64,000 nucleotides of DNA from Geoglobus ahangari (GTDB taxonomy: Archaea > Halobacteriota > Archaeoglobi > Archaeoglobales > Archaeoglobaceae): assembly GCF_001006045.1 (NCBI RefSeq), contig NZ_CP011267.1, positions 806,001-870,000 of the forward strand, given 5' to 3'. The number at the start of each line of letters is the position of its first letter. The first letter of the stretch is position 1. Of the stretch, positions 1-64,000 are shown piece by piece. The notes under the pieces are model-generated. The model saw nothing but the letters and a program-made list of their open reading frames with translations. It did not search any database and was not told where the DNA came from. A program made the translations under genes and the position numbers.

Positions 1-1
1 G

Positions 2-928
2 CTCCTTGACGGCATAATACTCGGGATTGTTCTTGCCTACGTCGCGAGGCCAATTCACTCCCGGCTCAAAACCCGTATCGGAGATGCACCCTCGGCCTTC
101 CTCTCGACGATGATAATTGCCATACCCCTCTTCTTCTTCCTCTTCTACGGAATATTTCAGGGAATAACCCAGCTGATCTTCCTTCTCAGGAACTATCAGG
201 GGTACATGAGCCAGATACACACCTTCATCTCGAGCCTTGATCCTGAAACCGCGAGCATCGTCCGCTCCATCCTGACACAGTTCACGGACTTCGTGAATAC
301 GAGCATAGGGGATATGGCCATCAACGTGACGACCAAGTTCGTGTTCTTCATAATGAACTTCTTCATCTCGTCGATCGTCTGCTTCTACGCGATTCTCGAC
401 GGCAAGAGGGTGGCCGACAGGATAATAGACGCCGTATTCTCCAGCAGGGATGCGAGGGGCTTCTTCGATGAGCTGGACAGAACATTCACCGGGCTCTGGT
501 TCGGAAACTTCGTGGCGGCGCTGCTCATAGGCATGGCAAGCATACCCTACTTCCTGTACTTCGAGATCCCCTATGCCCCCCTCCTCAGCGGGCTAATGTT
601 CCTTGCAGCGCTGATTCCTGTTTTTGCAGAGTGGATGGTCATCCTACCAGTCGCGGTTTATCTCTTCTTCATAGACGGGATAAAGGCCGCGTGGTTCCTG
701 GCAATAGGGGCGTTCTTCCTCTACATAATCCCTGAGCTGATTCTAAGGCCATACTTTGTTGGCTACACCTCCAAGGTTCACCCCCTCGTCCTGATGCTCT
801 CCTTCATAGGTGGGGGTCTTGTTGCAGGTGTTAGCGGCTTCTTCCTCACGCCGATGCTTGCTGCGGTGCTGACTGCTCTCTACAACTACTACGCAGGGGA
901 GAGAAAAGAGACAGAGGATGGAGCTTAG
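2..928 (+). CDS. AI-2E family transporter (PerM/UPF0118), 5' end outside window
   Basis: The reading frame is open from base 2 and runs to a stop at 928, so the N-terminus lies before the window. The visible part begins with a hydrophobic helix followed by a GIVLAYVARPI motif, typical of the start of AI-2E/PerM family permeases. Several further membrane segments follow, with a long helical loop (around YMSQIHTFISSL) between the second and third, and a closing PLVLMLSFIGGG helix that is a hallmark of the family. Family members are multi-pass permeases; substrates are mostly unknown, so no specific function is claimed. An internal ATG at 110 is not the true start because the homologous sequence continues upstream of it. 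It converges with the next gene, overlapping by 4 bp. Confidence 0.85.
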   Translation, partial: LLDGIILGIVLAYVARPIHSRLKTRIGDAPSAFLSTMIIAIPLFFFLFYGIFQGITQLIFLLRNYQGYMSQIHTFISSLDPETASIVRSILTQFTDFVNTSIGDMAINVTTKFVFFIMNFFISSIVCFYAILDGKRVADRIIDAVFSSRDARGFFDELDRTFTGLWFGNFVAALLIGMASIPYFLYFEIPYAPLLSGLMFLAALIPVFAEWMVILPVAVYLFFIDGIKAAWFLAIGAFFLYIIPELILRPYFVGYTSKVHPLVLMLSFIGGGLVAGVSGFFLTPMLAAVLTALYNYYAGERKETEDGA

Positions 929-1827
929 TGCTCCATCTTTATGTGCTCGGGTGCGAGCAGCTTCAAAATCTTCTGATCCGTTATGACTCCAACAGGCTTT
1001 CCTGAGTCCTTTACAACGAGAATCCTCACGTCCTCATCGTTCATTATCCTCAGCGCTTCGCCGAGAGAGATGTCCTTCTCTACCGAGACGATCTTCGGCC
1101 TCATGACGTCGCTCACTTTGGCTTTCAGCTTCCCCTCTTCCACAGCCTTTGCAACGTGATCGAGGGTGAATATCCCGACGAACTCATCTCCCTTCACGAC
1201 GGGCATGCAGTAAATTCCCCTCTTCGCAAGCTCTTTGGCAGCGTTCTCAACGACCTCGTCAGCATCAACGGTTATTATGGGGCTCGACATGTGCTCCCCA
1301 ACCTTGTCCTTCGGCAGGGCCACGATCTTCTCGATGTCTATGACGACCATGTTGTCCGTGTCGTCCCTCCCCACGACCTTTCCGTAAACCAGCAGCTCGT
1401 TAACGGGCGTGGGGCCAACAATTATCCTGTCGTTTGGTGAGATCTTCTTTATGTTTCCGAGAATCCTGATTCTGGCCTGACAGACCTTCGGGTGGGAAAG
1501 AGTCGGGAAAACTATCTCCTCAGCTGAGAGATCCTCCTGAATCTCCCCATTAACGATTACGGGAACCTTAACGGCCTCATCATACTTGGTGATCGCGAGG
1601 AGTTCGTACGCCTTTGAAGTCGGCCTGTATCCTCCCTTCGGCCCCGGCACACCCTCAACGAGGCCCAGTGATCTTAGAGCCTGCATCTGATTCCTGACGG
1701 TTCCCGGATTCCTGTTTATCAGCTCGGCAATCTCCTCTCCCTTGACCGAGCCTCCTCCCTTGTTCTTGTAGATTGTTATCAGCGCGTACAGGATGTCTTT
1801 CTGGATCTGTGTGAGTTCAAGTTCCAT
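925..1827 (-). CDS. Winged-helix regulator with paired CBS domains
   Basis: A 300-residue cytoplasmic protein. Residues 1-75 form a winged helix (LTQIQKDILYALITIY, then a recognition region around NPGTVRNQMQALRSLGLVEG). A middle region of about 100 residues follows, and residues 178-297 are two CBS repeats (MSSPIITV and MRPKIVSV openings). CBS pairs usually bind adenosyl ligands such as AMP, ATP or SAM, so this is probably a ligand-sensing transcription factor; the ligand is not predictable. The start is set by a strong ribosome binding site, GGAGGGGTGA, at 1831-1840. A TATA element at 1865-1872 would give a short leader. Same family as archaeal 'CBS domain-containing HTH' regulators. Confidence 0.85.
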   Translation of the reverse strand: MELELTQIQKDILYALITIYKNKGGGSVKGEEIAELINRNPGTVRNQMQALRSLGLVEGVPGPKGGYRPTSKAYELLAITKYDEAVKVPVIVNGEIQEDLSAEEIVFPTLSHPKVCQARIRILGNIKKISPNDRIIVGPTPVNELLVYGKVVGRDDTDNMVVIDIEKIVALPKDKVGEHMSSPIITVDADEVVENAAKELAKRGIYCMPVVKGDEFVGIFTLDHVAKAVEEGKLKAKVSDVMRPKIVSVEKDISLGEALRIMNDEDVRILVVKDSGKPVGVITDQKILKLLAPEHIKMEH

Positions 1828-1864
1828 TTTTCACCCCTCCTTTTTAAATTCTCGCCTTGCTTAG

Positions 1865-1935
1865 TTTATATATTTTTCCTACATTTAAATTGCAAAATCC
1901 ACCAGATTAGTCCGTAGGCAGGTAGATTTTAAAAA
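1865..1935. promoter_or_regulatory. Divergent promoter region, CBS regulator and nog1
   Basis: TTTATATA at 1865-1872 lies upstream of the minus-strand regulator, whose mRNA would have a leader carrying the Shine-Dalgarno site. TTTTAAAAA at 1927-1935 lies about 26 bp before the nog1 ATG, with no Shine-Dalgarno site, which suggests a leaderless transcript. Confidence 0.55.
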
Positions 1936-1956
1936 CTTTGGCATCCAACTTCCGGG

Positions 1957-2913
1957 ATGACGTTTGATGCCAGAAGACTCCCGACCGTCCTGACCGCAGA
2001 GGAGCTGATTGAGAAGGCCTTCAGGAGGGCCTCCAAGGTCACCGGGAGAAACAGAAGGGAGAAGGCGCTGAACAAGCTTTCCACGATGTCCAACGTCCTG
2101 AGGGATTACTTCACGAGGATCATAACCTCTCACCCGTCTTACGACAACCTCGACGACTTCTACAGGGAGATGGTTGACATAGTCGTCGGGCTGAGGAGAA
2201 TCAAGAAGAGCCTCGCAGCTCTGTCGTGGGCGGACTCGATGACCCAGAGGGTCATAACTCAAGGGATCAGGAGGATAAAGGGTGGAAGGGATCCTGAGAG
2301 GACGCTTAAGGAGGTTTATGGAAGGGTTGCCTCGATTATCGAGCAGATAGATGATGAGCTGAGGTTCTTGAATGAGGCCAAGATGAGGCTGAGGGAGATC
2401 CCGTCCCTCACAAACGATTTCACGGTTGTTTTCGCAGGCTATCCGAATGTTGGCAAATCAAGCATAATCTCGAGAATCTCGACCGTCAAGCCGGAGGTGG
2501 CGAGCTACCCGTTCACGACCAAGAAGATATTCGTGGGGTACCTTGACTCTCCAGCTGGGAGAATTCAGGTCATAGACACCCCCGGTCTCCTTGACAGGCC
2601 GTTCGAGAAGAGGAACAAGATAGAGAGGAGGGCTGTGCTTGCCCTCAGGCATCTGGCGGATGTTGTGGTGTTCGTGATAGATCCGACGGAGTCATGTGGC
2701 TTCGAGCTCGAAAAGCAGCTTTCCCTGCTTGAGGAGGTGAGAGAGGAATTCGATCTGCCAGTAATCGAGATTTACAGCAAGGCAGATCTCCACAGCTTCA
2801 GGGACAGGCGTGCGGTCTCGGTTGTTACAGGAGAGGGGATCGAGGAGCTTGTAGATACAATAAAATCACTTGCAGAGCAGAAGTCCGGCGAGAAATCCGG
2901 CAATGGCGAGTGA
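1957..2913 (+). CDS. Nog1-family GTPase (archaeal ribosome biogenesis GTPase)
   Basis: 318 residues. The N-terminal 150 residues are a helical bundle (RRLPTVLTAEELIEKAFRRA), the distinctive NOG1 N-terminal domain. The G domain follows: G1 GYPNVGKSS at 161-169, a switch region around ASYPFTTK, G3 DTPG at 207-210, and a G4-like SKAD near 270. NOG1 is an OBG-related GTPase associated with large-subunit assembly in eukaryotes; the archaeal version is shorter and a similar role is inferred. The ATG at 1957 fits a leaderless start, with TTTTAAAAA about 26 bp upstream. The last 48 bp overlap the 3' end of the convergent presenilin-like gene. Confidence 0.9.
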   Translation: MTFDARRLPTVLTAEELIEKAFRRASKVTGRNRREKALNKLSTMSNVLRDYFTRIITSHPSYDNLDDFYREMVDIVVGLRRIKKSLAALSWADSMTQRVITQGIRRIKGGRDPERTLKEVYGRVASIIEQIDDELRFLNEAKMRLREIPSLTNDFTVVFAGYPNVGKSSIISRISTVKPEVASYPFTTKKIFVGYLDSPAGRIQVIDTPGLLDRPFEKRNKIERRAVLALRHLADVVVFVIDPTESCGFELEKQLSLLEEVREEFDLPVIEIYSKADLHSFRDRRAVSVVTGEGIEELVDTIKSLAEQKSGEKSGNGE

Positions 2914-3633
2914 ATTGAGTATCGGCAGGCCCGGATGTGCCCCCTTCTTTTTCTCGACCATCCTGAGCAGGATTAGCAGGCCAATATAGCCGGCAGCAAA
3001 AGTCAGGGCAGCTTGGTAAATGCAGCCGTTGAAGGTTAGAGCTGAGACGGCGAGTATGTTGGGCATCACCGCATCTCCAACCCCCATGACCGCATCCCTC
3101 TCCTTCCCGGGTATGATGAAGACCACAGGTATGTTCATCTCCGAGACGCTGTCTGCGAGGGTGACCATGTGGCCGGTTTTGTAGACTGCTATGTAGTCGT
3201 AAACGGCCAGAGCGACGAGGAGCACGATGACAGGCAGGGGCTCCATGCTTATCCCGAATATCGCGGTTATGGCAGCGCCAACGAGAATCGCGGAAATGTT
3301 CACGACGATCCAGTGTCTGCTCTTCACGAGTGCTGCGAGCAGGATTAGTGAAGGGATGGCTGAAAGAATTCCGAGGAACGGGAGAAACGCGTAGAAGTAC
3401 GTGACTGCGAGTAAGGCGTAGAAGATGAACTTCAGGAGATTCTTCCTCATCTTTGCCAGCACGAGCACAACAGCGGTAAACCCGAGGATCATGCCCATGT
3501 AGTAGACCGAGTTGGAGACGCTGCCCGTGTCCTCGAAGGCCTGCATCCCGGCGCTCGCGTAGTATGGTGCGAGAGCGAGGGCGAGAACGCCGGTCAGCAG
3601 GTAAAATATTGAGAGCAGGTATCTGCTTTTCAT
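2866..3633 (-). CDS. Presenilin/SPP-like intramembrane aspartyl protease (A22 family)
   Basis: 255 residues with about nine hydrophobic segments. The two catalytic aspartates are visible: Asp146 in AVYDYIAVY (YD motif) and Asp187 in MGVGDAVMP (GxGD motif). Near the C-terminus, GLPILN stands where presenilins carry the PAL motif. This matches archaeal presenilin homologues such as MCMJR1, which cut transmembrane helices within the membrane; the substrate is unknown. The start overlaps the stop of the PIN-ATPase gene by one base, so it is translated from the same message. Its 3' end overlaps nog1 by 48 bp on the opposite strand. Confidence 0.88.
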   Translation of the reverse strand: MKSRYLLSIFYLLTGVLALALAPYYASAGMQAFEDTGSVSNSVYYMGMILGFTAVVLVLAKMRKNLLKFIFYALLAVTYFYAFLPFLGILSAIPSLILLAALVKSRHWIVVNISAILVGAAITAIFGISMEPLPVIVLLVALAVYDYIAVYKTGHMVTLADSVSEMNIPVVFIIPGKERDAVMGVGDAVMPNILAVSALTFNGCIYQAALTFAAGYIGLLILLRMVEKKKGAHPGLPILNSLAIAGFLAGLLLCK

Positions 3634-5414
3634 CAGTATCTCAACCTTATTCTCTCTCCCTTTGCCAGCGCGAGCTTTATCTCCTTTCCAGCATCTCTGT
3701 CCTTCCTGACCCTTATGACGCCCTTCCTGCCCACTTCAGCCGTGAAGAGGTACTTACTGCCAGCGTACACATCCACCTTCTTGCCCTCAAGCCCTTCCGC
3801 GTGTATCACGTAGTGCTTGCCCTTCTCCTCCACGTACGTCTCCACCTCGCTTCCTTTCTCAACCTTCAGCGGCTCGACCTCTATGCTCACTCCCAGCTCC
3901 TCTTCAATCAGCTTTATCCTCTTCCCCTTCCTTCCTATCAGGTACGGGATCTCGTCCTCAGCCACTCTGACGATTGCCTTCCTGTCGCTCACCGGGACTA
4001 TCTCGTAGACAGAGACGAGGTCCTTTATCTTGCTCTCTATGGCATAGACGAGCAGCTTGTTCTCTGACGTCTCCTCAACGGGCATCACGACTACCTGCTC
4101 ACCGTAGGTGTATATCTCGTACTCAAGCTTCTTTGTCTCGAAGTCCACGACCTCAATCACAGGCCTCGCCAGATCCGCCTCGGTCATTCCGTATGGGACT
4201 TTGACCGTGAAGCTCAGCTCGTAGACCTTCTCGACCCTTCCGGCGTCTATGAATATCACCGTGTCCACTACCTGCGGTATAACTCCAAGCTCCACTCTGC
4301 CTATCATCCTCTGTATCGCATCTATCGGCCTTGTCGCGTGAGTGACGCCGATCATCCCCACTCCTGCCAGCCTCATGTCGGCGAACACCTGAAAGTCAGA
4401 GGTCTTCCTGACCTCGTCGTAGATCGTGTAGTCTGGCCTGACGAGCAGCAGCACGTCAGCAGTCAGCCCCATGTCCCCTTCGAGGGGAGCGTACTGCGTG
4501 ATCTCGTCCCTGACCATCAGGTCTCTCGGGCTCTCCATCGTCTTGACCATATACCCGTTCTCCATCAGGTAGTTGGCAACACTCGCCGCGAATGTGGACT
4601 TACCGGCTCCGGGAGGCCCGGATATCAGAATCCCTCTCTGCCTCTCTATGAACCTCTTCTTCAGCTCCTCGCTTATCCCGTAGTCGTCGAGCGTGGCCTT
4701 CGCTATCGGCCTCACCGCAGTGATCTCCATCCTGTCGGCGAATGGCCTCTCTGCTATGGCTATCCTCAGATCTCTCATCTGAACGACTGTTACGCCCTTC
4801 CTCTCGATCTCTATGCTGCTCTCCTCGTCCTGACTTGCGGCCTCTAAGATCTCGTGGGCTATTTCCTTCAACTCCTCGAGGCTCAGGGGCTCTTCCGTGA
4901 TCTTCACGAGTTCAAGCTGGCCTATCTTGCCCCTCTTTGCGTAAGCTGGAACGCCCTCTCTCAGGTGGACGCTGGCAGTGTCTTCAGTGAAGAACTTCAC
5001 TATCCTCGTCTCCTCGGGCCTTATGGTCTCCTTCCTGACGTATATCGCCTCTATTCCCTTCGATACCGCCACGGTGTATTGAACCCTGTCCCCGGTTATG
5101 AGCACGGCCCTCTCCTCTTCAGCGACCTTGCGGATGAGGTTATCTATCTCTCCACCCCTCGCAAGTCTCACGTGCTCGAGGCTCGGCCTCTCTCCGAGAA
5201 ACAGCACGTCGAACCCAGCCCTCTCGGCAAGCTCCCTTATTCTTCTGACCTCTTCGAGGCCCTGAAATCCGGTCATCCTGCCGAAGTTGGCCTGAGCCTC
5301 CAGCTCTGCCAGAACGGCCTCGGGTATTATTATCGTGCCCTTTATCTCTCCACTCTCAATCATCTTCGAAACTCTTCCGTCAATTATGACGCTTGTATCA
5401 ACAACGTACTTCAT
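3633..5414 (-). CDS. PIN-domain / PilT-type ATPase with KH domain
   Basis: 593 residues, three parts. Residues 1-127 are a PIN domain ([14 protein letters not shown] near 89-91, LITGDR near 105), which suggests ribonuclease ability. Residues 215-430 are a VirB11/PilT-like ATPase with Walker [10 protein letters not shown] at about 265-273. Residues 465-530 include a type-II KH RNA-binding motif ([17 protein letters not shown]). This fused architecture is conserved across archaea and is often called PINc/VapC-family ATPase; its role is not firmly known, but the domains imply RNA processing powered by ATP. It is second in a hisI-ATPase-presenilin operon; its ATG overlaps the hisI stop (ATGA). 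Confidence 0.88.
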
Positions 5415-5728
5415 TCATAACCCTCCAGTTTTCTGAAGAAGCATGAGTAGTTCCCGGTGTGGCAGGCAACACCATTCTGCCTCACAACATACAGGAGCGC
5501 ATCCCCGTCGCAGTCAACCCTGATCTCAACTACCTCTTGAACGTTTCCGCTCTCCTCCCCCTTCATCCACAGCCTCTTTCTGCTCCTGCTGTAATAGTGA
5601 GCTCTCCCTGTCTCAAGGGTCTTTCTCACGGCCTCTGCATTTGCGTAGGCCAGCATGAGCACCTCCTTTGTTTCCGCGTCCTGAGCTATCACGGGAATGA
5701 GCCCCCTTTCGTCGAACTTCAGCTCCAT
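5411..5728 (-). CDS. hisI: Phosphoribosyl-AMP cyclohydrolase
   Basis: 105 residues, the usual size of the stand-alone enzyme for the third step of histidine biosynthesis (opening the adenine ring of PR-AMP). Family motifs are present: [10 protein letters not shown], the [16 protein letters not shown] block, the metal-binding VDCDGDALL, and HTGNYSCFF. The ATG at 5728 was chosen over an in-frame GTG at 5731 because TTTATAAA at 5751-5758 sits about 26 bp upstream, as in leaderless genes. It leads a tight operon with the PIN-ATPase and the presenilin-like protease, which have no known link to histidine. hisF lies separately near 23.5 kb. Confidence 0.93.
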
Positions 5729-5750
5729 CACCCACTTTTAACAGGAAATG

Positions 5751-5758
5751 TTTATAAA
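5751..5758. promoter_or_regulatory. TATA element between hisI and KaiC-like gene
   Basis: TTTATAAA is a near-palindrome in the 62-bp gap between two divergent start codons. It is about 26 bp from the hisI ATG (leaderless spacing) and about 36 bp from the KaiC-like ATG at 5791, which has a Shine-Dalgarno-like AGGTGGG. It may serve both directions. Confidence 0.5.
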
Positions 5759-5790
5759 TTTAGTTGGACATTAATCTTCAGGTGGGAGTT

Positions 5791-6486
5791 ATGGAGAGAG
5801 TTTCCACGGGCATACTCAACCTTGATTCTCAGCTCGGCGGCGGTTTTCCTGCGGGAAGCGTCATACTCATTCTCGAAGATCCCGGTGCGGGAGCGGAGGT
5901 GTTCTCGTACCACTTCATTCACGAGGGGATAAAGAGGGGTGAGAAGTCCCTCTACATCTCCACGAACGACACCAGCGACGAGGTAAAGGAGAGCATGAAG
6001 CTGTACCTGAACCTGACCGACGAGGATCTGGAGAAGGTCAAGTTCATCGACTTCATGGGGGCGAGGGTCGGAACTCTTGGCCTGAGGGAGAGCATCACCC
6101 TCTCCGGCGACCCGTACAACAGGGTAATCACCGAGTGCTCGAAGGACTACAAGAGGGTGGTTCTCAACAACCTCTGGTACTTTGCCGAGGATTACGACAG
6201 GAAGGCAGTAATCGGGATGCTCGAGTCAATGGCGGTGAGCGCGAGAAAGAACAGCTCCGTTATCCTCGTCCTCTTCACGAAGGGAATGTTCGAATCGACA
6301 TTTGAGACTGCTGTGAAGCAGGTTGTTGATGGCGTGATTGAGCTGAGCATAAGGGAGGCCGAGACGGAGATTCAGAGGAGGATGAAGATTATAAAGCTGA
6401 AGAGAACCCTCGTGCCGAAGGCTGTGTTCAGGTACGACATAACCGACAGGGGAATCAGGATGGAGTCGGTGACGAGAGTCCTATGA
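5791..6486 (+). CDS. KaiC/RecA-superfamily protein with degenerate nucleotide site
   Basis: 231 residues, resembling single-domain archaeal KaiC-like (HTR-like) proteins: STGILNLDSQLGGGFPAGSV at the front, a long alpha/beta core, and a C-terminal strand pair (MKIIKLKRTLVPKAVFRYDI). Where active family members have a GxxGxGK(T/S) P-loop, this protein has EDPGAGAEVFSY (residues 29-40), with no lysine or Ser/Thr. The Walker B position reads VVLNNLWYF with Asn for Asp. It therefore probably does not hydrolyse ATP. The ATG at 5791 was chosen over an upstream TTG at 5764 because AGGTGGG precedes it by four bases. The stop overlaps the Cgi121 start (ATGA), so the pair is co-translated. Confidence 0.75.
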   Translation: MERVSTGILNLDSQLGGGFPAGSVILILEDPGAGAEVFSYHFIHEGIKRGEKSLYISTNDTSDEVKESMKLYLNLTDEDLEKVKFIDFMGARVGTLGLRESITLSGDPYNRVITECSKDYKRVVLNNLWYFAEDYDRKAVIGMLESMAVSARKNSSVILVLFTKGMFESTFETAVKQVVDGVIELSIREAETEIQRRMKIIKLKRTLVPKAVFRYDITDRGIRMESVTRVL

Positions 6487-6950
6487 GGGTCTATCAGGGC
6501 AGGGTGAAAGTCGAGAACGTGAGGGAATTCCTATCAAAGCTCCCGGACGGGTGCGTGCTGGTAAACGCTGACTACGTTGTCGACCTCGACTCAGTCAGGT
6601 TTGCTGCGGAAAAGGCGCTGAAGATGTGGGAGGCTGGAAAGAGGGTCGCCAAGACGCTCTCAATGGAGATTCTCCTCCACGTTGCGGCCACGAGGCAGAT
6701 AAATCAGGCCCTCGAACTCGGGCTGAGGGAGGGAGAGAACAGGGTCGTGGTCGTGGACGTTTCCGGGTGCAGGGCATCTCTTGAGGGGCTTGGCTTTAGA
6801 GAGGAGGACGTTCTCGAGCTTGACGAGGAGAAGGTCAGGAGAGTATGCGAGTTCTACGACATTGGCGATGAGGAGCTTGAGATAGCCGGAGTGGAGAAAC
6901 TCGGGCTGCTGGTGAGGGAGAGGATGGCGCTTTTCGCAATTTCGAAGTAA
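6483..6950 (+). CDS. KEOPS complex subunit Cgi121
   Basis: 155 residues. The core segment LSMEILLHVAATRQINQALE followed by GLREGENRVVVV matches the Cgi121/TPRKB signature (E-LL-aaTRQI-A-e-G). In archaea and eukaryotes Cgi121 binds Bud32 in the KEOPS complex and helps recruit tRNA for N6-threonylcarbamoyladenosine at position 37. The other KEOPS genes are not in this window. It overlaps the KaiC-like gene by 4 bp. A typical length for the family; no oddities seen. Confidence 0.85.
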   Translation: MRVYQGRVKVENVREFLSKLPDGCVLVNADYVVDLDSVRFAAEKALKMWEAGKRVAKTLSMEILLHVAATRQINQALELGLREGENRVVVVDVSGCRASLEGLGFREEDVLELDEEKVRRVCEFYDIGDEELEIAGVEKLGLLVRERMALFAISK

Positions 6951-6973
6951 TCTTTTCTTTTGAGGTGATCTCA

Positions 6974-7735
6974 ATGGAGGACTCCATCAGGAGGGCCGCG
7001 GAGCTCCTTGCGAGGGCAAAGCATGCGGTCGTGTTCACAGGAGCTGGAGTGAGTGCTGAAAGCGGGATTCCGACGTTCCGGGGGAGCGACGGGCTCTGGT
7101 CGAGGTACGATTCGGAAGAGGTCGCGTCAATCTACGGCTTCAAGAGGAACCCCAAGGCGTTCTGGGACTTTGCAAGGGAGCTGATGGTTAAGGTGAAGGC
7201 TGAGCCGAATCCAGCTCACCACGCTATAGCTGAGCTGGAGAGGATGGGCATTGTGAAGGCTGTTATAACCCAGAACATAGACATGCTCCACCAGAGGGCT
7301 GGAAGCAGCAGGGTGTACGAGCTTCACGGCTCGATGGAGCTTGTTGACTGCCTCGACTGCGGGAGAGTTTACAGGTGGGACGACATCGAGGGGATGCTCG
7401 TCGAGGGAGAGGTGAGGTGCGAGTGCGGCAGCCTCTATCTCAAGCCGAGGGTTGTGCTGTTCGGGGAGCAGCTTCCGGCAGCCACTCTAAGCGCTGCAAT
7501 AGAGGAGAGCAAGAGGAGCGACGTTTTCGTGGTCGTGGGCTCCTCCCTCGTGGTCTATCCTGCGGCACACCTCCCTGTCTACGCTAAGAGCAGCGGCGCT
7601 AGGCTCATCATTATTAATGCTGAGGAAACCCACGCTGACCACCTCTTCGACGTGGTCATACACGGCATGGCTGGCAAAATCCTGCCGAAGGTGGTGGAGG
7701 AGGTCAGGAGGCTGAGGGGATTAAATGGGGATTAG
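6974..7735 (+). CDS. NAD-dependent protein deacylase (sirtuin), Sir2-Af2 type
   Basis: 253 residues. The NAD-binding motifs GAGVSAESGIPTFR, TQNIDMLHQRAGS, catalytic His in ELHGS, and VVGSSLVVYPAA are all present. The protein is close along its length to what I recall of Archaeoglobus fulgidus Sir2-Af2, including the N-terminus (ME-D-IR-AAE), which is why the ATG at 6974 is preferred to the GTG at 6965; GAGGTGAT precedes it. The zinc module is unusual: the first pair is CLDC but the second reads CEC, one residue shorter than the usual CxxC. Sirtuins remove acyl groups from lysines; in archaea the chromatin protein Alba is a known substrate of one family member. Likely a single gene, or downstream of Cgi121. 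Confidence 0.93.
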   Translation: MEDSIRRAAELLARAKHAVVFTGAGVSAESGIPTFRGSDGLWSRYDSEEVASIYGFKRNPKAFWDFARELMVKVKAEPNPAHHAIAELERMGIVKAVITQNIDMLHQRAGSSRVYELHGSMELVDCLDCGRVYRWDDIEGMLVEGEVRCECGSLYLKPRVVLFGEQLPAATLSAAIEESKRSDVFVVVGSSLVVYPAAHLPVYAKSSGARLIIINAEETHADHLFDVVIHGMAGKILPKVVEEVRRLRGLNGD

Positions 7736-7758
7736 AAATAGATTGAGAAAAATTAAAG

Positions 7759-7764
7759 TTTTTT
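7759..7764 (+). terminator. T-run after sirtuin gene
   Basis: A run of six T follows the sirtuin stop by about 23 bases in an AT-rich gap. Archaeal transcription commonly ends at such T-tracts without a hairpin. Confidence 0.35.
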
Positions 7765-7813
7765 AAAAATTTATCACTCTGCAATCACAAAGTTCATAAA
7801 TTATGCTCTCAAA

Positions 7814-7835
7814 CTTGAAACACTTCTGTTTCAAG
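7814..7835. repeat. Perfect inverted repeat before orc1/cdc6, reaching its ribosome binding site
   Basis: CTTGAAAC (7814-7821), a six-base spacer, then GTTTCAAG (7828-7835) form a perfect 8-bp dyad. Its right end runs into the AAGAGGTG Shine-Dalgarno site of orc1, whose ATG is at 7846. The gap to the left (7740-7800) is very AT-rich. This could be an Orc1 binding site (origin recognition box or autoregulatory operator) or an mRNA hairpin hiding the ribosome binding site. Confidence 0.6.
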
Positions 7836-7845
7836 AGGTGTGCCT

Positions 7846-9081
7846 ATGATTGACAGTAATATTTTCGAGAAGATGCTCAGAAAAACGAGGATTTTCAAAA
7901 ACAGGGATGTGCTGAGGCACTCTTACACCCCCGAGTATCTGCCCCACAGGAAGGAGCAGATAGAGGCGATAGCTTCCATTCTTCTCCCGGCCCTTCACGG
8001 CGAAACACCCTCAAACATTCTGATTTACGGTAAGACCGGAACCGGAAAGACCGCGACTGTAAAGTTTGTGGGGAGGCAGCTGGAGGAAGCGAGCAGGAAG
8101 ATGAATGTGCACTGCTACGTGCACTACCTCAACTGCGAGATCATTGACACGCAGTACCGAGTCCTCGCCACACTCGCGAAGGTTCTCGGTAAGAGCGTGC
8201 CCATGACCGGATGGCCGACGGATCAAGTTTACGAGGAGCTCAAGGAGGCGATAGACGCGAGGGATCAGACCATCATCATTGTGCTGGACGAGATAGACAA
8301 GCTCGTGAAGAAGGGCGATGACGTTCTCTACAACCTGTCGAGGATAAACTCAGAGCTCGAGAACGCGAGGGTAAGTCTGATAGGCATATCAAACGACCTG
8401 AAGTTCAAGAACTTTCTGGATCCGAGAGTTCTGAGCTCCCTCAGCGAGGAGGAGATCGTTTTTCCACCATACAACGCCACCCAGCTTGAGGACATACTTG
8501 CCCAGAGGGCAGAGCTTGCTTTTCACGAGGGTGTTCTTGATGAAGGAGTCATCCCATACTGCGCCGCTCTTGCCGCGCAGGAGCATGGAGACGCGAGGAA
8601 AGCCCTCGACCTGCTAAGGATAAGCGGAGAGATCGCTGAAGCGAACAACGACAGCGTGGTGACCAAGGAGCACGTCAAGGAGGCAGTCAGGAAGATGGAG
8701 TGTGACCACATAATCGAGGCGGTCAAGACCCTCCCCAACCAGAGCAAGCTCGTCCTCTACGCCATGATAGTCCTGCACACGAGCGGAAAGAGGAAGTTCA
8801 CGACGGGAGAGGTCTACGCGGTTTACAAGTCTCTCTGCAGAAAGATCGGGATGGACGTGCTGACCCAGAGGAGGGTGAGCGACCTCATATCTGAGCTTGA
8901 CATGCTCGGCATAATAAACTCCATAATAATCTCAAAGGGGAGGTACGGCAGGACGAGGGAGATAAAGCTCGACATCCCCATCGACGCGGTCAGGGAGGTA
9001 ATTCTGGACGACTACAGGTTTGAGGTGCTTAGGAGGTACGAGGGGGCGTTCGCGAACTCCTCCCTCGACTACTTCGGGTAG
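7846..9081 (+). CDS. Orc1/Cdc6 replication initiator
   Basis: 411 residues. An AAA+ ATPase domain occupies about residues 15-280: Walker A GKTGTGKTA, Walker B IIVLDEIDKL, sensor region SLIGISNDL, and arginine-rich LDPRVLSSL. The C-terminal 100 residues are a winged helix (VYAVYKSLCRKIG, QRRVSDLISELDMLGII). Archaeal Orc1/Cdc6 proteins bind origin recognition boxes and load MCM. The ATG at 7846 was chosen because GAGGTG ends five bases before it; a GTG at 7840 falls inside that site. The gene is preceded by an AT-rich gap with a perfect dyad, which makes the region a candidate origin or self-control site. It converges with the PfkB kinase, overlapping by 13 bp. Confidence 0.93.
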   Translation: MIDSNIFEKMLRKTRIFKNRDVLRHSYTPEYLPHRKEQIEAIASILLPALHGETPSNILIYGKTGTGKTATVKFVGRQLEEASRKMNVHCYVHYLNCEIIDTQYRVLATLAKVLGKSVPMTGWPTDQVYEELKEAIDARDQTIIIVLDEIDKLVKKGDDVLYNLSRINSELENARVSLIGISNDLKFKNFLDPRVLSSLSEEEIVFPPYNATQLEDILAQRAELAFHEGVLDEGVIPYCAALAAQEHGDARKALDLLRISGEIAEANNDSVVTKEHVKEAVRKMECDHIIEAVKTLPNQSKLVLYAMIVLHTSGKRKFTTGEVYAVYKSLCRKIGMDVLTQRRVSDLISELDMLGIINSIIISKGRYGRTREIKLDIPIDAVREVILDDYRFEVLRRYEGAFANSSLDYFG

Positions 9082-9944
9082 CTCTCAATGAATTCATCCA
9101 GATCCTCTTTTTTTGGGAAGTTCCTCGCCCCCAGCCTCTGTATGTTGTGGCAGGCCGTGAAGTTCCCCGCTGCAAGGCAGACTTCCAGCCCGTGCCCGGA
9201 CATCATGGCGTAGAGAAATCCGGCTGCAAACGCATCCCCAGCCCCTGTTGTGTCCACGACCTCACACTCGAGCGCTGGAACCCTTGTTCTCTCACCATTG
9301 CGAATCGCCATGCTTCCCTCCTTGCCGAGCGTTATGACCGTTAGCTCAACCATCTGCTCTATCCCTCTGAGCATCTCGTACTCGTCCCTTGAGAGGAAGA
9401 CGATGTCCGTGTTTTTCAGGAGAGGTGAGAGCGCCTCAAGCCCGAGCTTTGAGTAGGGGTAGCCCGGGTTCAGCACAACAGTCTTCCCGTGCTCCTTTGC
9501 CCTCTCAGCTATTGTGATGTGCGCGTTTAGGCTACCCTCGAACGGGAACGGGTCGAGGTAGAAGTACTCACCCCAGCTGTAGTGCTCGTCCCTTAGGTAG
9601 GGATAAAACCTCCCGGCTGCATTTGGGAAGACGAAGAACGTCCTCTCTCCATGCCTGTCAACGTACACGTCCACCCTGCCGGTCTCGCACTCCAGAACCT
9701 CGAAAACGCACTCAACCCCAGCCCTCTCCATCTCCGTCCTGTAGAACTCTCCGTCCTCGTCATCCCCTATGGTCGAGAAAAATCTGGTTCTGACACCAAA
9801 GAGGGACAGGCCGTAGATCACGTTCCCTGCAGCGCCCCCTGCGTGCTTCTCAGACCTCCTCACTATCGCCTGCCCACCTCTCGGGGGAAAATCGTCTATC
9901 AGGCATATCCTGTCCACGAGGGCTGGCCCAACGCCGGAGATCAT
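9069..9944 (-). CDS. PfkB-family carbohydrate/nucleoside kinase
   Basis: 291 residues. PfkB signatures are clear: an early Gly-rich block (KHAGGAAGNVIYGLSLFG), the lid region, and the C-terminal anion-hole motif DTTGAGDAFAAGF with the catalytic Asp. Family members phosphorylate ribose, adenosine, fructose, KDG or similar; the particular substrate cannot be fixed from sequence by eye. The acidic YVDRHGERTFFVFPN stretch is common to ribokinase and adenosine-kinase-like proteins. Leaderless start: TTTAAAAC at 9967-9974 is about 27 bp before the ATG at 9944, with no Shine-Dalgarno site. Confidence 0.85.
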   Translation of the reverse strand: MISGVGPALVDRICLIDDFPPRGGQAIVRRSEKHAGGAAGNVIYGLSLFGVRTRFFSTIGDDEDGEFYRTEMERAGVECVFEVLECETGRVDVYVDRHGERTFFVFPNAAGRFYPYLRDEHYSWGEYFYLDPFPFEGSLNAHITIAERAKEHGKTVVLNPGYPYSKLGLEALSPLLKNTDIVFLSRDEYEMLRGIEQMVELTVITLGKEGSMAIRNGERTRVPALECEVVDTTGAGDAFAAGFLYAMMSGHGLEVCLAAGNFTACHNIQRLGARNFPKKEDLDEFIESYPK

Positions 9945-10040
9945 CGCGGAACTCTTGCTTCAGACCTTTAAAACTTTTTATCACCTCACGCTTCTGCCCA
10001 TCAAAATCCTTATATTTCGAAAGCTTGTCTGAGCAGATAC

Positions 10041-10088
10041 TTTTAAATAACCTTGCTCTCACGCTGAAAAGCTGGCAGTAATGGTGAT
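10041..10088 (+). promoter_or_regulatory. Promoter and ribosome binding site of the ribosomal operon
   Basis: TTTTAAATAA at 10041-10050 is the likely TATA box for the rpl18e operon. GGTGAT at 10083-10088 sits five bases before the rpl18e ATG at 10094, so this message has a leader, unlike many neighbours. Confidence 0.6.
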
Positions 10089-10093
10089 AGAAG

Positions 10094-10471
10094 ATGAGCA
10101 GGATTAGGAGATTGCAGAGGAGGAAGAGCAACCCGAATCTCGTCAGGCTGATAGACGACCTGCTGAAGACATCGGCAGAAAAGGAGGCCAAGGTGTGGAA
10201 GGACATCGCAGAGAGGCTTGCGAAGCCACTCAGGAACTACGCTGAGGTGAACGTGGGCAAGCTCGAGAGGTATGCGAGGGAGGACGAGATGGTCATCATT
10301 CCCGGCAAGGTGCTCGGAGGCGGAGAGATCAGCAAGGCTCTGACTGTTGCTGCCTGGAGGTTCAGCGAGTCTGCGAGGAGGAAGATAGAGGCCGCTGGTG
10401 GCAGGTGCATATCCCTTCACGAGGCTTTAAAGGAAAATCCTGAGGGTAAGAAGGTCAGGATAATGGTGTGA
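10094..10471 (+). CDS. rpl18e: Large ribosomal subunit protein L18e (eL18)
   Basis: 125 residues. Matches archaeal L18e from end to end: RKSNPNLVRLIDDLLK, VNVGKLERYAREDEMVIIPGKVLGGGEI and the VAAWRFSESARRKIEAAGG block. It opens the conserved euryarchaeal operon rpl18e-rpl13-rps9-rpoN-rpoK-eno-rps2, all on the plus strand here. A GGTGAT site precedes the ATG. In many euryarchaea rpoD lies directly upstream; here a divergent sugar kinase takes that place. Confidence 0.96.
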   Translation: MSRIRRLQRRKSNPNLVRLIDDLLKTSAEKEAKVWKDIAERLAKPLRNYAEVNVGKLERYAREDEMVIIPGKVLGGGEISKALTVAAWRFSESARRKIEAAGGRCISLHEALKENPEGKKVRIMV

Positions 10472-10482
10472 GGTGAACCTTA

Positions 10483-10956
10483 ATGAGCGTTAATGTGGAG
10501 AGGGTTCTCAGAACTCTTGGTGATGATTACAGGGTTATAGATGCCTCGGGGCACATTCTCGGCAGGCTTTCCAGCTACATAGCCAAGAGGCTTCTTGAGG
10601 GTGAGAGAATAGTGGTGGTGAACGCGGAGAAGGCGATAATCACGGGCAGCCCGGAGAACGTGTTCGAGAGGTACAAGGAGAAGTACGACAGGGGCAGCAA
10701 GGAGAAGGGCCCGTACTTCCCGAGGCACCCGGAGAAGATCTTCAAGAGAACCGTCAGGGGGATGCTCCCCTGGAAGAGCAGGAGGGGTAGAGAGGCTTAC
10801 AGAAGGCTCAGGGTGTTCATGGGCGTGCCCGAGCAGCTCAAGGACAGGGAGTTCGAGAAGGTTGATGTCGCGCTGTATGAGAAGGTTTCAAAAACCGAGA
10901 AGTACGTATACCTTGAGGACGTCAGCAGGTATCTGGGCTACGAGGTGAGAGCGTGA
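10483..10956 (+). CDS. rpl13: Large ribosomal subunit protein L13 (uL13)
   Basis: 157 residues. Diagnostic motifs: [18 protein letters not shown] near the start, [20 protein letters not shown] in the centre, and [13 protein letters not shown] at the end. A GAGGTGAACC sequence overlapping the preceding rpl18e stop serves as ribosome binding site. Overlaps rps9 by 4 bp. Confidence 0.96.
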
Positions 10957-11351
10957 AGGTAGTGGTTACGAGCGGAAAGAGGAAGACAGCAATAGCGAGG
11001 GCAACTGCAAGGCCCGGAAAGGGCAGGATAAGAATAAACAAGGTTCCTGTGGAGATAATTCAGCCCGAGATGATCAGACTCAAGATAATGGAGCCCATCA
11101 TGATCGCCAAGGATCTCGTCAATCAGGTTGACATCGATGTCAAGGTTGAGGGCGGCGGAGTGATGGGGCAGGCAGAGGCAGCGAGAACAGCAATCGCAAG
11201 GGCTCTGCTCGAGTTCTCTGGAGATCCGGAGCTCAAGAGGGCATTCCTCGAGTACGACAGAACCCTGCTCGTCAACGACGTTAGAAGGAAGGAGCCGAAG
11301 AAACAGGGAGGCAGGGGAGCGAGAAAGAGGAGGCAGACCTCATACAGGTGA
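10953..11351 (+). CDS. rps9: Small ribosomal subunit protein S9 (uS9)
   Basis: 132 residues with a GTG start overlapping the rpl13 stop (GTGA). Family motifs: [20 protein letters not shown] at the front and a basic tail ending KRRQTSYR, the conserved C-terminus that reaches the ribosomal P-site in S9 proteins. Standard length and context. Confidence 0.97.
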
Positions 11352-11358
11352 TTTTTTC

Positions 11359-11559
11359 ATGTTTCCCGTAAGATGCTTCACCTGCGGGGCCGTTATAGCC
11401 CACAGGTATGAGGAGTACAAGGCCCTCCTCGACGAGGGCAAGACGCCGAAGGAGGCTCTGGACGAGCTTGGGATAAACAGGTACTGCTGCAGGAGGATGT
11501 TTCTGACGTACAAGTCCGTGATTAAGGAGTTTGCCAGGTACCATGGGGCCGTGGGGTAG
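11359..11559 (+). CDS. rpoN: DNA-directed RNA polymerase subunit N (Rpb10)
   Basis: 66 residues. Rpo10/Rpb10 zinc-bundle motifs are present: FPVRCFTCG (CxxC) and YCCRRMF (CC) with the intervening LGINR. It is a small structural subunit of archaeal RNA polymerase. Its last codons, encoding Gly-Ala-Val-Gly and the TAG stop, lie inside the tRNA-Pro gene that starts at 11545, so 15 bases are shared between protein and tRNA genes on the same strand. Confidence 0.97.
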   Translation: MFPVRCFTCGAVIAHRYEEYKALLDEGKTPKEALDELGINRYCCRRMFLTYKSVIKEFARYHGAVG

Positions 11560-11618
11560 CCTGGTCATCCTGCGGCGTTCGGGACGCCGTGACCCGAGTT
11601 CAAATCTCGGCGGCCCCA
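11545..11618 (+). tRNA. tRNA-Pro (anticodon CGG)
   Basis: Acceptor stem GGGGCCG (11545-11551) pairs exactly with CGGCCCC (11611-11617), followed by discriminator A. The anticodon stem CGGCG/CGCCG encloses loop UUCGGGA, giving CGG, which reads the proline codon CCG. The T arm CCGAG-UUCAAAU-CUCGG is regular. CCA is not encoded and no intron is seen. The 5' fifteen bases overlap the end of rpoN, so releasing the tRNA 5' end by RNase P from a shared transcript would cut the rpoN message just before its stop codon. Confidence 0.95.
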
Positions 11619-11638
11619 TTTTAAAGGGGTGATGGCGT

Positions 11639-11860
11639 TTGAAAAAAGTGTTCCCGTTCGAGTACACGAGATTTGAGAAGGCGAGAATTATCGGGGCGAG
11701 GGCGCTCCAGATCGCCATGGGCGCCCCCGTCCTTATTGACACTCAGAGTAAAAACCCCCTCGACATAGCAAAGGAGGAGTTTGAGAGGGGCGTCATTCCG
11801 ATAACCGTTAAGAGGAGGAGCAACGCGTTTGTCTGGCTCAGGAGGTATGACCTCTTCTGA
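11639..11860 (+). CDS. rpoK: DNA-directed RNA polymerase subunit K (Rpb6)
   Basis: 73 residues. [20 protein letters not shown] and [10 protein letters not shown] are hallmark Rpb6/RpoK sequences; the subunit stabilises the polymerase assembly. The only nearby in-frame start is TTG at 11639, because TGA lies in frame at 11630-11632; GGGTGATG just upstream provides a ribosome binding site. It lies 20 bp downstream of the tRNA-Pro gene, in the same operon. Confidence 0.95.
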
Positions 11861-11869
11861 GGTGGTGTC

Positions 11870-13072
11870 ATGATAATCGAGGATGTTCAGTACAGGATAG
11901 TCTTCGACAGCAGGGGCAGGGAGACTGTGGAGTGTGAGGTGGTAACTGAGGAAAGCGTAGGCAGGGCGATGGCTCCGAGCGGAGCCTCGACCGGCAGTGA
12001 GGAAGCTGTTGCCGTGGATCCATTCAAAATAGAGGAGATCGAGGACAGGGTCTCGAGAGCGCTCATAGGAATCAGCGTCTTCGACCAGAGGGAGGTTGAC
12101 CGCGCCCTCAGGGAGGAGGACGGGACGGAGAACTTCTCGAGCATAGGCGGAAACTTCGCCATCACGGCAAGCATAGCCACCGCAAAGGCAGCTGCCAACG
12201 CCCTCGGCATACCCCTCTTCCAGTACCTCGCTGGCGCGCTCGCGGAAACTCTTCCCTATCCTCTCGGCAACGTCATAGGCGGTGGAGCTCACGCTGAGGG
12301 ATCCACGAGCATTCAGGAGTTCCTGATAATTCCTGTTGGTGCAGAGTCCTTCTTCGAGGCCCAGTACATCAACACGAGGGTTCACATGCAGCTGAAGAAG
12401 ATCTTCAAGGAGAGAGGGATTTTCGCTGCCAAGGGTGATGAGGGTGCCTGGGCGGCGCAGATAACAGACGAGCAGGCCTTCGAGATACTCAGCGAGGCCA
12501 TTTCAAGGGTGGAGGACGAGCACGGAGTTAAGGTGAGGATGGGCGTGGATGTTGCCGCGACCGAGCTCTGGGACGGGGAGCGATACGTCTACAAGGACAG
12601 GAAGCTCACGAAGGAGGAGCAGATAAGCTATATAGCCGAGCTGGTGGACAGGTACGAGCTACTCTACGTGGAGGATCCCCTTCAGGAGAACGACTTTGAG
12701 GGCTTCGCCGAGCTGACGAAGCAGGTTAGGGCAATGGTGTGCGGGGATGATCTGCTTGTAACAAACGTCAGGAGGATTGAGAGGGCGATAGAGCTCTCGT
12801 CCGTCAACACCGTTTTGATAAAGCCGAACCAGATCGGAACGCTCTCCGACACAGCAGATGCGGTCAGGCTGGCCAAGTCGAGGAACTGGGACGTCGTCGT
12901 CTCCCACAGGAGCGGGGAGACGGAGGACGAGGGGCTTGCCCATCTTTCAGTGGCGTTCAACGCAACATTAATAAAGACGGGCGTTGTTGGTGGGGAGAGA
13001 ATTGCCAAGCTCAACGAGCTAATCAGGATTGAAGAGATGATTGACGCCAAAATGGCTGAAATAAGGTGGTAA
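11870..13072 (+). CDS. eno: Enolase
   Basis: 400 residues. Converts 2-phosphoglycerate to phosphoenolpyruvate. Signatures: the DSRGRETVE opening, the mobile loop [18 protein letters not shown], metal ligands in [21 protein letters not shown] and [10 protein letters not shown], the catalytic Lys in [10 protein letters not shown], and SHRSGETED. Slightly shorter than the common 415-430 residues. GGTGGTG precedes the ATG. The position between rpoK and rps2 is conserved in euryarchaea. Confidence 0.97.
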
Positions 13073-13074
13073 AG

Positions 13075-13701
13075 ATGATAAAGGAAAAAGAGGGCATGAT
13101 GAGGGAAGCAGAGGAGGGGTACGAGTACCTCGTACCTCCGGACGAGTACCTCGCGGCAGGAGTGCACATTGGAACACAGATAAAGACGGGCGACATGAAG
13201 AAGTTCATCTACAAGGTCAGGCCGGATGGACTTTATGTCCTTGACATAAGGATTCTCGACGAGAGGCTGAAGCTCGCAGGGAAGCTCCTTGCACGCTACA
13301 ACCCATCAAAGATTCTTGTGGTGGCTGCGAGGCAGTACGGCCAGAAGCCCGTGACGATGTTTGCAAAGGTTACTGGGGCTGACTACGTCATAGAGCGCTT
13401 CGTCCCCGGCACGCTCACCAATCCTGCCATCAAGGAGTACAGGGAGCCAGACATTGTGGTTGTCACCGACCCTGCCATAGACTCGCAGGCAGTTGATGAG
13501 GCCACCGACATAGGTATCCCTGTGGTGGCTCTGTGCGACTCCAACAACAGCGTCGCAAACGTGGACTTCGTCATTCCTACGAACAACAAGGGAAGGAAGG
13601 CTCTGGCGCTGGTTTACTGGATTCTGGCGAGAGAGGTGCTCAAGAACCGCGGTTTTACCGAGTTTCCGTACAGCGTCGAGGACTTTGAGGCTGAAATTTA
13701 A
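13075..13701 (+). CDS. rps2: Small ribosomal subunit protein S2 (uS2)
   Basis: 208 residues from ATG 13075, preceded by AAGGTGGT that overlaps the eno stop; a GTG at 13066 falls within that site and is less likely. S2 motifs: [44 protein letters not shown], and the closing [12 protein letters not shown]. The acidic N-terminal tail is typical of archaeal S2. This is the last gene of the ribosomal operon. Confidence 0.96.
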
Positions 13702-13748
13702 TCCTTTCACAAACAATTTTGATATTATATTTTGGGCAGGCGAAAGTG

Positions 13749-13754
13749 TAAATA
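13749..13754 (+). promoter_or_regulatory. Probable TATA element of mre11 operon
   Basis: TAAATA lies about 25 bp before the GTG at 13777, with no Shine-Dalgarno site between, so the operon is probably leaderless. Confidence 0.4.
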
Positions 13755-13776
13755 CCTGCTCGACCCTCTTTTCCAT

Positions 13777-15015
13777 GTGAGATTTGCTCACCTCGCAGAT
13801 GTTCATCTTGGCTACAGGCAGTACGGCAGTGAGGAGAGGGCTCTCGACTTCGCTCAGGCCTTCAAGAAGGCGGTGGAGTTTGCTGAAGAGCAGAACGTCG
13901 ATTTCATGCTCATAGCCGGTGATCTGTTTCACAAGAAGAGCGAGATGGATCCCGTGACCCTCGCGCAGGCAACCGTGGTTCTCGAGAGGACTGGGTGTCA
14001 GGTCATTGCGGTCGAGGGGAACCACGACTCAACGTACTTCAGGGAGAGGTTCACGTGGATGGACTACCTGAGCTCTCAGGGGCTCGTGGTCAACCTGAAA
14101 CCCTCTTTTGCAGGTGGAGAGATGGAGGTTGAGGAGTGGGACGGAAGGAGCGGGGCGTACATCGACGTTGGGGATGCGAGGGTGTACGGGCTGAAGTACT
14201 ATGGGATGCTCACCGAGAAAATTCTCGACTCCTACCTGCCTCACGTTGTGGGCGATGGATTTACGATCTTCATGTCCCACTTCGGCGTTGAGGGCTACAT
14301 GAACATCTACGGCTGCATAAACTCCGAGAGACTCCACGTCCACAGGGAGAGGATAGATTATGTTGCCCTCGGGCACATCCACAAGAAGTACGTGGAGGAC
14401 GACTTCATATTCAACCCCGGAAGCTTGGAGAGCTGCGACCTCAACGAGTATCGCTTTGAGAAGGGCATTTTTCTGGTTGAATACGACGGCGAGCTGAGCT
14501 ACAGGCACGTCAGCTCCTTCTACAGGCCGAGGGTTTTCAGGGTGATCGAGCTAAACTTTGAAGACTACTCGAGCCTCAGGGAGAGGCTGCTGAGGGAGAG
14601 GGGGGAGGGAAAAGAGGTGGTGCACCTCAGGATAAGCACTGACAGGAACATCGACAGGGAGAAGATTGAGGGGATCGCGAGGGAGACTCTGAATCCGCTC
14701 GTTCTGAGGGTTGAGGTTGATTACTCACGAGGAGTTCTGCAGGCCACGAACCTCTCTGTCTCATCCAGAAAGGAGATAGAGAGGAGCGTCATCTCCGCTA
14801 TACTGAAGGGATTCGGGTATGAGGACATAGCCGAGGAGGTGCTCAGGCTCAAGGAGCTGTTCGTGGAAGGGAGGATTGAGGCTGTGGATGATATAGTCAC
14901 GGCCATAATCTCCGAGAAGGTTGAGGAGGCAAGGGAGGAGCTTAAGAGGGAGGAAAGGGAGTTCGAAACTGCTGAAGACGGCGAAGAAGAGTGGAGGTGG
15001 TGGGAGGCGGGATGA
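13777..15015 (+). CDS. mre11: DNA double-strand break repair nuclease Mre11
   Basis: 412 residues from the GTG at 13777, where homology begins (RFAHLADVHLGY); the frame stays open upstream without conserved residues. All five phosphodiesterase motifs are seen: LADVHLG, AGDLFH, EGNHD, MSHFGV and LGHIHKKY. The C-terminal 150 residues include the Rad50-binding region. Mre11 with Rad50 resects DNA ends using Mn-dependent endo- and exonuclease activity. Its stop overlaps the rad50 start (ATGA), and NurA and HerA follow in the same operon, the standard archaeal end-resection set. Confidence 0.95.
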   Translation: MRFAHLADVHLGYRQYGSEERALDFAQAFKKAVEFAEEQNVDFMLIAGDLFHKKSEMDPVTLAQATVVLERTGCQVIAVEGNHDSTYFRERFTWMDYLSSQGLVVNLKPSFAGGEMEVEEWDGRSGAYIDVGDARVYGLKYYGMLTEKILDSYLPHVVGDGFTIFMSHFGVEGYMNIYGCINSERLHVHRERIDYVALGHIHKKYVEDDFIFNPGSLESCDLNEYRFEKGIFLVEYDGELSYRHVSSFYRPRVFRVIELNFEDYSSLRERLLRERGEGKEVVHLRISTDRNIDREKIEGIARETLNPLVLRVEVDYSRGVLQATNLSVSSRKEIERSVISAILKGFGYEDIAEEVLRLKELFVEGRIEAVDDIVTAIISEKVEEAREELKREEREFETAEDGEEEWRWWEAG

Positions 15016-17669
15016 TCCACGAGGTCTACCTCGAGAACATAAAGAGCTACAGGAGGCAGAGAATAAGGCTCACGAGGGGTCTGAACGCGATCATAGGTGA
15101 AAATGGAGCCGGAAAATCCACGATTCTGGAGGCCATAGGCTTCGCCCTCTTCAACTCCCTCCCCTACAACATCTCAGAGTTCCTTCGAAGAGGTGAGGTC
15201 AGGGGAGAGGTGGCGGTAAGGCTCGAGAGCCCCCTCGACGGGAGGGTTTACAGGGTGGTCAGGAGGATAGAGAGGGACAGAACAGCCGAGTACTACGTTG
15301 AGGACGAGGAGCTCGGGAGGGTGGCTGAAGGAGTGAGGGATGTGAAAGGCTGGGTCAAGACCCACTTCAGCCTTGACGTCGAGCCAGAAGTTGTCTTCGA
15401 GAACGCGATAGGGGTGAATCAGGGCAACATCACGGCACACTTCCTCCTGAGCCCGAGCCAGAGGAAGGGGATATTCTCTCCTCTTCTCGGGATAGAGATG
15501 TACGACAGGGCATTCGAGAGGAGCAGGGAGTACGAGAGGATGCTTGAGGAGAAAATCTCCAGCCTGAGGGTGGAGCTCTCGAGACTCGAGGAGAGAAAGA
15601 GGGTGCTCGAGAGGAGGAAAGAGGAGCTTGAGAAGGCCGAGAAAAGGCTCAAAGAGCTAGGAAGAAGGCTCGAAGAGAGTGTAGAAAGGCTCACGTCTCT
15701 CCAGAAGTCCTTCGAAGAGCTCAGGAGTTTGAGGGACGAGCTGGAGAGGCTCAGGGCTGAGGTGAAGAGAGTCGAGCAGATCGTGGACATTGAGAGAGAG
15801 GAGCTGCAGAGGATTGAGAGAGATCTTAGGGAGATCCGGGAGTTCGAGAAGTCCCTTGAGAGGCTTGAGGCCCCGTACAGAAAATACCTGAGCCTCGAGA
15901 AGGAGCACGAGAGGATGAAAGCCCGTGTCAGAGAGCTTGAGGCTCAGGTGGAGAAGCTCAGGGCTTTGAGGCAGAGGATTGCCGTACTGAGGGACAGGAT
16001 AGCCTCAACTGTCGAGAGTGTGAGAAAGAAGAGGGAGAGCCTCGGGGACACCGAGGAGCTCGAGAGACTGGCTGAGGAGGAACGGGCTCTGAGAAAGAGG
16101 CTGGAGAGGATAGAGGGTGCAATTGCGGAGAAGAAGGGGCTTGAGAGCGTTATTGCCGAGCTTGAGAGCAGAGTTGGGGAGATCAGGAGGGAGCTTTCCG
16201 GCCTGAGGAAGAAGAGGGGGGAGCTGGACAGGCTGGTCGAAAAGGCTCGCAGGCTTGAGAAAGTTGAGGAGAAGAGGGACGGCCTGAAGAGCATAATCTC
16301 CAAGCTCGAGCACCAGATCAGGCAGCTTGAGAGAACCGTTGAGAGGATAGGGGAGGGCAGGTGCCCCCTCATCGACGTGGACTGCGAGAGGGTCAGGGAG
16401 GAAAAGATGAGGTACGAGGAGGATCTGGAGAAGCTGAGGGAAAAGCTGAAAAGGTACCTTGAGATGCTGGGCAAGGCCGAGAAGGCTGTGAACCTGAAGA
16501 AGGAGCTGGACAAGAAGGTTTTCTCCCTCAGCAGGGAGCTCGAGAGGGAAAAAGATCTCGAAAGGGAGCTTGAGGAAAAGGTGGCGAGACTGGGGGAGCT
16601 TAGAAAGAGGGCTGAGGAGCTCGAGAACACAATTTCGGCGAGAGATGAGGTCGTGAAGGCACTCGAGAGGGTTGAGGGGAGTGAGAAGAAGCTCGAGGTT
16701 GTCAGGAGCGTTCTCAGGGAGATAGAGGAGCTCGAGAGGAGGATCGAGGAGAACAGGTCGGAGCTGAAGGCTATCGAGAAAGAAGAGGAGCAGCTGAGAG
16801 GCTCTGAGGAGGAGCACAATCGCCTGATCTCTGAGCTGAGCAGGGTGGAGGAGGAGATGAAAGCTCTCAGGGGAGACTACGAGAAATACATCGCCACGGT
16901 TGAAAGGCTGAAGGTCAGGGAGAGCCTTGAAGAGAGAAAGAGGGATGTTGAGGGAAACGTGAAAGAGAACGAGAGAAGGCTTGAGGAGCTGAGAAGGAGG
17001 ATGGACGAGCTGGAAGGGAGGTTCAGCGAGGAGGACTTCAGGAGGCTCGAGAGCGAGGTGGAAAAGGCGAGGTCTGAGGTAGCCTCCATAAAGGGGGAGA
17101 TGTCCGCGGTGGAGAGGGGGGTCAGGAGGCTAAGGGGCGAGGTTGAGGAGCTTGAGGCAGATGCAGAGAGGTTTGAGAGGGTTGCAGCAGAAGTCGAGGT
17201 TCTTGAGAGGAAGCTCGAGTTCGTCAGGGATTTAAGGGAGGTGTTCAAGAAAGCCGTTCCGGAGCTGGCGAGGATATATGCAGAGCTCGTCAGTGTGGAG
17301 GCTAACAGGATATTCTGCGAGATCATGGACGACTATTCCTGGCAGATCGAGTGGACGGAGGACTACGGGATAAGGGCGAGGTACATGGGGAGGGAGATCG
17401 ACTTCAGGCAGATGAGCGGTGGGGAGCAGATGGTCGCAGCTCTCTCCGTCAGGCTCGCTCTCCTCAAGGCCACGTCCTCCTCTCCAGTGGTGTTCTTCGA
17501 CGAGCCTACCCAGAACATGGACTCGGAGAGGAGGAGGAACTTCGCCCAGCAGATCTCGAGGATCTCGGACTTCAGGCAGATAGTCGTCATAAGCCACGAC
17601 GACACGTTCGAGGAGATGGTGGAGAACGCGATCAGAGTTAGGAAGGAGAACGGGGTGAGTGTGGCATGA
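15012..17669 (+). CDS. rad50: DNA double-strand break repair ATPase Rad50
   Basis: 885 residues. The N-terminal ABC half has Walker A GENGAGKSTILEA, the Q-loop region near GVNQGNITAHF, then about 600 residues of heptad-rich coiled coil. The C-terminal half has the signature MSGGEQMVAALSVRLALL and Walker B VVFFDEPTQNMDSE. At the coil apex, where Rad50 normally has a CxxC zinc hook, there is GRCPLIDVDCE: Cys451 and Cys458 are separated by six residues. The ATG at 15012 overlaps mre11 and begins at the conserved IHEVYLENIKSYR; an upstream GTG at 14991 is not needed. Confidence 0.95.
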   Translation: MIHEVYLENIKSYRRQRIRLTRGLNAIIGENGAGKSTILEAIGFALFNSLPYNISEFLRRGEVRGEVAVRLESPLDGRVYRVVRRIERDRTAEYYVEDEELGRVAEGVRDVKGWVKTHFSLDVEPEVVFENAIGVNQGNITAHFLLSPSQRKGIFSPLLGIEMYDRAFERSREYERMLEEKISSLRVELSRLEERKRVLERRKEELEKAEKRLKELGRRLEESVERLTSLQKSFEELRSLRDELERLRAEVKRVEQIVDIEREELQRIERDLREIREFEKSLERLEAPYRKYLSLEKEHERMKARVRELEAQVEKLRALRQRIAVLRDRIASTVESVRKKRESLGDTEELERLAEEERALRKRLERIEGAIAEKKGLESVIAELESRVGEIRRELSGLRKKRGELDRLVEKARRLEKVEEKRDGLKSIISKLEHQIRQLERTVERIGEGRCPLIDVDCERVREEKMRYEEDLEKLREKLKRYLEMLGKAEKAVNLKKELDKKVFSLSRELEREKDLERELEEKVARLGELRKRAEELENTISARDEVVKALERVEGSEKKLEVVRSVLREIEELERRIEENRSELKAIEKEEEQLRGSEEEHNRLISELSRVEEEMKALRGDYEKYIATVERLKVRESLEERKRDVEGNVKENERRLEELRRRMDELEGRFSEEDFRRLESEVEKARSEVASIKGEMSAVERGVRRLRGEVEELEADAERFERVAAEVEVLERKLEFVRDLREVFKKAVPELARIYAELVSVEANRIFCEIMDDYSWQIEWTEDYGIRARYMGREIDFRQMSGGEQMVAALSVRLALLKATSSSPVVFFDEPTQNMDSERRRNFAQQISRISDFRQIVVISHDDTFEEMVENAIRVRKENGVSVA

Positions 17670-18523
17670 GCATGGAGGGCAGACTGTTCGACAACATACA
17701 CGAATTCGTCAGGAGGGTTGAGGAGATCAGAAGCAGGAAGTTTGACGTGTGGGTTGAGAAGAGGAGGATATCCCGCTCAGACGAGTTCGAGATCCTCGAC
17801 GGTCTGAGGGTTCTCGGAGTTGACGGGAGCCAGATCGCTCCGCTGAAGGACTTCGGAATTCCGTTTGGCGGGGTTCAGTCTGCTGGAATCCTCGTGCACC
17901 ACGGCAGCGGGAGGTATGATGTCCGGTTCAGAAGCAGGTTGATCTCCGACACCAACCTCGAGTTCGAGAGGTTCAGGCTTGAGATCGAGATGGTGAAGGA
18001 GAACCTTGGGGAGGTGGACTACGCGTTCTACGACGGAAGCCTCGGGGCGCCCTACATGTACGAGCTCAACGAGGCGCTGAAAAGGGCTTACAGGATGGAG
18101 ATAGACGAGCTCCTCAGACTTTCCGAGAGGCTCGGCGTTCCGGTCATCGGCTATGTGGACAGGAGCTACATGAAGGATCTCCGCATGGGCGTCTATGATA
18201 CCTACGTTCTCTCAGATCACCTCTCGCTCTACGAGTACACATCTCCGATCCAGACAGGCTCGCCCATGCTTGCTGTCTACTTCCGGCCCAACCCCTCCCT
18301 GCCGGTCAGGGTTGAGATTCCCGCGTGGTGCGAGGAGATGGTGGATGAGATAATGGAAGTTGTCTACGCCGAGTGCAGGCTCGGGTCGACTTCAGGCTAC
18401 CCCTACATCCTTGAGAGGGCGCATAAGAACGCCAGAATAAGCGAGAAGGAGAAGAAAGCCTTCGTGAGTGTTTTGAAGAGCGCGGGGATATCCTTCAAGT
18501 ACATGAGCAAGGTGATCGAATGA
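17666..18523 (+). CDS. nurA: NurA 5'-3' nuclease
   Basis: 285 residues. Motif I with catalytic Asp: VLGVDGSQIAPL (Asp53); then FYDGSLGAPY and YVDRSYMKDL, all characteristic of NurA. NurA forms a dimeric RNase H-like nuclease that sits on the HerA hexamer and digests the 5' strand at breaks opened by Mre11-Rad50. It overlaps rad50 and the next gene by 4 bp each. ATG at 17666 is used; a second ATG two codons later is possible. Confidence 0.93.
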   Translation: MSMEGRLFDNIHEFVRRVEEIRSRKFDVWVEKRRISRSDEFEILDGLRVLGVDGSQIAPLKDFGIPFGGVQSAGILVHHGSGRYDVRFRSRLISDTNLEFERFRLEIEMVKENLGEVDYAFYDGSLGAPYMYELNEALKRAYRMEIDELLRLSERLGVPVIGYVDRSYMKDLRMGVYDTYVLSDHLSLYEYTSPIQTGSPMLAVYFRPNPSLPVRVEIPAWCEEMVDEIMEVVYAECRLGSTSGYPYILERAHKNARISEKEKKAFVSVLKSAGISFKYMSKVIE

Positions 18524-19005
18524 GGGTTGTTAGGGTTAACTCCAGAAGGGAGTTCGAGGTTGACGGAGAGGTGGAGATAGGAACGTTCGTCAGGGTTGGA
18601 GATCTCGTGGCTGTAAGTGCCGAGGTGTTCCAGCAGGAGGATGAGATATCGAAGTACCTCAGCAAGGGTGATGTTGAGAGGATAAGGGCGTTTCTCCCAG
18701 ATCTCGCGGAGCCAAACGTCTTTACGAGGTTCGTGGTGCTGATGGACTCGCGATCCCGTGCACCGAGGACGATGCCAAAGGTTGGTGATGAGGTCGAGAT
18801 CATGGACGATGCTGGAGTCATAGAGGCTCACACGAGTAGCGGGGAGCTGTCTGTCCCCTACCTCCCATACCTGATGAGGAGGGACAGGGAGCTGGCGAGG
18901 ATAGTCGTCGAGAGGCTGTCGAGCCTGCTCCCGGAGTACAGGGATGTGCTTGACATAGTTCTGGCGGAGATAGAGTACAGCCTTCTCAGGGAGGTGGACC
19001 TGTGA
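18520..19005 (+). CDS. Conserved-looking protein between nurA and herA, possible HAS-barrel
   Basis: 161 residues, no family recognised with certainty. The first 60 residues look like a small beta barrel (VVRVNSRREFEVDGEVEIGTFVRVGDLVAVSAEVF), similar in style to the HAS barrel at the start of HerA and ATP-synthase subunits. An acidic middle (KVGDEVEIMDDAGVIEAHT) is followed by a helical C-terminus (LARIVVERLSSLLPEYRDVLDIVLAEIEYSLL). It overlaps nurA and herA by 4 bp at each end, so it is co-translated with the resection machinery. A guess is an adaptor of the HerA-NurA complex or of its contact with Mre11-Rad50. Confidence 0.55.
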   Translation: MRVVRVNSRREFEVDGEVEIGTFVRVGDLVAVSAEVFQQEDEISKYLSKGDVERIRAFLPDLAEPNVFTRFVVLMDSRSRAPRTMPKVGDEVEIMDDAGVIEAHTSSGELSVPYLPYLMRRDRELARIVVERLSSLLPEYRDVLDIVLAEIEYSLLREVDL

Positions 19006-20561
19006 AGCCGGTGGGTCTGGTCAAGGGGCCTGCAGAGAGCCCTCACGAGTTCAGGTTCATAACACCCGACAACACAAGGCTGAAGGTCGGGGAGTTCGTT
19101 TACTACAACTTCAACGGCAGGAAGGTCCTCTGCAGGGTCTCGAAGAGGCTACCGCTGAGACAGTACCCGGACATATACCTCTCCAATCCCTCCGTGGAGC
19201 CAGAGAGGATTCTGAGGGTAATCGGGGTGAGCACGAGGGAGTTCGACCTCTATGAGATGAGGGCGACAATCCTCGGCTACTACGACAGGCAGCTCGGGTT
19301 CATAAACCCGCGAATCCCACCCAAGCCCGGGATGCCGGTGTATCTCGCTGAGAGGGAGATCATAGAGTCCGCGCTGCTGAAGAAGAGGGCTGGAGAGGTT
19401 GGGAGCATTCATCTTGGCTACCTGCTCAACAGGGAGGAGGACATACCTGTGGTCATAGACACATCCCTGACTGTGAGCGAGCACCTTGCGATTCTTGCAG
19501 GAACGGGAAGTGGCAAGAGCTACCTTGCTGGCGTCATAGTGGAGGAGCTTCTGAAGCCCTACAACAGGGCGAGCGTCCTCGTTTTCGACCCTCACGGTGA
19601 GTACCACACCCTTCGGGAGGTGGAGGGACTCGAGGAGTTCAGGGATGGCGATTACTCCCCGAGAGTCAGGATCTACGGCAGGGAGGACATAAAGCTGAGG
19701 CTCAGCGAGCTCGACTACGATGAGCTTGTGAACCTGCTGCCCAACCTCACCGACAAGATGGAGGCGATGCTCAGCAGGATCTACAGGGAGCTTTCAGAGC
19801 AGGGACACTTCACGGTTGACGACCTCATTGCGAGGCTCGAGGAGCTCAGGGAGAGGGAGGAAACGACGGCGAACGGCCTTATATGGAGGGTCAGGAGGTA
19901 CCTGAGGGACATGGACCTGATAGACGACTACAGGCACATGGACCTGAAGAACCTCCTCAGGCCGGGGCAGGCAAGCATTCTGCAGCTCACCGAGATGAGC
20001 GACATGGAACAGGAACTCCTCGTCTCGGCCCTCATGAAGAGGATACTGAAGGCGAGGATAAACGCTGAAAAGGGTAGTGACGGGGAGAAGCTGGAGTATC
20101 CGGTCTTCGTGATCATAGAGGAGGCTCACCGCTTCGCCTCCCGTGACTCAAGGAGCTTTGACGTTCTGAGAACAATACTGAGCGAGGGTAGGAAGTTCGG
20201 CGTTGGCGTGTGCCTGATAAGCCAGAGGCCGTCAAAGATCGACAGCGACATCCTCAGCCAGTGCATGACTCAGGTGGTCATGAGGATGGTCAACCCGGCT
20301 GATCAGGACAACGTGAGGAAGAGCGTGGAGAGCATAGGGAGGGAGATGATAGAGGAGCTGCCGGGACTGACAAAGGGTCAGGCCGTGGTTTCAGGGGTGG
20401 CCATAAACACCCCCGTCCTGATCAGGGTCAGGAAGAGACTGACATCCCATGGAGGAGCGAGCAAGAACGCGCCGGAGGAGTGGATAAGATGGAGCGAGAA
20501 GGGTGAGGAGAGGGCCAGGGTTGTGGAGAGAAAGGCGAGGCTCTTCTGGGATGACGAATGA
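19002..20561 (+). CDS. herA: HerA DNA helicase/translocase
   Basis: 519 residues. N-terminal HAS barrel (about 1-90: VGLVKGPAESPHEFRFITPD), then a FtsK/HerA ATPase with Walker A LAGTGSGKSYLAG (about 165-177), DPHGEY, Walker B VFVIIEEAHRF, sensor LISQRPSKID, and arginine-finger region MVNPADQDNVRKS. HerA is a hexameric bidirectional translocase that drives NurA. GTG start overlapping the previous stop. In phase with the whole mre11-rad50-nurA operon. Confidence 0.94.
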   Translation: MKPVGLVKGPAESPHEFRFITPDNTRLKVGEFVYYNFNGRKVLCRVSKRLPLRQYPDIYLSNPSVEPERILRVIGVSTREFDLYEMRATILGYYDRQLGFINPRIPPKPGMPVYLAEREIIESALLKKRAGEVGSIHLGYLLNREEDIPVVIDTSLTVSEHLAILAGTGSGKSYLAGVIVEELLKPYNRASVLVFDPHGEYHTLREVEGLEEFRDGDYSPRVRIYGREDIKLRLSELDYDELVNLLPNLTDKMEAMLSRIYRELSEQGHFTVDDLIARLEELREREETTANGLIWRVRRYLRDMDLIDDYRHMDLKNLLRPGQASILQLTEMSDMEQELLVSALMKRILKARINAEKGSDGEKLEYPVFVIIEEAHRFASRDSRSFDVLRTILSEGRKFGVGVCLISQRPSKIDSDILSQCMTQVVMRMVNPADQDNVRKSVESIGREMIEELPGLTKGQAVVSGVAINTPVLIRVRKRLTSHGGASKNAPEEWIRWSEKGEERARVVERKARLFWDDE

Positions 20562-21181
20562 GGCTGGACGTGTGGCTTCACGCTAACGGCTACTTCGAAA
20601 GCAGGAGCAGGGCAAAGCTTGCTGTGAGGAAGGGGCTCGTGCTCGTGAATGGCAGGAGGGTAAAGCCTTCCTACGGGATGAGGGGCGACGAGAGGATAGA
20701 GGTTCTCGCGGACGACAGGCCAGCGGGCTACTACAAGCTGTTGGAGCTGGACGAGGAGTGGGGGATCTTCTCTGGGGGCGAGACGGTTCTCGATCTCGGG
20801 AGCAGTGCCGGGGGGTTCCTGCTTTACGCGAGCGAAAAGGCAGGGTTTGTGATCGGCATCGAGTACAGCAGGGAGTTCGAGGATCAGCTCGAGAGGATAG
20901 CGAGGGAAAAGGAGAACGTCAGGGTAATTTTCGGTGACGCGTTCACCCTCGACACCTCCACAATCCCTGCCTTGGATTTAATCCTCTGCGACCTCACCCT
21001 TGAGCCCGCGCACTCGATGGAAGCCCTAAAGCGCTTCCTTCCCAGACTCAAGCTGGGAGGCAGGGTCGTGTTCGTCTCGAAGGGGGAAAAGGTGAATGTT
21101 CCAGATGAACTCAGAGTTCTCAGGGAAAAGAAAGCTGAAGAAAAGAGGGAGTGGTACCTCTTGCTCGAGTACAGGGGCTAA
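20558..21181 (+). CDS. S4-domain RNA methyltransferase, TlyA/FtsJ type
   Basis: 207 residues. Residues 1-60 are an S4 RNA-binding domain (MRLDVWLHANGYFESRSRAK, VLVNGRRVKPSYG). The rest is a Rossmann methyltransferase: SAM-binding VLDLGSSAGGFLLYA, acidic IGIEYSREF, and LILCDLTLEPAHS in place of the catalytic segment. Bacterial TlyA methylates ribosomal RNA at 2'-O; this relative probably modifies RNA but its target is unknown. It overlaps herA by 4 bp, an unexpected partner for DNA-repair genes. Confidence 0.78.
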   Translation: MRLDVWLHANGYFESRSRAKLAVRKGLVLVNGRRVKPSYGMRGDERIEVLADDRPAGYYKLLELDEEWGIFSGGETVLDLGSSAGGFLLYASEKAGFVIGIEYSREFEDQLERIAREKENVRVIFGDAFTLDTSTIPALDLILCDLTLEPAHSMEALKRFLPRLKLGGRVVFVSKGEKVNVPDELRVLREKKAEEKREWYLLLEYRG

Positions 21182-21915
21182 GGTATGGCCTTCTTCCTGT
21201 AAAGTATCTCTCTCAGCAAGTCCTTCGCAGCCCTCGACACCTCAAGCTCATTGATCCTGTCCTCGACCTCCTTTATGTTGTAGCTGAAGCTCTCGAAAGA
21301 GACCGCGAGTGTGCTCGTGTCAACGAGGGCAAAAGCTGGACTTTTCCCGACTCCGAGGGTTCCGGGGCAGACGATCTTCCCTATCTTGGTGTTGACTGCA
21401 TAGTGCCTCCTTCCGGCAACGCTGATGACCTCGTACTTCTTCAGCTCGGCGAACCTGCTCTCGTAGTAGCTCGGAGTCTCGTTCTCTGCGGGCATATCGT
21501 CCGGACTGTCTATCAGCCCGTACGTGAAGTAGAACTCGTTGGAGTCAAATTTGTCCGTCAGGAAGCTTTCCGGCTCGGTCCTGAGCCACTTTCTTCCGTC
21601 GTGTCCGAGCATGTCCCAGTACACGTCCAAGACCTCAGCGAGCTCCCTCCCAACCGCTTCTTCCTTCTCCTTCTCGTCCATCTCTCCCCATCTGGCGATC
21701 AGCCTGTCGTACTTCCCCGAGATGACCCTTATGTATCCCTCAGGCCTTTCGGAGAGCAGCCTTACGGTCTCACTCGGATAGGGCATGAGCCCGATGGCCG
21801 ATATGATGTATATCCTCTCAACCTCCTTGCCCTCCTCCTTCAGCCTCTCGACCCTCGACAGAAACTCGGCGAGGGCAGGGAGGTTGGAGTGGACGTTCGA
21901 AACAATCGCTATCAT
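21178..21915 (-). CDS. Metallophosphoesterase-fold protein with degenerate metal sites
   Basis: 245 residues from ATG 21915, preceded by GAGGGAG. The layout is that of YfcE/MJ0936-like calcineurin-type phosphoesterases, but key residues are changed: the opening reads IVSNVHSNLPAL where active members have D-H-S/GN (Asp replaced by Asn); IISAIGLMPYP stands where GD-vGYGP is expected; VISGKYD replaces GNHD; FTYGL stands at a later HG position; and VCPGTLGVGKS keeps the shape of NPGS. The changes hit most metal ligands, so the protein is probably not a phosphoesterase any more and may bind ligand or partner. It converges on the methyltransferase gene, overlapping 4 bp. Confidence 0.65.
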   Translation of the reverse strand: MIAIVSNVHSNLPALAEFLSRVERLKEEGKEVERIYIISAIGLMPYPSETVRLLSERPEGYIRVISGKYDRLIARWGEMDEKEKEEAVGRELAEVLDVYWDMLGHDGRKWLRTEPESFLTDKFDSNEFYFTYGLIDSPDDMPAENETPSYYESRFAELKKYEVISVAGRRHYAVNTKIGKIVCPGTLGVGKSPAFALVDTSTLAVSFESFSYNIKEVEDRINELEVSRAAKDLLREILYRKKAIP

Positions 21916-21991
21916 GTTTCTCCCTCTGTCCCTCCCGGAATATAAACCTCTTCCCGGAAAGGCTTTAAACAACCCCGCAGATCCTTGCCGT

Positions 21992-22372
21992 GTGCTGCTT
22001 GCCTACGTGGCCATAGGGGGAATGCTCGGAGCGGTGGCGAGGTACGTGCTTTCGGGGGTGGTTCAGGACGGACACACCTTCCCCGTGGGAACGCTGAGCG
22101 TTAACATGATCGGGAGCTTCCTTCTCGGGTTCTTCATGTTCTCGGCCGAGTACTTCGGCCTCTTCTCTCAGGAGATAAGGGCTCTGATTGCGGTCGGCTT
22201 TCTCGGCTCCTTCACGACAATGTCCACGTTCAGCTACGAGTCATTCAGGATGCTCATGGAGGTCAACTATTTAGGGTTCGTGCAGAACGTCATCCTCAAC
22301 CTCGTCACGTGTATACTCGCGGTTTATGCTGGGAGAGTTCTGGCTCTCGCAGTCTGGAGGTTGCACCCATGA
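21992..22372 (+). CDS. crcB: Fluoride exporter CrcB/Fluc
   Basis: 126 residues, four membrane helices. Signatures: GGMLGAVARYVLS, the conserved FPVGTLSVNMIGSFLLG, and GFLGSFTTMSTFSYES (the central Na+/F- pore motif). Fluc proteins work as dimers in opposite orientations and expel fluoride. The start is GTG 21992, where homology begins, with TTTAAA at 21964-21969 about 25 bp before, so leaderless. The ATGA overlap with a DUF190 gene matches the usual crcB-DUF190 pairing. Only one crcB copy is seen here, implying dual topology. Confidence 0.93.
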   Translation: MLLAYVAIGGMLGAVARYVLSGVVQDGHTFPVGTLSVNMIGSFLLGFFMFSAEYFGLFSQEIRALIAVGFLGSFTTMSTFSYESFRMLMEVNYLGFVQNVILNLVTCILAVYAGRVLALAVWRLHP

Positions 22373-22701
22373 GGGACGGAATCCTCCTCAGGATATACCT
22401 GGGTGAGAGCGACAGGTATGAGGGAAAGCCCCTCTACAGGTACATCGTTGAGTTTCTCAGGAAAGAAGGCATAGCCGGGGCAACCGTTCTGAGGGGCATG
22501 CTCGGCTACGGGAAGTCGAGCGTGATCCACAACTCGTCTGTTCTCAGGCTTTCATCCGACCTCCCGGTTGTTGTGGAGGTTGTGGACACAGTCGAAAACA
22601 TAGAGAGGGTGAAGCGCAGGCTCGTTGAAATAGTGAGGGAGGGTCTGATAACGGAGGAAAGGGTTAAGATAATTTCCTACTCCGGAAGGGAGCCTAAATA
22701 G
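22369..22701 (+). CDS. DUF190 family protein
   Basis: 110 residues. Matches DUF190: LLRIYLGESDRYEGKPLY, GATVLRGMLGYGKSS and SSDLPVVVEVVDT. The fold is PII-like. DUF190 genes commonly accompany crcB, which suggests a regulatory role in fluoride export, though this is not proven. It overlaps crcB by 4 bp and converges on the DUF302 gene with an 8-bp overlap. Confidence 0.88.
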   Translation: MRDGILLRIYLGESDRYEGKPLYRYIVEFLRKEGIAGATVLRGMLGYGKSSVIHNSSVLRLSSDLPVVVEVVDTVENIERVKRRLVEIVREGLITEERVKIISYSGREPK

Positions 22702-23074
22702 AGTCGATAACCCTCTTCAGGCTCTCCTCAACCTCCCCGGCAGTTTCGGTTATCCTCTCGTCCCCGAACTGCTGTGCGAGCGCGAGCGGTGTTATGGCCG
22801 AGATGTGAACTCCATCGTCAAGGCTGTAGACGACCACGTTGCACGGCATGAGCAGTCCGAACTCTCTGTTCGCCGAGAGGACGTTGAAGGAGTGGTGAGG
22901 GTTGCAGGCACCGAGGATCACGTACCTTCCAATCTCCTTTCCGATCTTCTCCCTTATCGTCTTTCCCACGTCTATCTCGCACACGACGCTGAAGCCCTCC
23001 TCAGCCAGCCTCTCCTTCACCCTCTCCACAGCCTCGTCAAAGCCGAGGTCAACAACCTTTCCGTAACCCACCAT
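22694..23074 (-). CDS. DUF302 family protein
   Basis: 126 residues. DUF302 features: GFDEAVERVKERLAEEGFSV, the cysteine motif LGACNPHHSFNVL, GLLMPCNVVVY, and TPLALAQQFGD. Function is unknown; some relatives are linked to redox or metal handling. No signal peptide. Stands alone on the minus strand; a 114-bp gap separates it from acyP. Confidence 0.88.
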   Translation of the reverse strand: MVGYGKVVDLGFDEAVERVKERLAEEGFSVVCEIDVGKTIREKIGKEIGRYVILGACNPHHSFNVLSANREFGLLMPCNVVVYSLDDGVHISAITPLALAQQFGDERITETAGEVEESLKRVIDSI

Positions 23075-23188
23075 GACCAGTAGTTTTGCGCCTGTTAGTT
23101 AACACTTCTCGGGTTTTGTCTGTAACCCTCAAAAGGGAACGGAAATGATTTAATACATCACAAGCGAAAGTCTGGATGGGATGGTGAG

Positions 23189-23461
23189 ATGAAGCGCCTC
23201 AGAATTTACGTCAGTGGTGTAGTGCAGGGCGTGGGTTACAGGTACTTCACAAGGAGGAAGGCTCAGGAGATGGGTGTGAAGGGGTACGTGATGAACCTTC
23301 CCGACGGCAGGGTTCTGGTTGTTGCGGAGGGCGAGGAGCAGAAGCTCGACAAGTTCATCTCATCGCTCAAGGAGGGCCCGAAGTTCGCAAACGTCAAGGG
23401 GCTCGAGATAATCGAGGAGGAGTACACGGGAGAGTTTGACGGGTTTGAGATAAGATATTAG
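23189..23461 (+). CDS. acyP: Acylphosphatase
   Basis: 90 residues, full length. Catalytic Arg in [14 protein letters not shown] and Asn in [17 protein letters not shown] are in the expected places. It hydrolyses acyl phosphates. GGTGAG at 23181-23186 precedes the ATG. It lies 8 bp before hisF, probably on the same message. Confidence 0.95.
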
Positions 23462-23469
23462 TGGTGTGT

Positions 23470-24285
23470 ATGCTGACCAAGAGGATCATCCCCTGCCTCG
23501 ACGTAACTCTGGATGAGAAGGGGGCGACGGTTGTCAAGGGCGTCGAGTTCGTCAACCTGAGGAGAGCTGGCGATCCGGTGGAGATGGCAAAAAGGTACGA
23601 TGAGGAAGGAGCAGATGAACTCGTTTTTCTGGACATAACCGCGTCCGCTCACGGCAGGGAGACGATGGTGGATGTGGTCGAGAGGACGGCTGAGGAGGTC
23701 TTCATACCCTTCACGGTGGGCGGGGGAATAAGGAGCGTAGACGACATAAACGTGATGCTGAGGGCGGGAGCGGACAAGGTCTCGATAAACACCTCGGCTG
23801 TTAAGAATCCCGAGCTCGTCAGGGAGGGTGCGAGGATCTTCGGCTCCCAGTGCATTGTCGTGGCAATAGACTGCAGGAGGAACTTCGACCTGAGCAGGGG
23901 GAAGCACTTCGTGGAGCTCGAGGATGGGAGGAAGGCATGGTACGAGGTTGTTATTTATGGGGGAAGGAAGCCAACAGGAATTGACGCGGTGGAGTGGGCA
24001 AAGAGGGTTGAGGAGCTCGGGGCAGGCGAGATACTGCTGACGTCGATGAACAGGGATGGGACAAAGGATGGCTACGACCTTCCGATAACGAGGAAGATAA
24101 GCGAGGAGGTCAGCATCCCGGTGATAGCATCAGGTGGGGCGGGGAGAATGGAGCACTTCTACGAGGCGTTCGAGCTCGGGAAGGCGGATGCTGCCCTTGC
24201 GGCAAGCGTCTTCCACTTCGGTGAGATCGACATCCTCGAGCTGAAAAATTATCTGAGGGAAAAAGGTGTGCCAGTCAGGATTTAG
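23470..24285 (+). CDS. hisF: Imidazole glycerol phosphate synthase subunit HisF
   Basis: 271 residues, (beta-alpha)8 barrel. Motifs: KRIIPCLDV with the catalytic Asp, [26 protein letters not shown], the second catalytic Asp in [15 protein letters not shown], and [12 protein letters not shown]. With HisH it makes IGP and AICAR in histidine synthesis. ATG 23470 preferred over two GTG codons at 23461 because homology starts there. Its 3' end overlaps the ridA gene by 11 bp, convergent. Confidence 0.96.
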
Positions 24286-24652
24286 CGTAAGCTATTACTT
24301 CAATCTCAACGTCAGCATTCTTCGGCAGGTTCGAGACCTCAACCACAGCCCTCGCGGGCTTGTGGGTGAAATACCGGGCGTAGACCTCGTTGAACTCCTC
24401 GAACCTTGATATGTCCCTCAGGTACACGGTCACCTTGACCACATTTCTGAGGTCAAGCCCACAGGCTCTGAGTATGGCTCTGACGTTCTCTATTGCCCTT
24501 TTGACCCTCTCCTCAAAGCTTTCCGGAACTCTGCCTTCCTTGTCGAGCGGTATCTGACCGGAGACGAAGACGAAGTCTCCAGCCATGACGGCATGGCTGT
24601 ACGGTCCAACTGGCCTTGGCGCGTCCGGAGAGTTTACGAACTCCATGTTCAT
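24275..24652 (-). CDS. RidA family deaminase (YjgF/YER057c)
   Basis: 125 residues. Typical Rid[40 protein letters not shown], the catalytic Arg in [21 protein letters not shown]. Hydrolyses reactive enamine/imine intermediates made by PLP enzymes. The open frame extends to 24739 but conserved sequence begins near ATG 24652 or 24646. Convergent with hisF. Confidence 0.92.
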
Positions 24653-24748
24653 TCTCTGCTCTAAAGGGTAAAAGCTTTCGCCTGCCCACTGCTCGCGGGC
24701 GACTCCAATCCCCAAAGGGTTTAATAACACCGGGTTCAATTTTCAGCC

Positions 24749-25036
24749 GTGAGAATCTCCGAGTTCCAGAACATGATCCGGGAGCTCTACTTCGAGAAGG
24801 ACGAGAGGAGGGGAGTGGAGCGGACGTTCCTGTGGCTCGTGGAGGAAGTGGGTGAGCTCGCCGAGGCCGTAAGGACTGGGGAAAACGCGGGGGAGGAGTT
24901 CGCCGACGTTTTCGCATGGCTGGTGAGCCTCGCCAACCTCTGCGGTGTGGACTTGGAGGAGGAGGTTGGGAGGAAGTACCCCGGATACTGCATTAGGTGT
25001 GGCTCAAAACCCTGCAGGTGTGAAGAGGTGGTTTGA
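24749..25036 (+). CDS. MazG-like nucleotide pyrophosphohydrolase with Cys tail
   Basis: 95 residues. The MazG signature WLVEEVGELAEAV plus EEFADVFAWLVSLAN gives the E-x-x-E and E-x-x-D metal ligands. The C-terminus adds CIRCGSKPCRC, a small cysteine motif likely to bind zinc, seen in other archaeal MazG-like proteins. Probably cleans up non-canonical NTPs. GTG start at 24749, leaderless (TTTAATAAC about 25 bp upstream). Its stop overlaps the pncB start by one base. Confidence 0.85.
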   Translation: MRISEFQNMIRELYFEKDERRGVERTFLWLVEEVGELAEAVRTGENAGEEFADVFAWLVSLANLCGVDLEEEVGRKYPGYCIRCGSKPCRCEEVV

Positions 25037-26190
25037 TGTTCCTCGTTGTTAGGGATGAAGACATCAAGAAGGGGCTGACAACTGACAAGTACTTCATCTG
25101 GACCGAGAAGATCCTGAGGGAGAAGAGGGTCAACCCCTACGTTGTTGCCGAGTTCACGGCTTCGAGGTGGGGAATCTTCTCGGGCTTAAACGACGTGCTC
25201 AGGCTGATGGAGGGGATCAACGTCGACATATACGCAATGCCCGAGGGCACGCTCTTCTTCCCGCACGAGCCCGTGATGGTCGTGACGGGCCATTACCTCG
25301 ACTTCGCGAGGTTTGAGACCGCGATGCTCGGGTTCATATGCCACTCCTCCGGCGTTTCAACGAAGGCCTTCAGGGCCAAGCTCGCTGCCGGGGATAAGCG
25401 GGTCTTGTCGTTTGGGACGAGGAGGCAGCACCCTGCAATAGCCGCGATGATTGAGAGGGCAGCCTGGATAGGTGGAGTTGACGGGGTGAGCAACGTTGCC
25501 GCGGAGAAGTACCTGGGCATAGAGAGCGTTGGAACCATGCCCCACGCGCTCATAATCTCTTTCGGAGATCAGGTGGCTGCTTGGAGGGCATACGACGAGG
25601 TTGTTGACGAGAGCGTTCCGAGAACTATGCTGGTGGACACGTACTGCGACGAGAAGAGTGAGGCGATAAGGGCTGTGGAGAACGTTGAGAGGGTGGATGC
25701 GGTCAGGCTCGACACGCCCAGCAGCAGAAGGGGCAACATAAGGAAGATAATCGAAGAGATCAGGTGGGAGCTGGACATAAGGGGCAGGCGTGACGTGAGA
25801 ATAGTGCTGAGCGGCGGGCTGGACATAGAGGACATACTCTCTCTCAGAGACGTAGTGGATGCGTTCGGTGTGGGGACGAGCATAGCCGGTGCAGGGCCGA
25901 TAGACTTCTCCATGGACATAGTCGAGAGGAACGGCGAGTTCTGTGCCAAGAGGGGTAAGAGGAGCGGAATGAAGCAGGTTTACAGGGACTGGGAGACCCT
26001 CGAGGATGAGGTGAGGCTTTTCTCTCAGGATGGGCCGGAGGGCAAGGAGCCCCTCCTCGAGAAGGTCATGGAGGGCGGGAGGATTCTTAAAGAGACGGAC
26101 TTAAACTTCGCGAGGGATCTCGCCCTCAGGCAGATGGAGATAATAAGGAGGATTGGCAGGGCTGAGGAGTTTGTGAGGGACGAGGTTTAG
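25036..26190 (+). CDS. pncB: Nicotinate phosphoribosyltransferase
   Basis: 384 residues. NAPRTase features: LTTDKYFIWTE near the start, LFFPHEPVMVVTG, the FGTRRQHPAIAAMIERAA block with the conserved His and Arg residues, GTMPHALIISFGD, VRLDTPSSRRGN and VLSGGLDIEDI. Salvages nicotinate to nicotinate mononucleotide for NAD; the sirtuin near 7 kb consumes NAD. GAGGTGG precedes the ATG, which shares a base with the mazG stop. Confidence 0.92.
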   Translation: MFLVVRDEDIKKGLTTDKYFIWTEKILREKRVNPYVVAEFTASRWGIFSGLNDVLRLMEGINVDIYAMPEGTLFFPHEPVMVVTGHYLDFARFETAMLGFICHSSGVSTKAFRAKLAAGDKRVLSFGTRRQHPAIAAMIERAAWIGGVDGVSNVAAEKYLGIESVGTMPHALIISFGDQVAAWRAYDEVVDESVPRTMLVDTYCDEKSEAIRAVENVERVDAVRLDTPSSRRGNIRKIIEEIRWELDIRGRRDVRIVLSGGLDIEDILSLRDVVDAFGVGTSIAGAGPIDFSMDIVERNGEFCAKRGKRSGMKQVYRDWETLEDEVRLFSQDGPEGKEPLLEKVMEGGRILKETDLNFARDLALRQMEIIRRIGRAEEFVRDEV

Positions 26191-26592
26191 TCAGGAGCTC
26201 TCTATTCTCTCCTCAACTTTCTTGAGCTGGAGAATCACGTAAGTGAGGATCGTGGTGAAGAGGGCCAGCAGGTACTCTCCCATTCCGACGGCCATCCCTA
26301 TCGCCGCTGTAACCCAGAGGCTTGCTGCAGTGGTTATGCCGACAACCTTTGTTTTCTCCCTTCTCTCCGCGATTATCGTACCTGCACCTATGAAACCTAT
26401 TCCGGAAACAACTCCAGCGGCAATCCTCGCCGGATCGTCGAAGAACTTGACCGAGAGGATCATGAACAGACAGGAGCCAAGTGAGACGAGTATGTGGGTT
26501 CTAAGGCCAGCGGGCTTGTGAACCTTCGATCGCTCGTATCCTATGACCCCTCCAAGCGCCGCGGAAAGCAGAAGGGCAAGGAGCTCTTCCAT
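26191..26592 (-). CDS. MgtC/SapB family membrane protein
   Basis: 133 residues, four hydrophobic helices. MgtC motifs: GGVIGYERSKVHKPAGLRTHILVSLGS and GIGFIGAGTIIAER. The short form lacks the soluble ACT-like C-terminal domain of some MgtC proteins. In bacteria the family supports growth at low magnesium and modulates ATP synthase; the archaeal role is unknown. The gene abuts pncB convergently. Confidence 0.9.
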   Translation of the reverse strand: MEELLALLLSAALGGVIGYERSKVHKPAGLRTHILVSLGSCLFMILSVKFFDDPARIAAGVVSGIGFIGAGTIIAERREKTKVVGITTAASLWVTAAIGMAVGMGEYLLALFTTILTYVILQLKKVEERIESS

Positions 26593-26616
26593 GCCCCATC
26601 TTCGCCTTCATTGTAT

Positions 26617-27660
26617 TTAACCCTGATGCGACCTCCAGAAGTATAGCTTTTCAGAGAGAAGGACTGAGGCTGCACAGAGGACAGAGCCTATGATGGGGTA
26701 TGCAAGGAACTCAATCGCGGAGAACTGACTTCCTGCAGAAACCCTCGCGACTACTCCAGCCATCATCGACGGAGTGGTGAAGGATGCTGTGACTAAGGAG
26801 ATGGCAATAAGTGAGAACACGAGCTGACTCCTCTCCCTGTCCTTCAGGATCGAGGTAACGGCCACTCCGAGCGACGCGAAGATCATGGAGAACGAGAGGG
26901 AGGGGAGCAGTATGAGCAGGGGGTTGCTGAGCCCGATGTTCACCCAGAGCAGGATCATCCACACGAGCGTTAGCGTGGCCGAGACTGTGAGGCTGACAAC
27001 CACCTTGGCGGAGATGAACTCCGTGAAGGACATAGGCGTGGAGAGCACGACTTCAAGCGTCCTCGTCTCGTGCTCCTCGCTGATCAGGTCAACTACGAGC
27101 CCGCCGGAGATTATGGCGGTCGTGATCACGAGCAGGGGTATGAGGACGGCGTATATGAACCTGAATGTTATTGAAGACCCCTCCTTCACCTCCACCCTCC
27201 TGAAGTCCGGGCTGACGAACCTGAACCCGTCGTCACCCGGAAGCCCGCGGATCTCCCTCATCTTCCGCTGGTAGTCCTTGAGCGTGTCCTTTACCTTCGA
27301 GCTCGCCACTATGCCAGTGATCTCATCCTTTGGCAGGAACACGGTGACGAAGTTCGTTGCAGAGAGGTTCTCGTTTGGCAGGTAAATTATCGCGCCTATC
27401 TCGCCCGCGTAGAAGTCCTTCAGCGCATCGTCGAGGGTCCTGTAATTTTTCCCGTCAGCGACGGTCTTCAGGATGGGGCAGTCTCCGGCGATGCCTATCT
27501 CCACCCCAGAGACCGTCACGAAGTCTGGCTTGTAGAGCACGAGCAGGCCGAAGGTGATTATGGACGAGAAGGAGGCTATGAAGACGAGTATGGCCATCGC
27601 AGACATTATCGTCCTCTCCCTTCCTATCAGCCTGAGATCCTTCAGGATCATTGACCTCAC
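26617..27660 (-). CDS. ABC-2 type transporter permease
   Basis: 347 residues. One N-terminal helix, a large extracytoplasmic domain (about residues 40-180), then five C-terminal helices with the ABC-2 hallmark EEHETRTLEVVLSTPMSFTEFI. This is the NatB/YhaP-like topology. It overlaps the previous permease by 4 bp; with that gene and the divergent ATPase it forms one exporter. Substrate unknown. Confidence 0.85.
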   Translation of the reverse strand: MRSMILKDLRLIGRERTIMSAMAILVFIASFSSIITFGLLVLYKPDFVTVSGVEIGIAGDCPILKTVADGKNYRTLDDALKDFYAGEIGAIIYLPNENLSATNFVTVFLPKDEITGIVASSKVKDTLKDYQRKMREIRGLPGDDGFRFVSPDFRRVEVKEGSSITFRFIYAVLIPLLVITTAIISGGLVVDLISEEHETRTLEVVLSTPMSFTEFISAKVVVSLTVSATLTLVWMILLWVNIGLSNPLLILLPSLSFSMIFASLGVAVTSILKDRERSQLVFSLIAISLVTASFTTPSMMAGVVARVSAGSQFSAIEFLAYPIIGSVLCAASVLLSEKLYFWRSHQG

Positions 27661-29303
27661 AGCATCACCACCGTCCCGTAGTTGTACGCGAAGTGTATGG
27701 CCACCGCAGCGAGGTAGCCGAGCCTCCAGTCTCTCCTCGAAACGATTGCGAAGGTGAGAGAGCTTGTGACGTGGAGGAGGAGCGGGAAGATGAAGAGCTC
27801 TCCAGGCAGGACGATGCTGTAGTCCTTGAAGACGCTCAACAGCAGCCCCTTCTCAGCCACGAAAAACCCGAGGGCAACGGTAATGGCTCTCCTGACACTT
27901 TTCACCGGGTAGATGAGGCTGGACTTCAGGAACTCCTCGATCACAGCAACCCCAAGCATGATCACGGCGTAGGACGTCACGAGAGGCACGGAGAGCCCGA
28001 AGAACAGGAGGAAGAACTCGAGGAAGAGGGCGATGAAGACTGACGCCATGGCCATAACGAAAGCTCTCAGGTCTGTGGACGCACTTTCAGTTAGAGTTTT
28101 CACGAACCTCTCGAGCGGTGATGTGGGGCTGTAGAGGTTCTCTATCTTGAGCGACCTTGCGGTCAAGTAGAATAGTGTGGCGGAGATTGTGGCGAGCGGG
28201 ATGGATGAGAACGCGAGGTCTGTAATGGAAACCTCCTCTCCGGACAGACTCCGGAGCAGGAACGTCACGGGCGAGACATCTGAGAGCGGCAGGCCAGAGA
28301 ACACCGAAGGTAGGACGAGGTAGACCATGACCAGCAGGTTCGTTACGAGAATCAGAAACGTCAGTTCTCTGTAGGATCTGGAGTTCACGGCTATGAATGC
28401 CTGGGCTGTGAAGAGCAGCAGGAGGGGTGAGGCCATGTAGAGGACACCGTTCACTCCGAAGATCAGCGATGGGATGGCCGTAATGAGGAACGCGAGCAGC
28501 AGGTACGGCAGCATCTTCTGGAACAGTATGCCCTCCTGAGTGAGGGGGGTCGAGAGCAGAACCTCCATCCTCCTCATCCTCACGTCCTCTGCGAGGGAGG
28601 AGGAGAAGACCTGCATGACGAAGAACGACGGGATTATGAAGAGGAACGCAACCACCATCTTGGATATGAGGGACGGAGGGGAGAAGCTGTCGGGAGTCGA
28701 GTACTCCGTTTTAACCCTCTTCAGCGTAACCGGACTCTCCTCACCCCCCTGAACGCTCTTTATGACGCTCTCCTCCACCTTTTCCTGAACGTTTTCCTCT
28801 CTCCCTTCCCTCTCCCTGACCTGCTCGCTTATCTGCCTGATCCTCTCCTCGCTCACGGGCTGGGGGGTGAATGAGGGTGCTATCTCCCTCTTAAGATACT
28901 CTGCCCTGATCATCACTGGAAATGCGTACATCCCGTACTTCTCGTACATCCACCTCTCGAACTCTCCCTTTATGTAGTTCTTCATCTCCTCTCCGGCAGC
29001 GCTGGACTTGAGCGTGTCTGTGACGACGATGCTCAGGCCGGTCAGGAAAACGTCTATCTTCCCCTCCCTGAGGAGGTTCAGCCCCTCCTCCTTTTCCACA
29101 ATAACGTGCTGGAAGAGCCTGTTCTCGATCACGTATCTGTCGCTCCCCGACGTGAATATCCCCGCATCTGAGTTGAATCCGTAGCTGAATGAGAGGTAGG
29201 AGATTAACAGGGCGAGAACGGATATTACGGCGAGGAGGAGCTTGAATCCCCGCGTGTACTTCTTCCCGGACTTCCTGAACTCGGCCTTTATCAGCGGAAG
29301 CAC
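27657..29303 (-). CDS. ABC-2 permease fused to PrsW/CPBP-like intramembrane protease domain
   Basis: 548 residues from GTG 29303. N-terminal half: one helix, a large exported domain with a charged coiled-coil stretch, then ABC-2 helices with VRMRRMEVLLSTPLTQEGI. The C-terminal 170 residues are a second helical domain with the metal-protease pattern of PrsW/CPBP families: EEFLK (456-460), FFVAEK (Glu484), His511 in LLLHVTS and His537 in AIHFAYN. Such a domain could cut or sense membrane peptides. GTG 29303 was chosen over TTG 29342 because AATATATT lies 25 bp upstream, matching leaderless starts; the TTG would lie upstream of that TATA box. Confidence 0.75.
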   Translation of the reverse strand: MLPLIKAEFRKSGKKYTRGFKLLLAVISVLALLISYLSFSYGFNSDAGIFTSGSDRYVIENRLFQHVIVEKEEGLNLLREGKIDVFLTGLSIVVTDTLKSSAAGEEMKNYIKGEFERWMYEKYGMYAFPVMIRAEYLKREIAPSFTPQPVSEERIRQISEQVREREGREENVQEKVEESVIKSVQGGEESPVTLKRVKTEYSTPDSFSPPSLISKMVVAFLFIIPSFFVMQVFSSSLAEDVRMRRMEVLLSTPLTQEGILFQKMLPYLLLAFLITAIPSLIFGVNGVLYMASPLLLLFTAQAFIAVNSRSYRELTFLILVTNLLVMVYLVLPSVFSGLPLSDVSPVTFLLRSLSGEEVSITDLAFSSIPLATISATLFYLTARSLKIENLYSPTSPLERFVKTLTESASTDLRAFVMAMASVFIALFLEFFLLFFGLSVPLVTSYAVIMLGVAVIEEFLKSSLIYPVKSVRRAITVALGFFVAEKGLLLSVFKDYSIVLPGELFIFPLLLHVTSSLTFAIVSRRDWRLGYLAAVAIHFAYNYGTVVML

Positions 29304-29324
29304 ACGGAATGTCGGGTAAAGGTT

Positions 29325-29332
29325 AATATATT
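29325..29332. promoter_or_regulatory. Single palindromic TATA box shared by divergent ABC genes
   Basis: AATATATT is a perfect palindrome. Its centre is about 25 bp from the permease GTG (29303, minus) and about 25 bp from the ATPase ATG (29353, plus). No other TATA-like site or Shine-Dalgarno site lies in the 49-bp gap, so one TATA box probably directs two leaderless messages. Confidence 0.65.
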
Positions 29333-29352
29333 GTTTGCCCAAAGCCAGAGCG

Positions 29353-30213
29353 ATGCTTAAGGCTATCGGACTCAGGAAGAGCTACGGCGACTTCGTCGCG
29401 GTTCACGAGATCAGCTTCGAGGTTGAGAGGGGCCATGTTCTCGGGATCATAGGGGAGAACGGGGCGGGGAAGTCCACGACACTGAAGATGCTCACCGGCC
29501 TGCTCGTGCCTGACGCCGGGACTGTTGAGTACGACGGCCAGAACCTCTTCGACAGCCTGAAGGAGGTCAGGAAGAGGATAGGTTACCTCCCCGAATACGA
29601 CGCTCTCTACGACAACCTGAACGCCGCTGAATACCTGAGGGTGTTCGCGGAGATCTATGGTGTGGAGAGGGAAGTTGCCGAGGAGAGGATTGCCCGTCTC
29701 CTCAGCTCCCTCAACCTGCCGGACGACAGGCCGGTTGGTGGGTTCTCGAAGGGAATGAAGAGAAAGCTGTCTATCGCGAGAACCCTCGTCCACGATCCCG
29801 ATTACCTCATCTACGACGAGCCCACAAGCGGCCTCGATCCCTCGACCTCGCTCTTCGTCACGAGGTTCATAAGGGATCTCAGCAGGGAGGGCAAGACTGT
29901 CGTCTTCTCGGCCCACAACATGTATTACGTGGAGGCAGCCTGCGACCTGCTTCTCATAATAAAGGGCGGCAGGGTGCTGTACTTCGGAGAGCTCGAGAAC
30001 CTCAGGGAGGCGATGAAGAGGTACGTGGTGGTTTACGAGGAGAGCGGAGTGGAAAGGGAGCTCGTCACCGACAGCGTTGAGGAGGTTAACAGGGTGATAA
30101 GGGAGGTCGCTGAGGCTGGCGGGAAGGTGATCAGCATCGAGACTCAGGTTCCGAGACTCGAGGAGATGTACTTCGCGCTGACTGAGGGAAAAAGTATTAT
30201 CAAGGAGGAGTGA
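29353..30213 (+). CDS. ABC transporter ATP-binding protein (NatA-like)
   Basis: 286 residues from ATG 29353. Complete ABC ATPase: Walker A GENGAGKSTT, Q-loop YLPEYDALYDN, signature GFSKGMKRKLSIA (SKGM instead of SGGQ, common in this branch), Walker B YLIYDEPTSGLDPS, H-loop FSAHNM. The C-terminal 80 residues form the extra domain typical of drug/Na+ export ATPases. It is divergent from its two permeases and shares their TATA box, which would keep subunit levels matched. Confidence 0.9.
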   Translation: MLKAIGLRKSYGDFVAVHEISFEVERGHVLGIIGENGAGKSTTLKMLTGLLVPDAGTVEYDGQNLFDSLKEVRKRIGYLPEYDALYDNLNAAEYLRVFAEIYGVEREVAEERIARLLSSLNLPDDRPVGGFSKGMKRKLSIARTLVHDPDYLIYDEPTSGLDPSTSLFVTRFIRDLSREGKTVVFSAHNMYYVEAACDLLLIIKGGRVLYFGELENLREAMKRYVVVYEESGVERELVTDSVEEVNRVIREVAEAGGKVISIETQVPRLEEMYFALTEGKSIIKEE

Positions 30214-30223
30214 ACCTTAGTTA

Positions 30224-30394
30224 ATGAGAGAGCTCAGGGGTCTTCACTGCGCGAGGTGCGGTAGCGAGTTCGACCTCATAGTCGTAAAGGCCACAGGCTA
30301 CAGTGGCCCCATGCACCTGCCAAACCTCTTCTGCCCCTTCTGCGGGAGCAGGAGGATCATGAGGAAGAGAGGCCTCTTCTTCGGTGAGTTTTGA
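30224..30394 (+). CDS. Small zinc-ribbon protein, 56 residues
   Basis: Starts at ATG 30224, ten bases after the ABC ATPase stop, and ends TGATG with the DtxR-family start, so it is translationally coupled. Two CxxC knuckles are visible: HCARCGSEFD (Cys9, Cys12) and FCPFCGSRR (Cys37, Cys40), separated by about 24 residues, giving a zinc ribbon. The tail is basic (RIMRKRGLFF). Function unknown; it could be a transcription or RNA-binding factor. Confidence 0.7.
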   Translation: MRELRGLHCARCGSEFDLIVVKATGYSGPMHLPNLFCPFCGSRRIMRKRGLFFGEF

Positions 30395-30966
30395 TGGAGA
30401 GGGTCGAGGAGTATCTGGAAACGATATACGACATCCAGAAGTCCGGAAAGGTGGCGAAGACGAAGGACATAGCCGGGAAGCTGAACGTGAAGCCGTCCAG
30501 CGTTACGGAGATGCTCAACAAGCTCAGCGAGATGGGTTACATAGAGTACCAGCCGTACAGGGGGGCGGTGCTCACAAGGAAGGGGCTCGAGGTGGCTGAA
30601 AGGATAAAGAAGAACTACAAGGTCTTCAAGCGGTTCTTCGAGGACTTTCTGGGTGTTGAGAGCGAGATAGCTGACAGGCTCAGCTGCACACTCGAGCATG
30701 TTGCAGATGAGAGGGTAATCTCGAGGCTCTGCTCGATAATTGCGAGGAACTGCGAGGTGTGCGAGGTCTGCGCGGAGGAGCTGCTGACACTGAGCGAGGC
30801 TGATGATGGGGAGTACGTGGTGTTCGCGTCTCCGAGATCGCTGAAAAAGGCTGGAGTTGAGCCGGAGAAGGAGGTTGAGGTCAGGGATGGAGTTCTGGTC
30901 GTGGACGGGGTGGAGCTTGAGGTTGCGGAGAGCCTGAAGAGGTTCGTCCTCCTCAGGCGTCTGTAG
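30394..30966 (+). CDS. DtxR/MntR-family metal-dependent repressor
   Basis: 190 residues. N-terminal winged helix (VEEYLETIYDIQKSGKVAKT, KPSSVTEMLNKLSEMGYIEY), then the dimerisation/metal domain (ADRLSCTLEHVADERVISRL with Cys, Glu, His ligands) and a short C-terminal beta domain like FeoA/SH3. Cys-rich NCEVCEVCAEE in the linker is unusual and might add a metal site. Family members repress iron or manganese uptake when metal is bound. It follows the zinc-ribbon gene directly and converges on fdhD with a 14-bp overlap. Confidence 0.88.
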   Translation: MERVEEYLETIYDIQKSGKVAKTKDIAGKLNVKPSSVTEMLNKLSEMGYIEYQPYRGAVLTRKGLEVAERIKKNYKVFKRFFEDFLGVESEIADRLSCTLEHVADERVISRLCSIIARNCEVCEVCAEELLTLSEADDGEYVVFASPRSLKKAGVEPEKEVEVRDGVLVVDGVELEVAESLKRFVLLRRL

Positions 30967-31624
30967 CAATCGCCCCGGAATTCACCGCAATACCGCTCGC
31001 GAATGAGATCGCTGAAAGTCCGTACCTCTCGCAGAGCTCTATTGCGGAGTTCAGTATCGCGGCCTTAGACACCACGAGCGGGATGCCCATCCTGATGGCC
31101 TTCTTCGCAATTCCCGCCGTTATTCTGCCGGAAAGCATCAGGAATGATCTGCTGAAGTCCACTCCATCCCTGTAGGCCGCACCTATCGCCTTGTCGACTG
31201 CGTTGTGCCTGCCGACATCGTACCCCTTGGCGATTTTTCCATCAGACACGATAAGGGCTGTGTGGTATGCCCTCGTCCTCCTGTAGTAGTCTGCCTCCAG
31301 CTCGGTCAGGTACTCTCTGACGGAGCTCAGGCTGAACCTGACCTTTGGCTCAAGCTTCTGCAGGGGTTCGTCCACGTAGATGCCAGCACACCCCGAGGAG
31401 TTTATGGAGGTCGAGAACCCCTTGTCAACCATCGCAACCGCCACGTCCCCCTCGACTATAACCTTTGGCTCTGCCGACAGACCCTCGGACAGCAGAAACC
31501 CTGTGACGAGTTCCTCAAGCTGGACGGGTGTGCAGAATATCCTGATGACGTTTCCCCCCAGAATCACCTTGAGCTCCATCTCCTCGCCGATCTCAAGAGG
31601 TCTGTCGATCTCGATGATTTCCAT
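30953..31624 (-). CDS. fdhD: FdhD-like sulfurtransferase for molybdenum enzymes
   Basis: 223 residues. Matches FdhD: VTGFLLSEGL, the AYHTALIVSDGKIAKGYDVGRHNAVDKAIG block, SGRITAGIAKKA, and ISFASGIAVN. FdhD moves sulfur from a cysteine desulfurase to the Mo/W-bis-MGD cofactor of formate dehydrogenase. The bacterial motif has two Cys (CGxCG); here the loop reads NSSGCAGIY with only one (Cys79). No formate dehydrogenase gene is in the window. Confidence 0.85.
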   Translation of the reverse strand: MEIIEIDRPLEIGEEMELKVILGGNVIRIFCTPVQLEELVTGFLLSEGLSAEPKVIVEGDVAVAMVDKGFSTSINSSGCAGIYVDEPLQKLEPKVRFSLSSVREYLTELEADYYRRTRAYHTALIVSDGKIAKGYDVGRHNAVDKAIGAAYRDGVDFSRSFLMLSGRITAGIAKKAIRMGIPLVVSKAAILNSAIELCERYGLSAISFASGIAVNSGAIATDA

Positions 31625-31662
31625 TGGAAAGGGTTTAATGCCATGGAGGTATAAGGGTTGCG

Positions 31663-32514
31663 ATGAGGATTGTCAATCTGAGGCTCGATGAGAGGATAGT
31701 CGAGAGGATAGATGAGATCTCCTCGAAGCTCCTCATATCGAGGAGCGAGGTGATCAGGCAGGCACTCACCCTTTACATCTCATTAATCGAGAACATAGGG
31801 TTTTACTTCAAGCCCTCCGTTTTCTCACCCAAGCTCGACATATACGAGGAGAGGAATGGGATATACGTGGACTTGGGCAACAACCTCTCCCTGTCCGTTT
31901 TCAACATCGTTTACGGAGGGATCGGGGAGAAGGAGGGGGACTGGCTGAAAGCTGGTGTTGAGCGGGTTGCGGAGATAATGGCCTATCAGATTGAGGTGGA
32001 GAGCATCTGCAGGTTCATCCAGCCCCTCGCGGTGGAGCTCTCAACGGGGAACGAGCTGGACTACGGCATGCGGTTCTACCGCAGGTTCCGCGAGCTCTTC
32101 AGCGGGAGGGTCGTTTTCGCGGACAGCGAGGACGTCGCCAAGACTGATCAGAGCTTCTTCAGCGCCGTGGTTGTTGGAGTGAGAGACATGAGGGTGAAGA
32201 ACATTCCCAAGAGGGGGGAGAAGATCTTTCTCTACGGCAGGGTGATGAGGGGGGAGGAGCTGCTGAGAGACAACCCGCCGGACTTGTCGGTGTTCAGGAG
32301 GCTGGCCGAGATGGTGAAGGAGGGGAAAGCGAGTTCAATAATGCCCGTCAAGGGAGATGGAATCAGAAACGCGTGCATATACGCCGCCTCAATCGCTGGA
32401 GGGAGGCTCAGGATGAGGGCGGAGATTGACGGTGGATGTCCCGCAACGGCCGTAATTGTGAGCGCCGAGGAGATGCCCTTAGAGGGCGGCGTCGAGGTTG
32501 GAGAGATACTCTGA
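31663..32514 (+). CDS. Ribbon-helix-helix protein with large C-terminal domain
   Basis: 283 residues. Residues 1-45 are a clear RHH DNA-binding unit (VNLRLDERIVERIDEIS, ISRSEVIRQAL). The remaining 235 residues are a separate alpha/beta domain; GKASSIMPVKGDGIRNACIYAAS and CPATAVIVSAEE vaguely recall the C-terminal half of AIR-synthase/SelD/HypE proteins, but I am not sure. If so, it would be a ligand-sensing regulator. It lies divergent from fdhD by 38 bp. It may control fdhD; the sequence does not show this. Its end overlaps endonuclease V by 36 bp, convergent. Confidence 0.55.
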   Translation: MRIVNLRLDERIVERIDEISSKLLISRSEVIRQALTLYISLIENIGFYFKPSVFSPKLDIYEERNGIYVDLGNNLSLSVFNIVYGGIGEKEGDWLKAGVERVAEIMAYQIEVESICRFIQPLAVELSTGNELDYGMRFYRRFRELFSGRVVFADSEDVAKTDQSFFSAVVVGVRDMRVKNIPKRGEKIFLYGRVMRGEELLRDNPPDLSVFRRLAEMVKEGKASSIMPVKGDGIRNACIYAASIAGGRLRMRAEIDGGCPATAVIVSAEEMPLEGGVEVGEIL

Positions 32515-33138
32515 CTTTATCTCCTTCGAAAGCCTGTCCGCAATCCTCACTGGCTCGGGGAGCTTGTATCCCTTGAGGCAGTTCCTGACAACTTCGAGAG
32601 CCTTCTCGGGCGTGAACCTGTGGCCGACAGAGATGTAAATGGGCCTGCATCTCCGACATGTTTTCAGTTCATATCCCACGACCATTCCGTGTGCATGCAG
32701 CTCCCTGACGTCTCCCTCCCCCCTGACCTCGCCGTACAGCCTCTTCTTCGTTATCCCGATTGTGGGGATGTCGAGAACCACGCCTATGTATGTCGCAAGT
32801 CCGCACTTCCTTGGGTGGGCGAGTCCGCTTCCGTCAACCATCACGACCGCGTTCTCCCTCATAACCGCCCTGACAGCCTTGATCGCGGGTTTGCTTTCTC
32901 TGTACATGAGGAACGTTGGGATGTAGGGAAACTTCACCTCTTCAATCAGGTGATGCTGCTCAGCAATCTCCATCTCGGGGTACTTCATCAGCACGGACGC
33001 TGAGACCACGTACTCCTCCCTTCCCACCCTGAAAAAGGCCTGATCCACTCCTATTACGTACTCAATCCGCCCCGGATCTGAGAGAATCGCCTTGTTTCCT
33101 ATCTCTATCTGCTCTTCCTCAAGCCTTTTCAGGTTCAT
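32479..33138 (-). CDS. nfi: Endonuclease V
   Basis: 219 residues. Endo V motifs: YVIGVDQAFF with catalytic Asp32, PYIPTFLMYRE (strand wedge PYIP), VVMVDGSGLAHPR with Asp102, CGLATYIGVVLDIPTIGI, and ISVGHRFTPEKAL. Cleaves DNA (or RNA) near deaminated adenine, inosine. In a hyperthermophile, deamination repair is a heavy need. Last gene of gatC-gatA-sepS-nfi, overlapping sepS by 4 bp. Confidence 0.95.
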   Translation of the reverse strand: MNLKRLEEEQIEIGNKAILSDPGRIEYVIGVDQAFFRVGREEYVVSASVLMKYPEMEIAEQHHLIEEVKFPYIPTFLMYRESKPAIKAVRAVMRENAVVMVDGSGLAHPRKCGLATYIGVVLDIPTIGITKKRLYGEVRGEGDVRELHAHGMVVGYELKTCRRCRPIYISVGHRFTPEKALEVVRNCLKGYKLPEPVRIADRLSKEIKSEYLSNLDAAL

Positions 33139-34727
33139 CTCACCCTGAACCTCACGGCTAGGAATAATGGTCCGCGGACGTCCACTTCCTTTCCATTCGA
33201 GATCAGGTAGTTCATGAGGCTTTCATGCACCCTGAGGTTCACGTCCGAAAGCCCCTCCACAACTCTGACCCTGACCTCTCCCTCTTCCCGTCCCGTCATC
33301 AGGGCTTCCTCAATCCTCCTCGCGGCCATGTACGAGAAGGAGTCCACGTATCTCACTCCAGTCGCTACGCCGTTCTCGAAGTATCTGGCGAACCTCTCGC
33401 TCCTCGGAACTCCGTAAATGTTTCCGTCATGCACGACGATCTCGTTCGCATAGGCAGGACCGCAGAGCTTGACGTTTTCCCTCTCAAAAACGTAAACCTC
33501 CAATTCCCTTCCAAACACCTCTCCCTTAAAGGCAAGGAACTCGCACGGGCCTTGGGCTGAGGCGTTCTCCTCGAACGCTCTTATTATGGCGCTGGCGATT
33601 TCGAGGCCTTTGGCCGTTAGGGGAACCTCCCTCATCTCGATCTTCCTTGCTATGTCCACGTCGCTCAGCTGGATGTGCCTGAAGCCGTAGACCATCTCCC
33701 TCACGTCCGAGTAGTCATGGATGATCATCGCAAGCCTTTCCACGCCAAGCCCGAGGTTCATCACCGGGTACTCTATGTCGTACTCCGCGAGGGCTGTGGG
33801 GGAGTAGATTCCGAACGTCGCCACCTCTATCCAGCCGTCCCTGTACTTCCTGTTGTTCTCGAGGTGCGGATGGTATGCGAACACCTCAGTTTGGGTTCCG
33901 GGGATGTAGTACTTGCTCCTCTTGTCGTCCTCCTTGAATCTGAACTTCTCGAACCCGAACTGTCTGAGCAGAGCCTCTGCAACGGCCTTTCCATCCTCCA
34001 CACTCACGTCCTCATCCATTATGACGCAGCTTGCCGAGTGGTAGGTGTAGAGCCTCGTGGCATCCTCCCCCTGCTCCCTCCTGAAGCACCTGTCTATGGA
34101 GAACAGCTTTACCGGCAGGGGGTATTTGTCCGCGAGCCTTGAGAGGGTTATGAACCACCCCGTGGTCATGTGGCTCCTCAGGGTAAGGGTCGTTGGCTCC
34201 GACCTCAGCTCCTTGAACTCCGGGAACACCTCGTCTATCACCTTCAGCGCCGTGTGATCCTCAACGCTCAGGGCTTTGGCTATCTCCGAGGACAGGTCGT
34301 CTCCGTCTATAACCCCCTTCTTGTACAGGTGCAGAACCTTCCTGAGTTCGTCCACGCTGAAGTTCTTGCCAATAATTTTCTCAATCTTCCTTATCCTGTC
34401 TTCAGATATCCCTACATTCGGCCTCGGAAGCCCGGCGAGGTAGAAGCATCTGTCGAGAACTGCAAGCGCTTCTTTGGAGAACTGCTTCCTTATGTGCACG
34501 TCCTCGACTATCAGCGGATTCACAACCTCGCTGAAGCCGATCCTCAGGTAGGCCTGCCTGAGCCTCTGTATCGTCTCGTAGACCGGATGGGGTTTCCCGA
34601 GCTCGTAGCCTATGAATGGATACCTCCTGAAATGGGGAACGTCGCTCAGAACCTCTCTTCCCTCAACCCACGCTTTCTCAAAGTCCTTCTCAGCTCTCCT
34701 TTTCCACTCCTCGGCGTTAAACCTCAT
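33135..34727 (-). CDS. sepS: O-phosphoseryl-tRNA(Cys) ligase (SepRS)
   Basis: 530 residues, alpha4 class II synthetase. Motifs: IGYELGKPHPVYETIQRLRQ near the start, RSHMTTGWFITLS, motif 2 FSIDRCFRREQGED, and motif 3 NLGLGVERLAMIIHD. Charges tRNA-Cys with phosphoserine, later turned into Cys by SepCysS (not in this window). SepRS is restricted mainly to methanogens and Archaeoglobales. It overlaps gatA by 11 bp: two indirect tRNA charging routes in one operon. Confidence 0.96.
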   Translation of the reverse strand: MRFNAEEWKRRAEKDFEKAWVEGREVLSDVPHFRRYPFIGYELGKPHPVYETIQRLRQAYLRIGFSEVVNPLIVEDVHIRKQFSKEALAVLDRCFYLAGLPRPNVGISEDRIRKIEKIIGKNFSVDELRKVLHLYKKGVIDGDDLSSEIAKALSVEDHTALKVIDEVFPEFKELRSEPTTLTLRSHMTTGWFITLSRLADKYPLPVKLFSIDRCFRREQGEDATRLYTYHSASCVIMDEDVSVEDGKAVAEALLRQFGFEKFRFKEDDKRSKYYIPGTQTEVFAYHPHLENNRKYRDGWIEVATFGIYSPTALAEYDIEYPVMNLGLGVERLAMIIHDYSDVREMVYGFRHIQLSDVDIARKIEMREVPLTAKGLEIASAIIRAFEENASAQGPCEFLAFKGEVFGRELEVYVFERENVKLCGPAYANEIVVHDGNIYGVPRSERFARYFENGVATGVRYVDSFSYMAARRIEEALMTGREEGEVRVRVVEGLSDVNLRVHESLMNYLISNGKEVDVRGPLFLAVRFRVR

Positions 34728-36084
34728 GCTCCTCTACCTGCTTCGCAAACCCCAGAATCGTGTTCTCCTCGAAGTGATTTCCTATAACCTGCAGCCCGAC
34801 GGGGAGACCGTCCAGCTCTCTAACTGGCATTGAGAGCGCTGGAAGTCCGGCAAGGTTTATGGGTGTTGTATTGACGTCCGCCTTGTACATGGTGACCGGA
34901 TCTGTGAGCTCCCCGATTTTGAAGGCAGTTGAGGGCATGGTGGGCGAGATTAGCACGTCGAACTTCTCGAAAGCCCTTCTGAAGTCGTTTATGACGAGCG
35001 TTCTGACCTTGAGGGCTTTCAGGTAGTACTTTCCGTAGTACCCTGCTGAGAGAGCATAGCTCCCCATCATGATCCTCCTCTTAACCTCAGCTCCAAACCC
35101 TTCCGCCCTTACCCTTGAGAAGTAGCGGTTCCAGCTGTCGAGGTTCTCGAGGGCGTAGCCGTACCTGACTCCATCGTATCTCGCGAGGTTTGAAGATGCC
35201 TCGCTCATGGCTATGACGTAGTAGGCTGGTAGAGCGTACTTCAATGAGGGGAGGCTGACCGTCTCAACGTCAGCAATCTTCCTGAGCCTCTCCACGAACT
35301 CCTCGAAGACCTGCTGAACCTCTGGGTTAGCCTGCATCTCCTCCACCACTCCTACCCTGAACCTCTTGCTCACCGGCCTGTAGGAGAACTCTCTGCCGGA
35401 GTTCGTCGAGTCCCTGTCGTCCCTGCCGGCTATTATCTCAAGAAGGAAGCCGAGATCGTCTATGGACGCTGCCATCGGGCCTATCTGCTCGAGGCTGTTG
35501 GCGTAGGCTATGAGCCCGAACCTCGAGACGAGCCCGTAGGTCGGTTTCAACCCGTAAACTCCCGTGAAGCTCGATGGACACCTTATGCTCCCGCCCGTAT
35601 CTGTTCCGAGGGAAAGGACAGTCTCGTCACCAGCTATCGCGGCTGCGCTCCCTCCACTGCTCCCACCCGCGACCCTCTTCAAGTCGTGGGGGTTTCTGAC
35701 AACTCCGAAGTAGGATGTCTCAGTAGTAGTCCCCATTCCGAACTCGTCCATGTTAGTCTTTCCGATTATTATCGCCCCCTCCTGCTTCAGCCTCTCCACA
35801 ACGTGGGCGTCGTAGGGCGGGATGTAGTTCTCGAGCATCCTCGAACCGCAGGTGGTTCTTATCCCCTCGGTTGAGATGTTGTCCTTGATTGCAACTGGAA
35901 TTCCCGCAAGCCTTCCGTCCCTCCTGCCCCTGTCGTACTCCTCTGCCTTCTTTAGCGCCTCCTCCTTGGTTACGGTTACGTAGGCGTTGAGCCTGCTCTT
36001 CTCTATTTTCTCTATGAGCTCCGAGACGAGGTCGTAGGCCTTCTCCTCTTCCAGCCTCTCCTTCCACTCCCTTACCGTTATCAT
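34717..36084 (-). CDS. gatA: Aspartyl/glutamyl-tRNA amidotransferase subunit A
   Basis: 455 residues, amidase-signature enzyme. The catalytic triad is in view: Lys in GIPVAIKDNIS, cis-Ser in RVAGGSSGGSAAA and Ser in GTDTGGSIRCP. It releases ammonia from glutamine for the transamidation of mischarged Asp-tRNA(Asn) or Glu-tRNA(Gln) with GatB and GatC. GatB is not in the window. Overlaps gatC by 4 bp. Confidence 0.96.
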   Translation of the reverse strand: MITVREWKERLEEEKAYDLVSELIEKIEKSRLNAYVTVTKEEALKKAEEYDRGRRDGRLAGIPVAIKDNISTEGIRTTCGSRMLENYIPPYDAHVVERLKQEGAIIIGKTNMDEFGMGTTTETSYFGVVRNPHDLKRVAGGSSGGSAAAIAGDETVLSLGTDTGGSIRCPSSFTGVYGLKPTYGLVSRFGLIAYANSLEQIGPMAASIDDLGFLLEIIAGRDDRDSTNSGREFSYRPVSKRFRVGVVEEMQANPEVQQVFEEFVERLRKIADVETVSLPSLKYALPAYYVIAMSEASSNLARYDGVRYGYALENLDSWNRYFSRVRAEGFGAEVKRRIMMGSYALSAGYYGKYYLKALKVRTLVINDFRRAFEKFDVLISPTMPSTAFKIGELTDPVTMYKADVNTTPINLAGLPALSMPVRELDGLPVGLQVIGNHFEENTILGFAKQVEEHEV

Positions 36085-36362
36085 TCCACAACCCTCGGCC
36101 CCTTGAAATAGCCCTCCTCCTTGTGCTTGGCGTTCATGAGGGCCTTCTCCCTTTCAAGCCCCTTCTTCGGCTCGTCCTCTCTGAAAACGTTCTTGAGCGG
36201 GAGAACGTGGTATGTCGGCTCGACATCAGCATCAACTTCGTCAAGCTGGTTGAAGAACTCGATAATCCTCTCAAAGTCAGCCTTAAACCTCTCCACCTCT
36301 TCCTCCCTCAGCTCAATCTTCGAGAGGTTCGCGACGTGCCTGACAACGTTCTCGTCTATCAT
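36081..36362 (-). CDS. gatC: Aspartyl/glutamyl-tRNA amidotransferase subunit C
   Basis: 93 residues. The GatC pattern is plain: VRHVANLSKIELREEEVERF, FNQLDEVDADVEPTYHVLPL and NVFREDEPKKG. It wraps around and stabilises GatA. First gene of the operon; AATTAATAAATTTT at 36385-36398 is a TATA element about 28 bp upstream, with no strong Shine-Dalgarno site. Confidence 0.95.
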   Translation of the reverse strand: MIDENVVRHVANLSKIELREEEVERFKADFERIIEFFNQLDEVDADVEPTYHVLPLKNVFREDEPKKGLEREKALMNAKHKEEGYFKGPRVVE

Positions 36363-36415
36363 TCCTGCTGGAATTGTCGGGGTGAATTAATAAATTTTCC
36401 ACATACTCCAGAACC

Positions 36416-36745
36416 CTAAACCCTTATCCTCGGGGTGTAGGCTTTCTCGACATCTCTGAACTTCTTCCTGCACACAGGGTGGATGTTGATCCTGTCATCA
36501 TCGGTGAGCGTCCTGACGAACTCCACATACCACTCAAAGCTGAACCTCTCGGGTATTCTGTCGGAGACGATCAGTATGTCCAGATCTGATGAGAGAGTGT
36601 GTTCTCCCCTCGCGTAGCTTCCCACAATGAAGACCTCGCAGTCTCCGAGAATCTTCTCTGCCCTCTCCTTTATTTCTGCCGCAATCCTTTTGGCGTTCCT
36701 GAAGAAGTCCTCGTTTTTTCTGAGCATCTCGTAGTATTTGGCCAT
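36416..36745 (-). CDS. Minimal nucleotidyltransferase (MNT antitoxin type)
   Basis: 109 residues from ATG 36745 (GAGGG just upstream). The pol-beta nucleotidyltransferase motif is intact: VGSYARGEHTLSSDLDILIVS, with the GS and D-x-D. In HEPN-MNT toxin-antitoxin pairs such enzymes AMPylate the HEPN ribonuclease and silence it. Here the partner just upstream (36750-36890) is only a 46-residue tail of a HEPN protein, so the pair seems to have decayed and the MNT gene is an orphan. Confidence 0.75.
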   Translation of the reverse strand: MAKYYEMLRKNEDFFRNAKRIAAEIKERAEKILGDCEVFIVGSYARGEHTLSSDLDILIVSDRIPERFSFEWYVEFVRTLTDDDRINIHPVCRKKFRDVEKAYTPRIRV

Positions 36746-36749
36746 TCCC

Positions 36750-36890
36750 TCATTCAATCCCAGACACCTCCATGAATTTTCTGACCGTCTCAACCCCCTT
36801 TCTGGCAACGTCCTCAGAGTAGTCCACGTCGAAGTACCTCGATGCCACGTAGGAAAGCTCGAGTTCCCTTAAAATAACTATGCTGTGCAT
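36750..36890 (-). pseudogene. HEPN-domain remnant, partner of the MNT gene
   Basis: A 46-residue frame from ATG 36890 ending in TGA 36750-36752, overlapping nothing but lying 5 bp before the MNT ATG. It reads like the C-terminal half of a HEPN protein: ELSYVASRYFDVDYSEDVAR, then a helix VETVRKFMEV. The N-terminal helices, with the usual RX4-6H nuclease motif, are missing; upstream sequence is the zip promoter. It is either a truncated toxin or a small stand-alone HEPN-like peptide. Confidence 0.55.
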
Positions 36891-36955
36891 TCTGGACTGG
36901 ATGGAAAATATCTTTCGCCGGAGGGGTTATTAAGTAGCTCGTCTATTCCAGAGTG

Positions 36956-37720
36956 ATGCAGGATCCCGTAATCCTCGCGCTGATGGCAGGAATGTTCACC
37001 CTCGCCCTCACGGCCGTGGGATCTTCAGCGTCACTGTTCTTCAGGGGAGAATCGCAGAAATTGCTCGACGCCATGCTTGGGTTTGCGGCAGGGATAATGA
37101 TCTCCGCCAGCTTCTTTTCCCTGCTAATGCCGGCCATAGAGCACTCCTCCCACCTGCCTCACCCCTGGTTTCCTGCGGTTGCCGGCTTCCTCGCTGGAGG
37201 GGTATTTCTGAAGCTCATAGACTCTGCTGTGCCTCACGTTCACTTTGAAACAGGAAAGGCTGAAGGGCCGAAGAGCGGGCTCAGCAAGCTAACTCTCTTC
37301 GCCCTCGCCGTTGCGATTCACAACATCCCCGAGGGCATGGCGGTGGGAGTTGCCTTTGGGGGAGAGTCTTTGAGCGCGGCGCTTGCCCTCACACTCGGAA
37401 TCGGGATTCAGAACATACCCGAGGGATTCGCGATCTCAGTGCCCCTGAGGTTCGCCGGGTACGGCAGGTGGAGGAGCTTCCTGTACGGCACGCTCTCTGC
37501 AGTCGTTGAGCCGGTATTCGCGGTGTTCGGAGCTTATGCTGTCACCCACATCTCGCCGATCCTCCCCTACGCCCTCTCATTTGCTGCCGGGGCGATGATC
37601 TACGTGGTGATTGAGGACGTGATACCCGAGGCCGAGAGCCACGGAAACGAGGACGTTGCCACGATGTGCGCGATAGCAGGGTTTGCGGTCATGATGCTGC
37701 TTGATCTGGGGCTGGGCTAA
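36956..37720 (+). CDS. ZIP-family divalent metal transporter (GufA type)
   Basis: 254 residues, eight membrane helices. The metal path motifs are HNIPEGMAVGVAF in helix 4 and IQNIPEGFAISVP in helix 5, characteristic of GufA/ZIP11-like zinc transporters; a His-poor loop follows helix 3. Imports or moves Zn2+ or similar. ATG 36956 chosen, with TTATTAAG at 36927-36934 about 25 bp before it, leaderless. Confidence 0.9.
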   Translation: MQDPVILALMAGMFTLALTAVGSSASLFFRGESQKLLDAMLGFAAGIMISASFFSLLMPAIEHSSHLPHPWFPAVAGFLAGGVFLKLIDSAVPHVHFETGKAEGPKSGLSKLTLFALAVAIHNIPEGMAVGVAFGGESLSAALALTLGIGIQNIPEGFAISVPLRFAGYGRWRSFLYGTLSAVVEPVFAVFGAYAVTHISPILPYALSFAAGAMIYVVIEDVIPEAESHGNEDVATMCAIAGFAVMMLLDLGLG

Positions 37721-37818
37721 GCCATTGTGATTAAATCGTATCTGGATCTAAAAGAATAATGTGGTTGCTTGGTTGTAACAGCTGAATTCTCGACCTGCTG
37801 ATTCTGAGTTGGGTGGGG

Positions 37819-37848
37819 TAAACGTTAAATTCTCTGAGTTAATGTTTA
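37819..37848. promoter_or_regulatory. Operator-like inverted repeat before vapB
   Basis: TAAACGTTAA (37819-37828) and TTAATGTTTA (37839-37848) form a 9-of-10 dyad whose half-site centres are 20 bp (two helical turns) apart. It ends six bases before the vapB ATG. This fits autorepression by a VapB dimer pair. The 134-bp gap upstream holds no gene. Confidence 0.55.
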
Positions 37849-37854
37849 CTTAAT

Positions 37855-38076
37855 ATGTCTACAACAACATATAGTGTGCGAATACCGAAAGAAGTGAAAG
37901 AAACTATGGAGAAAATAAAGGATGTGAACTGGCAGGAGGAAATAAGGAGAATGATAATCGAGAGGGTTAGAGAGGAGGCAAAGAGGAGACTGCTTGAAGA
38001 TGCAAGGGAGCTAAGGAGCAGAATGAAAAGCTCTGGGGTTACGGAGATGATACGGGAGGATAGAGATGCCAGATAG
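37855..38076 (+). CDS. VapB-type antitoxin
   Basis: 73 residues. Short N-terminal strand and helix (TTYSVRIPKEVKETMEKIK) of the RHH/CopG-like kind, then a charged helical tail that would wrap the toxin. Overlaps the PIN toxin gene by 11 bp, the standard antitoxin-toxin arrangement. The inverted repeat directly upstream is the probable self-operator. Confidence 0.8.
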   Translation: MSTTTYSVRIPKEVKETMEKIKDVNWQEEIRRMIIERVREEAKRRLLEDARELRSRMKSSGVTEMIREDRDAR

Positions 38077-38485
38077 GGTTGTGTTCGATTCCAGTGTTAT
38101 TGCAGCAATCTTCTTCGGGGAGGAGGGGGTTGCTGAGGTTGCAGAGAAAATTGTGGAGGAGAGCGGAAGAATATACACCGTGGATTTTGCTGTGGCAGAG
38201 ATAACAAACGTCGCTTGGAAAAAGGTTGTTTTTGAGAAAGAAAATAGAGAGCTTGTTAAACTTGCGCTTGAGAAGAGCATCGAGTTCATAGATTCTGTCT
38301 GTGAGGTTCTCAGCTCTGAGGAACTCTACGAGTCCGCCTTCAGGATTTCCGTGGAAAAGGGTCTGACGGCTTACGATTCCTTTTTCATCGCTGCCTCGGA
38401 AAAGCTTGCCGCACCGCTTGCAACAGCGGACAGGAGACTGTATGAAAAAGCCGAGAACGCAATTCTCGTCTCCAATCAGGGTTAA
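38066..38485 (+). CDS. VapC toxin, PIN-domain ribonuclease
   Basis: 139 residues. PIN acidic residues are intact: Asp8 in VVFDSSVIAAIFF, Glu in FAVAEITNVAW, Asp in GLTAYDSFFIAAS, and Asp in LATADRRLYE. VapC toxins cut tRNA or rRNA when released. It appears functional, paired with the upstream antitoxin. Confidence 0.87.
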   Translation: MPDRVVFDSSVIAAIFFGEEGVAEVAEKIVEESGRIYTVDFAVAEITNVAWKKVVFEKENRELVKLALEKSIEFIDSVCEVLSSEELYESAFRISVEKGLTAYDSFFIAASEKLAAPLATADRRLYEKAENAILVSNQG

Positions 38486-38582
38486 ATTATTGCTTCACAA
38501 CCCTGCACAGGTCTGCGGGAGTCAGGCTATGCGATTGCCAACCCGATCTCCGGAATAAAAAAGAGTCTGTGAATTTTGCCCT

Positions 38583-38711
38583 CTATTCTCTCAGCAACCT
38601 CCTGCACTCAACGCACAGGCCGTGGTGGAAGTGGCACCTCTGGCATATGGCTTTTCCGCACCTCCTGCACCTCTGGTTTGCTATTCTTACTCTGCAGATC
38701 TGGCACTTCAT
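38583..38711 (-). CDS. Tiny cysteine-rich zinc-finger protein, 42 residues
   Basis: ATG 38711 overlaps the thi4 stop (ATGA), so it is coupled to thi4. Composition is extreme: eight Cys and three His in 42 residues, arranged as CQIC, CRRC, CQRC and CVEC pairs with HFHH before the last pair (MKCQIC at the start, [19 protein letters not shown] at the end). This is a compact two-zinc fold like a B-box/treble clef. Function unknown; the coupling to Thi4 suggests a link to thiazole or metal/sulfur handling. Confidence 0.65.
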
Positions 38712-39481
38712 TTCTTCAGGTCGAACATTATCTGCTCAGCCACCTTTCTCCCTGAAAGCAGCATTCCGCCAAATATCGGCCCCATTCTCGGCAGCCCGTG
38801 GACTGCAGAGACGGCCATGCCAGCTGCGTACAATCCCTCTGCAACCTTGCCGGTCTTCTCCACAACCAGCTTCTCGCTCATCTCGCTGTAAGCTGACTTC
38901 TCGCCGTGAATGAATATGTCAAGTTCGGGTATCTTGCGAGCGGCAACGCTTATGACCTCGGCATCATGTCCTGTGGCATCAACGACCGCTTTGCTCTCAA
39001 TCATGAGCGGATCAACGTGAAGGCCCGAGATTTGAACCGCACTCCACTGAACGAGCACTCCCGAAACCCTCAGCGGGTCTGGCCTGAAGACGACATCATC
39101 AACCGTGACTCCGAGGATAACCTTTGCTCCGCTCTCTATAGCGTAGTATGAGAGCTTTGCGAGGAACTCTGCTGAATCAACAGCGTAAAGTCCGCTTTCA
39201 ACCTCCTCAAGCTTCATTCCGAACTCCTCTGCTATCTCCTTGGCATCCTCCTCTATGACGATCTTGTGGAAGAGCATGCCACCTCCGCCTATGCCACCTC
39301 CAAAGCTGAGCCTCCTCTCAAAAACCACAACGTCGAAGCCGAAGTCCCTCAGGTAGTGGGCTGCGGTAAGGCCGGCAGGCCCGGCTCCGACAACAACGAC
39401 GTCAGTCTCGCTGATTTTCTCCCAGTCCTTGGCAGCCTCCTTGACAATAATCCTCGTTATGTTCTTCTCGCTGAATGCCAT
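38708..39481 (-). CDS. thi4: Thiazole synthase Thi4, sulfide-dependent type
   Basis: 257 residues. FAD/NAD-type fold: [17 protein letters not shown] dinucleotide motif, [11 protein letters not shown], then DATGHDAEV and [12 protein letters not shown]. Makes the thiamine thiazole precursor from NAD and glycine. The yeast suicide enzyme gives up sulfur from Cys205; this protein has His155 at that place (SGLHVDPL), as in the methanogen enzymes that use free sulfide and turn over. GATATAAAT at 39503-39511 is about 27 bp upstream, inside the end of the lysE-type gene. Confidence 0.92.
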
Positions 39482-39497
39482 GGTATAGCAAGTGATC

Positions 39498-40097
39498 TCA
39501 GAGATATAAATGTAGCGTGCTGATTGATGTGACTATGAAGTAGGCCCCGAAGACGATCAGGATCGCTGACGACACGTAACTCAGCACCCTCTCAAATCCG
39601 CCAAGCTCGGAAAGCCTGCCCGAGAAGTATGAGACGAATCCGAGCCAGCCGAAGTCGCAGGCCTCGTGCAGGATTATGAAGGCGATGAGCCCGAGCATGC
39701 CGAACTCCATTGAGAGCAGCACGAGTGTTAGCCCCACAGTTAGCCACCATATTATGAAATACGGGTTCAGGGCGCTCATCAGCACGCCAGAAAGCACGCC
39801 CCTCATCTTCACCTCTCCTCCCCCACCCCTCAGCTCCCTGTACGCCAAGTACAGCATCACCACTCCACCGGCGAAGGAAATCGCGCTTTTCCATGCTCCG
39901 AGCTCCACAAACCTCCCGAAGGCGTAGAGGGCGAGTATTATCGGAATTTCGATCATCGCGTGTCCGAGCGAAACTTCAAGTCCTGCGAACCTGTTTCTCT
40001 TGCCCTCCGCAATTGTGACAGCAAGTAAAGGCCCGGGGGCAAGAACCCCGCTCAGCGATATGCTCACGACGGTGAGGGCGAAGAGGGGGAAGTCCAT
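39498..40097 (-). CDS. LysE/RhtB family exporter
   Basis: 199 residues, six helices. LysE family features: [17 protein letters not shown] (the PGP motif in the first loop), [14 protein letters not shown], a charged loop, and [12 protein letters not shown]-like [15 protein letters not shown]. Exports amino acids or related small molecules. It lies upstream of thi4 on the same strand with its own distinct promoter region shared with the divergent gene. Confidence 0.88.
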
Positions 40098-40145
40098 GGA
40101 TGCCGGTGGTCAAAATTTAAATAAAGATTCCCCTTCCATGCGAAC

Positions 40146-40847
40146 ATGCTCTCGAACGAGGTGCTGTGGTTCATACTGCTCATCGTCAGCTTCGCTGCCA
40201 TTACGCTGATGTACAGGCTCTTCGGCAGGGCCGGGCTATACGTGTGGATAGGGATGGCGATTATACTCGCAAACGTGCAGGTTGCCAAGATGATTGAGTT
40301 CTTCGGCCTCATAACGGCGATGGGCAATATAATCTACGGAACAACATTCCTTGCAACCGACATTCTCGCAGAAAAGTATGGCAAAAGCGCTGCAAGGAGA
40401 GGGGTGTTCGTCGGGTTCTTCGTTCTGATCGCGACGACGGTGATAATGCAGATAACCCTCGCATTCACTCCCGCTCCAGAGGACACTCTCGATCCAGCTC
40501 TCAGGCAGATCTTCGGCTTCATGCCAAGCGTCACGGTCTCAAGCCTCACGGCCTACCTGATCTCCCAGCTTCACGATGTCTGGGCGTTCCACATGTGGAA
40601 GGAGAAAACGAAGGGTAGGTTCCTCTGGCTGAGGAACAACGCCTCAACTCTCGTCTCGCAGCTCATAGACAACGCCACCTTCACGCTGCTGTTCTTTGTC
40701 GTATTCAACCCGCAGCTGTTCGCCGATCTCGGGTGGCAGGGTGTCTGGGAGATCTTCATAACTTCGTACGTGATGAAGTTCATCGTCGCAATCCTCGACA
40801 CACCCTTCATCTACCTTGCCACGAGAATGAATCCGGACGAGAGTTAG
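40146..40847 (+). CDS. VUT family queuosine-precursor transporter (YhhQ-like)
   Basis: 233 residues, six or seven helices. Family signatures: GNIIYGTTFLATDILAEKYG, ISQLHDVWAFHMWKEKTKGRFLWLRNN and STLVSQLIDNATFTLLFF. Relatives import queuosine or archaeosine precursors such as preQ0/preQ1; archaea need preQ0 for archaeosine in tRNA. TTTAAATA about 26 bp before the ATG; leaderless. Confidence 0.88.
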   Translation: MLSNEVLWFILLIVSFAAITLMYRLFGRAGLYVWIGMAIILANVQVAKMIEFFGLITAMGNIIYGTTFLATDILAEKYGKSAARRGVFVGFFVLIATTVIMQITLAFTPAPEDTLDPALRQIFGFMPSVTVSSLTAYLISQLHDVWAFHMWKEKTKGRFLWLRNNASTLVSQLIDNATFTLLFFVVFNPQLFADLGWQGVWEIFITSYVMKFIVAILDTPFIYLATRMNPDES

Positions 40848-40876
40848 GTTTTTTAGCAGTCCCTCCAACTCTTTCC

Positions 40877-41176
40877 ATGAGCCTTACATTCATCGTTTTT
40901 CTGCTCGGGCTGGTGTACGGCTTTGCAAATCCGGGGAGGGAGGACAGGCTCAGGCTGATCAGGAACTCACTGATTGTCGGAGTAATCTTCGGAGCTCTCA
41001 TAGCTCTGGCGTTCTTCATTTTCACAATCCCAGCGGCCTTTGCCATGCCCGTGCTTCCGCTGCTGGGAGGGGTTGCAGGCATACTCGCCGGGATCTTCGC
41101 GGCCCTTTACTTCGGTGTGGTCTTTGCCGTGGGCACGATCATCGGGGACATGCTCGAGTCCCTGATAAAACGCTAA
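40877..41176 (+). CDS. Small membrane protein, 99 residues
   Basis: Three hydrophobic segments (FIVFLLGLVYGFA, LIVGVIFGALIALAFFIF, and a Gly/Ala-rich pair LLGGVAGILAGIFAALYFGV), with a basic loop NPGREDRLRLIRN between the first two. No family recognised with certainty; resembles small archaeal GlsB/YeaQ or DUF-type membrane proteins only in shape. The upstream portion of the open frame (from 40733) overlaps the VUT gene and is not used. Confidence 0.6.
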   Translation: MSLTFIVFLLGLVYGFANPGREDRLRLIRNSLIVGVIFGALIALAFFIFTIPAAFAMPVLPLLGGVAGILAGIFAALYFGVVFAVGTIIGDMLESLIKR

Positions 41177-41208
41177 CTTTTTAAAGCTGAGTTCCCGCCC
41201 TTAAGAGC

Positions 41209-43080
41209 ATGTTAAAGGATGTCATACTTGACGAGCCGGGGAAAAGGGTGTTTCTTCTCGGCAACGAGGCGATTGCGAGGGGTGCAATCGAGGCGGGAAT
41301 AGATGTTTTTTCCGCTTATCCCGGCACACCATCATCCGAAATAACCGACACGCTCAATTCTGCCTGCAAGCACCTGAGAGGAAGGATGGAGTACAGGATG
41401 GAGTACGCTGTGAACGAGAAGGTGGCCTTTGAGGTGGCGATAGGTGCGTCGCTTGCGGGCAAGAGGGGAATGACCGCGATGAAGCATGTCGGGTTGAATG
41501 TTGCGGCAGACTCGCTCTTCAGCTTCGCTTATGTCGGGGCAAGGGGTGGCTTCGTCTGCGTCTCGGCAGACGACCCCTCAATGCACTCCAGCCAGAACGA
41601 GCAGGACAACAGGTGGTACGGGATAGCCGCGAAGGTGCCGGTCGTCGAGCCATCAAGCGTGGGAGAGGCCAAGGAGATGGTCAAGCTCGCTTTCGACCTA
41701 TCGGAGCGCTTTGGACTCCCCTTCATACTCAGAAGCTACACGAGGCTGAGCCACTCGAGTGGTATCGTGGAGCTGGGCGAGATTCCGGAGAAGAGGCTTA
41801 AGAAAGTCAGGTGGGAGAGGCACCCTGACACCGACGTCGTGCTTCCAGCACACGCGAGAAGGCTGAAGCCAATCCTGCAGAAGAAACTCGCAGACCTCGA
41901 GGACTTCTTCACGAGCTCAGACATTAACTGGGTGGACGAGGCAGATGGGAAGAGGGGAATAATCGCGTGCGGAATGAGCTACAACTATGCCGTCGAGGCA
42001 CTGGAAAACCTTGGCGTTGAGATGCCTGTCCTCAAGCTCTCGTCGATGAACCCATTGCCGAGGAAGCTCATCGCCGACTTCCTCGCTAACCTCGACGAGG
42101 TGCTGGTGGTTGAGGAGGTTGACCCGGTGGTGGAGCTTCAGGTGAGGGCGATGGCTAAGGAGCTTGACGTGGAGGTTCACGGGAAGATGGACGGCTACCT
42201 GCCAGAGAACTTCGAGTACAACGTCTCGATCGTCCAGAAGGGAATTGCGAGGCTTGGAGGAAAGAGCTACGATTATGCTCACCTCCTCGAAACGGCCAAG
42301 AGCATGGCCGAGATTGCCCCTCCGAGACCTCCTGTTCTCTGCCCCGGCTGTCCCCACACCGCGACGTTTTACGCGATCAGGAAGGTGGTGAACGAGCTCG
42401 GCAACGCATCACTCCCCAGCGACATCGGCTGCTACACGCTCGGGATAAACAAGCCGCTCGAGGCTGTGGACATAACCATCTGCATGGGAGCAAGCGTTGG
42501 AACGTCCAACGGCCTGAGCTACGTGCTTGATGATGCGATAATCGCCACCATCGGCGACTCAACGTTCTTCCACACCGGCATCCCGCCGCTCGTCAATGCT
42601 GTTTACAACGGCAACAGGTTCGTGCTCGTGGTTCTGGACAACTCCACGACCGGCATGACGGGACACCAGCCCCACCCGGGAGTTGATGCAAGAGGTTGCG
42701 GGGAGAAGGGGCACGCGGTGAGGATTGAGGACGTTTGCAGGGCGATAGGGGTCAGGTTCGTGGAGGTGGTCAAGTCCTACAACATCAGGGCGATGGAGGA
42801 CGCGCTGAGGAGGGCGCTGAAGCACGACGGGCCCGCGGTGATAGTGTCCAAGCAGCCGTGCGCGATCCTCTGGAACAGGGAGAGGAAGGCCAAGGGCATA
42901 AGGATAACCCCGTTCGAGGTGGGCGAGGGTTGCATGGAGTGCATGAAGTGTGTCAGGGAGTTCACGTGTCCGGCCATATACATTCAGGACGGAAGGCCCG
43001 TGATAGACCCAGCACTCTGCGCCGGATGCGGTGTCTGTGCTGCGGTGTGTCCTTACAGAGCAATAAAGCCTGCGAGGTGA
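41209..43080 (+). CDS. iorA: Indolepyruvate ferredoxin oxidoreductase, alpha subunit
   Basis: 623 residues. N-terminal pyruvate-oxidoreductase-type domain (EAGIDVFSAYPGTPSSEI, KHVGLNVAADSL, VSADDPSMHSSQNEQDNR), central domain, then thiamine diphosphate binding (LCPGCPHTA, TIGDSTFFHTGIPPLVNAV) and a C-terminal two-cluster ferredoxin (GCMECMKCVREFTCP and CAGCGVCAAVCPY). Oxidises aryl pyruvates from aromatic amino acids to aryl-acetyl-CoA with ferredoxin. CTTTTTAAAG at 41177-41186 gives a leaderless promoter. Followed at 5 bp by iorB. Confidence 0.95.
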   Translation: MLKDVILDEPGKRVFLLGNEAIARGAIEAGIDVFSAYPGTPSSEITDTLNSACKHLRGRMEYRMEYAVNEKVAFEVAIGASLAGKRGMTAMKHVGLNVAADSLFSFAYVGARGGFVCVSADDPSMHSSQNEQDNRWYGIAAKVPVVEPSSVGEAKEMVKLAFDLSERFGLPFILRSYTRLSHSSGIVELGEIPEKRLKKVRWERHPDTDVVLPAHARRLKPILQKKLADLEDFFTSSDINWVDEADGKRGIIACGMSYNYAVEALENLGVEMPVLKLSSMNPLPRKLIADFLANLDEVLVVEEVDPVVELQVRAMAKELDVEVHGKMDGYLPENFEYNVSIVQKGIARLGGKSYDYAHLLETAKSMAEIAPPRPPVLCPGCPHTATFYAIRKVVNELGNASLPSDIGCYTLGINKPLEAVDITICMGASVGTSNGLSYVLDDAIIATIGDSTFFHTGIPPLVNAVYNGNRFVLVVLDNSTTGMTGHQPHPGVDARGCGEKGHAVRIEDVCRAIGVRFVEVVKSYNIRAMEDALRRALKHDGPAVIVSKQPCAILWNRERKAKGIRITPFEVGEGCMECMKCVREFTCPAIYIQDGRPVIDPALCAGCGVCAAVCPYRAIKPAR

Positions 43081-43084
43081 TATC

Positions 43085-43678
43085 GTGAAGGTGAATGTCC
43101 TCATTGTAGGGGTTGGCGGGCAGGGTGTGCTCACGACCTCCGGACTTCTGGCGAGAGCGGGCATGTACGAGGGGCTGAATGTTGTTTCGGCAGAGACGCA
43201 CGGAATGGCCCAGCGTGGGGGGAGCGTGGAGGTGCACCTGAGGTTTGGCGATGTAAGGGCTCCGCTCATCCCCTACGGACATGCTGACTTCATAGCATCT
43301 CTTGAGCCCGTCGAGGTGCTCAGGTACGGGCAGTACATGAACGAAAATACTGTCGTGCTGATGAACACCCGCCCCATATCTCCACCTTCCGTCTCGACAG
43401 GAGATGCGAGGTACCCCTCGATGGATGAGATCCTCGAGAGGGTTGAGGGGGTCACGGAGAACATCCACCTCATAAATGCCTCTGAGATCGCGGAAAGGCT
43501 CGGGAACATTCAGGCCGCAAACGTGGTGATGGCAGGCGCTTTGATAGGGCTCGGCCTGCCGCTCAGCATTGAATCCGTCGAAATGGCAATAGCTGATGTC
43601 ATGCCGGAAAAGATAAGGGATCTCAACGTTAAAGCACTCAGGGAGGGGTTCGCAGCGGGGCAAAGGCTCAGGAAGTGA
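43085..43678 (+). CDS. iorB: Indolepyruvate ferredoxin oxidoreductase, beta subunit
   Basis: 197 residues, GTG start with TGATATC just before and GAGGTGAT overlapping the end of iorA. Gamma-type oxidoreductase domain: VGVGGQGVLTTSGLLARAG, ETHGMAQRGGSVEVHLR, NVVMAGALIGLGLPL. Forms the heterodimer with IorA. Overlaps the convergent deaminase by 11 bp. Confidence 0.95.
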   Translation: MKVNVLIVGVGGQGVLTTSGLLARAGMYEGLNVVSAETHGMAQRGGSVEVHLRFGDVRAPLIPYGHADFIASLEPVEVLRYGQYMNENTVVLMNTRPISPPSVSTGDARYPSMDEILERVEGVTENIHLINASEIAERLGNIQAANVVMAGALIGLGLPLSIESVEMAIADVMPEKIRDLNVKALREGFAAGQRLRK

Positions 43679-44933
43679 ACTTCTCCTTTATCTTCTCCAC
43701 CTTGTCTGTCACTTTTTCCTCGTCAATGGTGAGCACAACCCTGTCCTCCATCACGATCTCTCCGTTGACAATCAGGTGCTGCACCTCCTCTCCGCTGGCC
43801 GAGTACACGAGGCTGTAGAGGGGGTTGTAGCTCGGGTAGAACTGGGGCGACTTTGACAGGATCGCAAGGTCTGCGAGGTATCCTTCCTCAATCCTCCCAC
43901 CCTCGATTCCATACGCAGCATATCCGTTGGCGGTGGCCATATCCATAACATCCCTCGCCTTGACCGCATCGGCCCTCATGTATTTCACCTTCTGGAGAAG
44001 TGAGGCGAACTTCATCTCCTGAAAGAAGTTGAAGCTGTTGTTGCTCGCCACGCCATCGCTCCCGAGCGCCACGTTGATTCCGCGCTCGAGCATGTCCCTC
44101 ACCCGTGCGATTCCCGAGGAGAGCTTCAGGTTGCTTACCGGGTTGTGGACGACGCTCACACCCCTCCTCCTCAGTATCTCTATCTCCTCGTCATCCAGCC
44201 ACACTCCGTGGGCTATGACCACGTTGCTGTCCAGAAATCCAATCCTGTCGAGAAGCCTGACCGGAGTTGTCCCGTACCTGCTCTTTATCTCCTCAACCTC
44301 CCATTGTGTTTCGGAGACGTGAATGTGAATTCTCGTCCCTATCTTATCTGCCCTCTCCTTAACTGTTCTGAGAAAGTCTGGAGTGCAGGTGTACGGGGCG
44401 TGCGGGCCGTAAATTGCTGTGATTCTTCCATCGAAGGAGTTGTTCCAGTCCCTGATGAACTTCTCCCCGATTTCGAGCTCTCTTCTCGCCTTCTCCTCGT
44501 CTCCCCTATCCGCCATTCCGTAGCAGAGGACAGCTCTGACTCCGCTCTCTCCAACAGCCTTGGCAACCTCGTCCATGAAGATGTACAGGTCGCTGAAGCC
44601 TGCTATTCCACTCCTTATCATCTCAACGATCGCGAGCATTGTTCCCCAGTAAATGTCGCTGGCAGTCATCTTCCTCTCAAGCCTCCAGACGTTTCTCAGC
44701 CACTCGCTGAGCTCAAGGTCTTCAGCAGCACCCCTCAGCAGGGTCATGGCAGCATGAGTGTGGGCGTTGAAGAATGCGGGGATGACGATCATGTTTTTCC
44801 CAGTGAAGGTAATCTTTCCCTTCAGCTCCTGCTTTGAGACCTTGGATATCCTCTTTCCGTCGATACCAATTGATGCTCTTGTAAATTCACCGTTTATGTA
44901 GCAGAGCGCATCGTTTATTGCGATGGAGTGCAT
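43668..44933 (-). CDS. mtaD: 5-methylthioadenosine/S-adenosylhomocysteine deaminase
   Basis: 421 residues, amidohydrolase barrel. Metal ligands: HTHAAMTLLRG, HIHVSETQWEVEE, AHGVWLDDEEI, and GSDGVASNNSF. Belongs to the ATZ/TRZ-like group in which archaeal members deaminate SAH, MTA and adenosine, salvaging SAM by-products. Last gene of the GC-rich core before the AT-rich island. Confidence 0.87.
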   Translation of the reverse strand: MHSIAINDALCYINGEFTRASIGIDGKRISKVSKQELKGKITFTGKNMIVIPAFFNAHTHAAMTLLRGAAEDLELSEWLRNVWRLERKMTASDIYWGTMLAIVEMIRSGIAGFSDLYIFMDEVAKAVGESGVRAVLCYGMADRGDEEKARRELEIGEKFIRDWNNSFDGRITAIYGPHAPYTCTPDFLRTVKERADKIGTRIHIHVSETQWEVEEIKSRYGTTPVRLLDRIGFLDSNVVIAHGVWLDDEEIEILRRRGVSVVHNPVSNLKLSSGIARVRDMLERGINVALGSDGVASNNSFNFFQEMKFASLLQKVKYMRADAVKARDVMDMATANGYAAYGIEGGRIEEGYLADLAILSKSPQFYPSYNPLYSLVYSASGEEVQHLIVNGEIVMEDRVVLTIDEEKVTDKVEKIKEKFTS

Positions 44934-44977
44934 GGGGTGTGTTCTTACGGGGGGTTGATTAAGGTTTGGGATAGTAG

Positions 44978-45538
44978 CTAGGAGGTGTTGTATACACTTT
45001 TCAATTTTTCCTCAGATCTGAAAAAATTGATTACGACACACTGATTGAACATCTTGACAGAAAGCGACCGCGATACAACAATTTTAACAGATACGTTGCG
45101 AAATTCGCTCTGAAAAGCTGGGAGAAGTACAGAGACCCGTACCACGTTTTCGAAGAAGTGTCAAAGATGCTTAGAGAGCTCATGGAATTTGACAGAATCA
45201 TCAATTTCATAGCCAAGAAAATGGATGAACTCGACATTGTAATTGACTCCGAAGTGTACAAAATAAACAGAAGCGACGACAGAGACTTAGAGCTCTTCGA
45301 AAAAATCTTGGATGCGCTAAAATCCAGCAGTATCAGGTTCAGGGACAACTTTGATCAAGAGATATTTATTGAGACTGCAGTTTACAGTGCTAAAACCTAG
45401 GAACCAATCGTTTTTGTTACAGACGATAGAGAATTCCTCAGAAAAAGTAACAGAGCCATAGAGGCCATAGATTTCCTTGATCTCGAAAATTTGAGATTTT
45501 GTTTGTTAGATGAGGTCCTGCAGGTTCTGTTAAAATGA
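44978..45538 (+). pseudogene. Broken PIN-domain gene with in-frame amber stop
   Basis: One frame stays open from just after a TAG at 44975 to TGA 45536-45538, interrupted only by TAG at 45398-45400. Before the stop: KSWEKYRDPYHVFEEVSKML, DRIINFIAKKMDELD, then DQEIFIETAVYSAKT. After it, without a frame change: EPIVFVTDDREFLRKS and LENLRFCLLDEVLQVLL. VFVTDDREFL is the usual last acidic motif of PIN domains, so the two halves belong to one gene. No normal start with the N-terminal PIN Asp is seen either. A decayed toxin is most likely. Confidence 0.6.
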
Positions 45539-45568
45539 AATGATGAAATGTTGTACTCTATTTGAACC

Positions 45569-45590
45569 CCATTACACTTGGTTGTAATGG
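45569..45590. repeat. 8-bp inverted repeat
   Basis: CCATTACA (45569-45576) and TGTAATGG (45583-45590) are perfect inverse copies around a six-base loop, in the gap between the PIN pseudogene and a minus-strand membrane protein gene. It may be a terminator hairpin or an operator. Confidence 0.4.
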
Positions 45591-45644
45591 TTAAGATGAG
45601 AAATGGGTGTAAGGTGAAAGTAGAATGGTGAATTTAACGTGAGC

Positions 45645-45962
45645 CTACTGAAAAGCTCTAATTATGCCGTAAATTAATTTTGCAATAAACAATACTGGAA
45701 TCATATAGATTGCAATTTGGAGGAGTACCAAGCCAATTTTGGTAGACAGGTCCCCTATAAAAGTAGAAATTCCCACAAGAGCTGATCCCAACAGGTTAAA
45801 TCCAACCGCTTGTAAAAATATACCAATTACGAGAGAGGTAATTAAAATTCCACTTGGCAAAATGAGGGAGAGTGGCCAATCCACAATTTTCTCAGGTGCG
45901 TCTATCAGAGTTTCTATTAAATTCTGCAAAGTTCCAAGCAGGGATTTAAATAGACTATCCAT
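45645..45962 (-). CDS. Small membrane protein, 105 residues, unknown
   Basis: An amphipathic N-terminus (LFKSLLGTLQNLIETLIDAP) is followed by two or three hydrophobic segments (LILPSGILITSLVIGIFLQA, KIGLVLLQIAIYMIPVLFIA). No family recognised. AT-rich codon use like the rest of the island. It lies just downstream of the nuclease lipoprotein gene on the same strand with a 69-bp gap, so it could be co-transcribed. Confidence 0.5.
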   Translation of the reverse strand: MDSLFKSLLGTLQNLIETLIDAPEKIVDWPLSLILPSGILITSLVIGIFLQAVGFNLLGSALVGISTFIGDLSTKIGLVLLQIAIYMIPVLFIAKLIYGIIRAFQ

Positions 45963-46031
45963 TGCAATATATATTACAAAAGTAATATTTAAAATTTATC
46001 CCCAAATTTCATTCGCAGACGTCAAACCACC

Positions 46032-47024
46032 TTACCACTCATAGTTATCCACCAGCTCCCCTTCGCTGTTGTAGAGGTAGGCAGTATCGTGATCGTTGTT
46101 CCATATAGCCCTTCCAGAATTCCAGAAGATGTCCGTTGAGTTGTCCAAACCCTTGCCGGTGTGCAGAATCACCTGCTCTCCGGGATCGAGAACAACGTCA
46201 GGAAAGATGTAATACTTGCCAGATTCATCCTGTATTTTCCAGCCGTAAAGCGATACGGAAGTGCTGCCGGTATTGGCTATAACCACATACTCGTCGTTCA
46301 GGCACTCTCTGTCATCCACCTCACCACATGCATCGTAATTGACTGAGAGAATCTCGACCACGGGTGGAGAGTAGTTCCACAATCCGATTTTATTCTGCTT
46401 AGCTTCTTCTTCAAGCTGCCTGTAAAGATCTCTCTTCGAGAACTCCGCTTCATAGTAACATCTTGCATAGCCTTCCTTTATCATCACAGCCCCGAAGTCC
46501 ACACCATTAACGTAAACATAGGCCAGGAGTCTTCCATAAACGTCCCTGGGTTCTGCTTTATCGTCTGTCTGGACAACAACCTGCTTTCCGTCGAGCAACT
46601 CTTTCGCCCTTTCTTCAGCCTTTCTGCCCCAGACTGCGAGATACTGCGTGTCAGCTATGCCATCATATTCGCCTTTCCTGTTTCTGCTTGCGTCAGTTTC
46701 AGGGCAGTCTATTCCAAGGATTCTGATTCTTTCTTTTGTTCCATCCTGAAAGAGAACATCAATCGTATCGCCATCAACAACGTAAACAACTCTTGCGGTA
46801 TAGTTTTTGCCGGGTAGAATTGAGAGTTTTTCAGCAGTTGGTGTAGGAATGGGTGTCTGTTCCGGGGATGGAGGTTGTGATGGAGTAGAGAGCGGAGTGG
46901 GTGATGTGGTAGTAGGAGTTGGAGTTGCAGTGAGTTGGGGGCTTTCCTCGGTTTGAGAGCACCCGAGAAGTGTCAGGGCGAGTAATGTCAAGAATGTGAT
47001 CAGTAGTTTCCCGTAGAAACCCAT
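46032..47024 (-). CDS. Exported thermonuclease (SNase) with lamin-tail domain, lipoprotein
   Basis: 330 residues. Signal peptide and lipobox at the start (LLALTLLGC, cleavage before Cys22), then a Pro/Thr/Ser-rich spacer (about residues 27-65). Staphylococcal-nuclease domain: VVDGDTIDVLFQDG, IRILGIDCPETD, GRLLAYVYVNG and GLWNYSPP. Residues 228-330 are a lamin-tail domain (VEILSVNYDACGEV, EYVVIANTGSTSVSLYGWKI, VILHTGKGLDN). A membrane-anchored nuclease outside the cell; uptake of DNA for food, or defence against incoming DNA, are both possible. Confidence 0.87.
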   Translation of the reverse strand: MGFYGKLLITFLTLLALTLLGCSQTEESPQLTATPTPTTTSPTPLSTPSQPPSPEQTPIPTPTAEKLSILPGKNYTARVVYVVDGDTIDVLFQDGTKERIRILGIDCPETDASRNRKGEYDGIADTQYLAVWGRKAEERAKELLDGKQVVVQTDDKAEPRDVYGRLLAYVYVNGVDFGAVMIKEGYARCYYEAEFSKRDLYRQLEEEAKQNKIGLWNYSPPVVEILSVNYDACGEVDDRECLNDEYVVIANTGSTSVSLYGWKIQDESGKYYIFPDVVLDPGEQVILHTGKGLDNSTDIFWNSGRAIWNNDHDTAYLYNSEGELVDNYEW

Positions 47025-47054
47025 GTTGAATATTTTCAGCTGACAGCTTTAAGA

Positions 47055-47822
47055 TTACTGATTCTTGAGCTGTGCAATAGAAAAGGTATCATTATCCTGA
47101 AGTATAACTCCACTCAAGTGCCCCCATATGTTAACAACATTGTCACCTGATACAATACTGATTGGGAACATTAATGTAAGGAAAAACAGGTAAAACATTG
47201 CCAGAACGTAGGCAACTACTATTCTCTTAATTTTTTCTTTTTCTCTTGCATGTCTCCAAGCGACCATTGTTAAAGGTAAGGCAGTTATGAATAGCAGTAT
47301 AAGAATTACAGCTATTGTATTCACATACATGGAAACAAAAAAGTATAGTGTTGCGAAAATCAGGAAAAGATAAGACAATATGTTGTCTTTTTTATCGAAC
47401 GAGATTAACAGAGCCACAGCATATCCAAACATGCCAATCGCTGCACCTGTAATGCCTGAGAAGCCGTATATGTTCCCACTCCCACCGAAACTGGAAAGTA
47501 TATACATTGAATACGCAGAACTGAATATTGGTACAACGATTAGAATTGCCAACAAAGAGTATCTGAAAATTTTATCATGATCAAGATGGTTGTAGAGTAG
47601 CATTGAGACAAATCCGAATAATGCATAATAAAACAGATTCCTGAGCAAATGTCCCGGCTCGTAGTGAACAAAATTCGTGGTGTAGAGGGTTAGAATGGAG
47701 TAGTCTTCAGTGTTGAGTGTCAGGGCTTTTTTAATTTCTGGGTCCAGATAAAAGATTATTAGACACAAAAAAGCTGGAATCAGTAAAATAAAAAGACCAT
47801 CTACGTATTTTTTATAGTTCAT
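47055..47822 (-). CDS. Rhomboid-family intramembrane serine protease
   Basis: 255 residues, about six to seven helices. Rhomboid hallmarks: FVHYEPGHLLRNLFYY, catalytic Ser122 in the GFSG motif (YGFSGITGAAIG), and catalytic His235 in NIWGHLSGVI. Divergent from typical rhomboids elsewhere. Cuts membrane proteins at or near the membrane surface. Adjacent on the same strand to the exported nuclease (30 bp), a conceivable substrate to be released from the membrane. Confidence 0.82.
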   Translation of the reverse strand: MNYKKYVDGLFILLIPAFLCLIIFYLDPEIKKALTLNTEDYSILTLYTTNFVHYEPGHLLRNLFYYALFGFVSMLLYNHLDHDKIFRYSLLAILIVVPIFSSAYSMYILSSFGGSGNIYGFSGITGAAIGMFGYAVALLISFDKKDNILSYLFLIFATLYFFVSMYVNTIAVILILLFITALPLTMVAWRHAREKEKIKRIVVAYVLAMFYLFFLTLMFPISIVSGDNVVNIWGHLSGVILQDNDTFSIAQLKNQ

Positions 47823-47825
47823 AAC

Positions 47826-48239
47826 TCATTCTCTCAAATACTGCCCTCCAACCGGCACAAACCTCTTTGGCTTTACTGGTTTATCGTATTTCCTAATATC
47901 TTCAAGCTCAATAGCCATCCATAGCTTCCTCTTCTTCTTTCCATGCCCCCATCTCTCCTGAGATTTGATGTACTCTCTCAGCTCCTCTTTAGTTAAGAAA
48001 ATTCTATCTCCAAAAGTCTCAAAGAACTTCATCGGATCTTCCTGCAGGAGGATCATTTTGATCTTCGCTTCTCCAACAAACCCAGTATCCTCGTGAGACT
48101 GATAGAATACGAACTTCATTCCCGGCTTTAGCTGCTTCCAGACTGTAGCGGGCTTAACGAAAACGTCCTTGCCTTCCTTGAAGAAGCGATCCATGAACCG
48201 CTTTGGGATTGGGTAGGTTACGCCTACAATTTCACCCAT
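47826..48239 (-). CDS. DUF365 family protein, PUA/EVE-like
   Basis: 137 residues from ATG 48239, which shares a base with the hicB stop. EIVGVTYPIPKRFMDRFF, QLKPGMKFVFYQSHEDTGFVG and RIFLTKEELREYI fit DUF365, an archaeal family I take to have a PUA-like barrel, as in EVE and ASCH domains, which bind nucleic acids or modified bases. It is the last gene of the EVE-hicA-hicB-DUF365 operon. Confidence 0.72.
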   Translation of the reverse strand: MGEIVGVTYPIPKRFMDRFFKEGKDVFVKPATVWKQLKPGMKFVFYQSHEDTGFVGEAKIKMILLQEDPMKFFETFGDRIFLTKEELREYIKSQERWGHGKKKRKLWMAIELEDIRKYDKPVKPKRFVPVGGQYLRE

Positions 48240-48487
48240 CAAACCACCTTGGCTTTGATATTCTCCATGACCTCCTTGAGCAACTCCTTCCCCATCGGCT
48301 TGGGTATCTCTCTGCCTTCTTTCTTCGCAGCTTCGATCCACAGCTCAATGGCAGTTTTAATCTCCTTCAAAGCCTTTTCTTCAGTTTCACCGAAGGCAGA
48401 GCAGCCCGGCAGCTCGGGAACTACAGCGATATAGCCCTCATCCTCCTCGCTGTAGAATATCTCAATCGTGTACTTGTGCATGATCAC
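48239..48487 (-). CDS. HicB-family antitoxin
   Basis: 82 residues. HicB partial RNase H fold: YTIEIFYSEEDEGYIAVVPE then LPGCSAFGETEEKALKEIKT, and a helical tail. Lacks a separate DNA-binding domain at the end, so autoregulation may depend on another protein. Overlaps hicA by 4 bp; order toxin then antitoxin is usual for hicAB. Confidence 0.88.
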   Translation of the reverse strand: MIMHKYTIEIFYSEEDEGYIAVVPELPGCSAFGETEEKALKEIKTAIELWIEAAKKEGREIPKPMGKELLKEVMENIKAKVV

Positions 48488-48735
48488 TCCTCCTCAAGTA
48501 GATTATACTTCTCAATCACTTTTAAAAATTGCCTTACTTGGTAAGGTTTTGCCTTGCCTTTTACATTCTGAAAATTCAGAATCTCTCTAACTCCTTCTCT
48601 GACGTACACTCTGTGGCTGCCTTTGCCACCCCTGAATTTGAAGCCGAAGAGTTCAGCAGCCTTGCAAAGCTCCTCAAATCTGACATTCTTTGGGTTGTTC
48701 TTCAGTTTCTCGTAAATCTCCTTTTTCTTCGTCAT
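48484..48735 (-). CDS. HicA-family mRNA interferase toxin
   Basis: 83 residues. HicA dsRNA-binding-like fold with the key His in [15 protein letters not shown] longer N-terminal helix ([20 protein letters not shown]) than typical. Expected to cleave mRNA. The start overlaps the EVE gene by 4 bp, so an EVE protein is made from the same message, which is unusual for hicAB. Confidence 0.86.
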
Positions 48736-49172
48736 GCCGAACTCATGATTAGCTTGTAATCCTCCTCAGGAATCTCTCTCATCGCCTTGCCCATCAAATG
48801 CCCGCTCCACTTCTTCTTGTTGGTGATGAACTTCAGCTTGGGGATCAGTGGTTTGAATTCCACAGGTTTATCGAAGATCTTAACAGGCTTAAGTTTGATT
48901 CTCAGAGGGAAAGTTTCGTTTCCCATGCCTTTTGGAGATTTGAAAATCTTGCTTGAATCCCTGAAAACTTCGGAAAATGCCTCATAAACTGCAACAATTC
49001 TCGGTTCTTTGATTTTGTCTTTGATTCTTTCCTGTTTGAGATAGATGAGGAGTTTGTCTCCGGGTTTTACCTTTGCGATGGTGTTTCTGTGCCTCTCCGG
49101 CACTCCCCAGATGTTTTTCTCTTTTATAACCTTCCAGTTCTCTTCGTTGGTTATGCAGAGCCAGTAGGCCAT
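48732..49172 (-). CDS. EVE-domain protein
   Basis: 146 residues from ATG 49172. EVE pattern: [25 protein letters not shown] at the front, [14 protein letters not shown], and [16 protein letters not shown] domains belong to the PUA-like fold and bind modified cytosines or modified RNA; they are often part of modification-dependent restriction or toxin systems. TTATAATAA at 49195-49203 is about 27 bp upstream; the open frame before ATG 49172 lacks conserved residues. Confidence 0.83.
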
Positions 49173-49439
49173 GTTGTATTTTTGTTTTGAGCTTTTATAA
49201 TAATTGCTCTTTCCAAAAGACAAAAAGTGTGCTACATCCATATAAATGTCCGGACAACACTACTTCCGGAGACATTTGGGAGATAATCTTTCAGTTTAGA
49301 GTACTTTGACGTTCCAAAACACCCATCTTGATATTTCTAATGGGATTTCTTTTCTATGGGTTTAAGTTTGTTTATCTTTTTATCTGTACACCCTCATCTA
49401 CCGTCCCGTTACCAAAAAATCGAAAATACTGTTTCCTGT
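49173..49439. other. 267-bp gap without a recognisable gene
   Basis: AT-rich gap between the nuclease-like gene of the defence operon and the EVE operon. It holds the EVE TATA element (49195-49203) and a pair of TCCGGA sequences about 49250-49275. No open frame of note and no RNA fold recognised by eye. Confidence 0.4.
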
Positions 49440-51341
49440 TTATGCGTCACAATCCAATTTAGTGTCAGCATTCTGCGATTCAAATATTTGTTTAACCAAC
49501 TTTACCCTATCTTTTGAGAAGAAACTAGAGTTTTCAATTTTCTTGTTAAATCCGTCTATTACTTTTATGCCCCGCTCCTCGAAAAATTTCGTCCTCTCAG
49601 CAGGTAATGGAAAATACGTTACAAGGATTGGGATGATAGAGCATTCAGGATATTCGCTTCTTAAGACCAATATTTTTCTACTTATTTGATTTAATGTCTT
49701 GATTATTTCATCTTTATGAACCGCTACCTTACATTCATAAAGATATATTTTATTGCCTTTTTTGGAAAAAACATCTATTTCCTCCTTATCTGCTATGTAG
49801 TTGTGTTTTACTTCCTCAAAATATTCTTGCTCCTGAACCCATTTGTACACCATTAGTTCGAAAAGAAGCCCCTTTACATTTTCCTGAAATTTTCTCCTTT
49901 CATTTTCTATTTGGTTTATATCGATGATAACACTTTTACCAAATGGACTTTCGGTAATAACTCTATCAAAAACGGATGATACAGACCTATCCTTAAGATA
50001 TTCTTTAAATAGGTTTATCTCAATTTCTACCTCCTCGACTTCAATAAGATCCTTTTCTCTGAATATATCGATATATCTCTTCGCTTGCCTGTATAGGTTT
50101 CCTCCAAATCCAGAATAGTCAGTAGCGCTATCAAAGAAAATTAGCCATCCGGAATAATCTGTAATTCCGATCGAACCATATGCTGGAATCAAAATCCCAT
50201 AACTATAACTGTTCATATTCCCTCCTTCAGGATGTCTAAAAATCCTGATGAGGACTTTGTCACGACCTAAGTTAACCAATCCAACCAAAACAGATAAAAA
50301 AGCTGGAACGCCGCTAAAAATCGATCCTGTAGAACTTAACACTTCTACACCATACCATAAAAGGTTATAATCTAACCACTTTTTAATGTCATCTACAGTT
50401 TTCCTTCTAAAGTAATCCGGCTCTCGCAAATTTTCTTTAGACAGTAAAGGTTTAAGAATTGACTTGCCAATAGCCTCAATTACTAGCAATGGCTCAAGAC
50501 CTAAAGCTAAACCAAGGCCATTCTCTAAAGGTCCTATAATTTCTTTACGTATTTTGTCAAAAAACGAATCCAAAATAAGCCATTCTTTATTCAATTTCCC
50601 AATGTCGCCTTCATGGCTTTCAAAATTTGTATTGGTGATTTTGTGAAGGTCTTTTATGCAAGATTTTCTGAAATCATTTTCTCCAAGCAGTTTAGACCAA
50701 AGATATTGAAGTGTAAGAACATACCCTTTAAAGACCAATTGGAGGTATTTAGGCGATAAGTTTGTCCCAATTGTTGCAGGCGAAATATAACCAAGTGGGA
50801 CCCCACTCCGTACATCATTTAAATATACAAAAGCATAAAATTTTGTTGCAATATTTAGGGCTAAATCCTTGTCTATTCCAATAGTTGGTTTAGCAAACCT
50901 GTATAGTTCCTCAAATAGTCTAATTAATGGATCTAAACTCGTAATGGATACTCTAATTTCATCCCAATTTTTAGCTTTCCTTAAACGCCTGGATAACAAC
51001 CATATGTTCTTGATGATCACAGTTTTTTCAGAAGTATTCGGTATATCTTCAATTGGTATTCCTTTAAATCTGGCTCTGAAAAAAATGAAATCTTCCTCAA
51101 GCCCCAAAGAATAGTCCAATTCTATTAGGTTAATTATAAGTCTAATTGTAGACACAACAAAGAATTTGTACCCTTCAGCAAGGATTCTGTCCATATTTTT
51201 GTTGTGGTGAGTTTTTAACCAACTTTCGAATTCAGATGTGTTAGTGGCTATCCTTAAAATGTTTAAAGCTGCCAATATATCATCAATAGGGTTCAACGAG
51301 CTTTTTTCAAGAGAATTATCACTTTCAGCTTCTCCCTTCAA
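49440..51341 (-). CDS. Large protein with C-terminal PD-(D/E)XK nuclease domain
   Basis: 633 residues, TTG start at 51341. The first 470 residues are helix-rich and not recognised; a hydrophobic patch near VPAFLSVLVGLVNL may touch a membrane or a partner. The last 150 residues fit a PD-(D/E)XK restriction-type nuclease: Glu495 in GLLFELMVYKWVQE, Asp523 in EEIDVF, and Glu536/Lys538 in YLYECKVAVH. It is the last gene of the helicase-methyltransferase-ATPase operon and is the likely DNA-cutting effector. AT-rich codon use, as in the whole island. Confidence 0.6.
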   Translation of the reverse strand: MKGEAESDNSLEKSSLNPIDDILAALNILRIATNTSEFESWLKTHHNKNMDRILAEGYKFFVVSTIRLIINLIELDYSLGLEEDFIFFRARFKGIPIEDIPNTSEKTVIIKNIWLLSRRLRKAKNWDEIRVSITSLDPLIRLFEELYRFAKPTIGIDKDLALNIATKFYAFVYLNDVRSGVPLGYISPATIGTNLSPKYLQLVFKGYVLTLQYLWSKLLGENDFRKSCIKDLHKITNTNFESHEGDIGKLNKEWLILDSFFDKIRKEIIGPLENGLGLALGLEPLLVIEAIGKSILKPLLSKENLREPDYFRRKTVDDIKKWLDYNLLWYGVEVLSSTGSIFSGVPAFLSVLVGLVNLGRDKVLIRIFRHPEGGNMNSYSYGILIPAYGSIGITDYSGWLIFFDSATDYSGFGGNLYRQAKRYIDIFREKDLIEVEEVEIEINLFKEYLKDRSVSSVFDRVITESPFGKSVIIDINQIENERRKFQENVKGLLFELMVYKWVQEQEYFEEVKHNYIADKEEIDVFSKKGNKIYLYECKVAVHKDEIIKTLNQISRKILVLRSEYPECSIIPILVTYFPLPAERTKFFEERGIKVIDGFNKKIENSSFFSKDRVKLVKQIFESQNADTKLDCDA

Positions 51342-51427
51342 TCACCCTCACCCACTCATGCTGTTTAATTTTCTCAATCAGCCCCATTATTTCCTCATCA
51401 GCCCTAATCTCCCCGACAACTTCTTTT
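51325..51427 (-). other. Coding-like remnant after the AAA gene, possible frameshifted C-terminus
   Basis: In the frame one base off from the AAA ATPase gene, the sequence reads PIKEVVGEIRADEEIMGL then IEKIKQHEWVRVIEGRS before a TGA at 51325-51327. It looks like real protein (charged amphipathic helix). The AAA gene ends at 51426 next to a run of six A on the coding strand (51441-51446); adding one A would join the two frames and lengthen the ATPase by about 35 residues. Confidence 0.4.
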
Positions 51428-52832
51428 ATCGGTTTAATTCTTTTTTAATTTTTATTCCCAACTTTTCAACAACACCTATAGCAAATTCTACCTCTCGTAG
51501 ATATTTTGGTCTTGGATCGTAATGCACAGATGGATTTAACAAAATGGATCGATAAGTTTCTACTCTCTTAATCAGTGTTTTCGCCCGATTCAATTGTGCT
51601 TTTACTTCATTCCAGATGTCACTTATATTTGATGATTCATAAGGAACTTTTAATTTTTTCTTTTTTGCAAAATTTTTTACAATTCTTTCGAATTCAAGCC
51701 TTACATAGAGCGCTGCTGCTGGAATATCTCCTTTATTAAGATGTTGTTTTGCTTTATCTAAATAATCTTGCTGTTCAACACCGACGATAAATGGAAGATC
51801 TGTGCTATCTGTTTTTCTTACAACGAGCCTTAAAAATTCCCATTTGCTCCCGTCTAAATACTGTTTCATTAGATTAAACCAATTTTCATCAAAAGTAGTT
51901 ATAACAATCTGATACTCGTCTTCAAAATCTTCTCGAAGTATGTCCAGCAATGGGATTCTTAGATTCATGTCCAATCCTATGACAACATCGTCCAGCAAGA
52001 GCATCTTGTATTTAGAAACATTAAATCTCTTGTAGTATGCCAAAAAGAGCCCCAACGATATCGCATTCAGTCTGCCTTCATTTAGGTACGTCAAAATATC
52101 GCTTACATCCTTACTATTCCATTTAACGTTGAAATTGAGCTTGCCAAGTTCTTCAATTGAGCATTCAATTTCTATATTGTCTCCTGTTAATCTTCGAACA
52201 TAATTATTCCATATTTCATGTATTTCAGCGAAAATTTTGTTGATTTCACTCTTAATTGATTCTTCTTTGTCTAATATTCTCTTTTTGGCTCTGGGACTTT
52301 TTTCTTTTAACTCTTCCAGTTCTTGAAGTTCTTCAATTAATGTTTTTTCACCTCTTGGCGGGATAAGGTAGTGGGCCATTACATTCTTAACAAAAAGTTC
52401 ATAAAAGTCTTCAGGAGTGCTCAAATCGTAGATTTTCATAAGTTGTCTATAACTCAAAATGCTTGTAGATCTCGAAAGCGCATCAAGAAAAGTCTTTTCA
52501 TCAGAATCATAGCTATCCGGATCTGTAACAATAACTGATCTTTCATTTCCTTTATCGTCAACCTTCTTTTTAAGTTTAGTCTTTAACGATATGGTTTTTC
52601 CGTCAGTTGTTTCAATAGAGATTTCTACTGGCTCTTTAGTGAACACATTTTCATAACTTTCCAATTCTATTTCGCTTGATGCCGAGTCAAAAGGGAGTTT
52701 TAACGCTTCTACCAGCGAAGTCTTCCCGGAACCATTTTCGCCATAAACGACAAGATTCTTCCCTCTGAGATTGATCTCTATTTCATTTGCAAATCCTTTG
52801 AAGTTATTTAACCTCAAAGTCTTTATTTTCAT
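51426..52832 (-). CDS. Rad50/RecF-like AAA ATPase of the defence operon
   Basis: 468 residues. Walker A VVYGENGSGKTSL (29-41), preceded by the typical IKTLRLNNFKGFANEIEINL. A short coiled-coil insert (KSPRAKKRILDKEESI) takes the place of the long arms of Rad50. Then the ABC-like half: YLNEGRLNAISLGLFLAYYKR signature and Walker B KMLLLDDVVIGLD. The C-terminal 100 residues (ALYVRLEFERIVKNF, LLNPSVHYD) are shared in style with other defence-associated ATPases. GGAGGGTAAAG precedes the ATG. Two bases from the methyltransferase stop: same operon. Confidence 0.75.
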   Translation of the reverse strand: MKIKTLRLNNFKGFANEIEINLRGKNLVVYGENGSGKTSLVEALKLPFDSASSEIELESYENVFTKEPVEISIETTDGKTISLKTKLKKKVDDKGNERSVIVTDPDSYDSDEKTFLDALSRSTSILSYRQLMKIYDLSTPEDFYELFVKNVMAHYLIPPRGEKTLIEELQELEELKEKSPRAKKRILDKEESIKSEINKIFAEIHEIWNNYVRRLTGDNIEIECSIEELGKLNFNVKWNSKDVSDILTYLNEGRLNAISLGLFLAYYKRFNVSKYKMLLLDDVVIGLDMNLRIPLLDILREDFEDEYQIVITTFDENWFNLMKQYLDGSKWEFLRLVVRKTDSTDLPFIVGVEQQDYLDKAKQHLNKGDIPAAALYVRLEFERIVKNFAKKKKLKVPYESSNISDIWNEVKAQLNRAKTLIKRVETYRSILLNPSVHYDPRPKYLREVEFAIGVVEKLGIKIKKELNR

Positions 52833-52834
52833 CT

Positions 52835-55800
52835 TTACCCTCCAAGGGAGGTGTAGATCTGCTTAATCCAGGGGTGTAATTTCATCAAGTAGAGGTTCTC
52901 GTTTAGCTCTTTGTCCTTTTCAAGAGTGTTGAAGACTTCTTTTATTTCATTAAGTGTTTTTTCGATTTTGTTTTTATCCTCTTCAAGCAAGTTGTCAGGC
53001 AACTCGATATCTCTTAGCTTATCTTTAACAAGAGGCTTAATCGGAATCTTGACGACATCTCCGAGATACAGCTCGTAAACGAGGCAGTCTATCAGGTTGT
53101 CAAAGTAATCGATGATATACTGAAAGTGCCTGTCATCTTTTGCGAAATAGTTGTAATACTGCTTCAGGAAAAGCATGTATTTTGCGAGGATTATGAATGG
53201 TTTCTGGTCTTCCAGTGGGATTCTTGGGATTGGGAGTGCTTCAACTTCGTAATTGTTTACGCGATTCTGAAATGAAAACAACTCAAACCTCCAATTTAAG
53301 ATCTTAGAATTTAATAGTGCAATCAAATAGAACTTGTAAATATTTTTATCTTTAAGAATTATGAATTTTACATTATTTGTTATCACGTATCCTGGTTTAA
53401 GAATTGCAAATCTCAATCTCGGTTTTGAAGCTTTGTTTATTGTATTTCGCCCAATAATTCTCTCAAATTTAATATTCTCTTTAGCTTCAGGCTTCTTTCT
53501 GAAAAACTCCTCTTTGTTCTTTATCCACCTCGGCTTTGGTCCATTTGGATCCAGATTCACGAAATACCTGTCGAGGTGAATCCCCTTAATCAGCAAATCA
53601 TCTCCTGGCTCGTCGCTCATGAACTCTTTGTCGAAAGTTTCATCTAAATGTCCTACTCCAACATCACCTATCGGTGGATTATTCTCATCGCCCTTAAACG
53701 GTGGATATTTCGAGATGTGTTTTAGAATCTCCCACTCGATCTTGGGATTCGTGAACAGCGGGATTCTGTATTCATCTCCAGTTAACGCTTTCAGATCGTC
53801 CCTTGAGATGTTAACAAAATCAGAAAGAGTGGCTACCATATCCCTGTTTTCGATATTCGTTCTCAGCATGAACTCGTAATCTTGGTCAGCAATTTCTTTC
53901 TTGTAAACGAGAATCGTAACTGCCTGCGTAATTCCCTCAAAGACTCTCGCCCTTTCCGGAAACTCCAGTATTTTCTTAACCATTGCTTTCTCAAAGAACA
54001 GCTTCCTGAGTTCTTTTGAATCGTTCTCTCCAAGGAAAGATGACGGAAATATCATTGAGAAGTATCCGCCTTTACTGACAAGGAAGTAGGATCTTTCGAG
54101 GAACAGCTTGTATTGGTTCAAGTTTCCTACCTGATAACTGTAAAGCTTTCCATAGATTTTCGACATGAAGTCCTTTTCTTTTTTATCTTCTATGATCTGT
54201 TTTAATCTCCCATACGGAGGATTTCCGATTACTACATCGAATCCCTTCTTCTCTAAAAACACTTCTGGAAACTCGAAAACCCAGTGAAACATCTTTCTTT
54301 CCCAAGGGATGTCCTTCAATTTTTTTAGTTTGTCCAGATCAATCCCATACTCCTCAGCAAACTTCTCATCCAGCTTCCTGTTGAACAGCTTCGTTATTTC
54401 TCTCAGCAGATTGTTCAGCTTGACCGCATACTTCGAATTGAGTGAGGCAACCAAAACTCTGATGATCTTCTCTTTTGTCTTAAGAACTTTCTCAAACTCA
54501 CTCCACTTGATTTTCTTTGATGCGAGAATGCGGTTCATCTCCTCGACTTCTCTGACCAGATCACCTTCAATCCTGAGAGATCTGGCAATTGCTGGCAGAT
54601 ACTCCTTCAACTCATCATCAACCTTAATCATTTCCCGAATGTATTGAATTTCATGGTCTTCAAAGTTGAAATCGAGGGTTACCTGCGTAGTCTCTTTTCG
54701 TCCTCTCGGAACGTCCACATAGCCGATGAGCGAATTTCCTTCCCTTAAATTGAAGTGAACATTTGGGAATCTGATGAAAACGCCGGCACTGACGTTGAAG
54801 TGCCTTGCTAGTGTCAGGAATAATCTTGCTCTCGCAACCTTTAATGCCGAAGGGTTGATATCAACACCATATATGTTCCTTGAGAGGATTATGAAGAACT
54901 TCACATAAACCTCAAACAGCCCCTCCTTCTCAGGAATCTCAAGCAAATTCAGTGGCTTAATTTTTCCATCCTCATCCGCAACAAGGATTTCAAGTTTTTC
55001 AATTCCAACCTCTTTTGCTCTATCTCTCAGTTTCCTATAAATATCAACAAGCACATTTATTGCACTCTCAAGGAAGTGAGCTGAGCCAACAGCGGGGTCG
55101 AGAATCTTGATGTTCTGCAGCAGATTAAAAAGAGTCGTCAGCCCTTCCTTGTCTCCTGCATTAATCAGCTCGTCTATGCTCCCGTAATCTTTCCCAAATT
55201 CCTCGTTTATTCTGTCAACCAGATAGGGCTCAATTGTGTTCTTGCAGATATATGACGTAATTTCTTCAGGAGTGTAATATGCCCCAGTCTTTTTCCTTTT
55301 ATCTTCAGTCATCAGTTTCTCGTAAAGAGAGCCAAGAACATATTCATCAATGTCTCCATCAACCCAGTCCCTGCTTTCAAAGAGATTCAGCAAGGGAATG
55401 TCAAAATCAATATCATCTTCAGATATTGTTCTCCTTCTACCTTTAGGTGTGAGATTCACCAGCTTCTCAGTAACACCCTCTTGGTAGAAGCACTTGTCAG
55501 GGATGGCTATAACTGGATTATCTTCACCATTCAGAAATACTGCTGGTCCAATAACGACGCATTTGCCTATACTCTCATCCTCAACATAAGGTTCATCAGA
55601 GTACCCACTTATCTGCTTGAAGAAGTGCCTGAGAAAAGCATAGTAGCTTTCAAATCCTCCAAAAAGCTTTTTTTGCTTCAAATCCATGAATTTTGTTATG
55701 AAATATCTCTTATCTCTATTAAAGAAGCCTTTCTCCTGCAGATACCATAATGTGAGCATCTGCATCATGAAATTGTCCACAAACTCCTTCCTTTTCGCCT

Positions 55801-56272
55801 CTTCAGAAATTCCATTGATGTTGTCGAGTAAAAACTCTTTGCTCTTCTTGTAAAGGACATAAAACTCCTCAATAACATCAGATCTGCTGAATAGAGCAGA
55901 GAAGTTCTCGCTCTTTGGTTCTTCAAGGACTTTTCTGAGTTTTTTAAGGAAAAGTTCATTTAGCTTGGAAATCGTTTTCCTGATCTGTTTGTTCGTTCTG
56001 TAGTCCTTGATGTATATCTCGTGATCTTTATAGATTATTATCCCAATTCTCCCGGCATAACCGCTAACAGGTGGTTTGTAATTGGAAAGAAGCGAGAATT
56101 CTTCCTTAGTATTCACATTCGCATACAAAAACCCCTCAAACAGGTTGATGTCTTCATCCTTATCAAAAACGTAGAGCGGATACGTTTTTTCGCCCACTGT
56201 TACTTCATCCATCTCAAATTTGCTGAGTTTCTTTTCAATCTCTTTTCTCAGCTCTTCCACCTTACTGGGCAT
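52835..56272 (-). CDS. Eco57I/PglX-type N6-adenine DNA methyltransferase
   Basis: 1145 residues. About 330 residues of unknown helical sequence come first. Then GAYYTPEEITSYICKNTIEP, SAM motif I LDPAVGSAHFLES (near 391), NIYGVDINPSALKVARARL, and catalytic motif IV VIGNPPYG (near 682). The last 400 residues resemble a TaqI-like target-recognition region (RIPLFTNPK, FKGIH-type LLIKGIHLDRYF, ILKPGYVITNN, LNSKILNWRF, PIPRIPLEDQ). No nuclease motif found in the protein, so cutting would come from a partner. Overlaps the helicase gene by 11 bp. Size and form resemble PglX of BREX and DrmMI of DISARM. Confidence 0.8.
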   Translation of the reverse strand: MPSKVEELRKEIEKKLSKFEMDEVTVGEKTYPLYVFDKDEDINLFEGFLYANVNTKEEFSLLSNYKPPVSGYAGRIGIIIYKDHEIYIKDYRTNKQIRKTISKLNELFLKKLRKVLEEPKSENFSALFSRSDVIEEFYVLYKKSKEFLLDNINGISEEAKRKEFVDNFMMQMLTLWYLQEKGFFNRDKRYFITKFMDLKQKKLFGGFESYYAFLRHFFKQISGYSDEPYVEDESIGKCVVIGPAVFLNGEDNPVIAIPDKCFYQEGVTEKLVNLTPKGRRRTISEDDIDFDIPLLNLFESRDWVDGDIDEYVLGSLYEKLMTEDKRKKTGAYYTPEEITSYICKNTIEPYLVDRINEEFGKDYGSIDELINAGDKEGLTTLFNLLQNIKILDPAVGSAHFLESAINVLVDIYRKLRDRAKEVGIEKLEILVADEDGKIKPLNLLEIPEKEGLFEVYVKFFIILSRNIYGVDINPSALKVARARLFLTLARHFNVSAGVFIRFPNVHFNLREGNSLIGYVDVPRGRKETTQVTLDFNFEDHEIQYIREMIKVDDELKEYLPAIARSLRIEGDLVREVEEMNRILASKKIKWSEFEKVLKTKEKIIRVLVASLNSKYAVKLNNLLREITKLFNRKLDEKFAEEYGIDLDKLKKLKDIPWERKMFHWVFEFPEVFLEKKGFDVVIGNPPYGRLKQIIEDKKEKDFMSKIYGKLYSYQVGNLNQYKLFLERSYFLVSKGGYFSMIFPSSFLGENDSKELRKLFFEKAMVKKILEFPERARVFEGITQAVTILVYKKEIADQDYEFMLRTNIENRDMVATLSDFVNISRDDLKALTGDEYRIPLFTNPKIEWEILKHISKYPPFKGDENNPPIGDVGVGHLDETFDKEFMSDEPGDDLLIKGIHLDRYFVNLDPNGPKPRWIKNKEEFFRKKPEAKENIKFERIIGRNTINKASKPRLRFAILKPGYVITNNVKFIILKDKNIYKFYLIALLNSKILNWRFELFSFQNRVNNYEVEALPIPRIPLEDQKPFIILAKYMLFLKQYYNYFAKDDRHFQYIIDYFDNLIDCLVYELYLGDVVKIPIKPLVKDKLRDIELPDNLLEEDKNKIEKTLNEIKEVFNTLEKDKELNENLYLMKLHPWIKQIYTSLGG

Positions 56273-59200
56273 AGAACCACCCTATGTGCTTTTTCTCAAC
56301 TTTCAGAGAGGGTACTCGAGATAGATTCCACTGGAGGAAACGGCTGTAAAGTGTATCCACAACACCTTTAAGGTTCAGGATTTTCACGTTATTGTTTTTG
56401 TCCACTTCAATTAGCTTATTTTCAACGAGCAACGATTTAATGGGGCTTGAATATTGTCGATAATCAAGTAGTTTTAGCGTATTGACCACTGACTTGTAGT
56501 TTTCGAGTCCTCTGCCTTTTTCTTTCTCACTTATAAGGGCATTATAAAGACCGTATAGAAATCCCTTTTGATCAGGCTGATAATCTCTCTTCAATTTTTC
56601 AACAACTTTCTCAGCCTGTTTATCTATTTCCTTCAGTTTTTCAGCACTCTCATCAAGCTTGAACGGTGTAATTTTTCTACCTCTCACGAGTTCGAGGAGT
56701 GCTAAAGGAGATTCCTGCTTTATGCCCTCTTTACCAATGCTTATGATTTTCCTGTCAATCCTGAAATCTCCACGGTAAAATTCGTAGATGCTGAAAATCT
56801 TTCCATTTCCGGACTGGATATAGGTATAATAGGGTCCATCTCCCAGATTTTTAACCTCTTCAAAATCTTTATCCGTATATCCAAGCTCATACTGGATGAT
56901 GTTCCAGAGCTTGTATTCATCCACCTGCTCCTGAGGAATGCCGCCTTCGACAACATCCTTGAATTCATCAGAAATGCCAAATTCCTCTAAATCTGTCATT
57001 GAAAGCTCTGACAGGCTTTTAATTCTCTCTCCAAATGTCTCAACACTTATATCTTCCTCTTGACTGAGAATCTTCGACTCCTTTCCGACTACAAGAGTTA
57101 TGTCCTCTATTTTCTGTTTAAGCTTGCTTAAAATTCCAACAATGATCTCAATCTCCCTCGAAGGAGTGAAGTTGAGAACGTAGACATCCTTGTCATTTCC
57201 GATTCTGTTAACTCTACCAACTCTCTGAACTATTATCATTGGGTTCCAAGGCAGGTCAAAATTGACTACTGCATCGGCATCCTGCAGATTAACTCCCTCG
57301 CTTAATGCGTCAGTGGAAATCAGTATCTCAATCTCGCCATATCTCCTCACTTCTTCATCGCCTGAATTTGCTTTGGGAGCGAATCTCTTTATGTAGTTCA
57401 TTTTGGTTTCGGTGTCTGTGTCTCCGGTGACAAGCCCTATTTTAATCCTATCTGCCTTATCCTTGAGCCATGGGTGCAGATCTATTTCCCGTTCAATCCA
57501 TTCTCTTAAATTGTGGTACAGGTAGTAGGCGGTATCCTTGTACTGGGTGAAGATGATGAATTTCTTCTTGTAGAGGTTTTCCTCAATACCGAGCTTTTCC
57601 GACATGTATTTCGGTTTAACCATGAGCTGTTTCAGAGCCTCAAGCTTTGGATCGTTCTCGTAAACGTAAATTCTGGTATCGATGATTTCATCTTCGTCCT
57701 TTGGGACTGTTCCGAGAACTTTGAAATCGCCGTTCTCCCCAACCTTGAGGGCATCGAGGGCGTCAAATATCTCATCCATTAGCTTCAAATCCTGCTCCAT
57801 GTTGTGAAGCGCAATCTTCAGGCCTACTTTGACTTTTTCAACACCGGAATATCCTTCAAGGTTGTAGTTCTCAACATATTCTACCAGAAGTTTAACGACC
57901 TTATCGAACCAGCTCTCCTCTTCCTGAGCTTCTGCTTCAAATTCTTCTGCAACATCCTCCAATTCCTTATTTATCTTCGCCTCTTCAACGGCCTTAACGA
58001 TTAAATTCCTGAGATCATCCAGACTTGTTATTCTCTCTACAGATTTTTTGAATAATGTGTAAAACACCTTTTCCTTCTCGTATATTTTTCTCAATGTGGT
58101 TTCGAATGGAAATACTCCGCTCTCAAGTCTCTTGCCCAGTAAAAGCTTGAATAAATCAGATATTTCAATTATCTTATATTCTTCCTCCTCATCATCTGCA
58201 AACACAATATATCTGACTCCATAAAGCTTTGTATGTTCGAAATTTATCCTATCGATGTTTCGTGAAATTTTTCTCACCAACTCATTGAATTTGGGTGTAT
58301 AGAAGGGGGAGTAGTCTATACTGTATGGTTTGGGATCCTTGAAAACTATGTTTAGGCCCCTGAACTGCTCGGTTATGTATTTCCTTGTCCTTAGGATCAT
58401 AACTTCGTCCAGAACCTTTCTTTTAATCTCCGCAGCCTTCTCCTTGAGTTTCTTCTTTATCCCCTCATCGTCTGTTTTTTCATATTCTTTTTTCAATTTC
58501 TTGTATTCTCTGATTAGATCAGGCACTGATACGCTATATTTGTTATTCTGGAAACTCTGGAAAGTATCATCCGTAAACAGCCTGATCAGATTATACAGGT
58601 CATCTATGGTATTGTTGAGAGGCGTAGCCGTTAGAAGCAAGAATTTGTTCGAGAAGCCATTTGATTTCTTCTGCAACGCTCTTACAGCTTTCCATCTGTT
58701 TGTGTTTTTATTTCTATATTTGTGAGCTTCATCTATCACAAATAAGTCATACTCTTCCCGCATCTTTAGCAATTCCTCGTCAATTTCGCCCTTCTTTAAA
58801 TCAGCCTTGTATCTCTGGAAAAGCCCCAAAGACAGGAAAGCAATTTTGCCGATGAGTTTTGTTCCGCTCTCATCATATATCTCGTAGATTTTGTGATTGT
58901 AACTCCCCTTAACGAGCTTCTTGAACATATTTTGCAGGAAATATTCCGAATTGACTCTGACAAGCTCCCCTCTCTCGAGCTTCTCCATCATTCTTTCATC
59001 TGCCCGTCCAACAAGCAAATCTTCCCACTGGGATATCAAGGACGGAGGAAGAATCAGCATAACTGCCGGATACTCTTTATCTGACGGTTTCCAGTGAGGA
59101 TACTTTCCAACCAAAAATTCCTGAATTATTGCAGATGCCATGAAACTTTTACCCAACCCGACAGAGTCGGCAAGAATTACTCCATCATAATGATTCAGGA

Positions 59201-59987
59201 TTGGGATAGCATTCATAACTCCTACAAGCTGGAATTCGAGGAGTATGTCCTTTTTCGTGAGGTTGAGAACTCTTCCTTCAGTCCATTTGTATACAAGATA
59301 CTTGAATAGGGTTTCAGGATCTAGATATTTCCCGATTTTCGGATATTTGAGCCCGGGAATTGCGCCTGAGACTTCTATGACTCTGATTAAATCCTCATTG
59401 AAGTCTATAGCCTCCTCCCAGAGCTCATCAAACCAATTATTGAGATATAGAACGTCTTCTCTCTCAGTTAGAATCACATTCAATTCTTTATTCTGTATTA
59501 ATCCCTCGGCAGTGAAATTTGACGAGCCAACGATTGCCACCCCCGGAGAACCATATTTGTCCTCCAAATCTTTTAAAAACAGGTAAAGTTTGGCGTGGAG
59601 CCTCGATTTGTCAAAAAGCTTCACCTCTATTAAATTGTTCGCAATATAGTCTCTCAACCTCTTTAACTGGTTGATTTGCTGCTCTGTTAATTCTTTGGAT
59701 TGTAATTCCTCTATCATTTTTTGCTTGAATAATTCCCTTAAACTGTAGCCAGACACCAGTTCCTCTTTTGTGGGCAGCGTGGTTTCGTTGCCCATAATAA
59801 GTTTCAAAAACGGTCTTCTGTCCACATCTTTGGGAAAATCTTCATCAACAAGATCAAAACCACTCAGGAAAAAGTAGCCAACAGCAAATTTAGCCTCTTT
59901 ACAGTTTTTCAGTCTGTCTTTTATAACGTCTTTGAGAAGCTTGCCAGGAGTGTTGTCTATAATTTTGGTTGAATCGTACCCAGACAT
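56262..59987 (-). CDS. PLD-SNF2 fusion helicase/nuclease
   Basis: 1241 residues. Residues 1-200 are a phospholipase-D-type nuclease domain with one HKD motif: SRLHAKLYLF (His131, Lys133) and GSSNFTAEGL (Asn157). From 250 an SF2/SNF2 helicase: Walker A LADSVGLGKSFMA (Lys280), VIDEAHKYRN, LLTATPLNN, and after a long acidic helical insert (EEFEAEAQEEESWFDK) the second lobe with FTQYKDTAYYL, STDALSEGVNLQDAD and QRVGRVNRIG. The C-terminal 250 residues are helical. First gene of the operon; TATTAAAAG at 60011-60019 is the probable TATA box. Confidence 0.85.
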   Translation of the reverse strand: MSGYDSTKIIDNTPGKLLKDVIKDRLKNCKEAKFAVGYFFLSGFDLVDEDFPKDVDRRPFLKLIMGNETTLPTKEELVSGYSLRELFKQKMIEELQSKELTEQQINQLKRLRDYIANNLIEVKLFDKSRLHAKLYLFLKDLEDKYGSPGVAIVGSSNFTAEGLIQNKELNVILTEREDVLYLNNWFDELWEEAIDFNEDLIRVIEVSGAIPGLKYPKIGKYLDPETLFKYLVYKWTEGRVLNLTKKDILLEFQLVGVMNAIPILNHYDGVILADSVGLGKSFMASAIIQEFLVGKYPHWKPSDKEYPAVMLILPPSLISQWEDLLVGRADERMMEKLERGELVRVNSEYFLQNMFKKLVKGSYNHKIYEIYDESGTKLIGKIAFLSLGLFQRYKADLKKGEIDEELLKMREEYDLFVIDEAHKYRNKNTNRWKAVRALQKKSNGFSNKFLLLTATPLNNTIDDLYNLIRLFTDDTFQSFQNNKYSVSVPDLIREYKKLKKEYEKTDDEGIKKKLKEKAAEIKRKVLDEVMILRTRKYITEQFRGLNIVFKDPKPYSIDYSPFYTPKFNELVRKISRNIDRINFEHTKLYGVRYIVFADDEEEEYKIIEISDLFKLLLGKRLESGVFPFETTLRKIYEKEKVFYTLFKKSVERITSLDDLRNLIVKAVEEAKINKELEDVAEEFEAEAQEEESWFDKVVKLLVEYVENYNLEGYSGVEKVKVGLKIALHNMEQDLKLMDEIFDALDALKVGENGDFKVLGTVPKDEDEIIDTRIYVYENDPKLEALKQLMVKPKYMSEKLGIEENLYKKKFIIFTQYKDTAYYLYHNLREWIEREIDLHPWLKDKADRIKIGLVTGDTDTETKMNYIKRFAPKANSGDEEVRRYGEIEILISTDALSEGVNLQDADAVVNFDLPWNPMIIVQRVGRVNRIGNDKDVYVLNFTPSREIEIIVGILSKLKQKIEDITLVVGKESKILSQEEDISVETFGERIKSLSELSMTDLEEFGISDEFKDVVEGGIPQEQVDEYKLWNIIQYELGYTDKDFEEVKNLGDGPYYTYIQSGNGKIFSIYEFYRGDFRIDRKIISIGKEGIKQESPLALLELVRGRKITPFKLDESAEKLKEIDKQAEKVVEKLKRDYQPDQKGFLYGLYNALISEKEKGRGLENYKSVVNTLKLLDYRQYSSPIKSLLVENKLIEVDKNNNVKILNLKGVVDTLYSRFLQWNLSRVPSLKVEKKHIGWFYAQ

Positions 59988-60010
59988 CCAATCAATAGTT
60001 GTTTCGGCCC

Positions 60011-60019
60011 TATTAAAAG
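60011..60019 (-). promoter_or_regulatory. Probable TATA element of the defence operon
   Basis: On the minus strand CTTTTAATA lies about 28 bp before the helicase ATG at 59987, with no strong Shine-Dalgarno site between. Confidence 0.45.
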
Positions 60020-60258
60020 CTTTTCAAAAATTAATTTCATGAGATATGATAAAACTAAATTCAAAATAAATTGTTGTTTTAAATGACACATTATCGTAAT
60101 GCTATATCCAAATACTAAGATGGGTGAGCATGATTAATCTGGTAGAGGATTGAATAAAGCCTTAACAGAAGAAAACGAATCTGCAAATCTGAAAAAACAG
60201 AATACAGAACAAACAGAATGCAAAAGAGTTAAACAAGCGAGGACATCATGATCTTAAC

Positions 60259-60447
60259 TCACTTCCCTGTTTCATCAGGCACCGCACTGGCATCCTCTCT
60301 CGCATTGTCCTCGCTGTAGTCAATCTGCAGAGGTTCGTAAGCATCCTTCAGCTCTTCAAATCTGAGCACGTCGAACATCTGGAGTTCTTCAGCTGTGAAG
60401 CAGTGACAGTATAACTCAACGTATTGATCATCTTGGCTAAACTGCGG
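60259..60447 (-). pseudogene. C-terminal gene fragment in the gap before tRNA-Gln
   Basis: The 558-bp gap 59988-60545 has one coding-like stretch on the minus strand, open between stops at 60448-60450 and 60259-60261. It reads VELYCHCFTAEELQMFDVLR, then FEELKDAYEPLQIDYSEDNA and a short acidic tail. An ATG at 60378 would give 39 residues. It looks like the tail of a larger lost gene at the island edge. I do not recognise the family. The rest of the gap is AT-rich with no other support. Confidence 0.4.
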
Positions 60448-60545
60448 TCACGATCTAGCTAAATCTTTGGGGAAAAGTTAGAAACATTAAAAGCTCTTAA
60501 TTTCTGTAAAGGAGAGATCTGGGGGTTATAGATGTTAAAAAACCA

Positions 60546-60618
60546 TAGCCCCGCGGGGATTCGAACCCCGGTCCCGGGCTCCAAAGGCCCGGATGATTGG
60601 CCGCTACACCACGGGGCT
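60546..60618 (-). tRNA. tRNA-Gln (anticodon TTG)
   Basis: Read on the minus strand, acceptor stem AGCCCCG pairs with CGGGGCU and is followed by A; anticodon stem CCGGGC/GCCCGG encloses CUUUGGA, anticodon UUG, reading CAA. T arm CGGGG-UUCGAAU-CCCCG is regular. CCA is not encoded; no intron. Its 3' end points toward the AT-rich island, the side on which integrative elements usually insert. Confidence 0.95.
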
Positions 60619-60642
60619 CCGGTAAAAAATTGGTTGGGTGTT

Positions 60643-61506
60643 TTAAATTTTTACCGACGAGGCAATCGCCGTCTCGAACTGAGTCTCCTGAGAGATCTGT
60701 ATCGGGTACTCAGCACCCATGAAGCTCACGTATATCTTCGCGTTCACCTTAACCGTCGTCTTTTCTCCGTTCTTGACGTGCGTCACCCACCACTCCGGAA
60801 GCTTCGTGTTGTCCAAGTAGATGGGCACCCTGACCTTCTCCTTTTCTCCGGGCTTGAGGTTCAGGTTTATCTCCTCAACGCCCTTGCCCATAGTGATTCC
60901 GTTCATCTCTATGGAGTACTCTATCTTGCTGATGTCTATGCTCACGGGGGCGTTGTTCTCCGCGGTACCGCTCACCACCAGCTCCGTCCTGAGGTTGTCC
61001 ACCTTGCCGAGTTCGAGCCTTATGTCTCTGAATGCGAATATGTCCACTCCACCAACAGACACCACCTGATCCTCGAAGCCCATCCCCAACATGTTCGTCG
61101 TCAGCTGCTGGCTCACCTCGATCGGGTACCTGTAGTCGAAAACCAGCAGGTTTATGACAGGGACTATCTTTATCATCATCTCGCTATTTTCCCCATGCTG
61201 AAGGTGGCTGACCCACATGTCCTTTATCCTCTGGTTCTCTATCTTTATGCTCAGGACGACCCTGTCCTTCTCTATGTCTATCGCATTCCCATGGGCTATC
61301 TGTATTCCGTTGATGTAGACGTAGGACTCAACGTCCTTCAGCGGAAGGAAGGGCAGGGGGTTGTTTATATCCACGTTCGCCACCAGTTCGCTGTACTGAT
61401 CGTTTACCTCCCCCCAGTGGGCCTGCACGTCCTTTATCCCCGGCTGGACGCAGCCTGCAGTCAGCGTCACTGCAAGAGCGATGAGCAGGATGTGCCAGAC
61501 TCTCAT
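60643..61506 (-). CDS. LEA14-like (WHy domain) lipoprotein
   Basis: 287 residues from ATG 61506. Signal peptide with lipobox: VWHILLIALAVTLTAGC (Cys17). Two WHy/LEA14 beta-sandwich repeats follow: VANVDINNPLPFLPLKDVES with a second at TAENNAPVSIDISKIEYSI; each has the N-P-x-P-like turn and the YxI-x-NG strand. Such proteins are linked to desiccation or stress tolerance; here it would be anchored outside the membrane. TTTAAAGC at 61531-61538 lies about 28 bp upstream. Confidence 0.82.
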   Translation of the reverse strand: MRVWHILLIALAVTLTAGCVQPGIKDVQAHWGEVNDQYSELVANVDINNPLPFLPLKDVESYVYINGIQIAHGNAIDIEKDRVVLSIKIENQRIKDMWVSHLQHGENSEMMIKIVPVINLLVFDYRYPIEVSQQLTTNMLGMGFEDQVVSVGGVDIFAFRDIRLELGKVDNLRTELVVSGTAENNAPVSIDISKIEYSIEMNGITMGKGVEEINLNLKPGEKEKVRVPIYLDNTKLPEWWVTHVKNGEKTTVKVNAKIYVSFMGAEYPIQISQETQFETAIASSVKI

Positions 61507-61597
61507 AATTATCATTTTGATAACCAACAGTTTAAAGCGTTTCGGTAATACCTGAAGATTACGTAAAGTTTTATAAACTCCCCACTCAGCTACAACC

Positions 61598-62923
61598 ATG
61601 GCCTTGGAGGACTATTTTGAGTTTAGCCGGTACAACACAAACATGAGGACAGAGGTGCTCGCAGGTCTGACGACATTCATGACGATGTCATACATAATAT
61701 TCGTGAACCCGCTGATTCTCAGCGATGCCATTGGTAAAGATGCTATTCCGAGCCTTGTAACCGCCACAGCCCTCTCCGCGGGGATTGCCACGATAATAAT
61801 GGGCCTGTACGCGAGGAAGCCATTTGCCCTCGCTCCGGGAATGGGGCTGAATGCTTACTTCACCTACGGTGTAGTGCTCGGAATGGGGTATTCGTGGGAG
61901 GTAGCTCTTGCCGCGGTGTTCGTTGAGGGACTCCTGTTCATAGTGCTCTCAGTATCAGGGCTAAGGACTGCGGTGATCAACGCCATTCCGCCATCCCAGA
62001 AGTACGCGATCGGTGCGGGTATAGGCCTCTTCCTCACGCTGATCGGCATGAAGGCCGCCGGAATCGTTGTTGACAGCCAGGCAACGCTCATAACCCTCGG
62101 AACCGAGAACTTCGCAAAGCCAGAGTTCTGGGTGGCGATGATTGGGCTTGTGGTGGCATTCCTGCTGATGGTCAGGAACATTCCCGGGGCGCTGCTTTTC
62201 TCGATCGTGGTTGCGACCATCTCGGCCATCATTCTCGGAGTTTCTCCGGCCCCGGAGAGCCTGTTCGCTCTGCCGACTCTCGACAAGACTCTGTTCAAGC
62301 TCGATCTCGCAGGACTGATGAGCGTTGGTGCCATAGGTGTCGTCTTCGCCTTCTTCATGGTCGACTTCTTCGACACCCTTGGAACAGTCGCAGGTCTCAG
62401 CGCGAAGGCGGGATTCATGGAGGAGGACGGGAGCATCCCAGACAGCGAGAAGATACTGCTGACCGACGCCATCGGCACGTCACTGGGAGCACTCCTCGGA
62501 ACCTCAACGGTAACGACGTACATAGAGAGCGCAGCGGGTATCGAGGAGGGAGGCAGGACTGGAATGGTCGCCCTCGTTGTGGGCCTACTGTTCCTCGCGG
62601 TTGGACTGTTCGTCTCGCCCATAGCCCAGATAATACCCGCACAGGCGACCGCTCCGGCGCTAATGATCGTCGGATTCTACATGCTTACTGTTGTGAGGGA
62701 CATTGACTTCGACGACCTCACCGAAGCTCTTCCAGCGTTCTTCGTCCTCGTCACGATCCCCTACACGTACTCGATCGCGGACGGTATTGGCGCAGGGTTC
62801 ATAAGCTACGTGGTGCTCAAGATAGTCGCAGGGAGGCACAGGGAGGTTCACCCGCTGATGTACTTCCTTGCCCTGATATTCGTGGCCTACTTCATGTACC
62901 TCGGCGGGATAATCATGTTCTGA
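61598..62923 (+). CDS. NCS2/AzgA-type purine permease
   Basis: 441 residues, 12-14 helices. AzgA group motifs: AGLTTFMTMSYIIFVNP, APGMGLNAYFTYGVV, GIGLFLTLIGMKAAGIV, FFMVDFFDTLGTVAGLS, and LLGTSTVTTYIESAAGIEEGGRTG. Imports adenine, guanine, hypoxanthine or related bases. TTTTATAAAC at 61569-61578 gives a leaderless promoter about 25 bp upstream. Confidence 0.93.
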   Translation: MALEDYFEFSRYNTNMRTEVLAGLTTFMTMSYIIFVNPLILSDAIGKDAIPSLVTATALSAGIATIIMGLYARKPFALAPGMGLNAYFTYGVVLGMGYSWEVALAAVFVEGLLFIVLSVSGLRTAVINAIPPSQKYAIGAGIGLFLTLIGMKAAGIVVDSQATLITLGTENFAKPEFWVAMIGLVVAFLLMVRNIPGALLFSIVVATISAIILGVSPAPESLFALPTLDKTLFKLDLAGLMSVGAIGVVFAFFMVDFFDTLGTVAGLSAKAGFMEEDGSIPDSEKILLTDAIGTSLGALLGTSTVTTYIESAAGIEEGGRTGMVALVVGLLFLAVGLFVSPIAQIIPAQATAPALMIVGFYMLTVVRDIDFDDLTEALPAFFVLVTIPYTYSIADGIGAGFISYVVLKIVAGRHREVHPLMYFLALIFVAYFMYLGGIIMF

Positions 62924-62933
62924 CGCCCTTCCC

Positions 62934-62950
62934 TTTTTCCCTCCTTTTTT
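62934..62950 (+). terminator. Pyrimidine/T-rich terminator after the purine permease
   Basis: TTTTT at 62934-62938 and TTTTTT at 62945-62950 follow the stop codon by about 10 bases; no hairpin needed, typical for archaea. Confidence 0.5.
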
Positions 62951-62999
62951 AGTATTTCTTTGTAGTTATTATTATATACTCAAAGACCGAGCTTGGAGT

Positions 63000-63425
63000 A
63001 TGGACAGAATTAGGCTTGGTCTGGTCGTCGCCGAGTTCAACAGGGACATCACGTACATGATGGAGGTTCTCGCCAAGGAGCATGCCGAGTTCCTAGGGGC
63101 AGAGGTTGCCGAAGTCATTCGCGTTCCGGGTGTTTTCGACATACCCATCGCGCTCAAGAAGATGCTCGAGAAGGGGAATGTCGACGCCATCGCTACCTTG
63201 GGCTGCGTGATTGAGGGTGAGACCGAGCACGACGAGGTTGTGGCCCAGCATGCTGCGAGAAAGATTATGGATCTGAGCCTCGAGTATGGCGTACCGGTTT
63301 CTCTGGGAATAAGCGGGCCGGGAATGGGCAGGATAGCCGCACAGCAGAGGATTGACTACGCCAAACGCGCGGTTGAGGCTGCCGTGAAGCTTGCGAGGAG
63401 GCTCAAGGAGTATGAGCAGGGCTGA
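63000..63425 (+). CDS. ribH: 6,7-dimethyl-8-ribityllumazine synthase
   Basis: 141 residues. Condenses the pyrimidine and butanone phosphate precursors of riboflavin. Motifs: GLVVAEFNRDITYMM, VRVPGVFDIPIAL-like VIRVPGVFDIPIALK, TLGCVIEGETEHDEVV and SLGISGPGM. Short archaeal form. TTATTATATA is about 25 bp before the ATG. Overlaps the aminotransferase by 14 bp. Confidence 0.96.
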   Translation: MDRIRLGLVVAEFNRDITYMMEVLAKEHAEFLGAEVAEVIRVPGVFDIPIALKKMLEKGNVDAIATLGCVIEGETEHDEVVAQHAARKIMDLSLEYGVPVSLGISGPGMGRIAAQQRIDYAKRAVEAAVKLARRLKEYEQG

Positions 63426-64000
63426 CCTCATACAGCCTTCGGCCACGATGAAAATTTCCGAGAGGGCGAGACAGCTTAGGAGAGAGGGTAAGGACGTCAT
63501 AGACATGGGTCTCGGAGAGCCGGACTTCTCCACGCCACCTCACATAGTCGAGGCGGCATGCAAGGCTCTCGAGGAGGGAAAGACCACCTACGCCCCCGCA
63601 CAGGGGATACCTGAGCTGAGGGAAGCGATAGCCGAGAAGGTCAGGAATGAGAACGGAATTCCGGCAAACCCCGAGAATGTGATTGTCACGGCAGGGGCGA
63701 AGTACGCGATATACGAGGCGATGCAGGCCATAATCGAGCCGGGAGACGAGGTGATTCTGCTCGAGCCTGCCTGGGTGAGTTACGAGGCCTGCGTGCTGCT
63801 TGCAGGTGGAAAGCCGGTGTTCGTCAAGCACGACGAGACGTTCAAGTCCGCTGAGATAGAGGAGCACATCACGCCCAAAACGAAGATGGTTGTTGTAAAC
63901 AGTCCTAACAATCCGATTGGAGTTGTCTATCCGAAGGAGTTTCTGAAGAAGGTGGCTGACCTCGCATCCGACCACGGCTTCTACGTCATGGCGGATGAGG
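63412..64000 (+). CDS. PLP-dependent class I aminotransferase, 3' end outside window
   Basis: 196 residues visible. Aspartate-aminotransferase-like N-terminal half: PSATMKISERARQLRREGKD, MGLGEPDFSTPPHIVEAA, TYAPAQGIPELREAIAEKV, TAGAKYAIYEAMQAI, EPAWVSYEACV, and VVNSPNNPIGVVY with the conserved NNPTG-like turn. The Lys that binds PLP is past the window end. Substrate probably aspartate or another common amino acid. ATG overlaps ribH. Confidence 0.92.
   Translation, partial: MSRADLIQPSATMKISERARQLRREGKDVIDMGLGEPDFSTPPHIVEAACKALEEGKTTYAPAQGIPELREAIAEKVRNENGIPANPENVIVTAGAKYAIYEAMQAIIEPGDEVILLEPAWVSYEACVLLAGGKPVFVKHDETFKSAEIEEHITPKTKMVVVNSPNNPIGVVYPKEFLKKVADLASDHGFYVMADE

Follow-up and report, generated by a model that had tools for sequence, protein, structure and literature searches.

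Genes and features at the locus

The window analysed here, a 64,000-nucleotide stretch of the Geoglobus ahangari genome, contains a divergently oriented pair of genes encoding an ABC transporter ATPase and a large membrane protein, with a short gap between their start codons. The features of the locus are listed in Table 1. A gene of the DtxR type adjoins the ATPase gene not only in this genome but also in G001–G004, and is situated approximately 180–195 bp downstream of the ATPase here and there. In G005 and G006 it is found on a separate contig from the permease, whose gene is also distant from it in G010 and G016. The genome was found to contain one TBP gene and one TFB gene, each with two repeat matches in one open frame.

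When the 548-aa permease itself was compared with Pfam, no match was obtained at an E value of 0.1 or better. Among 11 aligned members of the permease family, ABC2_membrane_3 was matched by seven and the PrsW protease, weakly, by two. All 11 sequences share E456, E457, K460, H511 and H537, and N541 is nearly invariant. We take the C-terminal region that carries the invariant E, K and H residues to resemble a PrsW/CPBP intramembrane protease.

The G+C content of the window is mostly approximately 0.55. An island of low G+C content (0.35–0.45) was observed over 44–60 kb (region 44000–61000), extending to a tRNA-Gln gene at 60546–60618. Four defence-like genes are situated there; the best PADLOC matches were to the C3a139 HKD+Snf2 helicase, a type IIG restriction-methyltransferase and the mad3 ATPase, and the fourth gene encodes a protein with a PDDEXK-like stretch.

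Table 1. Features of the ATPase–permease locus and of two further divergent pairs in the window
Feature	Position	Strand	Remarks
Second ABC-2 permease	26617–27651	−	Downstream of the first
Large membrane protein, 548 aa	27657–29303	−	GTG start; ABC-2 permease-like by relatives; possible PrsW-like C-terminus
Gap between start codons	29304–29352		49 bp
Predicted BRE+TATA, ATPase direction	29316–29331	+	GTAAAGGTTAATATAT; TATA seat 29323–29330; start at −37 from ATG; 6.7 bits
Predicted BRE+TATA, permease direction	29324–29339	−	GGCAAACAATATATTA; TATA seat 29325–29332; start at −36 from GTG; 7.0 bits
Palindrome, shared TATA core	29325–29332		AATATATT; exactly the permease-direction TATA seat
ABC transporter ATPase	29353–30213	+	ATG start; best NCBIfam match drrA, below its cut-off
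Small zinc-ribbon-like ORF	30224–30394	+	Follows the ATPase; no Pfam match reaches its cut-off
DtxR/MntR-family iron-dependent repressor	30394–30966	+	Same gene run as the ATPase
Further divergent pair	5731/5782		Gap 50 bp; one two-way BRE/TATA block, 12.2/9.9 bits
Further divergent pair	40097/40146		Gap 48 bp; one two-way BRE/TATA block, 8.6/8.0 bits

Start codons and position of the palindrome

Start codons were assigned with a gene caller that uses codon-pair usage (coding statistics) and start-codon type, without promoter information. Both 29303 and 29353 were picked by this coding-only caller, and the same starts were obtained under three other start-codon weightings. Two longer alternatives were rejected. 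A permease start at TTG 29342, for which the caller instead picks 29303, would place the TATA inside the permease gene, and an ATPase start at TTG 29335, for which it picks 29353, lies only 3 bp past the TATA. Both are also disfavoured by the gaps in the genus (48, 49 and 52 bp), which do not differ by multiples of three.

The palindrome AATATATT is centred at 29328.5; the ATPase ATG (29353, plus strand) lies 24.5 bp from this centre and the permease GTG (29303, minus strand) 25.5 bp from it. The original prediction, of a perfect palindrome approximately 25 bp from both start codons, is thus borne out, with starts that are robust to weighting. The first bases of the two start codons are 50 bp apart, and a distance of approximately 49–50 bp between transcription starts would be expected if both mRNAs were leaderless. 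The prediction that the gap contains neither a second TATA nor a Shine–Dalgarno site also held. None of eight Shine–Dalgarno words was found in the 25 nt preceding the ATPase or the permease start, and a scan of both strands from 29150 to 29560 (410 bp) revealed no second BRE/TATA-like motif of at least 4 bits other than overlapping registers of the same block, so that a single TATA element is present between the two starts. The base preceding the ATPase ATG is G, which counts against a two-way promoter here; the usual −1/+1 initiator has a pyrimidine, according to the initiator rule as described for Pyrococcus furiosus (PMC6640164).

Scores of the BRE–TATA motif in both directions

From 166 upstream regions of the same genome, short divergent gaps being excluded, we fitted a motif of 16 positions; approximately 59 % of the regions were estimated to carry it. 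The fitted motif, RRAAA..TTTATAT, has 56 % of its position weight at starts 38–36 nt upstream of the start codon, which fits leaderless transcripts, and in the sampled genome the A+T content upstream of start codons is highest at −28 to −24. The site under study agrees with the arrangement expected of a leaderless promoter, namely a TATA centred approximately 26 bp before the start codon and no Shine–Dalgarno sequence.

It is apparent that the motif is of ordinary strength in both directions. The scores of 6.7 bits (plus, ATPase) and 7.0 bits (minus, permease) lie at the 51st and 54th percentiles of the 166 training regions, near the median, and only 0.7 and 0.5 %, respectively, of 4000 coding-sequence controls scored as high in one direction. 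The TATA seats for the two directions are offset by 2 bp: TTAATATA at 29323–29330 for the ATPase, and AATATATT at 29332–29325 on the minus strand for the permease. The ATPase seat ends 23 bp, and the permease seat 22 bp, short of its start codon; for primary starts of P. furiosus, the final conserved A of the TATA is reported to be 23 bp upstream (PMC6640164). A BRE is situated on each side of the TATA, GTAAAGG on the plus strand and GGCAAAC on the minus strand.

The bare 8-mer AATATATT was rejected as the defining feature of the site. It occurs at 20 sites in 1.77 Mb, compared with 22 for the same letters reversed, and is therefore not enriched; only one of nine copies in the sampled 464 kb is situated at leaderless-promoter distance from a start. 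Moreover, it is absent from G001 and G002, in which the core is TTTAATAAATT and both directions score as well. What exceeds chance is not the bare 8-mer but the full BRE–TATA–BRE block, correctly spaced from each of the two starts. The emphasis originally placed on the palindrome needs correction for these reasons: the seats are 2 bp out of register, a BRE is present on each side, and the core differs in G001 and G002.

Conservation of the block among relatives

A match to the permease was found in 33 of the 60 genomes searched, G. ahangari included. The ATPase was recognizable in 25 of 30 retrieved loci (the exceptions being L014, L017, L018, L019 and L024), and the two genes were divergent in all 25. 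In all seven genomes of the genus that were searched, again including G. ahangari, the divergent pair is retained with a gap of 48–52 bp, the GTG start of the permease is kept, and one central BRE–TATA–BRE block is present. Scores in these seven genomes ranged from 6.7 to 8.0 bits on the plus strand and from 6.6 to 8.0 bits on the minus strand, with the minus motif starting between −35 and −37 relative to the permease GTG.

The seven sequences were aligned by anchoring them on the TATA core with a regular expression, so the identity of nine of the ten core columns follows by construction. Outside the core, invariance in all seven is confined to AAA in the plus BRE and two T's in the minus-BRE TTT; the remaining non-core columns have pairwise identities of 0.14–0.67. 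The seven genomes amount to approximately four independent lineages, since L003 and L006, and likewise L002, L004 and L005, are near copies in the gap.

Outside the genus, the estimated gap ranges from −16 to 167 bp, which indicates that the exact arrangement is not kept family-wide. Eight of the 18 ATPase-bearing loci there were scored, giving 4.1–10.3 bits on the plus strand in loci whose permease starts are unsettled; the highest-scoring minus motif no more than 10 bp from the same centre reached 1.8–10.4 bits, the lowest value (1.8 bits, in L027) being under the threshold used elsewhere. The sequence, the geometry of the motifs and their conservation are direct observations. Judged by sequence comparison, the predicted promoter block is real and is conserved within the genus.

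Divergent pairs with similar gaps

The sample from the same genome comprised 464 kb, made up of twenty stretches and the window, and contained 70 divergent pairs. The gap was 48–52 bp in seven of these (five, six and seven under three other start weightings), and all seven pairs had above-threshold motifs in each direction, their centres no more than 6 bp apart; the transporter pair and the pairs at 5731/5782 and 40097/40146 are the three of the seven that fall in the window. One other divergent pair in the window, at 31624–31663 (an FdhD-like gene and its neighbour), is only 38 bp apart, too close for the standard shared-TATA geometry if neither mRNA has a leader.

Five genomes of the family were scanned with the G. 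ahangari motif at a threshold of 2.57 bits, the value exceeded by 5 % of coding controls. Overlapping two-way motifs were found in 0/4 pairs at 40–43 bp, 1/6 at 44–47 bp, 16/20 at 48–52 bp, 5/8 at 53–56 bp and 1/5 at 57–60 bp. Pooled over the five genomes, 20 of 318 pairs had gaps of 48–52 bp (15, 18 and 17 under three other start-codon weightings), with 7/70 in G000, 4/64 in G001, 5/57 in G016, 0/61 in G010 and 4/66 in G028. In G056 and G041, two genomes of the same phylum whose A+T profile lacks a distinct peak near −26, 0 of 122 pairs had that spacing.

A survey of other divergent pairs for the same spacing had been proposed with the original prediction, and its outcome was mixed. The peak is visible in the pooled data, but it is not significant in the G. 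ahangari genome alone or without it: the all-position scan for a peak at 48–52 bp gave P of approximately 0.011 pooled, 0.16 for the G. ahangari genome alone and 0.32 without it. When gaps of 44–55 bp were compared with flanking gaps (32–43 and 56–67 bp), P was 0.0007 pooled and 0.016 without the G. ahangari genome, and 0.31 for G010 and G028, which entered the comparison once the hypothesis already existed. The expectation that divergent gaps generally peak sharply at approximately 49 bp is only partly borne out: P is 0.16 in the G. ahangari genome, and none of the 61 pairs of G010 has such a gap.

Two-way sites of at least 6.5 bits were also counted irrespective of gene pairs. The sample had 46 in 44 kb of non-coding DNA (1.05 per kb) and 14 in coding DNA (0.033 per kb); seven of these 60 sites are flanked on each side by a start at leaderless distance. 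Together with the other pairs at 48–52 bp that have overlapping motifs, these sites indicate that the transporter pair belongs to a class and is not unique. A reverse motif above the 5 % threshold was present within 6 bp at 114 of 237 tandem (one-way) promoters in the five genomes. TATA boxes are in any case nearly symmetric, and a two-way motif is no proof of two-way mRNA production.

Interpretation of the shared block

The best explanation for the arrangement, and in our judgement a probable one, is that a single TATA box directs transcription both ways, yielding two leaderless mRNAs. The original proposal of a single TATA usable both ways is supported by the near-equal scores, by conservation in the genus and by the precedent in P. 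furiosus, although the palindrome as such is not the key to it. The block would represent a compact bidirectional archaeal core promoter, a single TATA with flanking BREs on which TBP and TFB would assemble in either orientation. Each orientation would bring RNA polymerase to the start codon of one gene, with transcription starting there or within 1–2 bases. One predicted leaderless mRNA would encode the ATPase, the zinc-ribbon ORF and the DtxR-type regulator, and the other the two membrane subunits. As the centre of the TATA is approximately 25 bp from each start, the geometry accounts for a gap of approximately 49 bp. We infer the use of TBP and TFB, the start points, the extents of the operons and the relative output, and also that the two sides would take turns at one site, since two initiation complexes should be unable to occupy the TATA together. 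Near-equal motif scores do not prove equal output of the ATPase and permease sides, which had been suggested originally.

The TATA might instead serve mainly one gene, most likely the ATPase, the reverse motif being a by-product of symmetry and the permease being transcribed from elsewhere or weakly. The reverse motifs at 114 of the 237 tandem promoters are comparable to that seen here, and the P. furiosus authors, as their paper describes it, take the second transcripts to be non-functional antisense RNA (PMC6640164). It is the minus score, however, that is the higher at this locus (7.0 versus 6.7 bits); it remains at 6.6–8.0 bits in the seven genomes of the genus, in which the motif also keeps its start position (−35 to −37) relative to the permease start codon, and no other minus-strand motif of at least 4 bits was found within the range scanned (29150–29560). 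Use for one gene is accordingly considered quite unlikely. Coincidence, that is, an A+T-rich spot in a short intergenic gap, is very improbable. The bare 8-mer is no commoner than its reversed letters and divergent gaps of similar length occur elsewhere in the genome, but coincidence is largely contradicted by the retention of the BRE and TATA columns in the seven genomes, and the frequency of two-way sites (1.05 per kb of non-coding against 0.033 per kb of coding DNA) also speaks against it.

The symmetric block could also be chiefly, or additionally, an operator at which a dimeric regulator, such as the DtxR-family protein (30394–30966), would repress both directions. The proximity of a DtxR-type gene to the ATPase, approximately 180–195 bp downstream here and in G001–G004, is in keeping with this, as is the form of the gap, an imperfect inverted repeat (GGGtAAA...TTTgCCC). 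The outer arms of that repeat vary between species, however, and only BRE and TATA columns are fully conserved within the genus; nothing fully conserved beyond these that might be a regulator site, and no separate conserved palindrome, was seen in the seven aligned genomes. An operator is, on this evidence, unlikely, and joint control of both sides by the DtxR-type regulator is a possible, candidate role. A literature search on the Archaeoglobus MDR1 regulator found nothing.

Comparison with known bidirectional promoters

Bidirectional transcription from one TATA has been reported in P. furiosus, where, of 49 head-to-tail regions showing very strong antisense signal, 38 carried BRE–TATA–BRE, and where PF1918 in vitro gave almost similar amounts of transcript from starts 49 bp apart (PMC6640164, 2019). 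The Geoglobus site is similar in its central TATA, in the BRE on each side, in predicted starts approximately 49–50 bp apart, and in that TBP is taken to bind either way (PMC6640164). The differences are also clear. The motif analysis described for P. furiosus concerned head-to-tail neighbours only, a similar head-to-head signal having been seen that was inseparable; the second transcript there is antisense and assumed to be non-functional (PMC6640164), whereas here both products are predicted to be leaderless mRNAs for the subunits of one transporter. The Geoglobus block is also conserved in its genus. The P. furiosus evidence (PMC6640164) is experimental, that for Geoglobus from sequence alone.

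The prokaryotic symmetry promoters (Warman et al. 2021, Nat Microbiol) are likewise described as having a pseudo-symmetric core that engages polymerase in two ways, but those of bacteria are built on a −10 element, and their starts are mostly separated by 18 bp (PMC10268837, PMC12825309), in contrast to the TATA/BRE and approximately 49 bp seen here. Among five bidirectional promoters tested in Escherichia coli, no competition is reported at basal level, but one direction can be repressed when the opposite one is strongly activated (PMC12825309). Compared with ordinary leaderless promoters of the same genome, the site has the same motif at the same distance from the start codon, but is apparently used in two directions and for two coding genes. 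The locus was unreported among the matches listed in searches of the literature on bidirectional or shared-TATA archaeal promoters, on Archaeoglobus and Geoglobus transcriptomes and among papers citing the symmetry-promoter work.

The locus adds a conserved example to an archaeal promoter type already known from P. furiosus. It is a clean case in that both products of two-way transcription would be useful mRNAs, rather than an mRNA and an antisense by-product. A wider design for the family, in which a shared TATA would fix many divergent gaps at approximately 49 bp and couple the expression of partner genes, one complex at a time, is conceivable but is put forward tentatively, as somewhat less probable than not. 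The prediction that follows is of divergent leaderless pairs sharing a TATA with starts approximately 49 bp apart, and it could aid the annotation of start codons and promoters.
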